From Micromonospora sp. NBC_01740 (GTDB lineage Bacteria > Actinomycetota > Actinomycetes > Mycobacteriales > Micromonosporaceae), in the NCBI RefSeq assembly GCF_035920365.1, contig NZ_CP109150.1, positions 5,270,001 to 5,334,000 on the forward strand: a stretch of 64,000 nucleotides of DNA, in the 5' to 3' direction. The first letter of the stretch is position 1, and every line of letters begins with the position of its first letter. Positions 1 to 64,000 of this stretch are shown piece after piece. Both the position numbers and the translations under genes were made by a program. Under the pieces are notes generated by a model. The model was not told the origin of the DNA. It saw nothing but the letters and a program-made list of their open reading frames with translations, and did not search any database.

Positions 1-1314
1 CTCGGCCAGGGCGGTCAGCCGGTCGAGGGCGGCCTGCACCGCCGCGGCGCGCGCCTCGTTGCGGGTCAACGCCCGGCTGACGGCGGTGCCCGGCAGCCGC
101 AGCCGGCGCAGCAGCGGCGCGAAGGTCAGGCCCTGACCGACGAGCGTGACCAGCACGACCAGGTACGCGCAGAACAGCAGCAGGTCCCGGGCGGGCGTGC
201 TCGCGGGCAGCGTGAACGCCGCTGCGAGGGTGATGACGCCCCGGGTGCCCGCCCAGCTCAGCGCGAGCAGTTCCCGACCGGACAACGGCGGGTTGTCGGG
301 ACGGGGGTCGCCGCCGAGGCGGGCGTGCATCCGGGCGGGCAGGTGCGCGGCGGCCAGCAGCCACAACGGACGCACCAGCAGCACGATGCCGACGGTGACG
401 GCCCCCGCCGCGACGACGGTGCCGAGGTCGTAGGCGGCCAGCCCGCGTACGACGGCGGGCAACTGCTGGCCGATGAGCAGGAACACGTAGCCCTCGAGGA
501 GGTACTCCACCAGGTGCCAGACCGAACGGGTCTGCAACCGCGCGCCGCTGGACTGCAGGGACGCGCTGCGGTGGCCCAGCCAGAGGCCGGCCACGACGAC
601 CGCCAGCACGCCGGAGACGTGCAGGCTCTCGGCCGCCACGTAGGCGGCGAACGGGGTGCCCAGGGACAGGGCGTTGTCGGTCAGCGGATCGGAGGCCATC
701 TTCCGCAGGTACGCGATGACCCACGCGACGGCCATGCCGACGGCCAGCCCACCGGCGGCGACGAACAGGAAGTCGCCCACGGCGTGCCCGACGGAGAACC
801 TGCCGCCGATCGCCGTCGCCACGGCGACCTGCAGGATCGTCAGGGCGGTCGCGTCGTTGAGCAGCCCCTCCCCCTCGACCAGCGTGGTCAGTCGGGGCGA
901 CATGCCGGCACGTCGGCCGATCGACAGCGCCGCCACCGGGTCCGGCGGGGAGACCGCCGCGCCGACCGCGATGGCGAAGCTCAGCGGGACGGCGGCCACC
1001 ACCGCGTTGAGCCCGAAACCCACGGCGAGCGCCGTGACCAGGACGAGCGCCACCGACAGGCCGATCACGGTCCGGGCGTTGCGGCGCAGCGCGGTCAGGC
1101 TCGACTGCAGGGCGGCGCCGTAGAGCAGCGGGGGGATGACGAGGTAGAGCACGACCTCGGGATCGAGTTCCAGGTTCGGGCCGGGCAGGTAGCCGTAGCC
1201 GACCCCGGCGAGCACCAGCAGCACCGACGCCGGCAGGTGGGTGCGGCGCGCCACGGCGTTGGTCAGGACTACCACGACCAGGCCGCCGAGGGCCAACGCC
1301 ACCAGCTCGCCCAT
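1..1314 (-). CDS. Na+/H+ antiporter, CPA1 family (3' end beyond the window)
   Basis: Integral membrane protein that should exchange protons for Na+ (or K+) and so serve pH and salt homeostasis. Translation from the ATG at 1314 gives 438 open codons and runs off the left edge, so the C-terminus is missing. Visible are many consecutive hydrophobic segments, a family-typical stretch VSPPDPVAA and, shortly after it, EGEGLLNDATAL, which in CPA1 exchangers carries the conserved acidic and Asn-Asp residues of the ion-binding core. A later TRGVITLAAAF segment also matches the family. The start sits 192 nt downstream (minus sense) of the carboxypeptidase gene. Residues after about 420 are charged and probably begin the cytoplasmic tail. 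Family is clear; the transported ion is not. Confidence 0.88.
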   Translation of the reverse strand, partial: MGELVALALGGLVVVVLTNAVARRTHLPASVLLVLAGVGYGYLPGPNLELDPEVVLYLVIPPLLYGAALQSSLTALRRNARTVIGLSVALVLVTALAVGFGLNAVVAAVPLSFAIAVGAAVSPPDPVAALSIGRRAGMSPRLTTLVEGEGLLNDATALTILQVAVATAIGGRFSVGHAVGDFLFVAAGGLAVGMAVAWVIAYLRKMASDPLTDNALSLGTPFAAYVAAESLHVSGVLAVVVAGLWLGHRSASLQSSGARLQTRSVWHLVEYLLEGYVFLLIGQQLPAVVRGLAAYDLGTVVAAGAVTVGIVLLVRPLWLLAAAHLPARMHARLGGDPRPDNPPLSGRELLALSWAGTRGVITLAAAFTLPASTPARDLLLFCAYLVVLVTLVGQGLTFAPLLRRLRLPGTAVSRALTRNEARAAAVQAALDRLTALAE

Positions 1315-1506
1315 CCCGCCGGTCCCTCCCGCTGTCGGCCTCCGCCCCGGCCATCACCGTAACCGATCATGCGGCGGTCGCCGGCGGGGCGCGCCTCCCC
1401 CCGCCCGGGGCGGGACGGCGGGCCCGCCACGCCCCGGGTGGGGGGCGGCAGGCGGCGGGGGTGCACCGGGTGGACCCCGACGCACCCCCCGTCAGTGACC
1501 CGGTCG
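1315..1506. other. Intergenic spacer with GC-rich hairpin
   Basis: No gene is supported here; open frames are shadows. A short GC-only inverted repeat at 1400-1414 (arms CCCGCCC/GGGCGGG around one base) lies about 95 nt past the carboxypeptidase stop and could help terminate that minus-strand transcript. There is no U-tract. Confidence 0.3.
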
Positions 1507-3939
1507 TCAGCGCCTCGGCGGTACGGCGGTGCCCTTGCGGTAGTTGCGGCCGTTGCCGTCGGGGCGGTAGTTGTTCTCGACGTTGCCCGCCGAGTCCACC
1601 GAGAACCAGTGGATCCGCGTTCCCGCCGGGACGGTCAGCGTCTCGCCGCCCTCCCGGATGCCGGCCGAGCCGTAGAGCTTCGACGCGTACGTGGGGGCGG
1701 CGCGGTCGAGGGTGTAGAAGACGGCGGCCGGCTCGCTGGTGGAGAAGGTCACCTCCACCATGCCCGGCGTCGCGCTGGGCGCCACCGCGAGCGTGCTGCT
1801 CGGCCTGGTCCGGTCCCTGGCGAAGTCCCGGGCCACCCGCATCAGCTCGACCAGGCCGTTGGCGAACTCCAGCGCCTCGGCGTGCGCCTCGTCCCACTCG
1901 GGCTGGAAGGAGGTGCCGACCTCGAAGTTCCAGGCGTAGATGCCGTATTTGTACCAGAGCATGTCGCCGGAGTTGCCGGCCGCCGAGTAGAGCACGTCGG
2001 AGATCGGGCCGGTGCGCGCCGGGGTCACCGCCATGTTGCGGTGCCGCTTGATGGCGGCGAGGATCCGCGACGACGCGCCCCAGAACGCCGACTCCTCGGC
2101 GAGCGTCGGGCGGGGCGCCGAGACGCGGTCGGGCAGCGCGTACGCCCCCGGCGACCACATGAAGTAGTTGCCCGAGGAGTGCAGGTTCATCGAGAAGCGG
2201 ATGTTGGGGCGGGAGGCCAGCCAGTCGAGGTTGCGGTTCTCGGGCTCGGAGAGCTCGCCCGGTCCGGCGTACGTGCCGCTGGTGCAGCTCGTCGACGCCC
2301 CCGAGTAGCCGTCGAAGAGGCTGTACTCGGTGTAGTTGCGGTTGTTGTCCACGCCCCAGGAGTTGCGGGCCAGGAAGTCGGCCGCACCGGTCGTCGGGCA
2401 GTGGTTGGTCATGTTCTTGCGCTGGGAGTTGAAGTCGTAGAAGGAGTAGTGGCCGCCGTCGGGGTTGATCGAGGGGGCGATCCAGATGTCGAGGCTGTCC
2501 AGCAACTGCCGGGTCCGCCCGTCGTGGGCGTAGTTGCGCAGCAGCCGCTCGGCGGTCTCGACGGTGACCAGCGGGGGGACCCACTCGCGGGCGTGTTCCT
2601 GCGCGTAGGCGAGCACGCCGAGCTTCGAGCCGTCGCGGTGCTTGCCGATGCGGATGGCGTACACCGGATGCGGGTCGCGGGAGACGCTCGCCGGCGCGCT
2701 CAGGCCGTCGCTGAGCGGGGTCCGCGCGGCCGGCGCGACCACGCCGCCGCCCGGGCTGCCCCGATAGGTGTACGCCCGCACGAGCGTCCCGGCCCCGGCG
2801 TTGAGCGCCGCGACGACCTGGGTGGCCGTGCTGGTCACCGCGCCCTCGCCGTCGGTGCCGAGCGTGACCCGTACGGCCGCGCCGGCAACGGTCACCGACA
2901 GCGGCGTGTCCCCCGCGCCCGGGTCGGCCAGTTCCACGGAGACGTCGTTGCCGCCCTCGTGCCCCCAGGCCAGCGAGTCCACCGCGACCCGGCTGTCGGT
3001 GGCGGTGCCCAGTACCGCCTGGGCGTGCCGCCGGTAGCCGTTGGTCCGGTGCGGCAGTTCGACGACCTCGGCCAGCCGGGGGAACTCGGCGGCCAGCTGG
3101 TGGATGCGCGCGTACAGCTCGGTCGGCGTCAGGTAGCTGGTGACGAAGTCCTTCTGGTATCCCGGGCCCTCGGGGCCGTCGCCGGAGGTGGGCAGCCACT
3201 CCCGGACCTCGGCCACGGCCACGTCGCCGGTCGGGCTGGTGATCCGGATCCGGTCGGGCCGGCTGGTCACGGGCGCGGCGCCACGGTGGTAGAGGTAGAC
3301 CCCGGCGTCGACGAAGCGGGAGATCGTCTGCGTACCCCCGGAGCCGATCTCGGTGCCCGGGCCGCTGTCCCGCTCGACGGTGAGGGCGTCGGGGGCGGTC
3401 TGGCCCTGCGCCCACTTCGCCTCGACGGAGAGGATCTGGCTCGTGCCGGAGGTGTAGTAGTCCGCCCGGATGATCTTGACGTCGGAGGCGGCGGACGCGC
3501 TCGGGCCGCCCGTCGCGGCGGCGAACCGACGGTTCTGGGCGACGTGCCCGGCGATGGTCGCCTCGCGTTCGGCCACCCGGGCGCGGGCGTCGGCGGGACG
3601 GTGCAGCACCTTGCCGAGGGTGAAACCGGCCCTGGTCAGCGACGCGGCCTCGCTGGCGGTGACGACCGCGTGCGCGACGACCCCGTTCCCGGTGCGGGTG
3701 ACGTGGTGGTCGAGGTCGACGCCGGTGGCGACGAGGGCGTCCAGTTGGGCGGTGCCGGCGAGCAGCACCTCGACGACGTCCGCCTCCTCGTCGGCGACGC
3801 GGACCAGCTCGACGGCGGGTACTGCGGCGGGCACGACGGCCGAGGCGGGGCTGACCAGCAGCACCACCGCCGTGGCGGCGGCGAGCGCGGCCGGGACGGG
3901 AAGGCGGCGTCGCCACCGGGGAGCTAGGGGATCACGCAT
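1507..3939 (-). CDS. Secreted M14 zinc carboxypeptidase with C-terminal beta-sandwich domain
   Basis: Predicted extracellular metallocarboxypeptidase, 810 residues. The N-terminus is a signal peptide: an arginine-rich start, then an Ala/Val/Leu core, then ASAVV. A roughly 300-residue N-terminal extension precedes the catalytic domain. The zinc site is readable: H and E in EHARE (about residue 448), and H in NLHSSGNY (about 586). The catalytic Glu lies in NFEVGTSF (about 672). INPDGG and the Tyr/Arg-rich surroundings are also family-typical. The last ~90 residues (FYTLDRAAP, IHWFSVDSAGN) resemble the chitobiase/HEX C-terminal beta-sandwich found on many secreted actinomycete hydrolases. The ATG at 3939 is chosen because it begins the signal peptide. 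Expressed alone from the promoter at 4164-4193; likely role is peptide scavenging. Confidence 0.88.
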   Translation of the reverse strand: MRDPLAPRWRRRLPVPAALAAATAVVLLVSPASAVVPAAVPAVELVRVADEEADVVEVLLAGTAQLDALVATGVDLDHHVTRTGNGVVAHAVVTASEAASLTRAGFTLGKVLHRPADARARVAEREATIAGHVAQNRRFAAATGGPSASAASDVKIIRADYYTSGTSQILSVEAKWAQGQTAPDALTVERDSGPGTEIGSGGTQTISRFVDAGVYLYHRGAAPVTSRPDRIRITSPTGDVAVAEVREWLPTSGDGPEGPGYQKDFVTSYLTPTELYARIHQLAAEFPRLAEVVELPHRTNGYRRHAQAVLGTATDSRVAVDSLAWGHEGGNDVSVELADPGAGDTPLSVTVAGAAVRVTLGTDGEGAVTSTATQVVAALNAGAGTLVRAYTYRGSPGGGVVAPAARTPLSDGLSAPASVSRDPHPVYAIRIGKHRDGSKLGVLAYAQEHAREWVPPLVTVETAERLLRNYAHDGRTRQLLDSLDIWIAPSINPDGGHYSFYDFNSQRKNMTNHCPTTGAADFLARNSWGVDNNRNYTEYSLFDGYSGASTSCTSGTYAGPGELSEPENRNLDWLASRPNIRFSMNLHSSGNYFMWSPGAYALPDRVSAPRPTLAEESAFWGASSRILAAIKRHRNMAVTPARTGPISDVLYSAAGNSGDMLWYKYGIYAWNFEVGTSFQPEWDEAHAEALEFANGLVELMRVARDFARDRTRPSSTLAVAPSATPGMVEVTFSTSEPAAVFYTLDRAAPTYASKLYGSAGIREGGETLTVPAGTRIHWFSVDSAGNVENNYRPDGNGRNYRKGTAVPPRR

Positions 3940-4330
3940 GGGTCCGCCCTTCTGGTGTCGGCAGGGTGACCGGACGGGATGGCCGAGGGGGTCGCCCGGG
4001 TGCGCGGCTGCGCCCCGCCGGGCGCGCGCCGCGACTGCGGTGGCGCGACCCGGCGGAGCAGAGATGGCAGTGTCCGGTGGCGACGGACCGACGCCGCCGG
4101 ACGCGGAAGCGTCGTCAGGCTGGTGGACGAGAGCCGTTCCGGTCGAGGTCGGTGGATTGAGTCATCCTCAGCGCACACAAAGTGATCTGTCAATCCCCGT
4201 CGATGTCCCGTCCGCACCGCCGGTCGACCCGCGGGGCCGCCCTGAGTAGGTGTGCTCACGCCCCACCCGGAGGCCACCCACATACTTACCCGAGCTGGTA
4301 CGACAAGATCGCCGGGAGAAGGCCACAGGC
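3940..4330. other. Divergent intergenic region, carboxypeptidase promoter side
   Basis: 391 nt between the divergent carboxypeptidase and membrane-protein genes. It holds the minus-strand promoter described separately and a ribosome-binding site GGGAGAAGG near 4314-4322 for the plus-strand gene. A distant inverted repeat GGATTGA (4154-4160)/TCAATCC (4190-4196) overlaps the promoter. No coding sequence is supported. Confidence 0.5.
4164..4193 (-). promoter_or_regulatory. Putative sigma-70-type promoter of the M14 carboxypeptidase
   Basis: Read on the minus strand, a perfect -35 TTGACA (4188-4193) is followed after 18 nt by GAGGAT (4164-4169), a common actinobacterial -10. Transcription would start near 4157, leaving a 5' leader of about 218 nt before the carboxypeptidase ATG. 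Confidence 0.55.
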
Positions 4331-4816
4331 ATGACGAAGCAGCACCGACCGACGTCTCCGATCACCGCGCTCATCCTGGTCCTGTGCACCCCGGTGGCCG
4401 CCTGGTGGCTCATCGGGGACCTGACCGGCGACGAGGCCCGACGGCTCGCCGCCGAGGGCGTCGAGTTGGACTACGCGATCCGGCCGGTGAGCCTCGGTGC
4501 GGTGGGAGACCGGATCGTCGGCGTCCTGGCGTGCGTCGGCGTCGCCCTCGCGCTCGCCTGGTTGATCCGGGCCGCCGCACGCCGCCGGCTCGATCGCGGG
4601 TGGTGGTGGGTGCTGGCGCCGCTCGTCGCGGCCGGCGTCCTCCTCGGCCTCGCCTGGCGGGTGCTGACCGCCGGCGGGATCGGCGCCAACATCGGAGCGG
4701 GGCTCATGGTCATCGCGGGTGGACCGGCCCTGGCGGTCCTGCTGATCGTCGCCGCAGTCGCGGCGCTGCGGATGCGCCGGAACCGGCCGCCGCGAACCCC
4801 GCACCGCGCCGAGTGA
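4331..4816 (+). CDS. Small multi-pass membrane protein of unknown function
   Basis: 161 residues from the ATG at 4331, chosen because GGGAGAAGG lies just upstream; an in-frame GTG at 4250 would add an unlikely Arg/Pro-rich tail. Hydrophobic segments are visible at about 10-25, 58-78, 92-112 and 120-145, separated by short basic loops (RAAARRRLDR, RMRRNRPPR), suggesting four transmembrane helices with a cytoplasmic basic C-terminus. No recognisable family motif. It precedes another small membrane-anchored unknown by 58 nt on the same strand, so the two are probably co-transcribed. Confidence 0.7.
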   Translation: MTKQHRPTSPITALILVLCTPVAAWWLIGDLTGDEARRLAAEGVELDYAIRPVSLGAVGDRIVGVLACVGVALALAWLIRAAARRRLDRGWWWVLAPLVAAGVLLGLAWRVLTAGGIGANIGAGLMVIAGGPALAVLLIVAAVAALRMRRNRPPRTPHRAE

Positions 4817-4874
4817 CGACCGGGCCGCCGGGGAGAACGGCCAAGAGCCTGCACCGGCGATCGGAGACGACCCT

Positions 4875-5429
4875 GTGACCCTCCCGCCCCCACCGCCGGG
4901 TGTCGATCCCCACGTCCGTCCGGAACGTCAGCCCGGGGCGTCACCCGGCCCCATGATCGCCGCAGCTGTCGCCGTGGTGGCCTCGTGCCTGTGCCTGCTG
5001 GGCCTGTTCGTCCACACGTACGGCGGCCACGACCGTCCAGGGCTGATCGACAGCCCCGAGGTGGCCGAGGTCGCGGAGCGCGCCTGCACCACCATGCGGG
5101 CCGCCGTGGCGGTACGGGCCGCACCACCACAAGCCGCGACGGAGGCCGAGGTACGCGCGATCCGGCAGCAGAACGACGCGGTGGTCGCCATGGTGGCAGA
5201 GGTACGACGCCTGGGAAAAGCCAGGCTGCGCGACGACCATCCGACCGCCGACTGGCTGTCGGACTGGGAGACCCTGGTCGACAGCCGGGAGCGCCATGCC
5301 GCAGCGCTGTCCGCCGGTCGCGAGCCCCGCTTCGTCGTTCCGGTCGTCGACGGGGTCGCGATCACCGACCGCATGAACTCGACCGGCCTGGTCTGCCAGG
5401 TGCCACCGCAACTGTTGGACCTGCCTTAG
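4875..5429 (+). CDS. Single-pass membrane-anchored protein of unknown function
   Basis: 184 residues from a GTG. A proline-rich cytoplasmic N-terminus (MTLPPPPPGVDPH) is followed by one hydrophobic helix at about 27-47 (IAAAVAVVASCLCLLGLFV). An extracytoplasmic domain rich in Ala/Arg/Glu heptads (about 60-120) could form a short helical bundle. Two cysteines (in ERACTTM and GLVCQV) could form a disulfide outside the cell. No family recognised. It follows the preceding membrane protein on the same strand and may form a two-gene unit. Confidence 0.65.
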   Translation: MTLPPPPPGVDPHVRPERQPGASPGPMIAAAVAVVASCLCLLGLFVHTYGGHDRPGLIDSPEVAEVAERACTTMRAAVAVRAAPPQAATEAEVRAIRQQNDAVVAMVAEVRRLGKARLRDDHPTADWLSDWETLVDSRERHAAALSAGREPRFVVPVVDGVAITDRMNSTGLVCQVPPQLLDLP

Positions 5430-5594
5430 CCGCCGGCCCGTCTCGGCACGGCTGCTCCGTGATCTGGCTCACCCGGCCCCGGCCTGCGCGCCGTCCGGCG
5501 CCCTGTTGCGCAGCCTGGAAGGGGTGCCGAGGTTTCGCCGGCAGGCAAACTGGAGAAGGTGAAGATCGCACCTGCGCTCAAGGGGGATCAACTC

Positions 5595-5927
5595 GTGTCC
5601 GACACCACCGCCCGGTCCGACCGTCAGGCAGACCGTCCCGCCGAGGTGACCGACCCGCTGCTGTGGAAGCTCGCCCTCGACGTGGCCGACGCCCACGAGC
5701 CGGACGGGGACGGTGGTTGCCGCAACCTGCTCTGCGCGGGCCAGGCCTGGCCCTGCCCGGCCTGGAACAACGCTCAGCGCGCCCTGCGCATGGCCCGCAC
5801 CGACTCCGGGCAGCCGTCGCCGCACGCGACACGGCCGGCTGGCGGCCAGGGCCGCTCCGACCTCTCGGTGCCCGGGTTGACGCAGCGCATCCGGCCGAAC
5901 GACCCGCGGGCGGCGTCGGCAGCCTAG
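5595..5927 (+). CDS. Small cysteine-containing hypothetical protein
   Basis: 110 residues. I start it at the GTG at 5595 because AAGGGGGA lies at the right distance before it; the GTG at 5559 would be only one base from its own purine tract. The middle carries a compact CRNLLCAGQAWPCPAW segment, three cysteines and two tryptophans in 16 residues, which could bind a metal or form disulfides. The C-terminus is polar and low-complexity. I do not recognise a family. Isolated gene with convergent neighbours on the right. Confidence 0.55.
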   Translation: MSDTTARSDRQADRPAEVTDPLLWKLALDVADAHEPDGDGGCRNLLCAGQAWPCPAWNNAQRALRMARTDSGQPSPHATRPAGGQGRSDLSVPGLTQRIRPNDPRAASAA

Positions 5928-6039
5928 GCAGTGTGTCGTAGTGGTCGTGGTGACGCCGCAGGCCCTGGGGCACCCGCGTCGCGCGTCCCAGGTCGGTCGG
6001 TGCGACGGCCGGAGCAGGCAGTCCTGGCGGTGACGCCGG

Positions 6040-6600
6040 TCAGCCGTCCACGCGGTAACGCGCGAAGATCGTGCCCTGCGAGAAGGTGTGCTGGTCGAGC
6101 AGGGTCAGGTTGCGGCGGACGCGGTCGGGGAGGGCGCGCGTGCCACCGCCGACGAGCACCGGGCAGATGATGAGGCAGATCTCGTCGACCAGGCCGGCCC
6201 GGTGGGCCTGGGCGGCCAGGTTGGCTCCGCCGATCGCCAGGTCGCGCGTGGCGGACTCCTTGAGCGCGCGGACCGCCTCCGGGTCGAACGTGCGCTCGAT
6301 GCGGGTGCGGGCGCTGCGCGGCTCCTCCAGCGTGGACGAATACACGATCTTGTCGGCGGAGCGCCAGATCTCGCTGTAGTCGAGGATGTAGTCGGGGTGG
6401 CCGGGCTGCTCGTGCGCGGTCTCCCAATAGGACATCACGTCGTAGAGCCGGCGGCCGTACAGGTGGGTGCCGATGCCCCGGTCCAGGTCGTTGAGGAAGC
6501 GGTGCACCTCCTCGACCGGCTCGCTCCAGCCGAACTTGCCGTTCTCGTCGTTGACGTAGCCGTCGAGGGACACGATGTCGGTGTTGATCAGCTTGGCCAT
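6040..6600 (-). CDS. Dihydrofolate-reductase-fold (RibD C-terminal type) protein
   Basis: 186 residues, the usual length for the stand-alone RibD-C/DHFR-like family. Start MAKLINTDIVSLDGY is typical of the group, which opens with a strand followed by SLDGYV. LYGRRLYDVMSYW and a glycine-rich IGGANLAAQ (nucleotide-binding loop) are present, then DEICLIICPVLVGGG near the end, as in the family. Members are NAD(P)H-dependent reductases of mostly unknown substrate; few are true DHFRs. A second member lies 111 nt upstream on the same strand, but the two are diverged and may act on different substrates. Confidence 0.85.
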   Translation of the reverse strand: MAKLINTDIVSLDGYVNDENGKFGWSEPVEEVHRFLNDLDRGIGTHLYGRRLYDVMSYWETAHEQPGHPDYILDYSEIWRSADKIVYSSTLEEPRSARTRIERTFDPEAVRALKESATRDLAIGGANLAAQAHRAGLVDEICLIICPVLVGGGTRALPDRVRRNLTLLDQHTFSQGTIFARYRVDG

Positions 6601-6711
6601 CTCTCCGCCTAGGTGTCGGGTCGTCTCGTGCGACCGGGGGCAGCCTGGTGGCCAGTATGAGACGAGGGCCCGACAATCCGGCGGCCCGTCCGGGCCACCT
6701 GTCGGGCGGCT

Positions 6712-7356
6712 TCAGTCGTCGCGTCCGGCACCGCGATCGGGCGCGCTCATGTCCCCCGTCGCGGGCGTGCCGTCCGCGAGCCCGTAGCGCAGGTAGACGG
6801 TGCCCTTCGGGCCGGCCACCGGCGGTTCGAGCAGGGTGACGTTCGTGGGCACCGCGCCACCGTCGAACACCTTCTTCCCGACGCCGAGCACGATCGGGTG
6901 CACCCAGAGGTCGAGACGGTCGAAGAGCTTCTCGCGCAGGAGGGTCTGCACCAGGTCCAGGCTCCCGACGACCTTCACGTGTTCGTGCCGGTCGCGGATC
7001 TCGCGTACCGCGGCGGCCAGATCCGGGCCGAGCTGCGTGGACCCGGCCCACGAGAGGTCGGGCCTGCCGCGGGAGGCCACGTACTTCGGGACCCGGTTGA
7101 AGAGCGTGGCGATCTCGTCGTCCTCGCCGCCCTCCTGGTGCGGCCAGTAGGCGGCGAAGATGTCGTACGTCCGCCGGCCGAGCAGGAGGGCGTCGGTGCC
7201 CTCGTAGGCGGCACCGACCTGCGCCCCGGAGACCGCGTCCAGCAGGGGCGCCTGCCAGCCGCCGAACGGGAACCCCACCGGGTCCTCGTCGGGGCCACCG
7301 GGCGCCTGCCCGACGAGGTCGAGGGTCGCGAACAGTTCGATGTGGATCAGGCCCAC
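6712..7356 (-). CDS. Dihydrofolate-reductase-fold protein, second copy
   Basis: 214 residues from the GTG at 7356 (GLIHIELFATLDLVGQ). A GTG at 7413 would add 19 residues and overlap the stop of the upstream gene, but the family normally begins at the LIHIELFATLD strand, and GGGGTGGG precedes 7356. LLLGRRTYDIFAAYW and VVGSLDLVQTLL match the RibD-C fold, with LWVHPIVLGVGKKVF as the C-terminal strand. Substrate unknown. Located between another DHFR-fold gene and an unknown gene, all on the minus strand; possibly one transcript. Confidence 0.8.
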   Translation of the reverse strand: MGLIHIELFATLDLVGQAPGGPDEDPVGFPFGGWQAPLLDAVSGAQVGAAYEGTDALLLGRRTYDIFAAYWPHQEGGEDDEIATLFNRVPKYVASRGRPDLSWAGSTQLGPDLAAAVREIRDRHEHVKVVGSLDLVQTLLREKLFDRLDLWVHPIVLGVGKKVFDGGAVPTNVTLLEPPVAGPKGTVYLRYGLADGTPATGDMSAPDRGAGRDD

Positions 7357-7399
7357 GTCCCACCCCCGGTGAGTTGGTGTTGGATCCGGCACTCGGCAC

Positions 7400-8053
7400 T
7401 CACGATAGGTCACGGACCGGGTCTGGACGGGTGACCGCGCGCCCTGCGGCGTGCCGAGCGAAGATCTCGCGGACGGCGGGCAGCTCGTCGCCCTCGTCGG
7501 CGTCGACGTACCAGCCGTGCTCCGTGTCCGCGACGACGGCCTCCGGGGTGAGGAAGTCCCGGCCGAAGCGGTAGACGCCCAGGCAGTAGGCGAACTCGGA
7601 TCCGATCATCGGGTCGATGCCGGTCTCGTCGCAGTGGTCCAGCAGGCCTTCGGCGACCCGCCACTGCTCGCCGTCGAACCAGAACACGCCGCAGGCCCAG
7701 TGGATCGTGCGGCCGGTCGGCACGTCGACGACGGCGCCGAACCGCTTGTTCGCCGGACGGTCGCGCACCAGGCGGACCAGGTCCTCGGGGACGTCGCCGT
7801 AGAGCGCCTCCTGCGCGGCGTACTCGTCCCAGCCCACGCTGAGATCCGCCTCGGGGCCGAAAGTCAGCAGCAGCGCGCGCCCGTCCGGGACGAAGTGCCA
7901 CACGGTCGACTGCCCACCGCCGTCGTCCCAGGCGAACCGTTCCGCCCCGTCGACAGTGGTCGGCGCGTGGAAGGTGAGCTTGCTGACGATCGCCGCGCGC
8001 CGGCGCACCTCGTCGATCGGGGTGGCGCACAGCGCGTGCCAGGTCTCGTCCAT
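7400..8053 (-). CDS. Conserved-looking protein of unknown function
   Basis: 217 residues, soluble and acidic, with many aromatic residues (WHFVPDGRAL, IHWACGVFWFDGEQWRVAEG). The middle looks like a small alpha/beta protein that senses or measures something (DGEQWRVAEGLLDHCDETG), but I recognise no family. ATG start, no signal peptide or membrane segment. It sits between the amylase gene and the DHFR-fold pair on the same strand. Confidence 0.6.
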   Translation of the reverse strand: MDETWHALCATPIDEVRRRAAIVSKLTFHAPTTVDGAERFAWDDGGGQSTVWHFVPDGRALLLTFGPEADLSVGWDEYAAQEALYGDVPEDLVRLVRDRPANKRFGAVVDVPTGRTIHWACGVFWFDGEQWRVAEGLLDHCDETGIDPMIGSEFAYCLGVYRFGRDFLTPEAVVADTEHGWYVDADEGDELPAVREIFARHAAGRAVTRPDPVRDLS

Positions 8054-8159
8054 GGGCAGCCATGGTAGCCACCGCGGGGGCGACGCCCGACCCGCGAGCG
8101 GCGACGCGCGGGCCGGTCGGCCGGGTGGCCGGCCCCGTCGGGGCCGGCCACCGGTGGCG

Positions 8160-10580
8160 TCAGCGCCAGGTGTCGGTGCGGGTGTGGGTGCCGCCCGCCG
8201 GGGTGGTGAAGCTCCGGTTGCCGCCGGACTCCCAGGTGACGGAGCCGTCGGCGTTCTTCTTCAGGTACTTGTACTCGACGGCGGTGTTCGGCGGCAGGCT
8301 GACGGTGGCCCGCCAGATCGGGTAGTCGGCCGGGGAGAGCGCGACGGCGTTCGCGGGGTTCCAGCCGCCGAGGGCGGGCAGGTTGCCGACGACGTACACG
8401 TTCTGGCCGAATGAGGTGGTGGCGGTGGCGTGGAAGGCGGTGGCGACCGGCCCGGCGGTGTCGCCGCGGAAGGTCTCGGTGACGGTGTGGATGCCGCCCG
8501 CCGGGGTGGTGAGGCTCCGGTTCGCGCCGGACTCCCAGGTGACGACCCCGGCCGCGGTCTTCTTGATGAACTTGTACTCGACGGTGGCGGACCGGGGCAG
8601 GTCGACCACGCCGCGGAACACCCCACCGGCGGCGGGTAGCCGCACCGCGTTCGCCGGCGCCCAGTTGCCCAGCGCCGGGACGCCGCCGACGACGTAGACC
8701 TCCTGGCCGGCGGCCACGGTGGCGGTGACGGTGAAGGTCGTGGCGACGGTGTCCCCCACGGGCCCCGGCACGTAGGCGTCGGTCCGGGTCGTCGTACCGC
8801 CGGCGGGGGTGGTGAAGGTGCGGCTGGCGGCCTCCTGCTCGACCACCGTGGTTCCGCTCTTGACCAGGTACCGGTAGGAGACGGCGGTGGCCGCCGGCAG
8901 GTCGACGGTAGTGGTCCAGGAGCCGGTGGCGGTGCGGGTGAGCGGCACGGAGCTGGCCGGGTTGCCGTTGCCGAGCGCGGGGGTGTCGCCCACGAGGTGC
9001 AGCGTGCGGTCGGCGGGCAGCGCGGCGGTGGCGGTGAACGTGGTGGCCACCTTCGCGGCAGGGCCGCCCCGGGCGTTGGCGTGGATGGCGACCGCGCCGT
9101 TGGCGGGGATGGTGACGGTGGCCCGGCCGCCGGTCACGGTGACCGTGGCGCCGGTGCACCCGGCGGCGGTGGCGGCGCCGGAGATGACGTCGCAGTACGC
9201 GCCGTCGGCGAGGCCGGTGACGAACTGGGCGGTGCTGGCGGCGGCGGAGTCGTTGATGCCGATCCACCCGCGGTCGCCCCGATGGAAGCCGATGACGTTG
9301 CTGTTGACGACCGTGAAGTCCGAGATGGTCTTGACGTTGCGGGCGGTGTTGGCCCAGCCGACCATGCCCTTGATCCCGGTGGACCGGGTCAGGCAGGTCC
9401 AGGCGCCGCCGCAGACGGTGTCGGTCACGTGGCCGCTGCCGGTGGCCGGCGGCGACTCGTTGCGGTTCGACCAGGTGAAGCTGTCGTAGACCGAGGGCTT
9501 GCCGTGCGGGTACGCCAGCGCGAAGTAGTTGGCCAGGGTGTAGTCGCTGCCGTTCTTGTAGGACAGCACCACCCCGTCGCGTTCGAGGTCGTGGTTGGTG
9601 ACCATGGCGAAGACGTTGGCGCTGGGCGCGTCGAGGTTCCAGTTGGGAACGTTGGCGAGGTTCGCGATGGAGCCCTGGAAGCTGGAGCGCAGGCCCTTGG
9701 CGTACCCGAAGTCGAGCACGTCGCCGTTGCCGATGAACGCCCGCGCCTTGAGCGCGTCGTTGGAGGCGCCGTCGAAGATCTCCTGGGCGACGTACGGGCG
9801 CTTGTTCTCCGCGACGGTGTTGTTCAGCTTGCCGAGGATGGCCGCGAAGTCGGCCTTCTTGACGTGCTTGACCGCGTCGACGCGGAACCCGTCCACGCCC
9901 AGTCCGATGAGGTCGTTGAGGTACGCGGCGATCTTGTTGCGGACCTGTTCCTTCTCGGTGTACAGGTCGGACAGCGAGAGCAGCTCGCAGCTGGTCACCT
10001 GGGACTCGTTGTTCCAGTCGGTGATGCCGCCGGAGGTCGGGCAGTTGTCGCCGGGGTGGTGGAAGTCGCCGTGGCCGTACGGCACCGCCGGGTAGTCGTA
10101 GCCGGTGAAGGTGGTGCCGGCGTAGCCGACGGTGCCGGCCGCGTTGTTGACGCCGGCCATGTGGTTGACGACCGCGTCGACGTAGACGCGCACGCCGGCG
10201 GCGTGGCACGCCGTGACCATGGCGGCGAACTGCTGGCGGTTGCCGAACCGGCTGTCCAGCTTGTAGGACACGGGCTGGTACACCTCGTACCAGGGGTGCG
10301 CCCCGTCGGCGCTGTTGGGCAGGCTCACCGACTCCTGGGGCGGCGCGACCTGGACGGCGCCGTAGCCCGCGGGGCCGAGGTGGTCGGTGCAGGCCGCGGC
10401 GACCGAGTTCCAGTTCCACTCCCACAGGTTGGCCGTCACCTCGCTGTCGTTGAGGGCGACGGCGGCGTGGGCGGGCGCGGCGGCGGTCGCCACGAGCGGG
10501 GTGGCGCCGGACGCGACGACGACGGCGGCGAGGAGCAGGCGGGAGATGCGGGCGCGTAGGGGCGGTGTCGATCGTGCCAT
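8160..10580 (-). CDS. Secreted alpha-amylase, GH13 with three C-terminal starch-binding domains
   Basis: 806 residues. Start at the ATG at 10580, which begins an arginine-rich signal peptide ending near APAHA; upstream in-frame codons overlap the promoter and operators. The GH13 barrel shows all four conserved regions: DAVVNHMAG, FRVDAVKH (nucleophile D235), AQEIFDGA (acid/base E267) and VTNHDLER (D331). After a C-terminal beta domain come three tandem ~100-residue repeats, each with VYVVG..PALG..NPANAV-type strands and a closing TTPAGG, which match CBM20 starch-binding modules. Function: extracellular starch hydrolysis. Predicted control by a LacI/MalR-type repressor from the CTGCAA/TTGCAG palindromes upstream. 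Three CBM20 copies are more than the usual one. Confidence 0.92.
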   Translation of the reverse strand: MARSTPPLRARISRLLLAAVVVASGATPLVATAAAPAHAAVALNDSEVTANLWEWNWNSVAAACTDHLGPAGYGAVQVAPPQESVSLPNSADGAHPWYEVYQPVSYKLDSRFGNRQQFAAMVTACHAAGVRVYVDAVVNHMAGVNNAAGTVGYAGTTFTGYDYPAVPYGHGDFHHPGDNCPTSGGITDWNNESQVTSCELLSLSDLYTEKEQVRNKIAAYLNDLIGLGVDGFRVDAVKHVKKADFAAILGKLNNTVAENKRPYVAQEIFDGASNDALKARAFIGNGDVLDFGYAKGLRSSFQGSIANLANVPNWNLDAPSANVFAMVTNHDLERDGVVLSYKNGSDYTLANYFALAYPHGKPSVYDSFTWSNRNESPPATGSGHVTDTVCGGAWTCLTRSTGIKGMVGWANTARNVKTISDFTVVNSNVIGFHRGDRGWIGINDSAAASTAQFVTGLADGAYCDVISGAATAAGCTGATVTVTGGRATVTIPANGAVAIHANARGGPAAKVATTFTATAALPADRTLHLVGDTPALGNGNPASSVPLTRTATGSWTTTVDLPAATAVSYRYLVKSGTTVVEQEAASRTFTTPAGGTTTRTDAYVPGPVGDTVATTFTVTATVAAGQEVYVVGGVPALGNWAPANAVRLPAAGGVFRGVVDLPRSATVEYKFIKKTAAGVVTWESGANRSLTTPAGGIHTVTETFRGDTAGPVATAFHATATTSFGQNVYVVGNLPALGGWNPANAVALSPADYPIWRATVSLPPNTAVEYKYLKKNADGSVTWESGGNRSFTTPAGGTHTRTDTWR

Positions 10581-10670
10581 GACAGAAGGACCTACTTCCG
10601 GGGACGAAGAGGCACTGACGAGAGGACGGCCGTCCGGGTAGCAAAGACAATGCTCGATCGACAGCAGGCC

Positions 10671-10686
10671 CTGCAATACCTTGCAG
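10671..10686. promoter_or_regulatory. Palindromic operator upstream of the amylase
   Basis: CTGCAA-TACC-TTGCAG, a perfect 6-bp inverted repeat about 90 nt before the amylase ATG. Related CTTGCAG repeats occur in streptomycete amylase promoters controlled by MalR/Reg1-type LacI-family repressors. On the minus strand the TTGCAG half could double as a -35, with CATTGT 18 nt further on. Confidence 0.55.
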
Positions 10687-10760
10687 CAAACTTCTCGAAA
10701 TTTCATGGCAACATTGCCGATGGGCCCCGACAGGTCTCGTCCATAGCCCCCAAAAGCCAC

Positions 10761-10793
10761 GGAGCCGACGATCCATGGTGGATCGTCGGCTCC
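10761..10793 (-). terminator. Terminator hairpin after the ROK-kinase operon
   Basis: Perfect 15-bp inverted repeat, GGAGCCGACGATCCA (10761-10775) and its complement (10779-10793), around a 3-nt loop. It lies about 59 nt past the stop of the ROK kinase and before the amylase promoter, so it should insulate the two. No strong U-tract, as is usual in this group. Confidence 0.7.
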
Positions 10794-10799
10794 GCGCTC

Positions 10800-10813
10800 T
10801 GCAAGTCCTTGCA
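10800..10813. promoter_or_regulatory. Second TGCAAG/CTTGCA inverted repeat
   Basis: TGCAAG-TC-CTTGCA, on the far side of the terminator from the amylase. It resembles the operator at 10671 and may be an auxiliary site for looping by the same LacI-type regulator, or chance. Confidence 0.3.
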
Positions 10814-10851
10814 AGGGCCGCCGGGCCCGACGGCGGCACCGGCCGGGCCGG

Positions 10852-11781
10852 TCAGCGGGGGGTCGGCACCGCCTCGCGGGCGAGGATGACCGCGCCGAGC
10901 AACGCGGCGTCGTCGGCGAACCGCGACAGCACCACCTCCGGCGGGTACGGAAGGACCGCCGCCATCCGCTCCCCCAGCAGGCCGCGGATCAACGCGTTGC
11001 CGGCCACCCCGCCGACCAGCACCACCCGCTGCGGGTCGAGCAGCAGGCAGCAGGTGACCAGGTGCCGGGCCAGCTCGTCGGCGCGGGCGGTCAGCGCGTC
11101 CCGGGACGGGCCGGGCCGCTCGGCGGCGGCGGCCAGCCCCCGCGCTCCGCCCGGCACGCCGAGCGACTCGGCGAGCCGGTCCAGCGCCCGGCCGGAGAAG
11201 CCCAGCTCCAGCATCGTGCCCGGCCACGGGCCACCGGCCACGGCGTACCCGATCTCGCCGGCCGCCCCGTGGTGGCCGGCCAGCACCGACCCGCGGACCG
11301 TGACCGCCGCCGCCACGCCGGTGCCCAGGCCCACCACCAGGCCGGGGTCGGCGTCGCGGAGCGCGCCGAGCCGCAGCTCGGCCAGGGCGGCGGCGTTCAG
11401 GTCGTTGTCGACCGCCACCGCCGGCACCGCCAGGCGGTCCCGGACCGCGTCGGCCAGGCGCAGCCCGTCCCAGCCGGGCACGTTCGGCGCCAGGTCGATG
11501 CCGTCGGAGCGGACCACGCCGGGCGAGGCGATCCCGGCCGCCGCGACCGGCGCGCCGACCTCCCCCACCAGCTTCGCGGCCAGCGCCAGGGCGCGGTCCA
11601 GGGCCTGCGGGGCACCCCGCTCGGCGTACGTCGGCACCCGCTCGCGGGCCAGCAGCCGGCCCTCGCCGTCGGCCACCCCGACCGCCATCTTGGTGCCGCC
11701 GAAGTCGATGCCGAGCAGCACGCCCGCGTCGCCGGCCGGCGACGCGGACTGGGCGGCCCGGCCGGCGAGTCGCACGCTCAC
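10852..11781 (-). CDS. ROK-family sugar kinase (glucokinase-like)
   Basis: 309 residues. ATP-dependent hexose or amino-sugar kinase by family. IDFGGTKMAVGV is the phosphate-binding motif, VDNDLNAAAL holds the catalytic Asp, and AGHHGAAGEIGYAV is the ROK substrate motif, with Tyr where His is usual. The zinc-binding CxCGxxGCxE motif of classical ROK kinases is absent, so the substrate may differ from glucose. GTG start at 11781, reached by a GTGA overlap with a 15-codon mini-ORF that itself overlaps the upstream lyase gene. It is the last gene of the import/catabolic operon and is followed by a strong hairpin. Confidence 0.85.
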   Translation of the reverse strand: MSVRLAGRAAQSASPAGDAGVLLGIDFGGTKMAVGVADGEGRLLARERVPTYAERGAPQALDRALALAAKLVGEVGAPVAAAGIASPGVVRSDGIDLAPNVPGWDGLRLADAVRDRLAVPAVAVDNDLNAAALAELRLGALRDADPGLVVGLGTGVAAAVTVRGSVLAGHHGAAGEIGYAVAGGPWPGTMLELGFSGRALDRLAESLGVPGGARGLAAAAERPGPSRDALTARADELARHLVTCCLLLDPQRVVLVGGVAGNALIRGLLGERMAAVLPYPPEVVLSRFADDAALLGAVILAREAVPTPR

Positions 11782-11825
11782 CGGACCACCTCCACGCCCC
11801 CGGCCGCCGCGTCCCGCGCGCTCAT
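11778..11825 (-). CDS. 15-codon mini-ORF bridging lyase and kinase genes
   Basis: ATG at 11825 overlaps the lyase stop (ATGA) and its own TGA overlaps the kinase start (GTGA). The peptide would be MSARDAAAGGVEVVR. It contains GGAGGTGGT-like purines that could serve as the kinase ribosome-binding site, so it is more likely a coupling device or coincidence than a functional peptide. Confidence 0.3.
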   Translation of the reverse strand: MSARDAAAGGVEVVR

Positions 11826-13279
11826 CGGGCCGCCCCCTGCGCGGCGACCGCGTCCAGCGCCTCGTCGGCGGCGGCGAGGCGGTCGCGGACGGCGGCCAGC
11901 CGGCCGGCGACGGCGTCGAACGTGCCGCGCAGCACCGCCACCTGGGCCCGCACCGCGTCCGCGCCGGGGCCGTCCACCTGGGCGCGGTCGAGCACCAGTT
12001 CCGGGCGTACGGCGGCGGCGATCAGGTCGGCGACGGCGTCGTCGTCGAGCCCGTCGGCGATCCCCTCCGCCGCCGCCCGGACGGTCTGCGCGGTCCAGGT
12101 GGCCGGGGACCCGCCCCGGACCAGTCGGCCGACGACCGAGTGAGCGGCCCGGAACGGCACCCCGTGCCGGGTCAGCGCGTCGGCCGCGGCGGTGGTGGTG
12201 GCGCCGGAGGCGACGATCTCCTCGGCCGACGGCGGCTCCAGCGGCTCGATCTCGGCGAGGAAGCCGCCGAGCAGGGCGAAGAACCGGTCGGTGCGGTCGT
12301 TGCTCTCCCAGAGCCGCACCTGCACGTCGGTGGTGGCGTTGTTGGAGTCCTCCCACCAGGCGGCGCCGACGTTGTTGAGCACGCTGGCGGCGTCGGCGGC
12401 GGTGGCGCCGGCCATCGAGACGAGGTGCTCCAGCACCACCGGGTTGCGCTTCTGCGGCATGATGCTGCTGCCCTGGGTGAAGTCGCCGGGCGTGCTCACC
12501 CAGCGCCAGCTCAGCCAGTCCATGAGGGTGCGGGCCAGCCGGGCGCCGGTCGCGAGGGCCTGGGCGTTGAGGGTGCCGACCCGCACGAGGTGGTCGGCGC
12601 CGGCCACCGCCTCGTACGAGTTGGTGACCAGGCCGTCGAAGCCGAGCAGCTCGGCCACCCGGGCGGGGGCGATGTCCAGGTCGGTGCCCGCGAAGGCGCA
12701 GGAGCCCAGCGGCGAGACGTTGAGCTGGTCGATCAGCTCGGCGTAGGCGACGGCCTCCCCGGCGAGGGCCTCGGCGTAGCCGGCGAGGGCGTGCCCGATG
12801 GTGGTGGGCTGCGCCGGCCGGCGGTGGGTGTAGCCGGTGATCACCACGTCGGCGTACCGGTGCGCGGAGTCCAGTGCGGTCGCGCCGGCGGCGAGCACCC
12901 GGTCGAGCACGCCGAGGAGCTGCTCGCGCAGCAGCATCCGGAACACCCCGGCGTCGAGGTCGTTGCGGCTGCGGGCCATCTGCACGTCGAGCTCGGAGGT
13001 GGGGATGCCGCACGCCTGCGCCAGCCGCTTCTCCATCAGGTAGTAGGTGTCCTCGAAGGTGCCGTCGAACTCCGGCGCGCCGGAGGTGTCGGCGCGCAGC
13101 TCGGCCAGCCCGCGCAGCAGCCGGGCGCCCCGCTCGGCGGGCACCAGCCCCTGCTCGACCAGCATCACCACGTGGGCCTGGCTGGCCCGCACCATCGCCG
13201 GGAAGAGGTACCCGACGTGGTGGTCGTAGGTCGGCCGGAGGTGGTGCCGCTGATAGGTGGTCAGCGCGGGTGTGCTCAT
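11822..13279 (-). CDS. Argininosuccinate-lyase-like enzyme (aspartase/fumarase superfamily)
   Basis: 485 residues. The superfamily signature GSSIMPQKRNP is present, as are SRNDLDAG and YTHRRPAQPTTIGH, which match ArgH regions holding the catalytic base and substrate contacts. Such enzymes remove fumarate from a C-N linked succinyl group. It is probably not biosynthetic ArgH: it is co-oriented with an ABC importer, a creatininase-like amidase and an amidohydrolase rather than other arg genes. A catabolic C-N lyase is more likely; relatives include lyases that split N-succinyl chelators such as EDDS. ATG start with a purine-rich upstream tract; 63 nt after the amidohydrolase stop. Confidence 0.8.
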   Translation of the reverse strand: MSTPALTTYQRHHLRPTYDHHVGYLFPAMVRASQAHVVMLVEQGLVPAERGARLLRGLAELRADTSGAPEFDGTFEDTYYLMEKRLAQACGIPTSELDVQMARSRNDLDAGVFRMLLREQLLGVLDRVLAAGATALDSAHRYADVVITGYTHRRPAQPTTIGHALAGYAEALAGEAVAYAELIDQLNVSPLGSCAFAGTDLDIAPARVAELLGFDGLVTNSYEAVAGADHLVRVGTLNAQALATGARLARTLMDWLSWRWVSTPGDFTQGSSIMPQKRNPVVLEHLVSMAGATAADAASVLNNVGAAWWEDSNNATTDVQVRLWESNDRTDRFFALLGGFLAEIEPLEPPSAEEIVASGATTTAAADALTRHGVPFRAAHSVVGRLVRGGSPATWTAQTVRAAAEGIADGLDDDAVADLIAAAVRPELVLDRAQVDGPGADAVRAQVAVLRGTFDAVAGRLAAVRDRLAAADEALDAVAAQGAAR

Positions 13280-13342
13280 GACGGTCTCTACTTCCTTCCG
13301 TGCCGGGCTCGGCGTCGCGCGCCGCTCCCGGGCGTCAGCCGG

Positions 13343-14296
13343 TCAGTCGTCCAGGCCGAGCAGGCGCTCGGCGTTCCCGGCGAAGATCGCGCGTAGGTGG
13401 TCGTCGGGCAGCCCCAGCTCGCGGCAGATCCGCAGCTGGTCGTCGAGGTAGCGGGTGACGTACCCGCGCGGGAACCACGACGAGTCGCTGCCGAACACGA
13501 TCCGGTGCGGGCCGATGGTCTCGTAGCAACGCCGGAACAGCTCGTCCAGCGTCAGCTTGTACGGCATCCAGCGCACCCACTGGTTCGACCCCGAGGTGTC
13601 GACGTGGATGTTCGGGCAGCCCCACGCGGCGAAGAGCAGGTCCTGCACGTGCTGGACGCCGAAGTGCGGCACCACCACGGCCAGCTCGGGGAAGCGGCGG
13701 GCCATCCGGGCCAGCTCGTCCGGGCCCCCGTACCGGCCGTGGGAGAGGCCGCCGGCGCTGCCGTAGTGTCCGATGTGGATCAGCACGGGCACGCCGAGGC
13801 GCTGGGCGGCGCCCCAGAGCGGGTCGAGGGACTCGTCGTCGAGCGGGCCGGGCAGCAGCGGGGCGAAGAGCTTCAGCCCGCGCAGGCCGCGCTCGGTGAC
13901 GGCGCGTTCCAGCTCGGCGGCGGCGCCCGCGCCGTACGGGTCGTGGTGGGCGAAGCCGAGCAGCAGGTCGGGGTGGCGGTCCACCACGTCGGCGACGGTG
14001 TCGTTGCCGCCGCCGGTGACGAAGACCGCCCGGCGCACGTTCACCGCGCGCAGCTCCTCGGCCCAGCGGTCCGCCTCGTCCTGCCAGCGCTCGGCGGGCG
14101 GCTCCGGGTCGGGGAAGCCCCACGCCTGCCGCCACTGCCGCGCGTACGGGGCGGAAGCGGCGGCGCGGACCGCCCGCTCGTGCTCGCCGCCGGGGTGCAT
14201 GTCGGCGGCGTGCTCGCAGGCCCGGATCGTCTCGTCGGCGCCGATGCGGAAGTGCAGGTGGAAGTCGACGACGTCCAGTCCACGGTCGACGGTCAC
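13343..14296 (-). CDS. Amidohydrolase-2 family metal-dependent hydrolase
   Basis: 317 residues. TIM-barrel metal-binding landmarks are visible: DFHLHF (HxH), IHIGHYG, VVPHFGVQH and FGSDSSWF (the conserved Asp). These fit amidohydrolase-related decarboxylases/hydrolases acting on small organic acids or lactones. The GTG at 14296 overlaps the creatininase stop by GTGA, giving coupled translation; a longer upstream frame is only read-through of the neighbour. Part of the importer operon, so it probably processes an intermediate of the imported compound. Exact reaction unknown. Confidence 0.85.
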   Translation of the reverse strand: MTVDRGLDVVDFHLHFRIGADETIRACEHAADMHPGGEHERAVRAAASAPYARQWRQAWGFPDPEPPAERWQDEADRWAEELRAVNVRRAVFVTGGGNDTVADVVDRHPDLLLGFAHHDPYGAGAAAELERAVTERGLRGLKLFAPLLPGPLDDESLDPLWGAAQRLGVPVLIHIGHYGSAGGLSHGRYGGPDELARMARRFPELAVVVPHFGVQHVQDLLFAAWGCPNIHVDTSGSNQWVRWMPYKLTLDELFRRCYETIGPHRIVFGSDSSWFPRGYVTRYLDDQLRICRELGLPDDHLRAIFAGNAERLLGLDD

Positions 14297-15225
14297 GGTG
14301 CCTCCTCGGGCTCGGGCCCGCCGGCCGACGGCGCGTCCGCGGCCGGTGCCACTTCGGCGGGCAGCGGGGCGTCGGTGGGCGGGGCGGGCGGCGGGGCGGC
14401 CACCCAGGCGGCGACGACCTCGCGCAGCCGCGTCCCGGCGAGTTGCCGGACGCGGCGGCCCGCCTCCTCGCCGGCCAGCGAGATGTGCCCGGACCAGCCC
14501 TGCCACGGGTCGGGCCGGGACTCCACCAGCACGTACGGGTGGGTCACCGGCAGCTTCGGCTTCGGCGGCAGGTCGGCGACCGCGTCGAGGCGGACCGCGT
14601 CGGGGTCGAAGCCGAGCACCCCGGAGGTCTCGTACGCCCCGCCGTGGCCGCGCGACGGCAGCGGCCCGTACAGCTCGGCGGTCTCGGCCGGGGTGACCAG
14701 CTGGAACCAGTTGACCAGCAGCAGGCTCGCCGTGCGCCGCCCGGAGACCCACTCCATGGCGGCGCGGACGGTCGACATGTTCGCGTCGTGTCCGTTGACG
14801 ATCAGCAGGCGGGGGAAGCCGGCGGCCACGATCCCCTCGATCACGTCGGCGAGGTAGCCGACCGCGATCTCGGGCCGGATCGACACCGTGCCGGGCCACG
14901 GCCGGGTCTGGCCGGGGCAGGCGGCGTACGGCACGGCGGGAAAGAGCACCCCGCGCGGGCCCGCCGCCGTGGCCCGATCGCCGGCCGGAGTCGCGCCGCC
15001 GTCGCCGGGCGCCGCCGCGCCGTCGCCGCCGGAGATCGCGCTCTCGGCGGCGAAGCCCTCGGCGAGGATCAGGTCGGTGCCGAGCGGCAGGTGCGGGCCG
15101 TGCCACTCGACCGCGCCGACCGGGAGCACCGCGAAGTCCGCCGCTTCGGCGACCGCCGCGAGTTCCCCGCCGGGGATCCGGGCGGCGGGGACCAGCCCGC
15201 CGCCCGTCGGCCAGGCCGCGCTCAC
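14293..15225 (-). CDS. Creatininase-family amidohydrolase
   Basis: 310 residues. EWHGPHLPLGTD, NGHDANMS and HGGAYETS carry the His/Asp/Glu residues that bind the metal pair in creatininase and its relatives (which open cyclic amides or remove formyl/amino groups). An Ala/Gly/Asp-rich insert follows AAESAIS, and a Pro/Ala-rich tail follows the last helix, making it slightly longer than typical. GTG at 15225 overlaps the permease stop. With the lyase and amidohydrolase it suggests breakdown of a cyclic or N-substituted amide brought in by the ABC transporter. Confidence 0.85.
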   Translation of the reverse strand: MSAAWPTGGGLVPAARIPGGELAAVAEAADFAVLPVGAVEWHGPHLPLGTDLILAEGFAAESAISGGDGAAAPGDGGATPAGDRATAAGPRGVLFPAVPYAACPGQTRPWPGTVSIRPEIAVGYLADVIEGIVAAGFPRLLIVNGHDANMSTVRAAMEWVSGRRTASLLLVNWFQLVTPAETAELYGPLPSRGHGGAYETSGVLGFDPDAVRLDAVADLPPKPKLPVTHPYVLVESRPDPWQGWSGHISLAGEEAGRRVRQLAGTRLREVVAAWVAAPPPAPPTDAPLPAEVAPAADAPSAGGPEPEEAP

Positions 15226-17015
15226 GCCGTCCACTTGGCCGCCTCCCGACTGGAGCGCCGGCCGCCCTCCAGGCGACCGGAGACCACCATCACCACGAAG
15301 ATCAGGACAACCTGGAGCATGCCGTACGCGGCGGCGGTGCCGACCTCGAACGAGTACATCCGGTTGTTGATCTCGACGGAGATCGGCGCGGTCTCGGAGG
15401 TGTAGATCAGCACGGAGGCGACGAACTCGCCGACGCCGTGCACGAAGGCGAGCAGCGCGCCGGCCACCACGCCGGGCAGCATCAGCCGCAGGGTGACCGT
15501 GCCGAACGCCCGCCACCAGGACGCGCCCAGGTTGCGCGCGGCCTCCTCCAGCGACGGGTCGATCTGCGCCAGGGTGGCCGAGCTGGACCGGAACACCAGC
15601 GGCAGGAACCGCACGAAGTACGCCAGCGGCATGATCCAGAAGGTGCCGATCAGCACCTGTCCGAAGCTGAACGCGTTGCCCGTGCTGAACGCCGAGATCA
15701 GGTTGATCGCCACCACCGTGCCGGGCAGCGCCCAGGCCAGCATGACCGCCACGTCCAGCAGTCCCCGGCCGCGGAAGTCCAGCCGGCGCACCGCGTACGC
15801 GATGAGCACGCCGACGACGACGCAGGCGACGGTGGCGATGAGGCTCATCTGCAACGAGTTGAGGATCGGCTGGAACGCCGCCGGGTCGGAGAAGATCGTG
15901 ACGAAGTTCTGTGTGGTGTACGCCGCCGGGATGACCTCGGTGGTCCAGGAGCCGTCCTCGGAGAACGCGACCAGGGCGATGGTCGCCACCGGCGCGAGCA
16001 GGACCGCGGTGGCCAGGACCGAGGCGGCCAGGGCGAGCCACTTGCCCAGCGGGTTGGTGATCTCGCGCCGGTGCGCGGCGACGCCCTTGGACTGGGAGCG
16101 GTAGCTGCGCCGCCCCTCGTACCAGCGCATGCCGAGCAGGAACAGCACCGAGACCACGCCGAGCACCGAGGCGTACGTGGAGGCCATCGGCAGGTCGCCG
16201 TTGGTGCGGTTGATGTAGATCTGCATGGTCATCGTCTGGTCCACCCCGAACAGCAGCGGGGCGGTGTACGACGCCAGCGAGGTCATGAAGACCAGCAGCG
16301 AGGCGGAGACCAGCGCCGGGGTAAGCATCGGCAGCAGCACCGTGCGCCACACGCGGACCCGGCCGGCGCCCAGGTTGTACGCCGCCTCCTCCACCGACGG
16401 GTCCATGCCCGACAGCGCGGCCGAGGCGGACAGGTAGAAGTACGGGTACATGGTGAACGTGTGCACGACCAGCACGCCCGCGATGCCGCTGAACGGCAGC
16501 ACCGGGTTCTCGGCGCCGAAGAGCTGCTGGAGGCCGCGCGGCAGGATCCCGGTCTCGCTGTAGAGCAGCTGGAACGAGATCGCCCCGATCAGCGGCGGCA
16601 GCGCCGCCGGCACCAGGATGATCGCCTCGATCAGCTTGCGGCCGGGGAACGAGAAGCGCTTGAGCAGGAAGGCCATCGCCACGCCGACGACGCCGCAGAG
16701 CAGCACGCTGGCCGCGGAGATGATCAGCGAGGTGACCAGGGAGGACCGGGCGACCCCGCCGCCGGTGACGAAGCTGCCGTAGTTCTCCACGCCGTCCACG
16801 CCGACGCTCTCGGCGAAGGTGGCGAACATCGGCTGCACCACGTACCCGAAGAGGATCAGGGCGAGCGGGAAGACCAGGACGTACGGGAACCAGCGCGAGC
16901 CGGTGCCCCCGGCGAACCGCTCGGCGAGCCGGCGGCGCGGGCCGCGCGGCGGCGTCGGCTCGCCGGTGATCGGCGCGACGGTCGCCGGGCTGGGGGTGGC
17001 GGGGAGGGTGCTCAC
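15222..17015 (-). CDS. ABC transporter permease, two fused permease domains
   Basis: 597 residues with two homologous six-helix halves (about 45-320 and 330-590). Each carries the cytoplasmic EAA loop that docks the ATPase: EEAAYNLGAGRVRVW and EEAARNLGASWWRAF. The arrangement matches FbpB/PhnV-type importers for ferric iron, 2-aminoethylphosphonate and related anions. The GTG at 17015 is chosen for its GTGA overlap with the ATPase stop. Partner proteins are the ATPase and lipoprotein upstream in the same operon. Confidence 0.9.
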   Translation of the reverse strand: MSTLPATPSPATVAPITGEPTPPRGPRRRLAERFAGGTGSRWFPYVLVFPLALILFGYVVQPMFATFAESVGVDGVENYGSFVTGGGVARSSLVTSLIISAASVLLCGVVGVAMAFLLKRFSFPGRKLIEAIILVPAALPPLIGAISFQLLYSETGILPRGLQQLFGAENPVLPFSGIAGVLVVHTFTMYPYFYLSASAALSGMDPSVEEAAYNLGAGRVRVWRTVLLPMLTPALVSASLLVFMTSLASYTAPLLFGVDQTMTMQIYINRTNGDLPMASTYASVLGVVSVLFLLGMRWYEGRRSYRSQSKGVAAHRREITNPLGKWLALAASVLATAVLLAPVATIALVAFSEDGSWTTEVIPAAYTTQNFVTIFSDPAAFQPILNSLQMSLIATVACVVVGVLIAYAVRRLDFRGRGLLDVAVMLAWALPGTVVAINLISAFSTGNAFSFGQVLIGTFWIMPLAYFVRFLPLVFRSSSATLAQIDPSLEEAARNLGASWWRAFGTVTLRLMLPGVVAGALLAFVHGVGEFVASVLIYTSETAPISVEINNRMYSFEVGTAAAYGMLQVVLIFVVMVVSGRLEGGRRSSREAAKWTA

Positions 17016-18085
17016 GGGCGCACCACCCACATCCGCTCCCGGTTCAGCCGCAGCCCGACCTGGTCGCCGGCGGCGATCCCGGCCGGCACGTCGATCGCGG
17101 CGACCTGCACGGGCTCGCCGGCCACGTCGACCACGAGGTTGGTCGCCATGCCGGTGAACTCCACCTCCGTGACGCGGCCGGGCAGCGCGCCCGCCTCGGT
17201 GGCCGAGGTCAGCCCGATGTGCTCGGGCCGGACGGACACCGACGCGGTGTCGCCCTGGCGCAGGCCGTGGTCGGTCGGGGCGGGCGCGGTGATCTCGCCG
17301 CCGGCGGGCAGCCCCACGGTGACGCTCTGCGCGTCGGCGGCGACCACCGGCAGGGTGAGCACGTTGCTGCGGCCGATGAAGCGGGCCACGAAGCTGGTCG
17401 CCGGGCGGTGGTAGATCTCCTGCGGGGCGCCGATCTGCTGTACCCGGCCGGACTGCATGACCGCGATCCGGTCCGACATGGCCATCGCCTCGGCCTGGTC
17501 GTGGGTGACGTAGATGGAGGTGGTGCCGGCCTCGCGCTGGATGCGGCGGATCTCGACCCGGGTCTCCTCGCGCAGCTTGGCGTCGAGGTTCGACAGCGGC
17601 TCGTCGAGCAGCAGGGTGCGGGGCCGGATCACCAGCGCCCGGGCCAGGGCGACGCGCTGCTGCTGGCCGCCGGAGAGTTCGTCGATGCGCCGGTCGCCGT
17701 AGCCGGCGAGGTGCACCTGGCCGAGCGCCTCCTCGACCCGCCGCCGCGCCTCGACCCGCCCGACCTTGCGGATCTTCAGGCCGTACGCGACGTTCTGCGC
17801 CACGCTCATGTGCGGGAAGAGGGCGTAGTTCTGGAACACCATGCCGGTGTCGCGCTTGTTCGGCGGCCGGCGGGTGACGTCCTCGGTGCCGAACCGGATC
17901 CGGCCGGAGGTGGGGAAGTAGAACCCGGCCACCATGCGCAGGGTGGTGGTCTTGCCGCAGCCGCTCGGGCCGAGCAGCGTGAAGAACTCCCCGGCGGCGA
18001 TGGTGATGTCGACGTCGTCCACGGCCGCGGTGTCGCCGCCGCGCGCGAAGCGCTTGCTCACCGACTCGAGCGTGACATCGATCAT
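17012..18085 (-). CDS. ABC transporter ATP-binding protein (PotA/FbpC type)
   Basis: 357 residues. Walker A GPSGCGKTTTLR, Q-loop FQNYALFP, signature LSGGQQQRVALARAL, Walker B LLLDEPLSNLDAK and the switch His in VTHDQ are all intact. A C-terminal TOBE-like regulatory domain follows (about 240-357). ATG at 18085 with GGAGAGGA upstream. It lies after the binding-protein gene and a strong stem-loop that may lower its expression relative to the lipoprotein. Confidence 0.92.
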   Translation of the reverse strand: MIDVTLESVSKRFARGGDTAAVDDVDITIAAGEFFTLLGPSGCGKTTTLRMVAGFYFPTSGRIRFGTEDVTRRPPNKRDTGMVFQNYALFPHMSVAQNVAYGLKIRKVGRVEARRRVEEALGQVHLAGYGDRRIDELSGGQQQRVALARALVIRPRTLLLDEPLSNLDAKLREETRVEIRRIQREAGTTSIYVTHDQAEAMAMSDRIAVMQSGRVQQIGAPQEIYHRPATSFVARFIGRSNVLTLPVVAADAQSVTVGLPAGGEITAPAPTDHGLRQGDTASVSVRPEHIGLTSATEAGALPGRVTEVEFTGMATNLVVDVAGEPVQVAAIDVPAGIAAGDQVGLRLNRERMWVVRP

Positions 18086-18142
18086 GAGGTCCTCTCCTTC
18101 GTGCGGTACCGGACCTGGACGGTCGTCAGGATGGGGGGGCGC

Positions 18143-18165
18143 GGGGGCGGGACGGGCCCGCCCCC
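18143..18165 (-). terminator. Stem-loop between solute-binding protein and ATPase genes
   Basis: Perfect 9-bp GC stem (GGGGGCGGG/CCCGCCCCC) with a 5-nt loop, 16 nt past the binding-protein stop. Such hairpins commonly attenuate transcription or protect the upstream mRNA so that the binding protein is made in excess of the transporter. Confidence 0.6.
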
Positions 18166-18180
18166 GGGACGCCCGGGCGG

Positions 18181-19230
18181 TCAGCCCTTGTTCTTGATCT
18201 GGCCGTTCCAGTGGTTGATCCACTCGGTCTCGTTCTTGCCGATCACGTCCCAGTTGACGTCCAGCGGCTTGAGGCCGAGCTGGGCCAGCCACTCCGGCTT
18301 CTCGGCGATGTCCACGGCCGGGATCTGGTAGTAGTCCTTGGCCAGGTCGGCGCGGAGCTTGTCGTCGAAGAGGAACTCCATGAACTTCTGGGCGCCGGTG
18401 GTGTTGCCGCCCTTGACCGCGGCGATGCCGTCGACCAGCACCGGGGCGCCGGAGGCGGGCATCACGTAGCCGAACGGCATGTTCGACTGGTTGGCCTGGA
18501 GCAGGACGTCCTGGAGGTTCCAGGCGCTGAGCACGCCCTGCTGGCGGGAGAGCTTCAGGTAGAGGTCGGTCGGGTTGGCCGCGTACGCGCCGGTGTTGGC
18601 GTCGAGCTTCTTGAGCCAGTCGTAGCCGGGCTGCGGGTTGCTGCCGTCCGGGGACTGCCGCATGATCATGGCGGCGTAGATCGACCGCATCGTGCCGGAC
18701 GCGGCCACGTCCCGGATGATGATCTTGTCCTTCCACTCCGGCTTCAGCAGGTCGTCCCAGTCCTTCGGGGCCTGCTCCGGGGTGAGCGCCTTGTTGTTGT
18801 ACATGATGACCTCGGGGAGCAGGATCTCCCCGAACCAGCGGCCCTCGGCGTCCTTGTACTTCGGGTCCATCTTCGCGGCGAACGCCGGCTGCCAGGAGGT
18901 CAGCAGGTCCTCGCCGGCGCCGGCGGAGAGCCCCTGCTGGGTGCCGCCCCACCAGACGTCGGCCTGCGGGTTGGCCTTCTCCGCCCGGACCCGCTCCAGG
19001 ATCTCCTGGGCGCCCAGGTTGAGGATCTCGACCTTGCCCTTGTACTCGGGGTACTTGGCGGTGAACTGGTCCACCACGTAGGTGGAGACCTTCTTGTCGC
19101 GGGCCGTGTAGATGGTCAGCTTCTCGGCGCTCGCGCCGCCGGCCGTGTCGTCACCACCGCCGCCGCCGCAGGCGGTGCCGGCGGCGAGCACGGTGGCGAG
19201 CGCACCGGCGAGGAGAAGTCGACGTCTCAT
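18181..19230 (-). CDS. ABC transporter solute-binding lipoprotein
   Basis: 349 residues. ATG at 19230 with GGAGGT upstream; a longer in-frame start at 19284 lacks support. Arg-rich signal peptide with a lipobox-like GTAC, Cys at residue 21, then a Gly/Asp linker typical of actinomycete lipoproteins. The mature part begins KLTIYTARDKK, with NPQADVWWGGTQ and GYVMPASGAP, as in family-1 binding proteins of the Fe3+/aminophosphonate class (AfuA/PhnS-like). Ligand unknown. It is the receptor for the permease and ATPase downstream; the neighbouring catabolic enzymes argue for an organic ligand rather than bare iron. Confidence 0.88.
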   Translation of the reverse strand: MRRRLLLAGALATVLAAGTACGGGGGDDTAGGASAEKLTIYTARDKKVSTYVVDQFTAKYPEYKGKVEILNLGAQEILERVRAEKANPQADVWWGGTQQGLSAGAGEDLLTSWQPAFAAKMDPKYKDAEGRWFGEILLPEVIMYNNKALTPEQAPKDWDDLLKPEWKDKIIIRDVAASGTMRSIYAAMIMRQSPDGSNPQPGYDWLKKLDANTGAYAANPTDLYLKLSRQQGVLSAWNLQDVLLQANQSNMPFGYVMPASGAPVLVDGIAAVKGGNTTGAQKFMEFLFDDKLRADLAKDYYQIPAVDIAEKPEWLAQLGLKPLDVNWDVIGKNETEWINHWNGQIKNKG

Positions 19231-19280
19231 GGGGTACCTCCGAGGGGTGTGGGGGGAACTGCGGTGTGCGTGGTGTGTGG

Positions 19281-20444
19281 TCAAGGAGTCGGCAGCAGTG
19301 TCGGCATGCCGGCGGCAGCCGCGGAGAGGGCGTAGCTGACCGCCCCGTGCAGCACCGCCCGGTCGCCGAGCACGGCCCGGCGCACCTCGGTGCTGCTCGG
19401 CGCGGCGGCGGTGACCAGCGTTTGGAGCCGGTCGACGGCGGCGTCGTCGAGGTGGGCGGCGGCCCCGCTGAGCAGCACCCGCCCGGGGTCGACGACGCAG
19501 ACGCAGGAGACGATGAGCCGCGACCAGGCCGCGAGCACGTCGTCCAGGTAGGCGGCGGCCCGGTCGTCGATGGCCGCCAGCGCCACCAGGTCGGCCACCG
19601 GCGAGTCCGGCCGCCGCCCGGGGGCCAGGGCCACCATCCGCTCGGCGATGGCGTTCTCCGACCAGCGGGCCTCGAACGGACCGATCCCGTCGTGACCCCG
19701 GTCGGTCGGGTCCAGTGGCAGGAAGCCGACCTCGCCGGCGGCCCCGCCGGCGCCCCGGCGGACCTGCCCGTCAAGCACCAGGCCGGCGCCGATGCCGTCG
19801 GCCACGTGCAGCAGCAGCAGGTCGGCGACGTCGCTGCCCGCGCCGACGGCGTGCTCGCCGGCCGCCATCAGGTTCACGTCGTTGTCCACCACCACCGGCA
19901 CCCCGAGCCGCCGCTGCACCGACTCCCCCACCGGCCGGCCCTCGACGAGGCCGACCGAGGGGGCGAGGCGCACGGCGCCGCCGGTGGAGATGCCGGGCGC
20001 GGCGATGGCCACCCCGCGCAGCGCCGGCAGTCCGTCGCCGGCGAGTTCGGGCACCGAGCGACAGATGGTGTCGACGATGTCGCCGGCGAGCCGGACCGCC
20101 CGGTGGGCGATGACGGCGCCGTCGCTGTCGGCGATCTCGCAGCTGATCCGGGACGGCTCCAGGGAGACGGCGGCGACCAGCTCGGCCCGCGGGTTGAACT
20201 CCAGCATCGCCCGTGGCCGGCCGGTGCGGGAGGTCCCCGGGCCGCGCTCGATGAGGTACCCCTCGGCGATCAGCTCGCGCACGAGCGGGGTGAGCGTGGC
20301 GGGGCTCAGCCCGGTGAGCTCGGTCAGCTCGGCGCGGGAGAGCACCCGCACCTGGCGGGCGGTGGAGATCACGGACAACCGCTTGATCTCCTTCGACCGC
20401 TCCCGGCTCACCGGGCTCGTTGGTGGCGTCACCACGTCAGTCAC
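19281..20444 (-). CDS. ROK-family transcriptional repressor (NagC/XylR-like)
   Basis: 387 residues. N-terminal winged helix-turn-helix (LSRAELTELTGLSPATLTPLVRE, about 35-58), wing with SRTGRPRAML, then a ROK sugar-sensing domain with VVVDNDVNLMA and GGAAGEVGFLPLD. Like many regulatory ROK proteins it lacks the kinase-type ATP motif. The start GTG at 20444 lies about 7 nt after a good -10, so the mRNA may be leaderless. Only 50 nt separates it from the binding-protein gene, so it probably heads the importer operon and represses it, and perhaps the divergent deacetylase, when the ligand is absent. Confidence 0.88.
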   Translation of the reverse strand: MTDVVTPPTSPVSRERSKEIKRLSVISTARQVRVLSRAELTELTGLSPATLTPLVRELIAEGYLIERGPGTSRTGRPRAMLEFNPRAELVAAVSLEPSRISCEIADSDGAVIAHRAVRLAGDIVDTICRSVPELAGDGLPALRGVAIAAPGISTGGAVRLAPSVGLVEGRPVGESVQRRLGVPVVVDNDVNLMAAGEHAVGAGSDVADLLLLHVADGIGAGLVLDGQVRRGAGGAAGEVGFLPLDPTDRGHDGIGPFEARWSENAIAERMVALAPGRRPDSPVADLVALAAIDDRAAAYLDDVLAAWSRLIVSCVCVVDPGRVLLSGAAAHLDDAAVDRLQTLVTAAAPSSTEVRRAVLGDRAVLHGAVSYALSAAAAGMPTLLPTP

Positions 20445-20450
20445 ACTTCC

Positions 20451-20479
20451 TTCCTACGGCGAACGAACTATCGAGTCAA
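20451..20479 (-). promoter_or_regulatory. Promoter of the ROK repressor, probably leaderless
   Basis: On the minus strand, TTGACT (20474-20479), 17 nt, TAGGAA (20451-20456). Transcription should begin at or beside the GTG start at 20444. Confidence 0.55.
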
Positions 20480-20500
20480 GTAACGAAACCGTCTCGTTAC
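20480..20500. promoter_or_regulatory. Inverted repeat, likely ROK autoregulatory operator
   Basis: GTAACGA-N7-TCGTTAC, directly abutting the -35 of the repressor gene. Perfect 7-bp arms. The position suits autorepression. Confidence 0.5.
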
Positions 20501-20607
20501 CTTGCGGCCTCCTTCTTGAGCAGCAGAAACGCCCTTCCTTGGGCCTCGGGGAGGCCGCCGGACGGGCGCACTCACCGCCCGCAACACCTCGGATGGCGGG
20601 GGGTTAG

Positions 20608-20628
20608 TTTCTTTCGCAAATAAAGAAA
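20608..20628. promoter_or_regulatory. XylR/ROK-like operator before the PIG-L gene
   Basis: TTTCTTT-N7-AAAGAAA in an AT-rich island, preceded by GGTTAG. It resembles ROK-family operators of the xyl type (TTAGTTT...). It lies 14 nt upstream of the -35 of the deacetylase promoter. Confidence 0.5.
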
Positions 20629-20642
20629 GACCTTGCAAAGCA

Positions 20643-20672
20643 TTGACGGGCCGCCGCGCCGGTCCCTAGCGT
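20643..20672 (+). promoter_or_regulatory. Promoter of the PIG-L deacetylase
   Basis: TTGACG (20643-20648), 18 nt, TAGCGT (20667-20672). Gives a leader of about 180 nt before the ATG at 20862. Confidence 0.55.
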
Positions 20673-20861
20673 CACCGGGCGAAGGCCTTCCAGTGTGTAC
20701 GGACCCCCGTGCCGCTGCGTACCTGAGGTGACGCCGGCGCTCCCTCGTGCCCCGGCGCCCCTGCCCGCCCTCTCACCGTCCGACCGCGACCCCCACGTCG
20801 ACGCCCCGCGTCCGACGTCGCCGGCCGCTGCCCGGACCTCGCGTCACGCGAAAGGATCCGC

Positions 20862-23558
20862 ATGCGTCTCAAGGCGTTCCTGCTACCCACGGCGCTCGCC
20901 CTGGCCCTGTCCGGGACACCGGCCGTGGCCCTCGCCGCACCCCCCGACGCCCGGCCGACCGACGCCGTCGACCTGGACGTCCTCTTCGTCAGCGCGCACC
21001 CCGACGACGAGGCCGGCAGCCTCGCCACCCTCGGCCAGTGGAAGGAGAAGCACGGCGCCAAGGCCGGCGTCGTCACCATCACCCGCGGTGAGGGCGGCGG
21101 CAACGCCGTCGGCCTGGAGGAGGGCCCGCCGCTGGGCATCATCCGCGAGCGCGAGGAACGCACCGCGATCGGCCGCGCCGGGGTGGAGAACCTCTACAAC
21201 CTCGACCGCGTCGACTTCTGGTACACCGCGTCCGCGCCCCTGTCCGAGCAGATCTGGGGGCACGACGACACCCTCGCCCAGATCGTCCGGGTGATCCGGC
21301 AGACCCGGCCCGAGATCGTCATGACGATGAACCCGTCGCCCACGCCCGGCAACCACGGCAACCACCAGCAGGCCGCCCGCTTCGCCGCCGAGGCGTTCCA
21401 CGCCGCCGCCGACCCGAAGGCGTTCCCGGAGCAGGTCACCAAGGAGGGGCTCAAGCCGTTCCGGGCGGCAAAGTTCCTGCGTACGGGCGGCAGCGGCAGC
21501 TCGACGACCGGGCCGCAGTGCGCCACCGGCTTCGTGCCGGCCGTCCCGACCGACCAGGTGTTCGGCGTCTGGGAGGGCGCCCGCAGCGCCGGCGGCAAGA
21601 CCTGGGCCGAGGTCGAGGTCGACGCCCGCCGGGACTACGTGACCCAGGGCTGGGCCAACACCGCCGCCGCCCCCACCGATCCTGCCAAGATCCGCTGCGA
21701 CTTCTACACCCTGGTCGACAGCCGTGTCCCGTACGACCCGGCGGACACCTCGCCCGAGGCGATCCTGCGCGGCTCGGTCCTGCCCCCGGCCGCCGGCGGG
21801 CTGCCCAAGGGCACCGAGCTCTACCTGACCGCCGACCGGTTCGACCTCGCCCCCGGGCAGAGCGTCGAGGTCACCGCGCACGTGCGGGCGCCGGGCAACC
21901 GGGCCCTCACCTCGCCCCGGGTCTCCCTGCGGCTGCCGCAGGGCTGGACCGCCAGCGGCTCCGGCGCGGTGCGCGGCGCCGTACCGGCTGGCAAGGAACG
22001 GACCGTCACCTTCACCGTGACCGTCCCCGCCGGCGCCGACACCAACGAGCAGCACCTCGTCGGCGCGTCCCTGAGCACCGGGCAGGGCACCGGCCGTACG
22101 GACCGCGCGGTCCGGGTGGTCGCCGACGTGCGCGGCACCCTGGAGCCGCTGCCCGAGGTGGGGCTGTTCCGCACCTGGGCCGGCGACAGCGGCTATCCGC
22201 AGCTGGACACCCTGATCAAGCCGGTGCTGACCCTCGGCTCCGGGAAGAGCCGGACGGTCCGGGTCGACCTGCGCAACCACGGCGAAACCGCCCAGAGCGG
22301 CACCGTCGCCCTCGGCCTGCCGGCCGGCTTCACCGCCGACGCGCCGACCAAGAGCTACGCGGCCCTGGCGCCGGGCGCGACCGGGGCGGTCACCTTCACC
22401 GTCACCAACAGCGACGCCAGCCTGCCGACCGCCAACGAGGGCGGCGACGGCGGCGACTACGGGATCACCATCACCACCACCAGCGCCGCCGGCAGCACCG
22501 TGGAGACCGGCGCCCTGGAGATCGTGCCGACCAGCGAGGTGCCGCACGCCGGGCACGACCACGCCGTCGACGGGGTGGCCTCCCCCGGCGAGTACCCCGG
22601 CGAGGAGCTGGACCTGTCCCGCATCTGGGAGGGACAGGCCACCACGCCACAGGACGCCTCGGCCACCGGCCGGATCGCCTTCACCGAGGACGCGCTCGTC
22701 GTGTTCGTACAGGTCACCGACGACGTGCTCGGCAAGAAGGTGGTGCCACAGGACTGCAAGCGGCAGCGGCGCACCGACAGCGTGGAGATCATCGTCGACC
22801 CGAAGGGGAACTCGACGGACACCTCCACCGTGTTCAAGGCGGGCATCTTCCCGGTCACCGACGACCCCGCCAACGGCGACCCGCCGTGCTGGCAGCGCGA
22901 CGCCGACAACCGGCAGGGACCGGGCGCCACGACCGCCCCGGGGATGACCGTCGTCAGCAAGGTCACCGCGCCGTACACCGGCTACACCATCGAGGCGCGC
23001 ATCCCATTCGCGGTGCTGCCCGACGCCATCGACCCGGCGCGGATGGGCTTCAACGTGCTGGTGTACGACTCGGACACCCAGGACCTCAGCTCCCAGTCCC
23101 GGCTGGGCTGGTCCACCTTCACCGGCGTCCGGGCCGACCCGTACCGCTACGGCCTGGTCACCCTGCCCGGTCTCACCCCGGCCCAGCGGCAGCCCAGTGC
23201 CCCGGTCTTCCCGGACACGGCGGCCCGTAGCGTGCACAGCCCGCAGACCATCGCGCAGTCGGCGGTGGACGGCGTGGCTCCGGCCGCCGTCACCCGGCTG
23301 CCCGAGCGGGCGCTGCGGCTGACCGGCCAGCGGCAGGTGGCCGGCGGCGTGCAGGTGACCGTCCGGGCCGACCGCGCCGGCACGGTGTACCTGCACACCT
23401 GGGACGGCGACCGGTCGCTCGGTGAGCGTTCGGTGCAGGTGCCCTCCGGCCGCCCGGTGACCGTCGTGGTCCCGGCGACCGGTGGCACGCCCACCTCGGT
23501 CCTGGCGGCCTTCGAGGCCGGCGGCGCCGCGCTCGCCCGCCAGGTCCCGCTGACCTGA
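20862..23558 (+). CDS. Secreted PIG-L family deacetylase with extra carbohydrate-associated domains
   Basis: 898 residues. Signal peptide ends near ALAAP. The PIG-L/LmbE catalytic domain follows: HPDDE (H46) and HGNHQQ supply the zinc ligands and catalytic Asp of N-acetylglucosaminide deacetylases. After about residue 320 come two NEW3-like beta domains, then a CBM9-like domain beginning AVDGVASPGEYPG (about 565), common on secreted polysaccharide enzymes. Likely removes acetyl groups from extracellular GlcNAc-containing material. ATG with AAAGGATCC upstream. Divergent from the ROK repressor with a ROK-like operator in its promoter, so it may belong to that regulon. Confidence 0.85.
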   Translation: MRLKAFLLPTALALALSGTPAVALAAPPDARPTDAVDLDVLFVSAHPDDEAGSLATLGQWKEKHGAKAGVVTITRGEGGGNAVGLEEGPPLGIIREREERTAIGRAGVENLYNLDRVDFWYTASAPLSEQIWGHDDTLAQIVRVIRQTRPEIVMTMNPSPTPGNHGNHQQAARFAAEAFHAAADPKAFPEQVTKEGLKPFRAAKFLRTGGSGSSTTGPQCATGFVPAVPTDQVFGVWEGARSAGGKTWAEVEVDARRDYVTQGWANTAAAPTDPAKIRCDFYTLVDSRVPYDPADTSPEAILRGSVLPPAAGGLPKGTELYLTADRFDLAPGQSVEVTAHVRAPGNRALTSPRVSLRLPQGWTASGSGAVRGAVPAGKERTVTFTVTVPAGADTNEQHLVGASLSTGQGTGRTDRAVRVVADVRGTLEPLPEVGLFRTWAGDSGYPQLDTLIKPVLTLGSGKSRTVRVDLRNHGETAQSGTVALGLPAGFTADAPTKSYAALAPGATGAVTFTVTNSDASLPTANEGGDGGDYGITITTTSAAGSTVETGALEIVPTSEVPHAGHDHAVDGVASPGEYPGEELDLSRIWEGQATTPQDASATGRIAFTEDALVVFVQVTDDVLGKKVVPQDCKRQRRTDSVEIIVDPKGNSTDTSTVFKAGIFPVTDDPANGDPPCWQRDADNRQGPGATTAPGMTVVSKVTAPYTGYTIEARIPFAVLPDAIDPARMGFNVLVYDSDTQDLSSQSRLGWSTFTGVRADPYRYGLVTLPGLTPAQRQPSAPVFPDTAARSVHSPQTIAQSAVDGVAPAAVTRLPERALRLTGQRQVAGGVQVTVRADRAGTVYLHTWDGDRSLGERSVQVPSGRPVTVVVPATGGTPTSVLAAFEAGGAALARQVPLT

Positions 23559-23565
23559 CCGGTGC

Positions 23566-23609
23566 GGGAAGGGCCCCTGTCATCCGCGTGGATGGCGGGG
23601 GCCCGTCCC
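23566..23609. terminator. Bidirectional terminator between convergent genes
   Basis: Nested hairpin: outer arms GGGCCCC (23571-23577) and GGGGCCC (23598-23604), inner arms CATCC/GGATG around GCGT. It sits centrally in the 100-nt gap between the PIG-L and TauE/SafE stop codons. Confidence 0.7.
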
Positions 23610-23658
23610 GTCGTCTGGGCCGAGTCCCCCTGCGGTCGGTCGGGCACGGCGGCGCGGT

Positions 23659-24420
23659 CTACAGGACGTTACGCCCCAGCAGGATCAGCCCGAAGACCAC
23701 TCCGAACGCGACGACCACCGCCCTGAGCGGGCCGCCGGGAAGTCTGCGCAGCAGCCGGGCACCGACGTAGCCGCCGACGACGGTGGCCGGGGCGAGGATC
23801 GCCACCCCCGCCCAGTTGACGGTGCCGAAGAGGACGAAGAGCACCACCGCCGTCAACGAGATGACGGCCGACAGCAGGTTCTTGAAGGCGACCGTCCGGG
23901 TGAGCGGTTCGCGCTGCAGGAGCGCCAGGCCGGCGATCAGAACGATGCCGAACCCCGCGCCGATGTAGCCGCCGTAGACGCCGCTCAGGGCGACGGACAC
24001 CTGAAGGGCCGCCGGGTGTTTCCGCCCGTGCCGCAGGATGGAGCGCCGGGCCAGGCCGTCCAGCCGGCCCCGCAGACCGAGGACGGCCGACGCAGCGATC
24101 ACCAGGAACGGCACGATCGCGTCGAAGACGCGGCTCGGCGTCACCAGCAGCAGCACCGAGCCGACGACGCCACCGACGACCGCTGCGGGCAGGACGCGGC
24201 GGACTTCGCCGCGGGGCGGCAGGTCCCGGTACCCTCCGGCGACGCTCGCCACGTTGCCGGGAAAGACGGCGACGGTGCTGGTCAGCTTGGCGGTGAGCGG
24301 CGGTATGCCGGCGGCGATCAGCGCCGAGAAGGCGATCAGGGAGCCGCCGCCCGCGACCGCGTTGAAGGCACCCGTGGCGACACCGGCGGCGACGAGCAGC
24401 GTCGCCTGGATGGGATCCAT
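23659..24420 (-). CDS. TauE/SafE-family sulfite/organosulfur exporter
   Basis: 253 residues, almost entirely hydrophobic with about eight membrane segments in two halves. The family-typical GAFNAVAGGGSLIAF opening and GVYGGYIGAGFG repeat start are visible. Family members export sulfite, sulfoacetate or similar anions. Single gene; nothing nearby shows the substrate. Confidence 0.85.
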   Translation of the reverse strand: MDPIQATLLVAAGVATGAFNAVAGGGSLIAFSALIAAGIPPLTAKLTSTVAVFPGNVASVAGGYRDLPPRGEVRRVLPAAVVGGVVGSVLLLVTPSRVFDAIVPFLVIAASAVLGLRGRLDGLARRSILRHGRKHPAALQVSVALSGVYGGYIGAGFGIVLIAGLALLQREPLTRTVAFKNLLSAVISLTAVVLFVLFGTVNWAGVAILAPATVVGGYVGARLLRRLPGGPLRAVVVAFGVVFGLILLGRNVL

Positions 24421-24550
24421 CGGGTCTCAGGCTAGTGGCGATGCCGGGCGGCGGGGCGGGTGTCGGCCGGGCCGCCCCACGCGGCCACGGCGGGGCGGTG
24501 CGGGGCCGGCGGGCGGCGGGCGCGGCCCGGCGAGGCCGCTTCGGCGAAGT

Positions 24551-24567
24551 TCACCCTCTCCGGGTGA
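24551..24567. repeat. Inverted repeat before the SCP2 gene
   Basis: TCACCC-N5-GGGTGA, 50 nt before the SCP2 start. Could be an operator; no regulator is adjacent. The rest of the 24,421-24,616 spacer shows no gene. Confidence 0.3.
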
Positions 24568-24616
24568 GGCGGTGGCGGCGTCTGCGGGGAATGGTGGCCG
24601 GTGAGGAGGGATCGCG

Positions 24617-24988
24617 ATGGCGGATGCCACCCAGGATTTCTTCCACGGCCTGGCACGCCGTGGGCACGACCGCCGGCTGAGGAGCATCGACGAGGGCAGC
24701 GTGCGCTTCGACATCAGCCGCGACGGCCGGACCGCCCACTGGCTGGTCTCCATCGAGAAGGGCGACATCCGGGTCACCGAGGAGGCGACCGGCGGAGACG
24801 CGGTCGTCGAGGCGGACCGGGCGGTGTTCGACCGGATCGCCAGCGGGGAGGCGTACTTCCTGACCACCGTGCTGCGCGGTGAGGCGGCCGTGGCAGGCAG
24901 CCCCCGGCTCTTCGCGACCGTCCGGAAGCTGTTTCCGCCGCCGCCCACGTCCCGGCCGGCGCGTCACGGCGGAGGCGGCCGTGGGTGA
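24617..24988 (+). CDS. SCP2 sterol-carrier-domain-like protein
   Basis: 123 residues. SVRFDISRDGRTAHWLVSIEKGDIRVTEE followed by ADRAVFDRIASGEA fits the SCP2 fold, a small lipid-binding beta sheet in which a strand of Asp/Glu-rich residues precedes a helix. GAGGAGGGA lies before the ATG. The final 25 residues are Pro/Gly-rich and overlap the start of the next gene by 8 nt, so the two are co-translated. Role unknown; a lipid-binding partner for a glycoside hydrolase would be unusual. Confidence 0.75.
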   Translation: MADATQDFFHGLARRGHDRRLRSIDEGSVRFDISRDGRTAHWLVSIEKGDIRVTEEATGGDAVVEADRAVFDRIASGEAYFLTTVLRGEAAVAGSPRLFATVRKLFPPPPTSRPARHGGGGRG

Positions 24989-27062
24989 CGACCAGGTGGG
25001 CATCCTGGACGGCACGACCTTCGTGGTCTGTGACCGGGCGGGCGACATGGTCCCGTCGCCCGACACCCCGCTCGGCCTCTTCGCCCACGACACGCGCCTG
25101 CTGTCGAAGTGGGTGCTGACGATCGACGGGGAGCGGTTGAGCACCCTCGCCATCGACGACATCCACTACTTCGAGAACCGGTTCTACCTGGTCCCCGGCC
25201 ACCAGGACGTCTATGTCAACAGCACGCTCTCCGTGCGGCGGGTACACACGCTCGACGCCGGCCTGCACGAGGAACTCAGCATCACCAACCATGCCGGCCA
25301 GCCGGTCGACCTGACCGTCCGGGTCGAGGTGGACGCCGACTTCGCGGACGTCTTCGAGGTCAAGGACGCGACGGCGCGGAAGAAGGGCCGGCACTACCGG
25401 CGCGTCGACGACGGGCGCCTCGTCCTCGGCTACGAGCGGGAGCGGTTCAGGCGGGAGACGATCGTCTCCGCGACGACGCCGGTGGAACTGGACGAGGACG
25501 GGCTGACGTTCACGGTCCACCTCGAACCGCACGGCAGGTGGCGGACCAGGCTGACCGCGGAGCCGGACCTCCCGATGCCGCGGGGGCTGGAACGGCTCAC
25601 GATTCCGGGGCGGACGCGCGGCCGGGACAAGGAGCGTCGGCTCAAGGACTGGCTGGCGGAGGCGCCCCGGCTGGAATCCGGATTCGAGCCCCTGCGCGGC
25701 GCGTACCGGCGCAGCCTCATCGACCTGGCCGCGCTGCGGTTCAGCCCCTTCCTCGCCGAGGACCGGAGCGTGCCGGCCGCCGGCCTGCCCTGGTTCATGA
25801 GCCTGTTCGGCCGGGACAGCATCCTCACCAGCCTGCAGGCGCTGCCGTTCGCGCCCGATCTCGCCGCCACCACCCTCAGGGTGCTCGCGCTCCGGCAGGG
25901 CAGCCGGGTCGACGACTTCCGGGAGGAGGAGCCCGGCCGGATCCTGCACGAGATGCGGTACGGGGAGATGAGCGTGTTCGAGGAGACGCCGCACACGCCC
26001 TACTTCGGCAGTGCCGACGCCACTCCCCTGTTCCTGGTGCTGCTCGACGAGTACGAACGCTGGACCGGCGACGCCGCGCTCGTCCGCTCGGTCGAACAGG
26101 AGGCGCGGGCGGCGATCGACTGGATCGACCACTATGCCGACCTGACGGGCAGCGGCTACATCTCCTACGAGCGGCGCAACACCCGCAACGGCCTGGAGAA
26201 CCAGTGCTGGAAGGACTCCTGGGACGGCATCTCGTACCAGGACGGGCGGCTGCCCGGCTTCCCCAGGGCGACCTGCGAGTTGCAGGGGTACGCGTACGAC
26301 GCGAAGATGCGCACCGCCCGGCTCGCCCGGACGATCTGGGACGACCCGGCGTACGCGGACCGGCTGGAACGGGACGCCGCCGAGCTCAGGCAGCGCTTCA
26401 ACCGCGACTTCTGGGTCGCCGACGGCGAGTACATGGCCCTCGCGCTCGACGGTGACGGCCGTCAGGTGGACGCGCTGTCGTCCAACATCGGCCACCTGCT
26501 GTGGAGCGGCATCGTCGACGAGTCGAAGGCCGCCGCCCTGGCGCGACACCTGATGTCGCCCGCGCTGTTCAGCGGCTGGGGGGTGCGCACGCTGGCCGAG
26601 AGCGCGGGCCGCTACAACCCGATCGGGTACCACGTCGGGACGATCTGGCCGTTCGACAACTCGTTCATCGCCTGGGGCCTGCGCCGTTACGGGTACGGCG
26701 ACGAGGCAGCCCGGATCGCCGCCGGGATCCTGGACGCGGCGGTCTTCTACGACGGCCGGCTGCCCGAGGCGTTCGCCGGCTACAGCCGGGCCGAGACCAA
26801 GTACCCGGTCAACTATCCCACCGCGTGCAGCCCGCAGGCGTGGTCCGCCGGGGCCACCCTGCTGCTGTTGCGCACGATGCTCGGGCTGCAACCGGTCGGC
26901 GAAGACCTCGTGATCAGGCCCGCTCTGCCCGCTAGTCTCGACTTTGTGGCGCTGCTCGACATTCCGGGGCGGTGGGGGCGCCTCGACGCGTACGGCAGAG
27001 GGCCGGCCAGCGCGGGCGGCCAGGGCTACCAGCCGGCGCCGCAGCAGCTCTCCGCCCCGTGA
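24981..27062 (+). CDS. Glycogen-debranching-type amylo-alpha-1,6-glucosidase
   Basis: 693 residues from the GTG at 24981, chosen for GGAGG five nt upstream and its overlap with the SCP2 gene. An N-terminal beta domain (VGILDGTTFVVCDRAGDM, about 1-220) is followed by an (alpha/alpha)6 toroid with LPWFMSLFGRDSI, GISYQDG and PIGYHVGTIWPFDNS, typical of the GDE_C/MGH-like family. Acidic residues in these loops should be catalytic. It probably trims alpha-1,6 branches or related gluco-oligosaccharides in the cytoplasm; no signal peptide is seen. Followed 11 nt later by the isochorismatase-fold gene. Confidence 0.85.
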   Translation: MGDDQVGILDGTTFVVCDRAGDMVPSPDTPLGLFAHDTRLLSKWVLTIDGERLSTLAIDDIHYFENRFYLVPGHQDVYVNSTLSVRRVHTLDAGLHEELSITNHAGQPVDLTVRVEVDADFADVFEVKDATARKKGRHYRRVDDGRLVLGYERERFRRETIVSATTPVELDEDGLTFTVHLEPHGRWRTRLTAEPDLPMPRGLERLTIPGRTRGRDKERRLKDWLAEAPRLESGFEPLRGAYRRSLIDLAALRFSPFLAEDRSVPAAGLPWFMSLFGRDSILTSLQALPFAPDLAATTLRVLALRQGSRVDDFREEEPGRILHEMRYGEMSVFEETPHTPYFGSADATPLFLVLLDEYERWTGDAALVRSVEQEARAAIDWIDHYADLTGSGYISYERRNTRNGLENQCWKDSWDGISYQDGRLPGFPRATCELQGYAYDAKMRTARLARTIWDDPAYADRLERDAAELRQRFNRDFWVADGEYMALALDGDGRQVDALSSNIGHLLWSGIVDESKAAALARHLMSPALFSGWGVRTLAESAGRYNPIGYHVGTIWPFDNSFIAWGLRRYGYGDEAARIAAGILDAAVFYDGRLPEAFAGYSRAETKYPVNYPTACSPQAWSAGATLLLLRTMLGLQPVGEDLVIRPALPASLDFVALLDIPGRWGRLDAYGRGPASAGGQGYQPAPQQLSAP

Positions 27063-27073
27063 CGGGAGGGACG

Positions 27074-27676
27074 ATGCGAGAACTCGACCCGATGCGGACC
27101 GCCGTCGTCGGCGTCCACTGGCAGCACGAGGTCGTCAGTCCCGACGGGGTGTTCGGTCCGTTCTTCGCCGAGCAGGTCTCCCGGCACCGCGTCGCCTCGT
27201 ACGCGGCGCAGGTCGCCGCGGCGGTGCGCGCGAGTGGCGGCCTCGTCGTCTACACGCGGGTCGCGTACCGGCCCGGATACCCGGACCTCATCCCCAACAC
27301 GCCCAGCTTCGCCATGGTCCGGGAGCGGCAGGCCTACCTCGAGGGCGCGCCGAAGGCCCGGATCGTCGATGAACTCGCGCCGGAGGCCGGTGACGTCGTC
27401 ATCACCCTCGTCCGGCTCACCGGCTTCTTCGGCAGCGAACTCGACACCGTGCTGCGGCGCCGGGGCGTGGACACCGTCCTGTTCACCGGTGTCGCCACCA
27501 ACCTCTCCGTCACCGGCACCGTGTTCGAGGCGGTCAACCACGGCTACCGGCCGGTGGTGGTCTCCGACGCGTGCACCGCCGCGACCGACGAGGCGCATCG
27601 GGCGAGCCTGGAGACACTGGGGCAACTCGGCGAGGTGGTCACCACCGCCGAGGCCGTCGACCGCCTGTCGAGGTGA
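27074..27676 (+). CDS. Isochorismatase-fold protein with degenerate catalytic triad
   Basis: 200 residues, the usual length of cysteine hydrolases of the isochorismatase/nicotinamidase fold. The fold landmarks align, but the triad does not. The Asp of the first strand (normally D-x-Q) is His in VHWQ. The Lys before the GFFGSELD motif is Arg (LVRLTGFFG). The nucleophile Cys of the GVATN-x-CV motif is Ser (ATNLSVTGT). It may bind ligands without hydrolysing them, or use a different mechanism, as Cys-less isochorismatases do. ATG with GGGAGG upstream, 11 nt after the debranching enzyme. Confidence 0.75.
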   Translation: MRELDPMRTAVVGVHWQHEVVSPDGVFGPFFAEQVSRHRVASYAAQVAAAVRASGGLVVYTRVAYRPGYPDLIPNTPSFAMVRERQAYLEGAPKARIVDELAPEAGDVVITLVRLTGFFGSELDTVLRRRGVDTVLFTGVATNLSVTGTVFEAVNHGYRPVVVSDACTAATDEAHRASLETLGQLGEVVTTAEAVDRLSR

Positions 27677-27681
27677 GCCGT

Positions 27682-27697
27682 CGGGCCGGGCGGCCCG
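27682..27697 (+). terminator. GC hairpin after the isochorismatase-fold gene
   Basis: CGGGCCG-GG-CGGCCCG just after the stop at 27676. It may separate the metabolic genes from the biosynthetic cluster. Confidence 0.35.
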
Positions 27698-27789
27698 TCG
27701 CCCGGCGGCCGCCCCGGCCGGGCCGTTCCGGCGGGCGGCCGGCCAGCCCCGACAACGGCCCGGACAGCCCCTAGCCCGGCCCGTTTGCA

Positions 27790-27819
27790 TTGACGACGGG
27801 CGTGCCGCGCTGGCAGCAT
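27790..27819 (+). promoter_or_regulatory. Possible promoter of the trimodular NRPS
   Basis: TTGACG (27790-27795), 18 nt, CAGCAT (27814-27819). The predicted start lies about 4 nt before the ATG at 27830, which has no Shine-Dalgarno sequence, consistent with a leaderless mRNA. The -10 is weak. Confidence 0.35.
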
Positions 27820-27829
27820 CCGGCGCATC

Positions 27830-30800
27830 ATGATCAAGGAAAGCGGTTGGTCAGCGCCCCCCGTCCCCGCCCGGCCGTCCGGCCAGCCCGCCGGGGGCGA
27901 GCCACACCACGCGGACCTCGTCCATGAGGCGATCGTCCGGCATCCCGCCGACGCGTTGGCGCTGGGCACGGACGACGCCCTCGTCACCTACGGGGAGTTG
28001 CGCGCACGCAGCAACCGGCTGGCCCGGCACCTGCGGGCCACCGGGGTACGCCGAGGTGACCTCGTCGCCGTCCTGCTGCCCCGCGGTGTCGACGGGATCG
28101 TCAGCGTACTGGCGGCGCTCACCGCCGGCGCCGCGTACCTGCCCATCGACGCCGGCTACCCTCCGCAGCGGGTCCGGCACATGCTCACCGACTCCCGGGC
28201 GCGGGTGCTCGTCACCGTACGGTCGCTGGTCCGGGCCGACCTGGTGGTTCCGGGCACCCCGGTCGTCCTGCTCGACGACGACCGGGCCACGCTCGCCGCG
28301 TACCCCGACCGGCCGCCGGCCGTGCCGGTCGGCCCGGGTGACCTCGCGTACGTGATCTACACCTCCGGGTCCACCGGCCTGCCGAAGGGGGTCATGGTCG
28401 AGCACGGCTCGCTGCGCGGGCTGGCCCGGTGGCGGGCCGACGCGGAGCGCCTCGGCCCCGACGACCGCTGCCTGCACCTGTTCTCCCCCGGCTTCGACGC
28501 CTCGGTGTGGGACATCTGGGCGCCGCTGGTGGCCGGCGCCAGCCTCTGGATGCCCGACGACGCGACCCGGGTCGACCCCGACCGGCTGGTGGACTGGCTC
28601 GCCGCGCACGCGATCACCTCGGCGACGCTGCCCACCCCGCTCGCCGAGGCCGTGCTGACCCGGCCGGCGCCGCCCGACGGGGCACTGCGCATCCTCGGCG
28701 CGGGGGGCCAGCAGCTGCTGGCCCGCCCCCGCCCCGAGCACGCGTTCACCACCGTCAACCTGTACGGACCCACCGAGGCCACCGTGCTGGCGATGGCCGG
28801 GGAGGTGGCGGTCGAGGGCGACGGGCCGCCGTCGCTCGGGCATCCGGCCGCGGGCGCCGCCATCCGGCTGCTCACCGACGACCTGCGTCCGGTGCCCGCC
28901 GGCAGCCTGGGCGAGGTGTTCATCGGTGGGCCGGGGGTGGCCCGGGGGTACCACGATCGCCCCGCCCTGACCGCCGAGCGCTTCCCGCCCGACCCGTATG
29001 GGCCGCCGGGCAGCCGCCTGTACCGCACCGGCGACCTGGCGCGTCAGCTACCGGACGGCACCTACCACTTCGCCGGCCGGGTCGACGACCAGGTGAAGCT
29101 GCACGGCCACCGGATCGAGCTCGGTGAGATCGAGAGCGTGCTGCTGCGTCATCCGGGCGTACGGGCCGCCGCGGTCCGTGTGCACGAGGGCACGGCCGGC
29201 CCCCGGCTCGTCGGCTACGTCGTGCCCGAGGTCGGTCCGGACGACGCGACGCTGGCCGAGCACGCGGCCCGGTACCTGCCGGCGACCATGGTTCCCGCCG
29301 CGTGGGTCCGTCTCGCCGCCCTGCCGCTCACCCCGCACGGCAAGCTGGACCGGGCCGCGCTGCCCGCGCCGGCGGAGCAGGTCAGCGAGGCGCCCCGCGA
29401 CGACCTGGAACGGCGGGTGGCGCAGGTGTGGGCGGAGGTGCTCGGCAAGTCACCGGGCCGCGACGACAACTTCTTCTCCCTGGGCGGGCACTCGCTGCGG
29501 GCCACGATGGTCGCCGTCCGGTTGCGCGAGCGGTTCGGGCTGCCGATTCCCGCCGCGATCGTGTTCGAGGCGCAGACCGTGGCCGCGATGGCCGACCGCC
29601 TACGGGCCGAGGTGACGGCCGACCCGTCGACCGGCGGCGAGGACGATCCGGTCGTGTCCGGCACCGGGCAACCGAGCGAGCCGGATCCGGCCCTCGTCCC
29701 GCCGGGCGGCAAGACCTCGTCGCCGGGTCGGGTCCTGTCGTTCGCGCAGCAACGCCTGTGGTTCCTGCACACCCTCGACCCGAAGTCCACCGCCTACAAC
29801 ACCCAGACCGCCTGGCACATCGACGGCGAACTCGACCTCGACCACCTCGACACCGCCATCGACGAGATCATCCGCCGGCACGAAGTCCTACGCACCACCT
29901 TCGCCGAGCACGACGGCATCCCCGTCCAGATCGTCCACCCCCCGACCACCCACCACAGCACCCGCCACGACCTCACCCACATCCACCCTGACCACCACGA
30001 CCACCACGTCCGCGACATCCTGCGCGCCGAACTCGACCAACCATTCGACCTCACCACCGGCCCGTTACTGCGCAGCCACGTCCTCCAACTCGCCCCCACC
30101 AGCCACGTGCTCTGCCTCACCTGGCACCACATCGTCCTCGACGGCTGGTCCGTCAGCGTGTTCCACACCGAACTCGACCACCTCTACACCGACCTGGCCC
30201 ACGGTCGCGCCCCTTCGCTGCCACCCCTCACCACCCAGTACGCCGACATCGCCCAACGCCAGCGTCACCACTGGCAGAGCGCCGACGCCCGACAACAGCT
30301 CGAACAATTCGCCGCACGACTACGCGACGCCCCACCCGTCTGCCACCCACCCACCGACCGGCCCCGCCCCGACACCGAACCCGGCCCCACCGCCGTCCAC
30401 CACAGCCAACTGAACCCCGACACCCTCACCACGCTGACCGCCCTCGCCGCCCAAACGGGCTCCACCCCCTTCGGCGTCCTCCTCGCCGCCTTCCAACTCC
30501 TCATCCACCGCTACACCCACCAGAACCCCATCGTCATCGGCACCCCACTCACCGGACGCACCGACCCCGACGCCGAAAAACTCATCGGCTTCTTCGTCAA
30601 CACCCTCCCCCTCGCCGTCGACATCAACCCCCACCACACCTTCCGCCAACTCCTGCACCACTCCCGCACCGTCCTCATGCACGCCATCACCCACCAGGAC
30701 ATCCCCTTCGACAAACTCGTCGAACACACCCGACCCACCCGCGACCGCCACACCCCACCCCTCATCCAAACCGTCTTCACCACCATGGAAGGCACCGATC

Positions 30801-33800
30801 CGGCGCCGCTGCACACCGCCACGATGCGGCCACTGCCGATCGACGAGGGGGTCGCGAAGTTCGACCTGACCGTCCAGGTGCAGGTGGAGCCGGACGCCGT
30901 CCGGGTGCTCTTCGACTACGCCTGCGACCTGTACGAGCCCGCGACGATGGCCGAGCTGGCCGACAGCTACCGGGCCCTGGTCGCCGCCGTACTGGCCGAG
31001 CCGGACCGGCCGCTGTCCACCGTGGTCGCGGTCACGGCCGCCCAGCGGGAGCGGCTCGCCGACGCGTTGATCGCCAGCCCGGTTCCGGTCCCGCCCGGTG
31101 ATCTGGGATGCGTGCCCCGGCTGGTGGCGGAAACGGCCCGACGCCAACCCGACGCGCTCGCCGTCGTCGACGGGGCAGGCGCGATCACCTACCGCGAACT
31201 CGACGAGCGGTCCAACCACCTCGCCCACCAACTCCTGCACCACGGCGCCCGACCCGACCACCCCATCGCCGTCAGCCTCCCACCCGGCACACCCGCCATC
31301 ACCGCCATGCTCGCCGTCCTCAAAACCGGCGCCGCCTACCTCCCCATCGACCCCACCGCACCCACCACACGCCGACACCACCTCATCACCAACTCCGCCG
31401 TCACCATCCTCATCACCGAAGACCCCCACGACACCGACACACCCCCCGGCGTCGTCGCCCTCGCCCCGCAGGCCACGGCCACGGCCACGCCGCCCCCGCT
31501 CGACATCCACCCCGAGCAGGTCGCGTACGTCATCCACACCTCCGGCTCGACGGGCACCCCCAAGGGCGTCATGGTCCCCCACCGGGCGCTGACCAACCTG
31601 GTCCACTGGCACCTGGACACGCACCCCACCGGCCCCGGCCAACGCCACGGCCAGGTGGCCAGCCTCGGCTTCGACGCCGCGATCTGGGAGATCTGGCCCG
31701 CGCTGGTCAGCGGCGCCACCCTGCACATCGCCGACCCCGCCGACCGCCTCGACCCCGCTGCGCTGCACGACTGGCTGGTCCGGGAGGACGTCACGAGGAC
31801 GTTCCTGCCGACCCCGATCGCGGAGGCCGTCCTCCGGCTGCCCACCCCGTCCACCAGCCGGCTGCGGACGATCTTCACCGGCGGGGACGCCCTCACCACC
31901 CGGCCGTCCGCGCACGCGCCGTACACCCTGTTCAACATCTACGGGCCGACCGAGACCACCGTCGCCGTCACCGTCGGGCCCGTCCGCCCGGACGGGGTCC
32001 ACCGGCCCGACCTCGGCGTCCCGATCGCCGGCGCCCGCATCCACCTGCTGGACGCCGACCTCCAACTGGTCCCGCCCGGGGCACCCGGCGAGGTCTGCGT
32101 CGCCGGCGACGTGGTCAGCCGCGGCTACCTGAACAAGCCCGGGCAGACGGCGGAGCGGTTCCTGCCCGACCCGCACGGACCACCCGGCAGCCGCCTCTAC
32201 CGCACCGGCGACCTCTGCCGCCTCCGCACCGACGGCACCCTCGAATTCCTCGGCCGCACCGACGAACAAATCGCCATCAACGGCTACCGCATCGAACCCG
32301 GCGAAATCGAAACCGCCCTACGCGCACAACCCCACATCGAAGCCGCCCTCGTCACCACCCGCACACTCCCCACCGGCCGCCACCTCATCGCCTACGTCAC
32401 CGGCACCCACATCGACACCCACCAACTCCGCGACACCCTCCACCACACCCTCCCCCGCCACCTCGTACCCCACGCCATCATCGCCCTGCCCCACTTCCCC
32501 CTCACCCGCAACGGCAAGATCGACCGCAACGCACTCCCCGCACCGGACCTGTCCGCGCGCGGTGAGCCGCCCCGCGACGACCTGGAGCGGCGGGTGGCGC
32601 AGGTGTGGGCCGACGTCATCGGCCGGCTGCCCGGCCGCGACGACAACTTCTTCGCCTTCGGCGGGCACTCCATGCAGGCCACCATGATCGCCGCCCGGCT
32701 ACGCGAAACCCTCGGCGTGCCGGTCTCGGCGGCGATCGTGTTCGAGGCGCAGACCGTGGCCGCGATGGCCGACCGCCTACGGGCCGAGGTGACGGCCGGT
32801 CCGTCGACCGTCGGCGGCGAGGACGATCCGGTGGTGACCGGCGCCGGGCAACCGAGCGAGCCGGAGCCGGTCCTCGTCCCGCCGGGCGGCAAGACCTCGT
32901 CGCCGGGTCGGGTCCTGTCGTTCGCGCAGCAACGCCTGTGGTTCCTGCACACCCTCGACCCGAAGTCCACCGCCTACAACACCCAGACCGCCTGGCACAT
33001 CGACGGCGAACTCGACCTCGACCACCTCGACACCGCCATCGACGAGATCGCCCGCCGGCACGAGATCCTGCGCACCACCTTCGCCGAGCACGACGGCGTC
33101 CCCGTCCAGATCGTCCACCCCGAGCCCACGCATCACCGCACCCGCCACGACCTCAGCCACATCCACCCGGACCACCACGACCGCCACGTCCGCGACATCC
33201 TGCGCGCCGAACTCGACCAACCATTCGACCTCACCACCGGCCCGCTCCTACGCTGTCGAGCCCTGAGACTCTCCGACACCGCACACGTGCTCTGCCTCAC
33301 CTGGCACCACATCGTCCTCGACGGCTGGTCCGTCGGCGTGTTCCACACCGAACTCGACCACCTCTACACCGACCTGGCCCACGGTCGCGCGCCCTCGCTG
33401 CCACCCCTCACCACCCAGTACGCCGACATCGCCCAACGCCAGCGTCACCACTGGCAGAGCGCCGACGCCCGACAACAGCTCGAACAATTCGCCGCACGAC
33501 TACGCGACGCCCCACCCGTCTGCCACCCACCCACTGACCGGCCCCGCCCCGACACCGAATCCGGGCCCACGGCCATCCACCACACCCACCTACCCGCCGG
33601 CACCCTCACCACCCTCGCCACCCAGACCGGCTCCACCCCCTTCGGCGTCCTCCTCGCCGCCTTCCAACTCCTCATCCACCGCTACACCCACCAGAACCCC
33701 ATCGTCATCGGCACCCCACTCACCGGACGCACCGACCCCGACGCCGAAAAACTCATCGGCTTCTTCGTCAACACCCTCCCCCTCGCCGTCGACATCAACC

Positions 33801-36217
33801 CCCACCACACCTTCCGCCAACTCCTGCACCACTCCCGCACCGTCCTCATGCACGCCATCACCCACCAGGACATCCCCTTCGACAAACTCGTCGAACACAC
33901 CCGACCCACCCGCGACCGCCACACCCCACCCCTCATCCAGACCGTCTTCACCGGCGGGAACGCCACGGGCATCGCCGACGAGCCCATGCCGTTGCACACC
34001 GCCACGATGCGGCCGGTGTCGATCGAGCCGGGAACCGCGAAGTTCGACCTCACGGTCCACGCGGAGGTGGGCACCGACACCGTCGACGTGTACTTCAGCT
34101 ACGCCCGCGACCTGTACGAGCCCGGCACGATGGCCGACCTGGCCGACAGCTACCGCGCCCTCGTCGCCGCCGTGCTGGCCGATCCCGACCGGCGCCTGTC
34201 CAGCGTGGAGGTTGTCACCGACGACCAGCGCCGGCGGCTCGCGGCGGTGTCCACGGGGCGGCGGAGCGGGTCGGACCCGGCTCGTGTGACGCGGCCGGTC
34301 GGGGCCGACCCCGCTGACGGTACGGACGTCCAGGACACCGGGCCGGGCGGCATGGCCGGATGGTCGGACGGCGCTCCGGGGTGCGTGCCCCGGCTGGTGG
34401 CGGAAACGGCCCGACGCCAACCCGACGCGCTCGCCGTCGTCGACGCGGCAGGCCCGATCACCTACCGCGAACTCGACGAGCGGTCCAACCACCTCGCCCA
34501 CCAACTCCTGCACCACGGCGCCCGACCCGACCACCCCATCGCCGTCAGCCTCCCACCCGGCACACCCGCCATCACCGCCATGCTCGCCGTCCTCAAAACC
34601 GGCGCCGCCTACCTCCCCATCGACCCCACCGCACCCACCACACGCCGACACCACCTCATCACCAACTCCGCCGTCACCATCCTCATCACCCAAGACCCCC
34701 ACGACACCGACACACCCCCCGGCGTCGTCACCCTCGCCCCGCACCGCTCCGCCTCCCCGGCGGCACCCCGGGTCGACATCCACCCCGAGCAGTTGGCGTA
34801 CGTCATCCACACCTCCGGCTCGACGGGTGTCCCCAAGGGCGTCATGGTCGCCCACCACGCGCTGGCCAACCTCGTCCGGTGGCACCTCGACACCTATCCC
34901 AGCGGGCCCGGCGAGCACCACGGGCAGATCGCCAGCCTCGGCTTCGACGCGGCGGTCTGGGAGATCTGGCCCGCGCTGGTCAGCGGCGCCACCCTGCACA
35001 TCGCCGACCCCGCCGACCGCCTCGACCCCGCCGCGCTGCACGACTGGATGCACCGGCAGGGTCTCACCGAGGCCTTCGTGCCCACCCCGATCGCCGAGGC
35101 CGTCCTGCGGCTGCCGACGCCGCCCACCACCACGCTGCGCACGCTGCTCACGGGTGGGGACGCCCTCACCACCCGGCCCTCCGCGCGCACCCCCTACGCC
35201 CTGGTCAACCACTACGGGCCCACCGAGGCCGCGGTCGTCGCCACCGCCGGGCCGGTGCGCCCGGACGGGACCCACCGGCCGGACCTCGGCACCCCGATCG
35301 ACGGCGCCCGCGTCCACCTCCTCGACGCCGAGCTGCGCCTGGTGCCGCCCGGAGCGCCCGGCGAGCTCTGCATCGCCGGCGACGGGCTGGCCCGGGGATA
35401 CCTCGGCCGCCCGGGGCAGACGGCGGAGCGGTTCCTGCCCGACCCGCACGGACCACCCGGCAGCCGCCTCTACCGCACCGGCGACCTCTGCCGCCTCCGC
35501 ACCGACGGCACCCTCGAATTCCTCGGCCGCACCGACGAACAAATCGCCATCAACGGCTACCGCATCGAACCCGGCGAAATCGAAACCGCCCTACGCGCAC
35601 AACCCCACATCGAAGCCGCCCTCGTCACCACCCGCACACTCCCCACCGGCCGCCACCTCATCGCCTACGTCACCAGCACCAGCACCATCGACACCCACCA
35701 ACTCCGCGACACCCTCCACCACACCCTCCCCCGCCACCTCGTACCCCACGCCATCATCGCCCTGCCCCACTTCCCCCTCACCCGCAACGGCAAGATCGAC
35801 CGCAACGCACTCCCCGCACCGGATCCCACGACCATCCGCTCCGCGCCGCCCGGCGACGCCGTGCAGCGGCAGCTCGCCGGGATCTGGGCGACGGTGCTGG
35901 GCACCCCCGTCGCGGGCATCGGAGTCCGCGACGACTTCTTCGCCGTCGGCGGGCACTCCCTGCTGGCCACCCAGGTCACCGCGCAGGCCGGCGCCGCGTT
36001 CGAGGTCGACCTGCCGGTCGCGGCGCTGTTCCGGGACCCGACGATCGCGGGGCTGGCCGACGAGCTGCGCCGCGTCGAGCGCCGGCCCGGCTGGGTGGAC
36101 ACCGTGGCCGGCCTGCGCGAGGCCGTCGCCGCGCTCACCGAGGACCAGGCCCGACGAGCGCTGGCCGCCGCCACCCGGCCCGGCCCGCCGTACGACGAGA
36201 CAGGAGCGCCCCGATGA
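27830..36217 (+). CDS. Trimodular NRPS: A-T-C-A-T-C-A-T
   Basis: 2795 residues. Domains: A1 ~25-515, T1 ~525-595 (LGGHS, Ser ~555), C1 ~634-1075, A2 ~1094-1572, T2 ~1590-1650 (FGGHS, Ser ~1613), C2 ~1694-2135, A3 ~2184-2665, T3 ~2680-2745 (VGGHS, Ser ~2709). Both C domains have intact HHIVLDG and look LCL-type; no epimerase. Pocket residues read by aligning to GrsA: A1 D-A-W-T-L-A-L-V-L-K (Phe-like, uncertain), A2 D-A-W-F-F-G-I-V-A-K (hydrophobic), A3 D-A-W-F-L-G-H-V-V-K (one change from a known Leu code). With no N-terminal C domain it either starts a chain or receives one through a C domain in trans. Modules 2 and 3 share near-identical blocks. Stop overlaps the next start (ATGA). Confidence 0.93.
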   Translation: MIKESGWSAPPVPARPSGQPAGGEPHHADLVHEAIVRHPADALALGTDDALVTYGELRARSNRLARHLRATGVRRGDLVAVLLPRGVDGIVSVLAALTAGAAYLPIDAGYPPQRVRHMLTDSRARVLVTVRSLVRADLVVPGTPVVLLDDDRATLAAYPDRPPAVPVGPGDLAYVIYTSGSTGLPKGVMVEHGSLRGLARWRADAERLGPDDRCLHLFSPGFDASVWDIWAPLVAGASLWMPDDATRVDPDRLVDWLAAHAITSATLPTPLAEAVLTRPAPPDGALRILGAGGQQLLARPRPEHAFTTVNLYGPTEATVLAMAGEVAVEGDGPPSLGHPAAGAAIRLLTDDLRPVPAGSLGEVFIGGPGVARGYHDRPALTAERFPPDPYGPPGSRLYRTGDLARQLPDGTYHFAGRVDDQVKLHGHRIELGEIESVLLRHPGVRAAAVRVHEGTAGPRLVGYVVPEVGPDDATLAEHAARYLPATMVPAAWVRLAALPLTPHGKLDRAALPAPAEQVSEAPRDDLERRVAQVWAEVLGKSPGRDDNFFSLGGHSLRATMVAVRLRERFGLPIPAAIVFEAQTVAAMADRLRAEVTADPSTGGEDDPVVSGTGQPSEPDPALVPPGGKTSSPGRVLSFAQQRLWFLHTLDPKSTAYNTQTAWHIDGELDLDHLDTAIDEIIRRHEVLRTTFAEHDGIPVQIVHPPTTHHSTRHDLTHIHPDHHDHHVRDILRAELDQPFDLTTGPLLRSHVLQLAPTSHVLCLTWHHIVLDGWSVSVFHTELDHLYTDLAHGRAPSLPPLTTQYADIAQRQRHHWQSADARQQLEQFAARLRDAPPVCHPPTDRPRPDTEPGPTAVHHSQLNPDTLTTLTALAAQTGSTPFGVLLAAFQLLIHRYTHQNPIVIGTPLTGRTDPDAEKLIGFFVNTLPLAVDINPHHTFRQLLHHSRTVLMHAITHQDIPFDKLVEHTRPTRDRHTPPLIQTVFTTMEGTDPAPLHTATMRPLPIDEGVAKFDLTVQVQVEPDAVRVLFDYACDLYEPATMAELADSYRALVAAVLAEPDRPLSTVVAVTAAQRERLADALIASPVPVPPGDLGCVPRLVAETARRQPDALAVVDGAGAITYRELDERSNHLAHQLLHHGARPDHPIAVSLPPGTPAITAMLAVLKTGAAYLPIDPTAPTTRRHHLITNSAVTILITEDPHDTDTPPGVVALAPQATATATPPPLDIHPEQVAYVIHTSGSTGTPKGVMVPHRALTNLVHWHLDTHPTGPGQRHGQVASLGFDAAIWEIWPALVSGATLHIADPADRLDPAALHDWLVREDVTRTFLPTPIAEAVLRLPTPSTSRLRTIFTGGDALTTRPSAHAPYTLFNIYGPTETTVAVTVGPVRPDGVHRPDLGVPIAGARIHLLDADLQLVPPGAPGEVCVAGDVVSRGYLNKPGQTAERFLPDPHGPPGSRLYRTGDLCRLRTDGTLEFLGRTDEQIAINGYRIEPGEIETALRAQPHIEAALVTTRTLPTGRHLIAYVTGTHIDTHQLRDTLHHTLPRHLVPHAIIALPHFPLTRNGKIDRNALPAPDLSARGEPPRDDLERRVAQVWADVIGRLPGRDDNFFAFGGHSMQATMIAARLRETLGVPVSAAIVFEAQTVAAMADRLRAEVTAGPSTVGGEDDPVVTGAGQPSEPEPVLVPPGGKTSSPGRVLSFAQQRLWFLHTLDPKSTAYNTQTAWHIDGELDLDHLDTAIDEIARRHEILRTTFAEHDGVPVQIVHPEPTHHRTRHDLSHIHPDHHDRHVRDILRAELDQPFDLTTGPLLRCRALRLSDTAHVLCLTWHHIVLDGWSVGVFHTELDHLYTDLAHGRAPSLPPLTTQYADIAQRQRHHWQSADARQQLEQFAARLRDAPPVCHPPTDRPRPDTESGPTAIHHTHLPAGTLTTLATQTGSTPFGVLLAAFQLLIHRYTHQNPIVIGTPLTGRTDPDAEKLIGFFVNTLPLAVDINPHHTFRQLLHHSRTVLMHAITHQDIPFDKLVEHTRPTRDRHTPPLIQTVFTGGNATGIADEPMPLHTATMRPVSIEPGTAKFDLTVHAEVGTDTVDVYFSYARDLYEPGTMADLADSYRALVAAVLADPDRRLSSVEVVTDDQRRRLAAVSTGRRSGSDPARVTRPVGADPADGTDVQDTGPGGMAGWSDGAPGCVPRLVAETARRQPDALAVVDAAGPITYRELDERSNHLAHQLLHHGARPDHPIAVSLPPGTPAITAMLAVLKTGAAYLPIDPTAPTTRRHHLITNSAVTILITQDPHDTDTPPGVVTLAPHRSASPAAPRVDIHPEQLAYVIHTSGSTGVPKGVMVAHHALANLVRWHLDTYPSGPGEHHGQIASLGFDAAVWEIWPALVSGATLHIADPADRLDPAALHDWMHRQGLTEAFVPTPIAEAVLRLPTPPTTTLRTLLTGGDALTTRPSARTPYALVNHYGPTEAAVVATAGPVRPDGTHRPDLGTPIDGARVHLLDAELRLVPPGAPGELCIAGDGLARGYLGRPGQTAERFLPDPHGPPGSRLYRTGDLCRLRTDGTLEFLGRTDEQIAINGYRIEPGEIETALRAQPHIEAALVTTRTLPTGRHLIAYVTSTSTIDTHQLRDTLHHTLPRHLVPHAIIALPHFPLTRNGKIDRNALPAPDPTTIRSAPPGDAVQRQLAGIWATVLGTPVAGIGVRDDFFAVGGHSLLATQVTAQAGAAFEVDLPVAALFRDPTIAGLADELRRVERRPGWVDTVAGLREAVAALTEDQARRALAAATRPGPPYDETGAPR
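29694..30780 (+). repeat. C-domain repeat, copy 1
   Basis: Encodes most of C1 and is nearly identical to 32,874-33,951. Codons end almost always in C and leucine is mostly CTC, unlike flanking sequence. Confidence 0.8.
31109..31470 (+). repeat. A-domain N-terminal repeat, copy 1
   Basis: Start of A2; nearly identical to 34,382-34,743. Identity falls off before the A3 core and substrate pocket. Confidence 0.8.
32141..32547 (+). repeat. A-domain C-terminal repeat, copy 1
   Basis: End of A2 (motifs A7-A10); nearly identical to 35,414-35,823 apart from a short in-frame difference near 32,401/35,674. Confidence 0.8.
32874..33951 (+). repeat. C-domain repeat, copy 2
   Basis: Second copy of the 29,694-30,780 block, inside C2, with a few substitutions and a small deletion near 33,600. 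Confidence 0.8.
34382..34743 (+). repeat. A-domain N-terminal repeat, copy 2
   Basis: Start of A3, partner of 31,109-31,470. Confidence 0.8.
35414..35823 (+). repeat. A-domain C-terminal repeat, copy 2
   Basis: End of A3, partner of 32,141-32,547. Confidence 0.8.
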
Positions 36218-38496
36218 GCGGCCCGTCGCCCGACCCGGTCACCGCGCTGCTGCGACCGCCGCCCGGCTGGCCGGCGGAGGAGCACCGGCACCTGTTGGTA
36301 CGGCTGCTGCGCGAGCGGCTGCCCGCCGCGCCGACCGGTCCCGCCACCGTGGCCCAGCGGCAGCTCTGGTTCCTGCAACAGCTGGAGCCGACGAGCACGG
36401 CGTACCACATCCTGACCGTGGTGCGGATGACCGGCGAGCTGGACCTGCCGGCCCTGCGCGGCGCGCTCGCCGCCGTCACGGACCGGCACGACCTGCTCCG
36501 GGCCACCTTCGCGATGGTCGACGACGAGGTGCTCGTGCGGATCGGTCCCTGCGCGCCGGTGCCGGTGCCGGTCGTCGACCTCGGCACGACGGACGCCGCG
36601 ACCCGAGAGCAGCGGGTCCGGCAGGAGCTGGAGAGGGCCCACGACGAGCTGTTCGACCTGGCTGACGGCCCGCTGCTGCGGGCGGTGCTGATCCGTTGCG
36701 GGGCCGACGAGCACCTGCTCGCGGTCACCGTGCACCACATCGTCTTCGACGGCGGGTCCCGCCCGGTCTTCTGGAGCCACCTCGCCACGGCCTACGACGC
36801 GCTGCGGGCGGGGAAGACGCCGGACCTCGATCCGCCGGTGCCCGACGACGAGGACGACGAGGACGACTTCGCCGACGACCCGGAGGACCCGGACGCGGCA
36901 CTGGCCTACTGGCGCGAGCGGCTGGCCGGCCTGCCCGACCTGGACCTGCCCGGCGTACGCGACCGGGTGCCCGGGGCGTTGGCCTCCGGCCGGCGGCTGG
37001 ACGTCCCGCTGGACCGCGGCGTGACGACCGCCCTCACCCGGCTGGGTCGGTCCCGGCGGGCCACCTCGTTCATGACGCTGCTGGCCGCGTACCTGGTGCT
37101 GCTGTCCGTACGCACCGGCAGCAGCGACGTCGCCGTGCTGTCGCCGACGACGGGCAGGACGAGCGAGGCGGACGAGAGCCGGATCGGGTACTTCGTCAAC
37201 ACCGTGGTGCTGCGCGGGGACCTGGCGGGCAACCCGACCTTCGCCGAGGTGGTCGACCGGGTCCGGGAGCTGACCCTCGGGGCGTACGCCCACATGGCGG
37301 TGCCGTTCGAACGGATCGTGGACGAGGTGCGCCCGGCGCGGGTGCCGGGCCGGATGCCGTTCTCACAGTTCGCGTTCAGCGTGGAGGGCCGGCCCGCGCC
37401 CCCGCCCCGGCTCGCCGGCCTGAGCACCGCCTGGGTCGACGTCGACACCGGCACGGCGAAGTTCGACGTGCAGTTGGACGTCCTGACCGACGCCTCGGGC
37501 GGGCTCGTGGCGGCCTGGACCTGGCGCGACGGGCTGTTCGACCCGGCGGACATGGCCACCGTCGCCGACGACTTCGTGGCGCTGCTGGACGCGGTCGTCG
37601 CCGACCCGCACGCCACCGTCGACGCGCTGCCGGTGCGCCGGCCCGTGCCAGGCGTCCGGGCGGCGACCCCGCCGCCCGCGGCGCGTACCCGGCCGGGCGG
37701 GACGGGGTCCGGCACGCTGGTGCACCTCGGCGGGCCGACCGACCGCCCGCCGCTGATCCTGCCGCACCCCGTCAGCGGCACGGTCGGCGCGTACGCCGAA
37801 CTCGCCCGGCTGCTGCCCGCGTACCACCTGGTCGGCATCGAGTCGGCCGCCGACGCCACCGGCGACTCCATCGACGCGCTCGCCGAGGCGTACCTGGACG
37901 ACGTCGTCGCCCGCTGGCCGGCCGGCCCGTACCGGCTGTGCGGCTGGTCGATGGGCGGCCTGCTCGCGTACGAGATGTCCCGCCGGCTGGTGCGGGCCGG
38001 ACGCGCCGTCGACCTGCTGGTGGTGCTGGACACCGCGCCCGGGCAGGCGCGCCCGGCCGGCGAGGGGACCGACGACGCCGCGACGGCGGCCCGGTTCGCC
38101 GCGGACCTCGCCGCGTCCCTCGGCCGGGACCACCCGGCGCCGACGGCGGCGACGCTCGCCGCGCTGCCGGTCGAGGAACAGACGATGCTGCTGCGCCGCT
38201 GGCTGGTGGACGCCGGGGTGACCCCGGTGGCGCTGCCGGTGCGCGAGGTGCGCCGCCGGGTGGAGACCTTCGCCCGGCACGTCACCGCCGTGGCCGGGTA
38301 CCGGCCGGAGGGCGCGGAGCTGCCGCTGACCGTCGTGCAGGCCGCCGCGTCGCCGCGCTGGCAGCCGCGCTGGGAGCGCTACGTCGGCGCCCGGACCACC
38401 GTCCACGAGTACGAGGGCGACCACTACTCGCTGCTGCGCCGGCCCACGGTGCAACGGATCGCGGGTTGGCTGGCCCGGGCGCTGGACGACCGGTGA
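36214..38496 (+). CDS. NRPS condensation-thioesterase protein (C-TE, no carrier domain)
   Basis: 760 residues. C domain about 40-475 with QRQLWFLQQLE opening and intact HHIVFDG (from residue 174). Type I thioesterase about 505-755 with GWSMGG (Ser579), VLDTAPG (likely Asp) and EGDHYSLL (His). Between them is only a Pro/Arg-rich linker with no GGxS carrier motif. The C domain must therefore join substrates held on carriers of other proteins and the TE must take the chain from a carrier in trans. An Asp/Glu-rich loop (about residues 208-229) is inserted in the C domain. Start overlaps the trimodular NRPS stop (ATGA), so the two proteins are made together and probably interact. Likely performs final coupling and product release or cyclisation. 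Confidence 0.92.
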   Translation: MSGPSPDPVTALLRPPPGWPAEEHRHLLVRLLRERLPAAPTGPATVAQRQLWFLQQLEPTSTAYHILTVVRMTGELDLPALRGALAAVTDRHDLLRATFAMVDDEVLVRIGPCAPVPVPVVDLGTTDAATREQRVRQELERAHDELFDLADGPLLRAVLIRCGADEHLLAVTVHHIVFDGGSRPVFWSHLATAYDALRAGKTPDLDPPVPDDEDDEDDFADDPEDPDAALAYWRERLAGLPDLDLPGVRDRVPGALASGRRLDVPLDRGVTTALTRLGRSRRATSFMTLLAAYLVLLSVRTGSSDVAVLSPTTGRTSEADESRIGYFVNTVVLRGDLAGNPTFAEVVDRVRELTLGAYAHMAVPFERIVDEVRPARVPGRMPFSQFAFSVEGRPAPPPRLAGLSTAWVDVDTGTAKFDVQLDVLTDASGGLVAAWTWRDGLFDPADMATVADDFVALLDAVVADPHATVDALPVRRPVPGVRAATPPPAARTRPGGTGSGTLVHLGGPTDRPPLILPHPVSGTVGAYAELARLLPAYHLVGIESAADATGDSIDALAEAYLDDVVARWPAGPYRLCGWSMGGLLAYEMSRRLVRAGRAVDLLVVLDTAPGQARPAGEGTDDAATAARFAADLAASLGRDHPAPTAATLAALPVEEQTMLLRRWLVDAGVTPVALPVREVRRRVETFARHVTAVAGYRPEGAELPLTVVQAAASPRWQPRWERYVGARTTVHEYEGDHYSLLRRPTVQRIAGWLARALDDR

Positions 38497-38503
38497 GCGA
38501 CGT

Positions 38504-38532
38504 CGCCCGGCCCTCGGCGGGAATTCCGGGCG
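38504..38532. terminator. Possible terminator between convergent C-TE and condensation genes
   Basis: CGCCCGG (38504-38510) and CCGGGCG (38526-38532) with a 15-nt loop in a 58-nt convergent gap. Confidence 0.35.
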
Positions 38533-38554
38533 GCCCTGCGGAGGGTGGGCGCCG

Positions 38555-39865
38555 TCAGGCGGTGGGGGTGCCGGCCGCGAGGGGCTGGTCCGGTGACGCC
38601 AGCCCGATCTCCAGGCAACGGCGGGTCTCCGCGAGCAGTTCGTCGGTGCGTCCGGCGCTGTAGGAGGAGGCAGCGGCGTACAGCTTGATGCGTAGCTGCT
38701 CCTGGCCGTCGAGCTGGTCGAAGTAGCCGCCCAGACCGGCGGTGTCGTCCAGCGCCGAGGTGCTGTCCAGCTCGATCGCCTCGGCGGTGGCGCCGGGCCA
38801 GTCGATCGCCCGCAGCAGGGAGTAGTTGACCGAGACCGGGGCCAGCAGGTGCACCGGCACCCCGCGCCGCTTCAGCTCCACGACGACCCGCTCGAAGGGG
38901 ACGGCCTGGTGGCCGAGCGACTCGGCGGCCTGGTGGGCGACCCGGCGGCTGAGGTCGGCGAAGCCGATCCCCGGCGGTACGTCGACCCGCAGGACCGCGG
39001 CCTGGCTCAGCTGGCCGACGACGCGTTCGCAGTCGAGGAACGACCGCATGTCCACGACGAAGGCCACCCGGAACGACCGGGTGGCGGCGGGCCCGCCCAG
39101 CGCGCCCAGCAGGGCCGCGGTGTACGCGGCGAACGGGGAGACCCGCAGGCGGCGCACGGCCGGCACGATCCCGCCGGAGGGGACGTGCGCCTGCGCGAGG
39201 TGGCCACCGGGGGCCGGGGGTGGCCCGTCCGGTGCCGCGTCGAACGGGTCGGTCAGGTCGGCCCCGGTCTCCACCGGGCCGAGCCGGCCGAACGTGTCGA
39301 GCCACCAGTCGAGGTCCTCCTCCGCCTGTTCCTCGCCCAGCTCGAAGAGCCGGTCGAGGACGTCGTCGATCGGCTCGGCGGCGGGTGGCTGGCCCGTGCC
39401 GGCGCCCAGCTCGGCCCCGTAGAGGACGGCCAGGTCGTCGACCAGCAGGTCGAGGGAGTGGTGGTCGAGAAGCGCCATGTGCGCGCACAGCAGCAGGTAG
39501 GAACTCCCCGTGCCGGTCCGGGCCAGCGACACCGTCCAGCACGGTCCGGCCCACAGGTCCACCGGCCGCCGCAGGGCGGCCTGGCACCAGTCGAGGGCGG
39601 CCCGGTCGTCGGGCACCTCGACGACCTCCAGGTCGGCCCGATCGCGGCCGTCGCGCAGGACCACGTAGCCGTCGTGCTCGGCGAACGCCCGGCGCAGCAA
39701 CGGATGCGCCTCGGCCAGCCGCCCGACGGCGCGACGCAACGCCTCGACGTCGACGTCGCCGTTCAGGCGGTGGCACACCTGGGTCATCAGGGTCGCGGGA
39801 CCGACCCGGCCGTCGAGACGGCACAGGTATTCCTGGTGTTCGCTCGTCTCGAAATGGTCCCGCAC
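38555..39865 (-). CDS. Stand-alone condensation-superfamily protein with altered active site
   Basis: 436 residues, one C-domain/PapA-like acyltransferase fold without carrier or adenylation domains. The motif corresponding to HHxxxDG reads HMALLDH: the second His, normally the catalytic one, is Met and the Gly is His; a one-residue shift would instead give A-H-x4-D. VAFVVDMRSF and VSVNYSLLRA mark later C-domain regions. It could be an inactive scaffold, an acyltransferase with shifted chemistry, or an interface protein for carriers lacking their own module. GTG start at 39865. It is separated from MbtH by 446 nt containing its own promoter and a short leader-like ORF. Confidence 0.8.
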   Translation of the reverse strand: MRDHFETSEHQEYLCRLDGRVGPATLMTQVCHRLNGDVDVEALRRAVGRLAEAHPLLRRAFAEHDGYVVLRDGRDRADLEVVEVPDDRAALDWCQAALRRPVDLWAGPCWTVSLARTGTGSSYLLLCAHMALLDHHSLDLLVDDLAVLYGAELGAGTGQPPAAEPIDDVLDRLFELGEEQAEEDLDWWLDTFGRLGPVETGADLTDPFDAAPDGPPPAPGGHLAQAHVPSGGIVPAVRRLRVSPFAAYTAALLGALGGPAATRSFRVAFVVDMRSFLDCERVVGQLSQAAVLRVDVPPGIGFADLSRRVAHQAAESLGHQAVPFERVVVELKRRGVPVHLLAPVSVNYSLLRAIDWPGATAEAIELDSTSALDDTAGLGGYFDQLDGQEQLRIKLYAAASSYSAGRTDELLAETRRCLEIGLASPDQPLAAGTPTA

Positions 39866-39988
39866 CCTGAATCCCCCGGAATAATAGATGGCCCCGGCGG
39901 ACCAAATATCAACTGATCTGCGAACTGACGAGATCGCCTACCGACGTTCCGGAAGACGCATTTCAGAGGGTCGTACCAGAATTGCCTC

Positions 39989-40004
39989 GGAGACCGTGGT
40001 CTCC
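39989..40004. repeat. Hairpin just after the leader ORF
   Basis: GGAGACC-GT-GGTCTCC, 13 nt past the leader ORF stop. On the plus strand it is followed by TGTTTT, so it could also act as a terminator against plus-strand transcription; on the minus strand it could be part of an attenuator. Confidence 0.45.
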
Positions 40005-40017
40005 TGTTTTCCAGCTG

Positions 40018-40098
40018 TCAGGCGAGCCGGCTCTTGCGGGGCCGAACCACGAGGTCGATGTCCACCAGAGTCGTTGCCGTGTAGCAGTGAGCACGCAT
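40018..40098 (-). CDS. 26-residue leader-like peptide
   Basis: ATG at 40098 with GGGAG five nt upstream, ending TGA at 40018. The peptide runs MRAHCYTATT then LVDIDLVVRP then RKSRLA. It has its own promoter-like sequence about 35 nt upstream and is followed by a hairpin and then the stand-alone condensation gene, the layout of a regulatory leader peptide. It is lower in GC than neighbouring genes. It could instead be a small secreted or modified peptide (one Cys, basic C-terminus). I do not recognise a family with certainty. Confidence 0.5.
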   Translation of the reverse strand: MRAHCYTATTLVDIDLVVRPRKSRLA

Positions 40099-40139
40099 CT
40101 TGACTCCCATCCGGAACCGCCGGGGTCCACTGTGGATAG

Positions 40140-40168
40140 ACGTTAATATTTCTGTCCCGGCTCCGCAA
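40140..40168 (-). promoter_or_regulatory. Promoter of the leader peptide/condensation unit
   Basis: Minus strand: TTGCGG (40163-40168), 17 nt, TAACGT (40140-40145). Predicted start near 40133. Confidence 0.45.
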
Positions 40169-40311
40169 CCCGAAGTTTTTCCTGCGATAAGCGGGACCCG
40201 CGCGCGCAATTACCGCCCGTCGCTCTCCACTCGCGGGAAGTAATCGTGGTACGGGCGGGAGGCGGGCCCGACCGGACGACACGCGCCGCGCGGCCGGGAC
40301 CCTGACGTCTC

Positions 40312-40530
40312 CTACCCCGCCTCGCCCGCCATCGCCCGGCGCAGGCTCAGCGGGCGCATGTCCGTCCACACCGAGTCGATGTGCTCCAGGCACCGGGCGC
40401 GCGGCCCGACGAAGCCCTCCTCCCGCCAGCCCGCCGGGATCTCCCGCCCGTCCGGCCAGATCGAGTACTGCTCCTCGTCGTTGACCACGACCCGGCAGAT
40501 GTCGGCCGTCTCCGTCTGCTCCACCGTCAT
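40312..40530 (-). CDS. MbtH-like protein, NRPS adenylation chaperone
   Basis: 72 residues. [19 protein letters not shown] and [13 protein letters not shown] are the family signature, including the conserved tryptophans. MbtH-like proteins bind the N-terminal subdomain of many adenylation domains and are needed for their folding or activity, so this one probably serves several A domains of the cluster. ATG at 40530 with GGAGAAG upstream; last gene of the minus-strand operon, 10 nt after the class III aminotransferase. The ~210 nt beyond its stop show no clear terminator. Confidence 0.95.
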
Positions 40531-40540
40531 CTTCTTCTCC

Positions 40541-41842
40541 TCACAGCTCGGACACCTCGGTCAGGGCCCGGTCGATCCCGGCGATCCCGGCGGTCAACTC
40601 CTCCGCCGTGATGGTCAACGGAGGGAACAGGTGCAGCCGGTTGCCCGCCGCCAGCGGCCAGACGCCGTGGCGCTTGCACGCCGCCAGGACGGCGGCCATC
40701 TCGGGCGCCAGCGTCCCCGGGGCCGCGTACGGCGCCAGCGGCTCGCGGGTCGCGCGGTCCCGGACCAGCTCGACCGCCCAGGCCAGGCCGACGCCGCGGA
40801 CGTCGCCGACGATCGGGTGGCGCTCGGCCAGCTCGGCCAGCGCCGGTCCCACCACGTCGCGGCCGAGTGCGGCCGCCCGGTCGACCAGGTTCTCCTCCCG
40901 CAGCACCCGCAGCGCCGCCACGATGGAGGCGCAGGCCAGCGGGTGCCCGGAGTAGGTGAGCCCGCCGGGGTAGCGGCGGTGCGCGAAGTGGGCCGCCACC
41001 GCGCGGGACAGCAGCACCCCGCCCACCGGCACGTAGCCGGAGTTGACCCCCTTGGCGAAGGTCATCAGGTCGGGCACCACGTCCCAGAGGTCGCCGGCGA
41101 ACCACCTGCCGCACCGGCCGAAGCCGGTCATCACCTCGTCGGCGATCAGCAGGATGCCGTGCTCATCGCAGAGCCGGCGGACGCCGGCCAGGTAGCCGTC
41201 CGGCGGCACCAGCACGCCGTTGCTGCCGACCACCGGCTCGACGAGGATCGCGGCGATCGTGTCCGGGCCCTCGTACCCGACGAGCCGGCGCAGGTGCTCC
41301 AGCGCCCGTTCGCCCTCCTGCGCGGCGTTCTCGGCGTGGAACTCGCTGCGGTACGGGTACGGGCCCGTGAAGTGCACGGCGCCGCCGCTGGCCGTGTCCA
41401 CCGGCCAGCGGCGGGGGTCACCCGTCAACGCCAGCGCCCCGGCCGTGGCCCCGTGGTAGGACCGGTAGGCGGCGAGCACCTTCGGCCGCCCCGTCACCAC
41501 CCGCGCCATCCGCACGGCATGCTCCACGGCCTCCGCGCCGCCGGTGGTGAACAGGACCGTCTCCAGGTCCCCCGGTGCCACCTCGACGATCGCCCGGGCC
41601 GCCTCGTCGCGGACGTCGACGGCGAACGACGGCGCGATCGTGCACATCCGTCCGGCCTGCTCGCGCAGCGCCGCCACCAGGGCCGGGTGCTGGTGGCCCA
41701 GGTGCAGGTTGCCCATCTGGGCGTGCAGGTCGAGCCACCGGTTGCCCTGCTCGTCCCAGAACCAGCTGCCCGCGCCGCCGGCCACGCGGACCGGATCGAT
41801 CTCCTCCTGCGCGGACCAGGGGTAGAAGACCGGCCCGGTCAC
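40541..41842 (-). CDS. Class III (omega) PLP-dependent aminotransferase
   Basis: 433 residues. Fold-type I, class III features: [55 protein letters not shown] and the PLP lysine K264 in [10 protein letters not shown]. Such enzymes move amino groups to or from omega-amines, aldehydes or ketones. GTG at 41842 overlaps the stop of the CocE-NRPS fusion gene, so it is translated with it. Possible jobs: making a non-proteinogenic (for example diamino or beta-amino) acid for the cluster, or aminating a carrier-bound aldehyde/ketone. The substrate cannot be read from sequence. Confidence 0.9.
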
Positions 41843-44800
41843 GACGCCTGCCGTTCGCGGACCAGGTCGACCTGCTCGGCCAGCGTCGGCGCCGCGAACA
41901 CGTCCTGCAGGGAGAGCCGGACCTGGTACGCCTTGCGGATCCGGCTGATCAGTCGGATCGCGAAGAGCGAGTCGCCGCCCAGGTCGAAGAAGTCGTCCCC
42001 GGGCTCGACGCCGTCGACCTTGAGCAGGGCGGCCCAGATCTGCCCGAGCTGGTCCAGCACCTCGGAGCGGCCGTCGTCGGACGGCACGGCGGTCGGCTGT
42101 GCCGGGTCCGGGGCGGCCTCCGGCGGGGCGGTCGGCCGCCCGGGGGCGGCGGGCACCAGTTCCAGCCGTCCCGCCGTGGTCCACCGCACGGTGGCCCCGG
42201 TGTCCCGCATCCGCGCGCCCGGCGTGCCGGCGTACGGGTCGTCGACCTCGCCGGCGCCGCTGACCCACAGCCGCCCCGGGGTGTTCACCGGCACGGTCCG
42301 CGCGCGGTCGTCGAGGACGTAGCAGCGGGCCACGGCCGGCAGGTCGTCCTGGCCGACCAGCGCGTCCGGCAGCCGCGCCGGGTTCCAGCCGTCGAGCACG
42401 GCCCGCAGCTCCCGGCGGGGCATGGCGGAGAGCTCCCCCACCGGCCGCTCCTGGTCGGAGACGAGCTGGTCGAGCACGGTCAGCATCGAGTCGAGGATCC
42501 GCTGGACGGTGGCCCGGTCGAACAGGGCGAGCCGGAAGTCGAGGCTGCCCACCATCCGGTCCTCGCCGACCTGGTTCACGGCCAGCGCCAGGTCGTACTT
42601 CGCCGAGGTCCACTCCGGCGGTTCCAGCCGCAGCGCCTCGACCGCGCCGAGCCGGAACCGGTCCGGCACCGCCCGGCCGTACCGGACGCAGACCTGCACC
42701 AGCGCGGAGACCGCCGGGTCCCGGCGCGGGCGCAGCTCGCCGACCAGCGTGTCGAAGGGCACCCGGCGCAGCTCCAGCGCGGTCAGCACGCTGCCGCGTA
42801 CGTCGTGCAGGAACTGGGCCACGGTGGCGTCCCGGTCGACCCGGATCCGCAGCGGCAGCAGGTTGACCAGGCAGCCGATCAGGTCGCGGGTCGACTCGTC
42901 GTCGCGTTGCAGGCTCGGCGTGCCGATGAGCAGGTCGTCGCCCGCGCCGTACGCGTTCAGGGTGCGGGCGAACGCGGCGGTGAGCAGGGTGAACGGGCTG
43001 GTCCGCGCGGCGGCGGCCGCCGCCACCAGCCGGGCGGCGAGGTCGTCGTCGATCGTGAAGCGCACCGACCCGCCCCGGTGGTCCAGGACCGGCGGTCGGG
43101 GCCGGTCCGTCGGCAGGGTGATCACCTGCGGAGCGCCGTCCAGGTAGCGCCGCCACCGGGCGAGCTGGTCGGCCGCGCCCGGCCCGGCGAGTTCGGCCTG
43201 CTGGCGGCGGGCCACGTCCGCGTACCGGCACGGCACGTCCGGCAGCCGGAGCGGCTCCCCCCGCGCGTACGAGGGGTAGAGCCGGGCCAGCTCCGCGAAG
43301 AAGATCTCCGCCGCCGTCGGGTCGGCGGCGACGTGGTGCACCACCAGCAGCAACGCCGTCCGGCCGGCGGGCAGCTGCACGGTCGCGACCCGGATCGGCC
43401 ACTCCCGGGCGAGGTCCCACCGGCGGTCGCGGAACCCGGTCACCCGCTCGTCGCCCGCCCAGCCGTCGGCCGGCGCGTCGCTGAGGTCGAGGCGGGCGAT
43501 CGTGAGCGGCGCCGCCGGGTGGATGCGCTGGACCGGTTCCTCGTCGACCTCGACGATGGTGGTCCGCAGCGCCTCGTGCCGGCGGACGATCTCGTCGACC
43601 GCCGCGTGCAGCGCGGCGGCGTCCACCGGCCCGGTCAGCTCGACCGCCGCGTCGAGGTGGTACGCCGCTCCGCTCGTGCCGGCCTGCTCGGCCAGCCAGA
43701 TCGCCCGCTGCGCCACGGAGAGCGGAGCGGTGTCGTCGTCGGCGTCGCGCCGTTCGAGGGTTGCCGCGCGGGGCAGTTCCAGCGTCGGGGCGGCGTCGGC
43801 GTCGTGGCGCACCGTCAGCACCGGCGCGACGTCCCGGGGCACGGTCAGCGCGTTGTCCGCGTCCGCCCCGGTGACCGCCAGCCGGATCCGGTCGCCCGCC
43901 GCGAACCGGTACGCGATCGGGTGCAGCTCGATCTCCAGGCGGGAGTCGCCGGGAGCGCCGTCGACCTGGCCGCAGCCCTCGGTGACGTACAGGGAGGTGC
44001 CGTCGGGGGCGACCGACTCCAGGTAGGCGAAGACGTCCGCCGGGCCGTCGGTGACCCGGGCCGCCAGGCGCAGCACCGGGGCGCCGACCAGCTCGACCGC
44101 CTCGGTCAGCGCGTCGGAGGTCCAGCACAGCGCCCGGGTGTCGTTGTCGGTCAGGTCCGGCCGCTGGAAGGGCGAGCCGTAGCCGCTGGCCCACCGGCTG
44201 GTCTTGCCGGACGTGGTGGCGTAGTCGACCTCGTACCGCCGGGCCTCGCCGGCCCGGGGTTCCGGTCCCAGCTCGCCGGCCGAGCCAAGGTGCCAGGTGC
44301 CGGTCGTCGCCGGCTCCGGCGGCCAGGACCGGGCGGTACGCCACGCGTCGGCGCCCAGCACGTGGTACCGGACGGCCGGGCCGTCCATGATCCCGGTGTC
44401 CCGGCCCCGCAGCCAGTGGTCGAACCATCGCACGTGCTCGTCGGCCAGGTTGTAGCCGGCGCCGCCCAGCACCCCGCCGGTGTGCGGCCACGGGCCGATG
44501 ACGACCCGGTGCGGCACGGTCAGCCGGCGGGCCCACTCGGTCGCGTCGCGCGCCCAGACGTCGTGCCAGCCGCCCAGGTGGTAGACGGCGACCCCGGAGG
44601 CGTTGATCGCCTCCAGCAGCGCCGACGGGCTGCGGGTCAGGTACGCCGCCTCGCCGGTGTCGGCCAACCGCGACTCGCGCCCGGGCAGGCCGGCGAACAT
44701 CGTCCGGACGTCCCGGTTCGCCACGTGCTGCTCGCGGGCGGCGGTCAGCAGGAGGCCGTCGGGGTCGTCGTCGAGGGGCGCGACGGGGCCACGCAGGTCG

Positions 44801-45417
44801 AGTTCGCGCACGTCCTCGCCCCAGGCGCGGGCGAAGTCGTCCCGGAACACCCCGCCGTCCCAGGCGAAGCGGTGCAGGTCGAACAGCGCCATCTGCGGGA
44901 AGATCGCCGCCAGGTGCGGCGGGGCGGTGCTCGCCGCGAGGTACTGCGAGACCCCGAGGTAGGAGCGGCCGAACATGCCCACCCGGCCGTCGCACCAGGG
45001 CTGGGCGGCGATCCACTCGGTGACGTCGTACGTGTCGGTCGCCTCGGCCGTGGAGAACGGGCCGTCGCTGGTGCCGAACGACGCGCCGCTGCCCCGGCTG
45101 TCCACCACCACCACGACGTAGCCGCGGGCCAGCAGGCGCTGCGCGACCGGGAAGGCCCGCAGCGTCACCTCCCCGGGGGCCACCTCGGCCACGCCGAGGT
45201 CGTCGATGTCGGTGAGGTCGACGTCCGCCAGTTCGGCGCGTACCACCGCCAGGAAGTCGTCGCGCCCGGGGCGCGGCGACACCTGGTGGTAGCGGTCGTG
45301 GGCCCAGACGGCGGGCGCGGGGTCGCGCTGGCCGACCGGCCGGAAGACGTACGCCGCCAGCCGGGTCCCGTCGCGGGTGGCCACGTACTGCGAACGGCAG
45401 GTCCAGGTGCGGCTCAT
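41839..45417 (-). CDS. CocE/NonD-family hydrolase fused to an NRPS C-(relic A)-T module
   Basis: 1192 residues. Residues 1-330 form an X-Pro-dipeptidyl-peptidase/CocE-type alpha/beta hydrolase: GRSYLG (Ser152), GGWHDVW (Asp286) and GPWPH (His312) give a complete triad. Residues ~375-545 match its C-terminal jelly-roll. A C domain follows (about 563-1000) with HHVAADP (694-700), Pro replacing the usual Gly. Residues ~1028-1087 (CYVLDDRA, GRLWVSGAGE, RMRDTGATVRW, GRLELV) align with the middle of an A domain (motifs ~A6-A8); the ATP-binding and pocket regions are gone. A T domain ends the protein (DLGGDS, Ser1150). The carrier must be charged in trans. Hydrolase plus NRPS module in one chain is unusual. 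Start ATG overlaps the CmlA-like gene stop. Confidence 0.9.
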   Translation of the reverse strand: MSRTWTCRSQYVATRDGTRLAAYVFRPVGQRDPAPAVWAHDRYHQVSPRPGRDDFLAVVRAELADVDLTDIDDLGVAEVAPGEVTLRAFPVAQRLLARGYVVVVVDSRGSGASFGTSDGPFSTAEATDTYDVTEWIAAQPWCDGRVGMFGRSYLGVSQYLAASTAPPHLAAIFPQMALFDLHRFAWDGGVFRDDFARAWGEDVRELDLRGPVAPLDDDPDGLLLTAAREQHVANRDVRTMFAGLPGRESRLADTGEAAYLTRSPSALLEAINASGVAVYHLGGWHDVWARDATEWARRLTVPHRVVIGPWPHTGGVLGGAGYNLADEHVRWFDHWLRGRDTGIMDGPAVRYHVLGADAWRTARSWPPEPATTGTWHLGSAGELGPEPRAGEARRYEVDYATTSGKTSRWASGYGSPFQRPDLTDNDTRALCWTSDALTEAVELVGAPVLRLAARVTDGPADVFAYLESVAPDGTSLYVTEGCGQVDGAPGDSRLEIELHPIAYRFAAGDRIRLAVTGADADNALTVPRDVAPVLTVRHDADAAPTLELPRAATLERRDADDDTAPLSVAQRAIWLAEQAGTSGAAYHLDAAVELTGPVDAAALHAAVDEIVRRHEALRTTIVEVDEEPVQRIHPAAPLTIARLDLSDAPADGWAGDERVTGFRDRRWDLAREWPIRVATVQLPAGRTALLLVVHHVAADPTAAEIFFAELARLYPSYARGEPLRLPDVPCRYADVARRQQAELAGPGAADQLARWRRYLDGAPQVITLPTDRPRPPVLDHRGGSVRFTIDDDLAARLVAAAAAARTSPFTLLTAAFARTLNAYGAGDDLLIGTPSLQRDDESTRDLIGCLVNLLPLRIRVDRDATVAQFLHDVRGSVLTALELRRVPFDTLVGELRPRRDPAVSALVQVCVRYGRAVPDRFRLGAVEALRLEPPEWTSAKYDLALAVNQVGEDRMVGSLDFRLALFDRATVQRILDSMLTVLDQLVSDQERPVGELSAMPRRELRAVLDGWNPARLPDALVGQDDLPAVARCYVLDDRARTVPVNTPGRLWVSGAGEVDDPYAGTPGARMRDTGATVRWTTAGRLELVPAAPGRPTAPPEAAPDPAQPTAVPSDDGRSEVLDQLGQIWAALLKVDGVEPGDDFFDLGGDSLFAIRLISRIRKAYQVRLSLQDVFAAPTLAEQVDLVRERQAS
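42157..42336 (-). other. Relic adenylation domain within the CocE-NRPS fusion
   Basis: About 60 codons aligning to the YVLDE...PGE.YVGGAG...RTGD...DGRLEFLG stretch of complete A domains in the same cluster. The TSGSTG ATP loop, the pocket residues and the A10 lysine are missing. Confidence 0.75.
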
Positions 45418-47009
45418 GCCAGGTCGGCCCGTCCGTAGAGTTCCCGCGCCGGCACCCCGACGTCGGCGCAGCGCTGGAAGAACTCCGCCATCTGCTTGAG
45501 CTGGTAGGACTCGTCGGTGTAGTTCGTCGCCATGACGAACACCAGCCACGGCTCGCGGCCCATCGCGTACACGTACGCCTGCCGGGCCCGCAGCCGCCGG
45601 ACGATGCCCATCGCCTCGACGGCGTCGGAGCCGTTGAGCTTGCGGCTGCGGCTCATCTTCTGGTCGATGCGGCGGGAGAAGAGCGGACCGTACATCCAGG
45701 ACAGCGGGGCGCCGTCGCACTCCATGCCGAGGAACGCCATGTCGACGTCGCCGATCATGTCGTGGATGTGGCCGAACAGGGCCGGGTCGACGCAGCGGTT
45801 GTCCGCGCCGAAGTAGAGGTTCTTCCCGCCGGTACGCACCGAGTAGGTGACCTTCGCGGCGATGTCGAGGTCGCAGTGCTCGCCGACGAACGGGCACACC
45901 ACGATCTGCCCGTCGGGCAGCTCGATGGTCTCGCCCGGCTCCACGTCGACCACGTTGGGGAAGCCGAGCGCCTCCAGGCACAGCCGCAGCGACGGGTCCT
46001 GCAACGCCCCGGCGGCGGTCTTCGGCACCACCACCGTGCCGATGCGGTGCCGCAGCTTCAGCAGGGAGGCCAGTTCGAGGTGGTCCTGGTGCCCGTGCGT
46101 GATCAGCACGTAGTCGATGACGTCGGGCAGGTCGGCGTAGGCGTACCGGTCGCCGTCGCCGAGGGCGTCGGACAGGAACGGGTCGGTCATCACGGTGACC
46201 GGGCCGGACTGCACCACCACGCAGGCGTGCCCGAAGTAGCGCACCCGCAGCCCAGGGCCGTCCAGGTTGCGGTCCGGGCTCCCGCCCGGCTCGGCGGAGA
46301 ACAACCCGCTGAAGGTCGCCAGGTCGGCGTCGGAGACGTCGAACGCCTCCCGCAGCTCGCCGAAGGGCCGGGCCGTGGTCATGGTGGAGAAGAGCAGGTC
46401 GATGCGGGGGTCCCGCAGCGGCATGGTGGCCTGCACGTGCCCGTTGCCGGGGAACCGCGGGGTGGTCATCGCGAACGGCCGCTCGTCGCCGGTGGCCAGC
46501 GACAGGTCCACCGAGTGGGCGGTCTCGTCGAAGTGCCGCGACCGGTAGAGCATCCGCTCGGCGAGCCGGATCCGGGCGTGGTCGTTGAGGTCGTAGACCA
46601 GCTCGACGTAGCCGCGCAGGGCCGGCGGGATCTCGCCGTAGCGGGGCGTCAGGTCGAACCCGTCGGCGAGCTTCTCCAGGTTGACCGTCAGCTCGTCCAT
46701 CGCCGCCGACAGCTCCGGCATGGGTCCGTCGGCGAGCCGGGCCGCCAGGTCGGACACCCCGTCGAGCTGGTCGTCCTCGAGGTCGACGAACATGCCGCCG
46801 CGCAGCTTCGGGTCCCGGGCGGAGCGGCGGTGCAGCGCGGGCGCGTCGAGGAACGAGCGCAGCAGCGGCACGTGCAGCTTGGCGAAGTTCATCGCCGCCG
46901 GCACCGGCGACACCAGGTTCAGCCAGGCGTAGTACCGGTGGATGAGCGGTTCCAGCGCCAGGTTGGGGCGGGCGTGCACCAGGTCGTGGCTGGCGAAGGG
47001 CTGGTTCAT
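45414..47009 (-). CDS. CmlA-type diiron beta-hydroxylase (metallo-beta-lactamase fold)
   Basis: 531 residues, the length of CmlA (about 532). An N-terminal all-new-fold domain (~1-245) is followed by a metallo-beta-lactamase domain. Metal ligands: HGHQDH at 305-310 (H305, H307, D309, H310), E377 in VGEHCD and D403 in FGADN; these match the ligand numbering I recall for CmlA, the chloramphenicol beta-hydroxylase. CmlA uses O2 at a carboxylate-bridged diiron site to hydroxylate the beta-carbon of an amino acid tethered to an NRPS carrier. Here the target could be any residue of this assembly line; leucine from A3 is a candidate, since related enzymes hydroxylate Leu. Overlaps its neighbours on both sides (ATGA), so it is part of the core operon. 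Confidence 0.9.
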   Translation of the reverse strand: MNQPFASHDLVHARPNLALEPLIHRYYAWLNLVSPVPAAMNFAKLHVPLLRSFLDAPALHRRSARDPKLRGGMFVDLEDDQLDGVSDLAARLADGPMPELSAAMDELTVNLEKLADGFDLTPRYGEIPPALRGYVELVYDLNDHARIRLAERMLYRSRHFDETAHSVDLSLATGDERPFAMTTPRFPGNGHVQATMPLRDPRIDLLFSTMTTARPFGELREAFDVSDADLATFSGLFSAEPGGSPDRNLDGPGLRVRYFGHACVVVQSGPVTVMTDPFLSDALGDGDRYAYADLPDVIDYVLITHGHQDHLELASLLKLRHRIGTVVVPKTAAGALQDPSLRLCLEALGFPNVVDVEPGETIELPDGQIVVCPFVGEHCDLDIAAKVTYSVRTGGKNLYFGADNRCVDPALFGHIHDMIGDVDMAFLGMECDGAPLSWMYGPLFSRRIDQKMSRSRKLNGSDAVEAMGIVRRLRARQAYVYAMGREPWLVFVMATNYTDESYQLKQMAEFFQRCADVGVPARELYGRADLA

Positions 47010-48025
47010 CGCGCTCCCTCGGTGGAGTCCGTACGCAGTCGGTCCCGGACGGTCCGGACGACCTGTGCGAGGTGGTGGAAGTCTTCGTCGTCGGTGGGGG
47101 TGTCCAGCACGAAGGTGCGTACGCCGGCCCGGATCATCGCCAGCAGTCGCTCGACGGCGCCGGCGTGGTCGGCCACCAGGTACGGCCCGTCCGCCTGGCC
47201 GGAGCGGAACGGCGCGAGCCGGTACGCCGGGTCGACGGTGACGGCGCCGTGGCCGGCCTCCGCCTCGGCGAAGAGCCGCTGCTTCCAGACGGAGTCGGTG
47301 TTGGCCATGGTGACCGCGGTGATCTTCGCGCCGTCCGGATCCTCCGGGAAACGGGCCTCGGCGACCCGCTCGGTCTCCTCCGCCGTCGCCCGGGTCAGCA
47401 GCCCGAAGTTCAGCGCGCCCGGTGCCCCGTCGGCGTCGGGCCGGGCCGCCGTGAGCATCTGGATGCTGGTGGCGCCCACCCGCTCGGCCACCTGCCGGGC
47501 GGCCGGGGACTGCCCCGCGACGAACAGCCGCGGCAGCAGGTGCGCGGGAAGGCCGGGGGTGAGCTGCAACCGGGACACCTGGTAGAACCGCCCGTCGAAG
47601 CTGAACGGACGGCGGCTGCCCAGCACCCCCATCATGATCTCGACGTACTCGGCGAGGCGCGCGTACCGGTCGTCGTGGTCCAGCCGGTCGCCGAGCGCGT
47701 CCAGGTCGCTCACGGCGGTGCCGGTGATCAGGTTGAGGTCGATCCGCCGCTGGTAGAGCAGGCCGAGCGAGGCGACCATCCGGGCCGCGGCGAACGGGTG
47801 CTGGTAGACGGGGTTCACCGCGACCAGCGGGCTGAGCCGGGTGGTGCCGGCCGCCGCGGCGGTCGCCAGGACCCAGGGGTCGAGCACCGCGCCGCTGCCG
47901 GTGAAGATGAGCACCCCGTCGAGGTCCGCCGCGTCGGTGCGGCGGATGACGGACATCGCCGTGTCCGCGTACGCGGTCAGGTCCCGGACCCGGGGCACCA
48001 CGGTGATGAAGCTGACGTCGGGCAC
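47006..48025 (-). CDS. Luciferase-like (LLM) flavin-dependent monooxygenase
   Basis: 339 residues, single TIM-barrel of the bacterial luciferase/alkanesulfonate monooxygenase (SsuD) family. SFITVVPRVRD opening, LSPLVAVNPVYQHP, RIDLNLITGTAVSDL and LPRLFVAGQSPAARQVAERVG match SsuD-like flavin-binding regions. These enzymes use FMNH2 and O2. It lies between the ketosynthase and CmlA-like genes with a 4-nt gap on one side and an ATGA overlap on the other, so it should act on an intermediate of the pathway. It is a separate protein, unlike LLM domains fused within some NRPS/PKS lines. Substrate unknown; N- or C-oxygenation of a carrier-bound chain is plausible. Confidence 0.88.
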   Translation of the reverse strand: MPDVSFITVVPRVRDLTAYADTAMSVIRRTDAADLDGVLIFTGSGAVLDPWVLATAAAAGTTRLSPLVAVNPVYQHPFAAARMVASLGLLYQRRIDLNLITGTAVSDLDALGDRLDHDDRYARLAEYVEIMMGVLGSRRPFSFDGRFYQVSRLQLTPGLPAHLLPRLFVAGQSPAARQVAERVGATSIQMLTAARPDADGAPGALNFGLLTRATAEETERVAEARFPEDPDGAKITAVTMANTDSVWKQRLFAEAEAGHGAVTVDPAYRLAPFRSGQADGPYLVADHAGAVERLLAMIRAGVRTFVLDTPTDDEDFHHLAQVVRTVRDRLRTDSTEGAR

Positions 48026-48029
48026 GGCC

Positions 48030-50509
48030 TCACGCTCCCTCTTCGGAGACCGCGGCGAGCGCGGCCCGGATCTCCTGCGCCTCGCGCAGCTTGCCGTCGA
48101 TCACCTCGGCGAGCGCGGCGACGGTGGGGGTCTGCAGGAACACGCCGAGTTGCAGGTCGACGTGGAAGGCCTGGGCGAGGTCCCGCAGCGTCCGGGCGGC
48201 GCTGAGCGAGTCCGCGCCGAGCATCAGCAGCGAGTCGTGCAACCCGATCCGGTCCACCCCGAGCCGGCGGCGCCACACGGCGGCAACCGCCTCCTCCAGG
48301 ACCGAGCCGGCGGCCGGCTGGGCGTCGGCGGCGGGCTGGGCGTCGGCGGCGGGCTGGGCGTCGGCGGCCGGGGCCGTCGGCGTCGGGCCGGTCACGGGCG
48401 CCACGGCCACCGGGTCGACCCAGTGCCGCGTCCGCTGGAACGGGTACGTCGGCAGGCCGACGCGACGCCGCGACGCGCCCTCGTGCAGGGCGGCCCAGTC
48501 CACCTCGACGCCCCGGCGCCACAGCTCGCCGAGCGCGCCCAGCAGCCCACGGAGGCTCCCGGCGTCGTCGGTCAGGGCCAGCGTCGACGCCTCGGCCGGG
48601 CCGACGGCCAGCGTCAGGTCGGCCTCGGCCGGCGTCCCGGCCGGCGCCGGCGGGTGGCTGCCGGCGCGCAGGGCGCGCCCGGCCTCCGCCACCGTCCAGC
48701 GGCCGTCGACGACGGCGGCCGTCACGGCGCCCGGACCCTCGCCGTGGGCGGCGACCGGGGACACGCCGCAGGCGCCCAGCAGCCGGGCGAGCGCGAGCTG
48801 CCCGGTGACGGTGGCCGCGTCGGAGCCCGGCCCGCCGGCAGCCGGGTCGACGCCCAGCTCACCGGCCACCCGGTCGACCTCCGCCCGCAGCCGGGGCAGG
48901 GCGTCGCACAGCGCGGCCAGGTCGGGGCAGGTGGCGGGGAACGCGTACGCCACCGTGGCGGTCTCCGGCGACGCCTCGCCCGCGCCGACGGCGGACAGCG
49001 CGCGGGCCGCCTCCCCGGCGTCGGTCGCCACCACGAAGGCCCGGTGGCGCAACGCGCGACGGCCGACCTGGCTGGTGTAGGCGACGTCGGCGAGGGCCTG
49101 CTCCGGGTGACGCCCGAGGTGCTCGGCGAGCCGGTTGGCGGCGGCGGCCAGCGCCTCGCCGCCGGCCGCGGAGACGGCGAGCAGCACGGCCGGCGGGTTC
49201 GGCCCCGGCGGCGCGGGCGGCGGCGCCTGTTCGAGGATGACGTGCGCGTTGGTGCCGCCGACGCCGAACGAGCTGACCGCCGCCCGACGCGGCCCGGTGA
49301 CCTCGGGCCAGTCCCGCAGCATGTCGTTGACGCGGAACGGCCCTCGGTCGAGCGAGGTCTGCGGGTTGGGCTTGCGGAAGTGGATCGACGGCGGCAGCTC
49401 ACCGTGGTGGACGGCGAGGACCGCCTTGATCAGCGACGTCACGCCGGAGGCGGTGTCGAGGTTGCCGACGTTCGGCTTGACCGAGCCGATCGCCCAACCG
49501 GCGCCCGAAGCGCCGGCGGCGCCGTACGCCTCCTCCAGGGCGGACACCTCGATCGAGTCGCCCATCAGGGTGCCGCTGCCGTTGGCCTCGACGTACTGGA
49601 TGGAGTCCGCCTCGACGTCGGCGACCCGCAGCGCCCGGCGGATCACCCGCACCTGGCCCGACCGGCCGGGCGCCACGAAGCTGACCTTGCCGGCGCCGTC
49701 GTTGTTCACCGCCGAGCCCTTGACCAGGGCGTAGATCCGGTCGCCGGCGTCCTCGGCGTCCTCCCGGCGGCGCAGCACCACCACGCCGGCGCCGTCGCCC
49801 AGGTGGTAGCCGGCGGCCTCGGCGTCGAAGGCCCGGCAGCGGCCGTCGGGCGAGTTGATGCCGTCGGCCTCGTGCCGGTAGCCGCGGGGCACCGGGTTCT
49901 TGACGCTGACCGCGCCCACGATGGCCATGTCGCACTGGTAGTCGAGCAGGCTGCTGATGGCATGGTGCAGCCCGACCAGGGCCGAGGAGCAGTTGGTCTG
50001 CACCGTCATGCTGGGCCCGGTCAGGTCGAGCTTGTACGAGATGCGGGTGGCCAGGTTGTCCTTGTCGCTGGCGACGGCCATGCCCAGCCGGCCGGCGGAG
50101 TCGACCAGCTCCTGCTGGGGCAGCAGGTGGTAGAGCAGGTACTGGTTCAGGCCGCAGCCGGCGTACACGGCGATGTCGCCGGGGAAGCGGCGGCTGTCGT
50201 AGCCAGCGTCCTCCAGCGCCTCCCAGGCGCACTCCAGCAGGATCCGGTGCTGCGGGTCGATCAGCGTCGCGTCCGTCGGCGAGTAGCCGAAGAACTGGGC
50301 GTCGAACCGGTCGGCGCCCTCGATGCCCGACCACACCGGCACGTACGCCGGGTCGGCGCGTTCCTCGGCCGGGACGGCGTCCAGCTCGGCGGCGGTCAGC
50401 TCGCGGCCGGCGTCGACGCCGTCGCGGAGCAGCTCCCAGAACTCGGCGACGTTCGTCGCGCCCGGAAACCGTCCGCTCATCCCCACGACGGCGATGTCCA
50501 TCTCGCTGC

Positions 50510-50513
<4 letters not shown>
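48030..50513 (-). CDS. Type I PKS protein: atypical KS, relic AT, ACP
   Basis: 827 residues. KS about 5-430: Cys nucleophile C175 in TNCSSAL is intact, but the first catalytic His (EAHGTGT in normal KSs) is N311 in EANGSGTLMGD, and the second (NxGH) is N351 in PNVGNLDTASG. It should be unable to decarboxylate malonyl units. Residues ~521-680 are a shrunken acyltransferase: AYAFP, GQLALARLLG and a GHSxG-equivalent reading AHGEG, so the Ser is gone; the post-AT linker LPTYPFQRTRHWV is preserved. An Ala/Asp/Gln/Pro repeat linker (715-735) leads to an ACP (LGADSL, Ser769). It may pass, rather than extend, acyl chains, or do non-decarboxylative C-C or C-N chemistry. ATG overlaps the FAAL-NRPS stop. 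Confidence 0.9.
48316..48369 (-). repeat. Three tandem 18-nt repeats in the PKS linker
   Basis: Three consecutive copies of an 18-nt unit encoding a PAADAQ hexapeptide between the AT relic and ACP. Probably a flexible tether that varies in copy number. Confidence 0.85.
48474..48953 (-). other. Relic acyltransferase domain of the PKS protein
   Basis: About 160 codons where a full AT needs ~300. The serine elbow is replaced (AHGEG) and the C-terminal half with the specificity loop is missing. Confidence 0.75.
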
Positions 50514-57058
<6,545 letters not shown>

Positions 57059-57096
57059 CTGGCTCTCCACTCGATGCACAGGGGTCGGACCGGGGG

Positions 57097-60000
57097 TCAC
57101 GGCTGCCCGGGGGCGAGCCGGGCGGCCAGCTCCGCGACCGTCGGCGCGTCGAAGATGACCGCCACCTCGACGTCCGCCCCCAGCTTCGCGCTGGCCAGGG
57201 CCACGATCCGGGTGGCCGTGAGGGAGTCCCCGCCGAGGTCGAAGAAGTCGTCGTGGATGCCGATGCCCTCGCGTCCGAGCACGTCGCACCAGATCTCCAG
57301 GAGCACCCGCTCGCGCTCGTCACGCGGCCCGTCGGCCCCGGCGGCACCGGGCTCGTCCTGCCCCGGCGGTGGCAGCGCCGCGACGTCGAGCTTCCCGTGG
57401 TTGGTCAGCGGCAGCCGGGGCAGGCTGACGAAGGCGGCCGGCACCAGGTAGTCCGGCAGCCGCCGGCGCAGGTGGGCGCGCAGGTCCGCGTTGCCCGGCA
57501 GGTCGTCGCCGACGACGTAGCCGACCAGCCGGGCGTCCCTGCCGGGCGGGTCCCGGCGTACGACGACGGCGGCCTCGCGCACCGCCGGGTGGCGGCGCAG
57601 CGCGGACTCCACCTCGCCCGGCTCGATGCGGTAGCCGCGCAGGTTCAGCTGCCCGTCGCCCCGGCCGAGGAACTCCAGGACGCCGTCCGGCCCGAACCGG
57701 GCCAGGTCGCCGGTGCGGTAGACGCGGGCGCCGGGCGCGTCGGCGAACGGGTCGGGCAGGAACCGCTCCGCGGTCAGGGCGGAGTTGTCGAGGTAGCCCC
57801 GGGCCAGGCCGGCGCCGCCGACGTACACCTCCCCCGCCACGCCCGGCGGTACGGGCTGCATCGCCTCGTCCAGCACGTACACCCGCACGTTGGCCATCGG
57901 CCGGCCGATCGGGACGAAGGGCCGCTCGTCGTCGGGGTCGCACGGCCAGGCGGTGCAGGAGACCGACACCTCGGTCGGGCCGTACAGGTTGAACATGGTG
58001 ACGTCGAGCCGGTCGAAGACCAGCCGTTGCGTCTCGGGGGTGAGTTCCTCCACGCCCGACACGATCCGCCGCAGCGACTTCAGGTCCGCGGCGTCGGCGG
58101 TGAGCAGCACCTCGCGCAGGGCGGTCGGCGCGAAGTCGGCGTCGGTCACCCCGTGCTGGGCGATCACCGCCGCCAGCCGGCGCGGGTCGAAGGTCGCCGT
58201 CTCGGGCATCAGCACGCTGGCCGCGCCGTTGAACAGGGCCCGGAACAGCTCGTCCAGGGAGACGTCGAAGGTGCAGGCCGCCTTGCGCAGCACCCGGTCG
58301 TGCGGGCCGAGCGGGAAGTTGCGCTGTGCCCACAGCATCCGGTTGGCGAACCCGCGGTGGGTGACCTGCACGCCCTTGGGCTGCCCGGTGGAGCCGGAGG
58401 TGAACAGCGTGTAGGCCAGGTTGTCCGGGTGCAGCGGCACGGCGGGGTCGGTGGCGGGACACGTGGCGGTCAGCGACGACTCCCCGTCCAGGTCGATGAT
58501 CCGCCGGCCGGGGCTCCACACCTCGTCGCACAGGTCGCCGGCGGAGATCGCGACCGCCGGGCGGACCTGCCCGAGCAGCGCGTCCCGGCGGGCCTGCGGG
58601 TCGCGCGGGTTGACCGGCAGGTGGTAGCCGCCGGCCTTCAGCACCGCCAGGATCGCCACCACCTCGGCGGCGCAGCGGGGCAGGCACACCGCCACCGGGT
58701 CCTCCACGCCGACGCCGAGGTCGCGCAGGTGGTGCGCCAGGCGGTTGGCCCGTTCGTCGAGTTCGCGGTACGTCGTGCGGACGTTGCCCTCGACGACCGC
58801 CACCGCGTCCGGCGTACGCCGCGCCTGCGCCTCGACAAGGCGGTGGACGAGCGCCTCGGGGCCGAGGTCGACGGCGGTGTCGTTCCACTCGTGCAGGATC
58901 CGGTGGCGCTGCCCGGCGTCGAGCATCGGCAGCCGCCACACGCTCGTGTCGGGCTCCCGCGCCGCCTCGACGAGCAGCAGCTCGAACTGCCGGGCCATGT
59001 CGCGTACGGACTCGCCGGTGAAGAGGCTGGTGTCGTACTCGAACTCGCCCACCAGTCCGTCAGCCGTCTCGGTGATCTTCACCGTCAGGTCCATCCGGGA
59101 CCGGCCGGTCTCCATCTGGTGCACGTCGACCCGCAGCTCGGGCAGGTCCAGCCGGCTGGTGGGCACGTTCTGGAGCACGAAGGCGACCTGCGCGAGCGGC
59201 TGGTGGCTGCGGCTGCGCTCCGGCTGCAACGCGGCGACGAGCCGCTCGAACGGCACGTCGCGGTGCCGGAACGCGTTCAGCGAGGCCGCCTTGACCCGGC
59301 CCACCAGCTCGGCGAAGGTCGGTTCGCCGGACAGGTCGGCGCGTACCACGATCATGTTCAGGAAGCAGCCGATGAGGTGCTCCAGCTCGTGCTGTTCCCG
59401 CGTCGCGATGGGGCTGGCGACGACCATGTCCCGCTGCCCGCTGTGCCGGGCGAGCAGCACGGTGAAGGCGGCGAGCAGGGTCATGTAGGTGGTGGCCCCC
59501 TGACGCTGTCCGAGGGCGCGGATCCGGTCCGCGTCGGCGGCGCCGAGCCGGAACCACTCGGACGCGCCGACGAACTGCTGGACCGCCGGCCGCGGGCCCT
59601 TGGTGGGCAGGGCGAGCAGGGGCGGCACGCCGGCCAGCTCGTTGACGCGCTCGCGCAGGTGGGCCGCCATCCGCTCCTCGCCGACCGCGGTGCGCTGCCA
59701 GGCGGCGTAGTCGGCGTACTGGATCGGCAGCTCGGGCAGGTCCGGCGTCGCGTCGGCGGCGAACGCGGCGTACGTGGCGGCCAGCTCGCGGCAGAAGATG
59801 GTGAACGACCACAGGTCGCAGACGAGGTGGTGCACGGTGACCCCGAGCACGTGCACGTCGGGGGCGATCCGGTAGAGCACCGTCCGCATGCTCTGGCCGG
59901 CGGCCAGGTCGAGCGGGACCCGCATCTCCCGCTCGACGGCGGCCCGCAGCACGGCGTCGTCGGGGTGCGCGGTGGCGCCGGGCAGGTCGACCACGTCGAT

Positions 60001-60384
60001 GCTCAGCGGGGCGGGCGGCGTGACGGCCTGTACGACCCGCTCGCCGAGCTGGCGGAAGGCGGTACGCAGGATCTCGTGCCGGCGGACGACCTCCTCGATG
60101 CTCCGGCGCAGCGCGACCTGGTCGAGCGAGCCGGTCAGGATCAGCAGCGTGGCGTCGTTGTGGTGGACGGCGTCGTCCTCCAGCCGTTCGATGAACCAGA
60201 GCCGCTCCTGTGCGAAGGACAGGGGTGCCTCGGCGGCGTCCAGGCGGGGGATGGCGGCGCTGGCGGGTGCCGGATCGGAGCGGCTGGCGCGCAGCCGCTC
60301 GTCGAGCAGCGCCCGCGCCGAACTGGACAGCCGCGCCACGCGTTGCGTGACGTCACTCGCGACCGGATGCTCCTGCCGTCCCAC
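57097..60384 (-). CDS. Monomodular NRPS: C-A-T
   Basis: 1095 residues. C domain ~50-480 with HHLVCDL (Gly of HHxxxDG replaced by Leu). A domain ~500-1005 with FTSGSTGQPKG, YRTGDLARF and NHGKLD. T domain ~1025-1090 (DLGGDS). Pocket by alignment to GrsA: D-V-D-D-V-G-L-V-S-K; two extra acidic residues (239, 278) suggest a basic substrate such as Arg, Lys or Orn, but no exact code is recalled. First gene of the minus-strand operon, yet its C domain needs an upstream donor, so it acts after the FAAL-loaded protein. GTG at 60384 with GGAGGA four nt upstream. Confidence 0.92.
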   Translation of the reverse strand: MGRQEHPVASDVTQRVARLSSSARALLDERLRASRSDPAPASAAIPRLDAAEAPLSFAQERLWFIERLEDDAVHHNDATLLILTGSLDQVALRRSIEEVVRRHEILRTAFRQLGERVVQAVTPPAPLSIDVVDLPGATAHPDDAVLRAAVEREMRVPLDLAAGQSMRTVLYRIAPDVHVLGVTVHHLVCDLWSFTIFCRELAATYAAFAADATPDLPELPIQYADYAAWQRTAVGEERMAAHLRERVNELAGVPPLLALPTKGPRPAVQQFVGASEWFRLGAADADRIRALGQRQGATTYMTLLAAFTVLLARHSGQRDMVVASPIATREQHELEHLIGCFLNMIVVRADLSGEPTFAELVGRVKAASLNAFRHRDVPFERLVAALQPERSRSHQPLAQVAFVLQNVPTSRLDLPELRVDVHQMETGRSRMDLTVKITETADGLVGEFEYDTSLFTGESVRDMARQFELLLVEAAREPDTSVWRLPMLDAGQRHRILHEWNDTAVDLGPEALVHRLVEAQARRTPDAVAVVEGNVRTTYRELDERANRLAHHLRDLGVGVEDPVAVCLPRCAAEVVAILAVLKAGGYHLPVNPRDPQARRDALLGQVRPAVAISAGDLCDEVWSPGRRIIDLDGESSLTATCPATDPAVPLHPDNLAYTLFTSGSTGQPKGVQVTHRGFANRMLWAQRNFPLGPHDRVLRKAACTFDVSLDELFRALFNGAASVLMPETATFDPRRLAAVIAQHGVTDADFAPTALREVLLTADAADLKSLRRIVSGVEELTPETQRLVFDRLDVTMFNLYGPTEVSVSCTAWPCDPDDERPFVPIGRPMANVRVYVLDEAMQPVPPGVAGEVYVGGAGLARGYLDNSALTAERFLPDPFADAPGARVYRTGDLARFGPDGVLEFLGRGDGQLNLRGYRIEPGEVESALRRHPAVREAAVVVRRDPPGRDARLVGYVVGDDLPGNADLRAHLRRRLPDYLVPAAFVSLPRLPLTNHGKLDVAALPPPGQDEPGAAGADGPRDERERVLLEIWCDVLGREGIGIHDDFFDLGGDSLTATRIVALASAKLGADVEVAVIFDAPTVAELAARLAPGQP

Positions 60385-60489
60385 TGGTCCTCCGTTGTCC
60401 GTCGGTGATCCGGTCCGCGGTCCGGGGCCTCCACCGGATGCGAGCGTCGCACCGATGCGGGTGCCGATCCTCGATCTCTACCAGGCTCA

Positions 60490-60501
60490 CTGAGCGCTTA
60501 G
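60490..60501. promoter_or_regulatory. Near-palindromic site CTGAGCGCTTAG
   Basis: 12-bp palindrome with one mismatched pair, 16 nt downstream of a minus-strand TATAAC (60517-60522). Placement suits a repressor operator for the large NRPS operon. Confidence 0.4.
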
Positions 60502-60516
60502 TCAGCAGGAGGAACG

Positions 60517-60522
60517 GTTATA
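60517..60522 (-). promoter_or_regulatory. Possible -10 element of the minus-strand NRPS operon
   Basis: TATAAC on the minus strand; a weak -35 TCGTGA lies 18 nt further upstream. Start would be near 60510, about 125 nt before the C-A-T gene. Confidence 0.35.
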
Positions 60523-60565
60523 GGGGTTTGACCTCACAATTCACGACATCTGTTCCGAGTCCTAG

Positions 60566-60579
60566 GGGTTGGGCAACCC
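60566..60579. promoter_or_regulatory. Inverted repeat GGGTTG-GG-CAACCC
   Basis: Perfect 6-bp arms between the divergent operons; candidate shared operator. Confidence 0.35.
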
Positions 60580-60668
60580 GTTTCCCTGCCACATGATGGG
60601 CACGCTTGTGACGCCGCCGGCGCGCCAGCACGCAGCCCGTCCGACAGCCCGACCGGAGGTGATGCCAG

Positions 60669-61901
60669 GTGCGCGACGACCTCCGGATCCTGGCCGACCG
60701 GTCGTACCGGATGCTGTTCCTGGCCCGCACGCTGTCGCTGCTGGGCAGCGCCGTGATCCCGGTGGCGCTCGCCTTCGCCGTCCTCGACGCGCCGGGCGGC
60801 TCCGCCACCGACCTCGGCCTCGTGCTCGCCGCCCGGTCGCTGGCGCAGGTCGCGCTGCTGCTGTTCGGCGGCGTCCTCGCCGACCGGATGAACCGCTTCC
60901 GCCTGATGGTGGGCTCCGACCTGCTGGCCTTCGCCGCGCAGGCGGTCCTGACCGTGGTGTTCGTCAGCGGCCGGCCCTCGCTGCCGGTCGTGATCGCCCT
61001 GTCCGCCGTCAACGGCGCCGCCGCCGCGCTCTTCCTGCCGGCCTCCCGCGGCGTCGTGCCGCAGGTGGTGGCCCAGGAGCAGCTCCAGTCGGCCAACGCG
61101 CTGCTGCGGCTGTCGCGCAACAGCACCACCATCGGCGGCGCGGCCCTGGCCGGAGTGCTCGTGGCCGCGCTCGGCGCCGGCTGGGCGCTGGCGGTCCCTG
61201 CGGCCACCTTCCTCGGCTCCGCACTGCTGCTGGCCGGTGTCCGGGTGTCGCACCCCGCCCGGGCCGCCGCCAGCACCATCCTCGCCGACCTGCGGGAGGG
61301 CTGGCGGGAGTTCAGCTCCCGGTCCTGGGTCTGGCTGGTGGTCGTGCAGTTCGCGTTCGTCAACGGCTGCTTCTCGGCGATCTACGTGCTCGGCCCGCTG
61401 ACCGCGAAGGAGCAGCTGGGCGGCGTCACCGCCTGGTCGGTGATCGTCACCGCGCAGGCCGTGGGCCTGGTCGGCGGCAGCCTCGTGGCGATGCGGATCC
61501 GCCCCCGCCGGCCGATGCGGGTGGCGGTACTGGCGACCTTCGGCTTCCTCCCGCCGTTCGCGCTGATCGCGGCCGGCGCGCCGGTGTGGCTGATCGCGGC
61601 CTCGATGCTCGTCAACGGCGTCTGCGTCGACATCTTCGAGGTCCTGTGGGACACCGCCCTGCAGAACCACGTGCCCAACGAGGCGCTGTCGCGGATCAGC
61701 TCGTACGACGCCATGGGCTCGTTCGTGCTCGGCCCGCTCTGCCTGGCCGTCGTCGGCCCGGTCGCCGAGCGGATCGGCGTCGCCCAGACGCTGCTCATCG
61801 CGGGCGGGGTGCTCGGTCTGGTGACCGTCGCGACCTTCTCCGCGCGGTCGGTGCGTCAGCTGCCCGCAAAAGTCCCCGCCGCACAACCCGCCACGGTGTG
61901 A
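60669..61901 (+). CDS. MFS transporter, probable product exporter
   Basis: 410 residues with about twelve hydrophobic helices. LFGGVLADRMNRFR is the major-facilitator loop motif between helices 2 and 3, and FLPASRGVVPQVV is typical of the enterobactin-exporter (EntS)-like branch. GTG start with GGAGGTGAT upstream. Divergent from the NRPS operon and followed 47 nt later by an aminotransferase, so it is part of the cluster. Likely exports the lipopeptide and may give self-resistance. Confidence 0.88.
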   Translation: MRDDLRILADRSYRMLFLARTLSLLGSAVIPVALAFAVLDAPGGSATDLGLVLAARSLAQVALLLFGGVLADRMNRFRLMVGSDLLAFAAQAVLTVVFVSGRPSLPVVIALSAVNGAAAALFLPASRGVVPQVVAQEQLQSANALLRLSRNSTTIGGAALAGVLVAALGAGWALAVPAATFLGSALLLAGVRVSHPARAAASTILADLREGWREFSSRSWVWLVVVQFAFVNGCFSAIYVLGPLTAKEQLGGVTAWSVIVTAQAVGLVGGSLVAMRIRPRRPMRVAVLATFGFLPPFALIAAGAPVWLIAASMLVNGVCVDIFEVLWDTALQNHVPNEALSRISSYDAMGSFVLGPLCLAVVGPVAERIGVAQTLLIAGGVLGLVTVATFSARSVRQLPAKVPAAQPATV

Positions 61902-61948
61902 ATCCGGCGACCTCGCCGGCCACGGATCAGGGTGGAGATCGGAGCAGG

Positions 61949-63154
61949 ATGGAGCACCGGATAAGTCGGCAGATGACCGACGCGACCGACGCGTACGGGC
62001 GGCGCTTGGGGGCCTACCTCGAGCAGTCCTCCTACTCGCGGCTGCGCGGCGGCCCGGGCGTGATCGACCTCGCCTTCGGCGATCCGCACGAGTTTCCCGC
62101 GCCGGCCCTGGTCGAGGTCCTGCAACGGCACCTGAGCCCGCAGCACACCGACTGGTTCGCCTACACCCGGGACCACCCGCCGGCCCAGGAGTCGGTGGCG
62201 GCCACCCTCAGCCGGGAACTCGCCCTGCCGTTCACCGCCGACGACGTCGCCCTGACCAACGGGGCGTTCGCGGGCCTGACCATCTGCCTGCGCAGCGTCT
62301 GCGACCCGGGCGACGAGGTGGTCTACCTCGACCCCGCCTGGTTCTACTACGAGCCGATCATCGCCTCGGTCGGCGCGGTCCCCCGGCCGGTGGCGTTGAC
62401 CCCCGGTTCCTGGCGACTCGACGCGGAACTCGTCGCGGCGGCGATCACGCCCCGGACCAGTGCCGTCATCGTCAACAGCCCGAACAACCCGACCGGCGCC
62501 GTCTACACCGACGAGGAGTACGCCGCCCTCGCCGAGGTGCTGCGGGAAGCCTCCGCCCGCAACGGTCGGCCCGTGTACCTGCTGTCCGACGAGGCGTACC
62601 GGCGCATCGTGTTCGACGGCCGGTCGTGTCCCAGCCCGGCGACGCACTACCCGTTCACGTTCCTGGTGCACACCTACACCAAGACGCTGCTGCTGCCCGG
62701 GGAGCGCGTCGGCTACGTGGCGATCCCGCCGACCATGCCCGACCCGGCGGTGCTCCGCCGGGCCCTGACCGTGGCCCGCCTCACCACCGGCTGGGCGTTC
62801 CCCAACAACTCGCTGCTGTTCGCCCTGCCCGAGCTGGAACAGCACGCGCTACAGGTCAAGCCGATCGAGCAGCGCCGCGACCTGCTGGTCGACGCCCTGC
62901 GCGAGGCCGGGTACGAGGTCCAGCCGAGCGAGGGAACGTTCTACCTGCTGGCCCGGGTGCCGGACGCGGACGACTGGGCACACGCGGCCGTGCTCGAGGA
63001 GCGCGGCCTCCTGGTGCTGCCGGCCTCGGTGATGGGCGCGCCGGGCTACCTGCGGCTCTCCCTCACCGTCACCGACGACATGCTGGAGGAGACCATCGGC
63101 CGGCTGCGATCGGCGCGGCCCTCGACCCGGGAGCACGCCAGTGTCCAGCGGTGA
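61949..63154 (+). CDS. Class I/II PLP-dependent aminotransferase
   Basis: 401 residues, fold-type I, aspartate-aminotransferase-like. NSPNNPTGAVY, LSDEAYRRIVF, the PLP lysine K245 in HTYTKTLLLPGERVGY and LRLSLTV (substrate carboxylate Arg) are all present. The ATG at 61949 has GGAG upstream. Its stop overlaps the next gene's start by 14 nt, so the two enzymes are probably coupled, for example aminotransferase plus acylating aldehyde dehydrogenase converting an amino/keto acid or aldehyde precursor. Substrate unknown. Confidence 0.9.
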   Translation: MEHRISRQMTDATDAYGRRLGAYLEQSSYSRLRGGPGVIDLAFGDPHEFPAPALVEVLQRHLSPQHTDWFAYTRDHPPAQESVAATLSRELALPFTADDVALTNGAFAGLTICLRSVCDPGDEVVYLDPAWFYYEPIIASVGAVPRPVALTPGSWRLDAELVAAAITPRTSAVIVNSPNNPTGAVYTDEEYAALAEVLREASARNGRPVYLLSDEAYRRIVFDGRSCPSPATHYPFTFLVHTYTKTLLLPGERVGYVAIPPTMPDPAVLRRALTVARLTTGWAFPNNSLLFALPELEQHALQVKPIEQRRDLLVDALREAGYEVQPSEGTFYLLARVPDADDWAHAAVLEERGLLVLPASVMGAPGYLRLSLTVTDDMLEETIGRLRSARPSTREHASVQR

Positions 63155-64000
63155 CCTCCGCGAGGCCGACGCGGCCGTGACGCTCACCGCGGCGCCGGAC
63201 GCGCCGGCCCCGGGACGCCGGGACGCGACGGTGTCCACCGAGGAGGCCCGGCCCGACGTCGAGGCCACCATGGCCCGCGCCCGCCGGGCCCAGGCGGAGG
63301 TCGAGTTCTGGCCGCAGGAGCGCGTCGACGACCTGGTCGCGGCCCTCGGCTGGGCGGCCTACCAGGAGGACACCGCCCGGTCGCTGGCCGACCTCGCCTA
63401 CCGGGAGACCGGCCTCGGCGACCCCGAGCACCTGTTCACGCTCTACCGGCGCCGGGTCCTCGGCACGCTGCGTGACCTGCACGGCGTCGTCACCAGCGGG
63501 ATCATCGAGGAGCTGCCGGAGCGTGGCCTGCGCAAGCTGGCCAAGCCCATCGGGGTGATCGCGGTGGCCAGCCCCGCCACCGCGCCCTGCTCCGGGGTGG
63601 TCGGCAACGCCCTGCCGATGCTGAAGACCCGCAACGCGGTGGTCATCACCCCCAACCCCCGGGCCCGGCACTCCGCGGCCCGCACCGTCGAGCTGCTGCG
63701 TCGGGCCCTGGAGACGGTCGGCGCCCCGCCGGACCTCATCCAGTGCCTGCCGGTCACCGACCGGCAGACCACCGAGGCCCTGATGGCCGCCGCCGACCTG
63801 GTGATCGCCGCCGGCGGACCCGGCACGGTACGCCGGGCGTACCGCAGCGGCACCCCGGCGATCAGCGCGGGCGTCGGCAACCCGGCGGTGATCGTGGACG
63901 ACTCGGCCGACGTGGCCGCCGCGGCGGAGCTGATCGTGCTGGGCGGCAGCTTCAACAACGGCACCTCCTGCTCGTCGGAGAGCAACGTGCTGGTGGACGC
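63141..64000 (+). CDS. CoA-acylating aldehyde dehydrogenase (cut by right edge)
   Basis: 286 codons visible from the GTG at 63141, open to the window end. The first ~45 residues are a low-complexity extension; the fold then begins at VEATMARARRAQAEVEFW. KPIGVIAVASPATAPCSG, then ITPNPRARHSA, then VIAAGGPGTVRRAYRSGTPA, and FNNGTSCSSES with the nucleophile C277 resemble AdhE/EutE-type enzymes. These convert aldehydes and CoA to acyl-CoA, or reduce acyl-CoA to aldehydes. It is not a plain NAD-aldehyde dehydrogenase or ProA. It may make an aldehyde that the neighbouring aminotransferase aminates, or an acyl-CoA for loading the carriers that lack their own activating domain. Confidence 0.82.
   Translation, partial: MSSGDLREADAAVTLTAAPDAPAPGRRDATVSTEEARPDVEATMARARRAQAEVEFWPQERVDDLVAALGWAAYQEDTARSLADLAYRETGLGDPEHLFTLYRRRVLGTLRDLHGVVTSGIIEELPERGLRKLAKPIGVIAVASPATAPCSGVVGNALPMLKTRNAVVITPNPRARHSAARTVELLRRALETVGAPPDLIQCLPVTDRQTTEALMAAADLVIAAGGPGTVRRAYRSGTPAISAGVGNPAVIVDDSADVAAAAELIVLGGSFNNGTSCSSESNVLVD

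Follow-up and report, generated by a model that had tools for sequence, protein, structure and literature searches.

Within a 64,000-nucleotide stretch of the Micromonospora sp. NBC_01740 genome (the window; the genome is a single contig of 7.3 Mb with 65 Condensation matches), a minus-strand gene at 41839–45417 encodes what is, judged from its sequence, an NRPS module that lacks adenylation activity of its own and begins with a CocE-type serine catalyst, apparently an active one. The reading that we favour, with a probability of roughly 40%, is that Ser152 of this catalyst accepts a tailored acyl or aminoacyl group from a different carrier and delivers it to the adenylation-less carrier of its own protein, by analogy with CysB, SyrC and CmaE. 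The original prediction had the coordinates right and left the strand unnamed. It had described a complete, conserved serine hydrolase joined to a condensation (C) domain, a relic adenylation (A) domain and a carrier (T) domain, and this description is borne out by Pfam and NCBIfam matches, by alignment of the catalytic triad and by a remnant of the A6–A7 part of an A domain.

Gene, domains and operon

The gene is whole and its product has 1192 amino acids (P0002). The start codon, an ATG at 45417, lies within an ATGA overlap with the upstream CmlA-type gene, and the stop lies in a 4-base overlap with the aminotransferase gene that follows, so that the expected overlap with genes on both sides is real and amounts to 4 bases each, as part of an operon. 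A single GC3 phase dominates across the gene body; the plus-strand frame over the same bases is open too, but has no Pfam match. The N-terminal CocE/NonD hydrolase (43837–45372) is made up of Peptidase_S15 (residues 16–313; 3.2e-49) and PepX_C (342–527; 2.9e-22), and is followed by a Condensation domain (562–1005, at 42403–43734; 2.1e-74), a relic adenylation segment (approximately 1006–1085, at 42163–42402) and a PP-binding carrier domain (1123–1186, at 41860–42051; 5.3e-16). P0002 scores 168.4 bits against PF02129 (cut-off 23) and 313.4 bits against the NCBIfam model TIGR00976 CocE_NonD (cut-off 66.3), which makes it a member of that family. An X-Pro dipeptidyl-peptidase proper is ruled out, the scores being 60.3 bits versus 642 for PRK05371.1-1 and 24.8 versus 881 for PRK05371.1-2. 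At E ≤ 0.001, Pfam gave neither an AMP-binding nor a PF00975 (NRPS thioesterase) match for the protein.

Set beside a canonical C-A-T module, P0002 has the HHxxxD motif of the C domain (HHVAAD at residue 694, the usual next Gly being a Pro) and the carrier serine (FDLGGDS), but a pattern search found none of the A3, A5, A8 and A10 motifs of a working A domain. The roughly 80 residues between C and T align with the A6–A7 part, of which an A6-like and a worn A7-like segment are kept. As a special sign, the loss of Gly from HHxxxDG carries less weight, since the same Gly is missing from two more C domains of the operon (HHSVMDVWS and HHLVCDLWS).

When P0002 is aligned with cocaine esterase (the reference chain being a Ser117Ala mutant), Ser152, Asp286 and His312 fall in the nucleophile, acid and base columns; the acid and base of cocaine esterase are, as we take it, Asp259 and His287. 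Tyr43 pairs with Tyr44 of that enzyme within a weak 0.7-bit segment only. The Ser-Asp-His triad is kept in all 79 CocE domains compared and is unchanged in each of 14 fused proteins. Residue 175 of P0002 is Gln in 11 of 11 fused CocE domains and Glu in 25 of 33 generic ones, and is mixed in the TubC group (Gln 17, Glu 7 and Gly 1 of 25, plus Gln in 3 of 3 minus one that differs at the next position); the difference could mark a changed substrate pocket. An AlphaFold model of the full protein reached a mean pLDDT of 83.9 and a pTM of 0.62, for which reason its domain arrangement, which is not reliable, was left unused. The best Foldseek matches of the model were condensation-adenylation structures of Txo2/Txo1, with cocaine esterase (1ju3, TMt 0.74) also among them, as a protein made of C and CocE parts should give.

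A CocE match at E ≤ 1e-80 was present in five of 160 genomes of the genus, namely the window's own, three that carry the fusion (G031, G103 and G120) and one with a stand-alone CocE (G142). The gene is intact in the three fusion-bearing relatives (1195, 1206 and 1197 residues, respectively, with no internal stops), and a stop or frameshift near 43,700, which we looked for, is absent; agreement of the four genomes rules out a frameshift or assembly artefact. Mean dN/dS across the four is 0.25 for CocE, 0.23 for C, 0.38 for the relic A segment, 0.35 for T and 0.93 for the linker (residues 1086–1116). By this measure CocE, C and T are under purifying selection and the linker alone looks free to drift. 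CocE is not under tighter constraint than C among these genomes, and T is less constrained.

The operon, all of it on the minus strand, begins with a C-A-T NRPS gene (57097–60384) and continues with an A-T-C-A-T gene (50510–57058) whose first A domain is FAAL-like by eye and whose second contains a methyltransferase insert, both genes being assigned from Pfam and domain order. There follow a KS-ACP gene (48030–50513), a luciferase-like monooxygenase (47006–48025; Bac_luciferase, 3.1e-31), a CmlA-type diiron β-hydroxylase (45414–47009; CmlA_N, 2.2e-63), the fusion gene, a class III aminotransferase (40541–41842; profile match) and a probable MbtH-like protein of 72 residues (40312–40530), recognized by eye and with no NCBIfam match. 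The KS of the KS-ACP protein, identified by profile and motifs, keeps Cys175, and in 4 of 4 genomes its HGTGT motif reads NGSGT and its second histidine motif NVGN. Because both histidine motifs carry Asn and no AT match was found, this protein probably passes chains on without extending them. Like the fusion protein, it seems to be given its substrate rather than to choose it, and three tailoring enzymes are encoded between or beside them. In the second A domain of 50510–57058 the usual Asp code position is shifted (FFDSGGE; YGSSEISAD, read by eye), in a way resembling what we presume to be a β-alanine-type code; this suggests a β-amino acid substrate, as a lead only, the codes having been read by eye.

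At lower coordinates in the window, a divergent plus-strand NRPS (27830–36217; Pfam and domain order) possibly belongs to the same pathway, and a plus-strand C-TE protein (36214–38496; profile match), in which no carrier domain was matched, may depend on another protein for its acceptor. Gene order in G031, G103 and G120 is that of the window save for two differences, the NRPS module count in G120 and a C-like gene. The divergent NRPS has the order A-T-C-A-T-C-A-T in the window, G031 and G103, and A-T-C-A-T (1738 aa) in G120 (26617–31833 of the joined L100 and L101), apparently by gain or loss of one module. The C-like gene (38555–39865, minus strand), which stands alone and has the motif HMALLDH, has a 94% counterpart in G031; it had no tblastn match in the stretches of G103 and G120 examined and is therefore seemingly dispensable. 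The aminotransferase was considered as a conserved partner of CocE and rejected: the copy in G142 is 62.6% identical, which is within the range of most listed homologues (62–67%), and although the homologues P0238 and P0243 possibly share contigs with P0009 of Nonomuraea sp. NPDC050556 and P0011 of S. harbinensis, the link is weak because M. echinofusca has a second copy, also at 70% (P0245). A search for the product via strain FIMYZ51 gave no usable lead.

In the shuttle mechanism that we favour, other carriers of the operon would serve to assemble and tailor an acyl or aminoacyl group, with the CmlA-type hydroxylase, the luciferase-like oxygenase, the aminotransferase and the probably non-elongating KS-ACP taking part. 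Ser152 would accept the group as an ester, CocE would pass it on to the phosphopantetheine of the A-less carrier to which it is joined, and the C domain would then use it from there. We infer that CocE acts on carrier thioesters and that transfer prevails over hydrolysis, and the identity of donor and substrate is likewise our inference. The CocE family is known for the hydrolysis of esters and amides and not for transfer between carriers, and this chemistry of the TIGR00976 family favours a second explanation, the main rival and in our view only slightly less probable, namely that CocE acts in cis as a hydrolase which cuts a bond in a carrier-bound intermediate, be it by removal of an acyl or protecting group or by chain trimming, on a carrier loaded in trans. 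The FAAL-like A domain may start an acyl chain in this operon that such an enzyme could act on, and loading in trans has a precedent: the A-less CmnI is loaded by an A domain in trans (CmnA-A1). By the same analogy, a trans-acting A domain could load the A-less T of P0002, which would count against the shuttle. The hydrolase reading does not account for the decay of the A domain alongside retention of CocE and T.

Fused relatives and the decay of the A domain

Our search of about 5.8 billion proteins found 807 matches; 120 of these are listed, and the counts that follow refer to them. At least 12 are further CocE-C proteins (P0004–P0014 and P0016), some of them from the same strains as G031, G103 and G120, and at least one is a CocE-T protein (P0015). 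The closest named protein among the matches listed is from Micromonospora, at 93% identity, and the fused hosts named there are Micromonospora, Nonomuraea, Streptomyces harbinensis and a Jatrophihabitantaceae MAG (a partial record). The view that this architecture has no standard parallel survives in part: it does differ from the standard C-A-T module, but it does not stand alone, given these relatives among the 120 listed and the many CocE proteins that have TubC instead. The CocE-C-(relic A)-T arrangement is rare, not unique. In the open-licence literature we found no paper on such a fusion or on a role of CocE in an NRPS line; PMC2636758 places a CocE gene at an insertion site.

The state of the A domain varies within the fused group. 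All six A motifs are present in one of the eight fused proteins examined, P0013, which has the order CocE-C-A-T and a TE match below the Pfam cut-off (21.1 versus 26.4 bits); the other seven have no A3, A5, A8 or A10, and P0011 has the second half of an AMP-binding domain only. Of 14 fused proteins, 13 have the carrier serine motif; the one that does not, P0014, is a partial record. HHxxxD is kept in 12 of the 13 fused proteins with a C domain (P0016 has lost the second His, HSGAAD; P0015 has no C domain), and for this reason the C domain is not simply vestigial. Compared with the window protein, all relatives outside Micromonospora are more similar in CocE than in C (67% versus 54% identity in P0008, for example), and in P0011 (61 versus 59%) and P0012 (53 versus 52%) T lies slightly above CocE. 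These figures point to CocE and T as the lasting core, although close relatives show C to be constrained as well.

For the shuttle, then, speak the persistence of CocE and T while the A domain decays (triad in 14 of 14, carrier motif in 13 of 14, all six A motifs in 1 of 8) and the greater conservation of CocE than of C in relatives outside Micromonospora. Against it speak the dN/dS of CocE, which is not below that of C, the higher value of T, the retention of HHxxxD in most C domains of the fused proteins, and the two relatives in which identity in T exceeds that in CocE. Moreover, loading of the T domain cannot explain why CocE was first recruited, because the A domain of P0013, which branches first among the fused proteins, looks intact.

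Beyond the genus, no further fusion was found in 394 genomes of the class, 250 of the family, 249 and 392 around G216, and 396 of the phylum (stand-alone CocE query), in overlapping samples searched at thresholds of 1e-60 to 1e-100 with the best 3 to 5 candidates per genome scored. Distant relatives (39–40%) in G1630, G1499, G1430 and G1335 have signal-peptide-like starts by eye; the stretches around those in G1630, G1499 and G1335 contain single A-like genes at some distance only, and around that of G1430 an NRPS begins at a distance of about 8 kb. None of the 1040 matching records in a tblastn search of plasmids covered 80% of the query.

CocE in other assembly lines

In a tree of 79 CocE domains (P0005–P0007 omitted as near copies; rooted at the midpoint for drawing only), the 11 fused rows cluster together (99/96), P0013 being the first to branch off among them, the 27 TubC rows form a separate group (100/100), and P0151 and P0074 lie outside both. 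The stand-alone CocE genes of G142 and G216 are located within NRPS-PKS clusters. A TubC_N docking domain stands at the N-terminus of both G216 proteins (63.2 and 27.4 bits, cut-off 26) and of P0129, the database copy of the G142 CocE (61.0 bits), and TubC_N occurs in at least 26 of 120 listed relatives of a stand-alone cluster CocE (858 matches in all; counted by hand), which include proteins of Streptomyces, Kitasatospora, Micromonospora and Limnocylindrales. P0151 has the order TubC_N-T-CocE, and the database protein P0074 is a luciferase-like monooxygenase fused to a CocE domain. In the clusters of G216 (L104–L107) and G142 (L102–L103), several of whose genes were assigned by eye, TubC_N-CocE is accompanied by genes for luciferase-like, tRNA-synthetase-like and T-TE proteins and by a small ACP next to a 3-hydroxyacyl-CoA-dehydrogenase-like gene, and G216 has two CocE copies.

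Since TubC_N is present on the cluster CocE and on 26 listed relatives, CocE enzymes appear to have become linked with assembly lines on several occasions, perhaps in about four recruitments: the C-A-T fusion group, the TubC_N-docked group, TubC_N-T-CocE and oxygenase-CocE. With a midpoint root, fewer gains plus losses may account for the same pattern. This coupling by docking (TubC_N), by TubC_N-T-CocE (P0151) and by oxygenase-CocE (P0074) counts in favour of the shuttle; a docking domain on the stand-alone relatives could equally let a cis-acting hydrolase reach the chain on an upstream carrier. The most far-reaching proposal, that CocE/NonD is an unrecognised type of assembly-line domain, recruited perhaps four times, which in the fused group took over carrier loading from a decaying A domain as a built-in serine acyltransferase, is doubtful when taken as a whole.

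The T-TE genes of these clusters bear on a further explanation, in which CocE would be a thioesterase that frees a finished chain or a tailored monomer. Here a serine hydrolase and a carrier are indeed joined in one protein, and tailored amino acids are sometimes released by thioesterases. Yet a TE is already supplied by the plus-strand C-TE protein, P0013 has its own TE match below the cut-off, a T-TE gene comes directly after the second CocE of G216 and third after that of G142 (by eye), and CocE sits at the N-terminus of its module, all of which makes a role in release improbable.

Finally, CocE might have been fused opportunistically and have kept a general esterase activity, for self-resistance or detoxification, outside chain assembly. 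A scan of genome contigs for the fused form yielded 566 loci, and none of the best 80 had a C match; they served as controls, in whose flanks there was no C or KS match and, in four cases, an A-like match. This suits a general esterase, within the limits that many contigs end less than 10 kb from the match, that the HMMs were built from few sequences and that the carrier HMM at E 1e-8 was probably too strict. A single well-supported fused group that spans Micromonospora, Nonomuraea and Streptomyces, and the further couplings of CocE to docking, carrier and oxygenase domains, argue the other way, and we regard an opportunistic fusion as very improbable.

Comparison with known systems

To our knowledge, carrier-to-carrier shuttles are stand-alone enzymes. 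If the shuttle reading is correct, a built-in shuttle in place of adenylation would add a new means of loading NRPS modules and could serve as a part for engineering. Even if CocE trims or deprotects instead, its repeated coupling to assembly lines would leave a domain for which we found no role described in the literature, along with clusters in which to test it.

Cocaine esterase (PDB 1ju3, 3i2j) and the TIGR00976 family share with the fusion protein the triad, PepX_C and a fold match, but they are separate enzymes, whereas here the hydrolase is joined to C-(A)-T. The TubC_N-CocE proteins (those of G216, and P0130 of Streptomyces peucetius) resemble it in that CocE is tied to NRPS/PKS machinery, and differ in being docked, not fused, and in forming their own 100/100 group in the tree. 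CmnI and VioI of capreomycin and viomycin likewise have C and T without a working A domain; unlike P0002, they have no hydrolase, place T before C and are loaded in trans by CmnA-A1. LgnA is a thioesterase-type enzyme that moves Thr between carriers in legonindolizidine formation, which resembles the role proposed for CocE, but it is a TEII, and P0002 lacks a PF00975 match. Closest in proposed role, and by role rather than by sequence comparison, are CysB, SyrC and CmaE: in cystobactamid biosynthesis, CysB, a SyrC/CmaE homologue, loads module 3 of CysK, which has an inactive A domain, with an amino acid modified on a separate carrier. Such a shuttle serves a module with a dead A domain, as we propose for the fusion protein, with the difference that CysB, SyrC and CmaE stand alone, whereas the catalyst described here would be built into the module that it serves.
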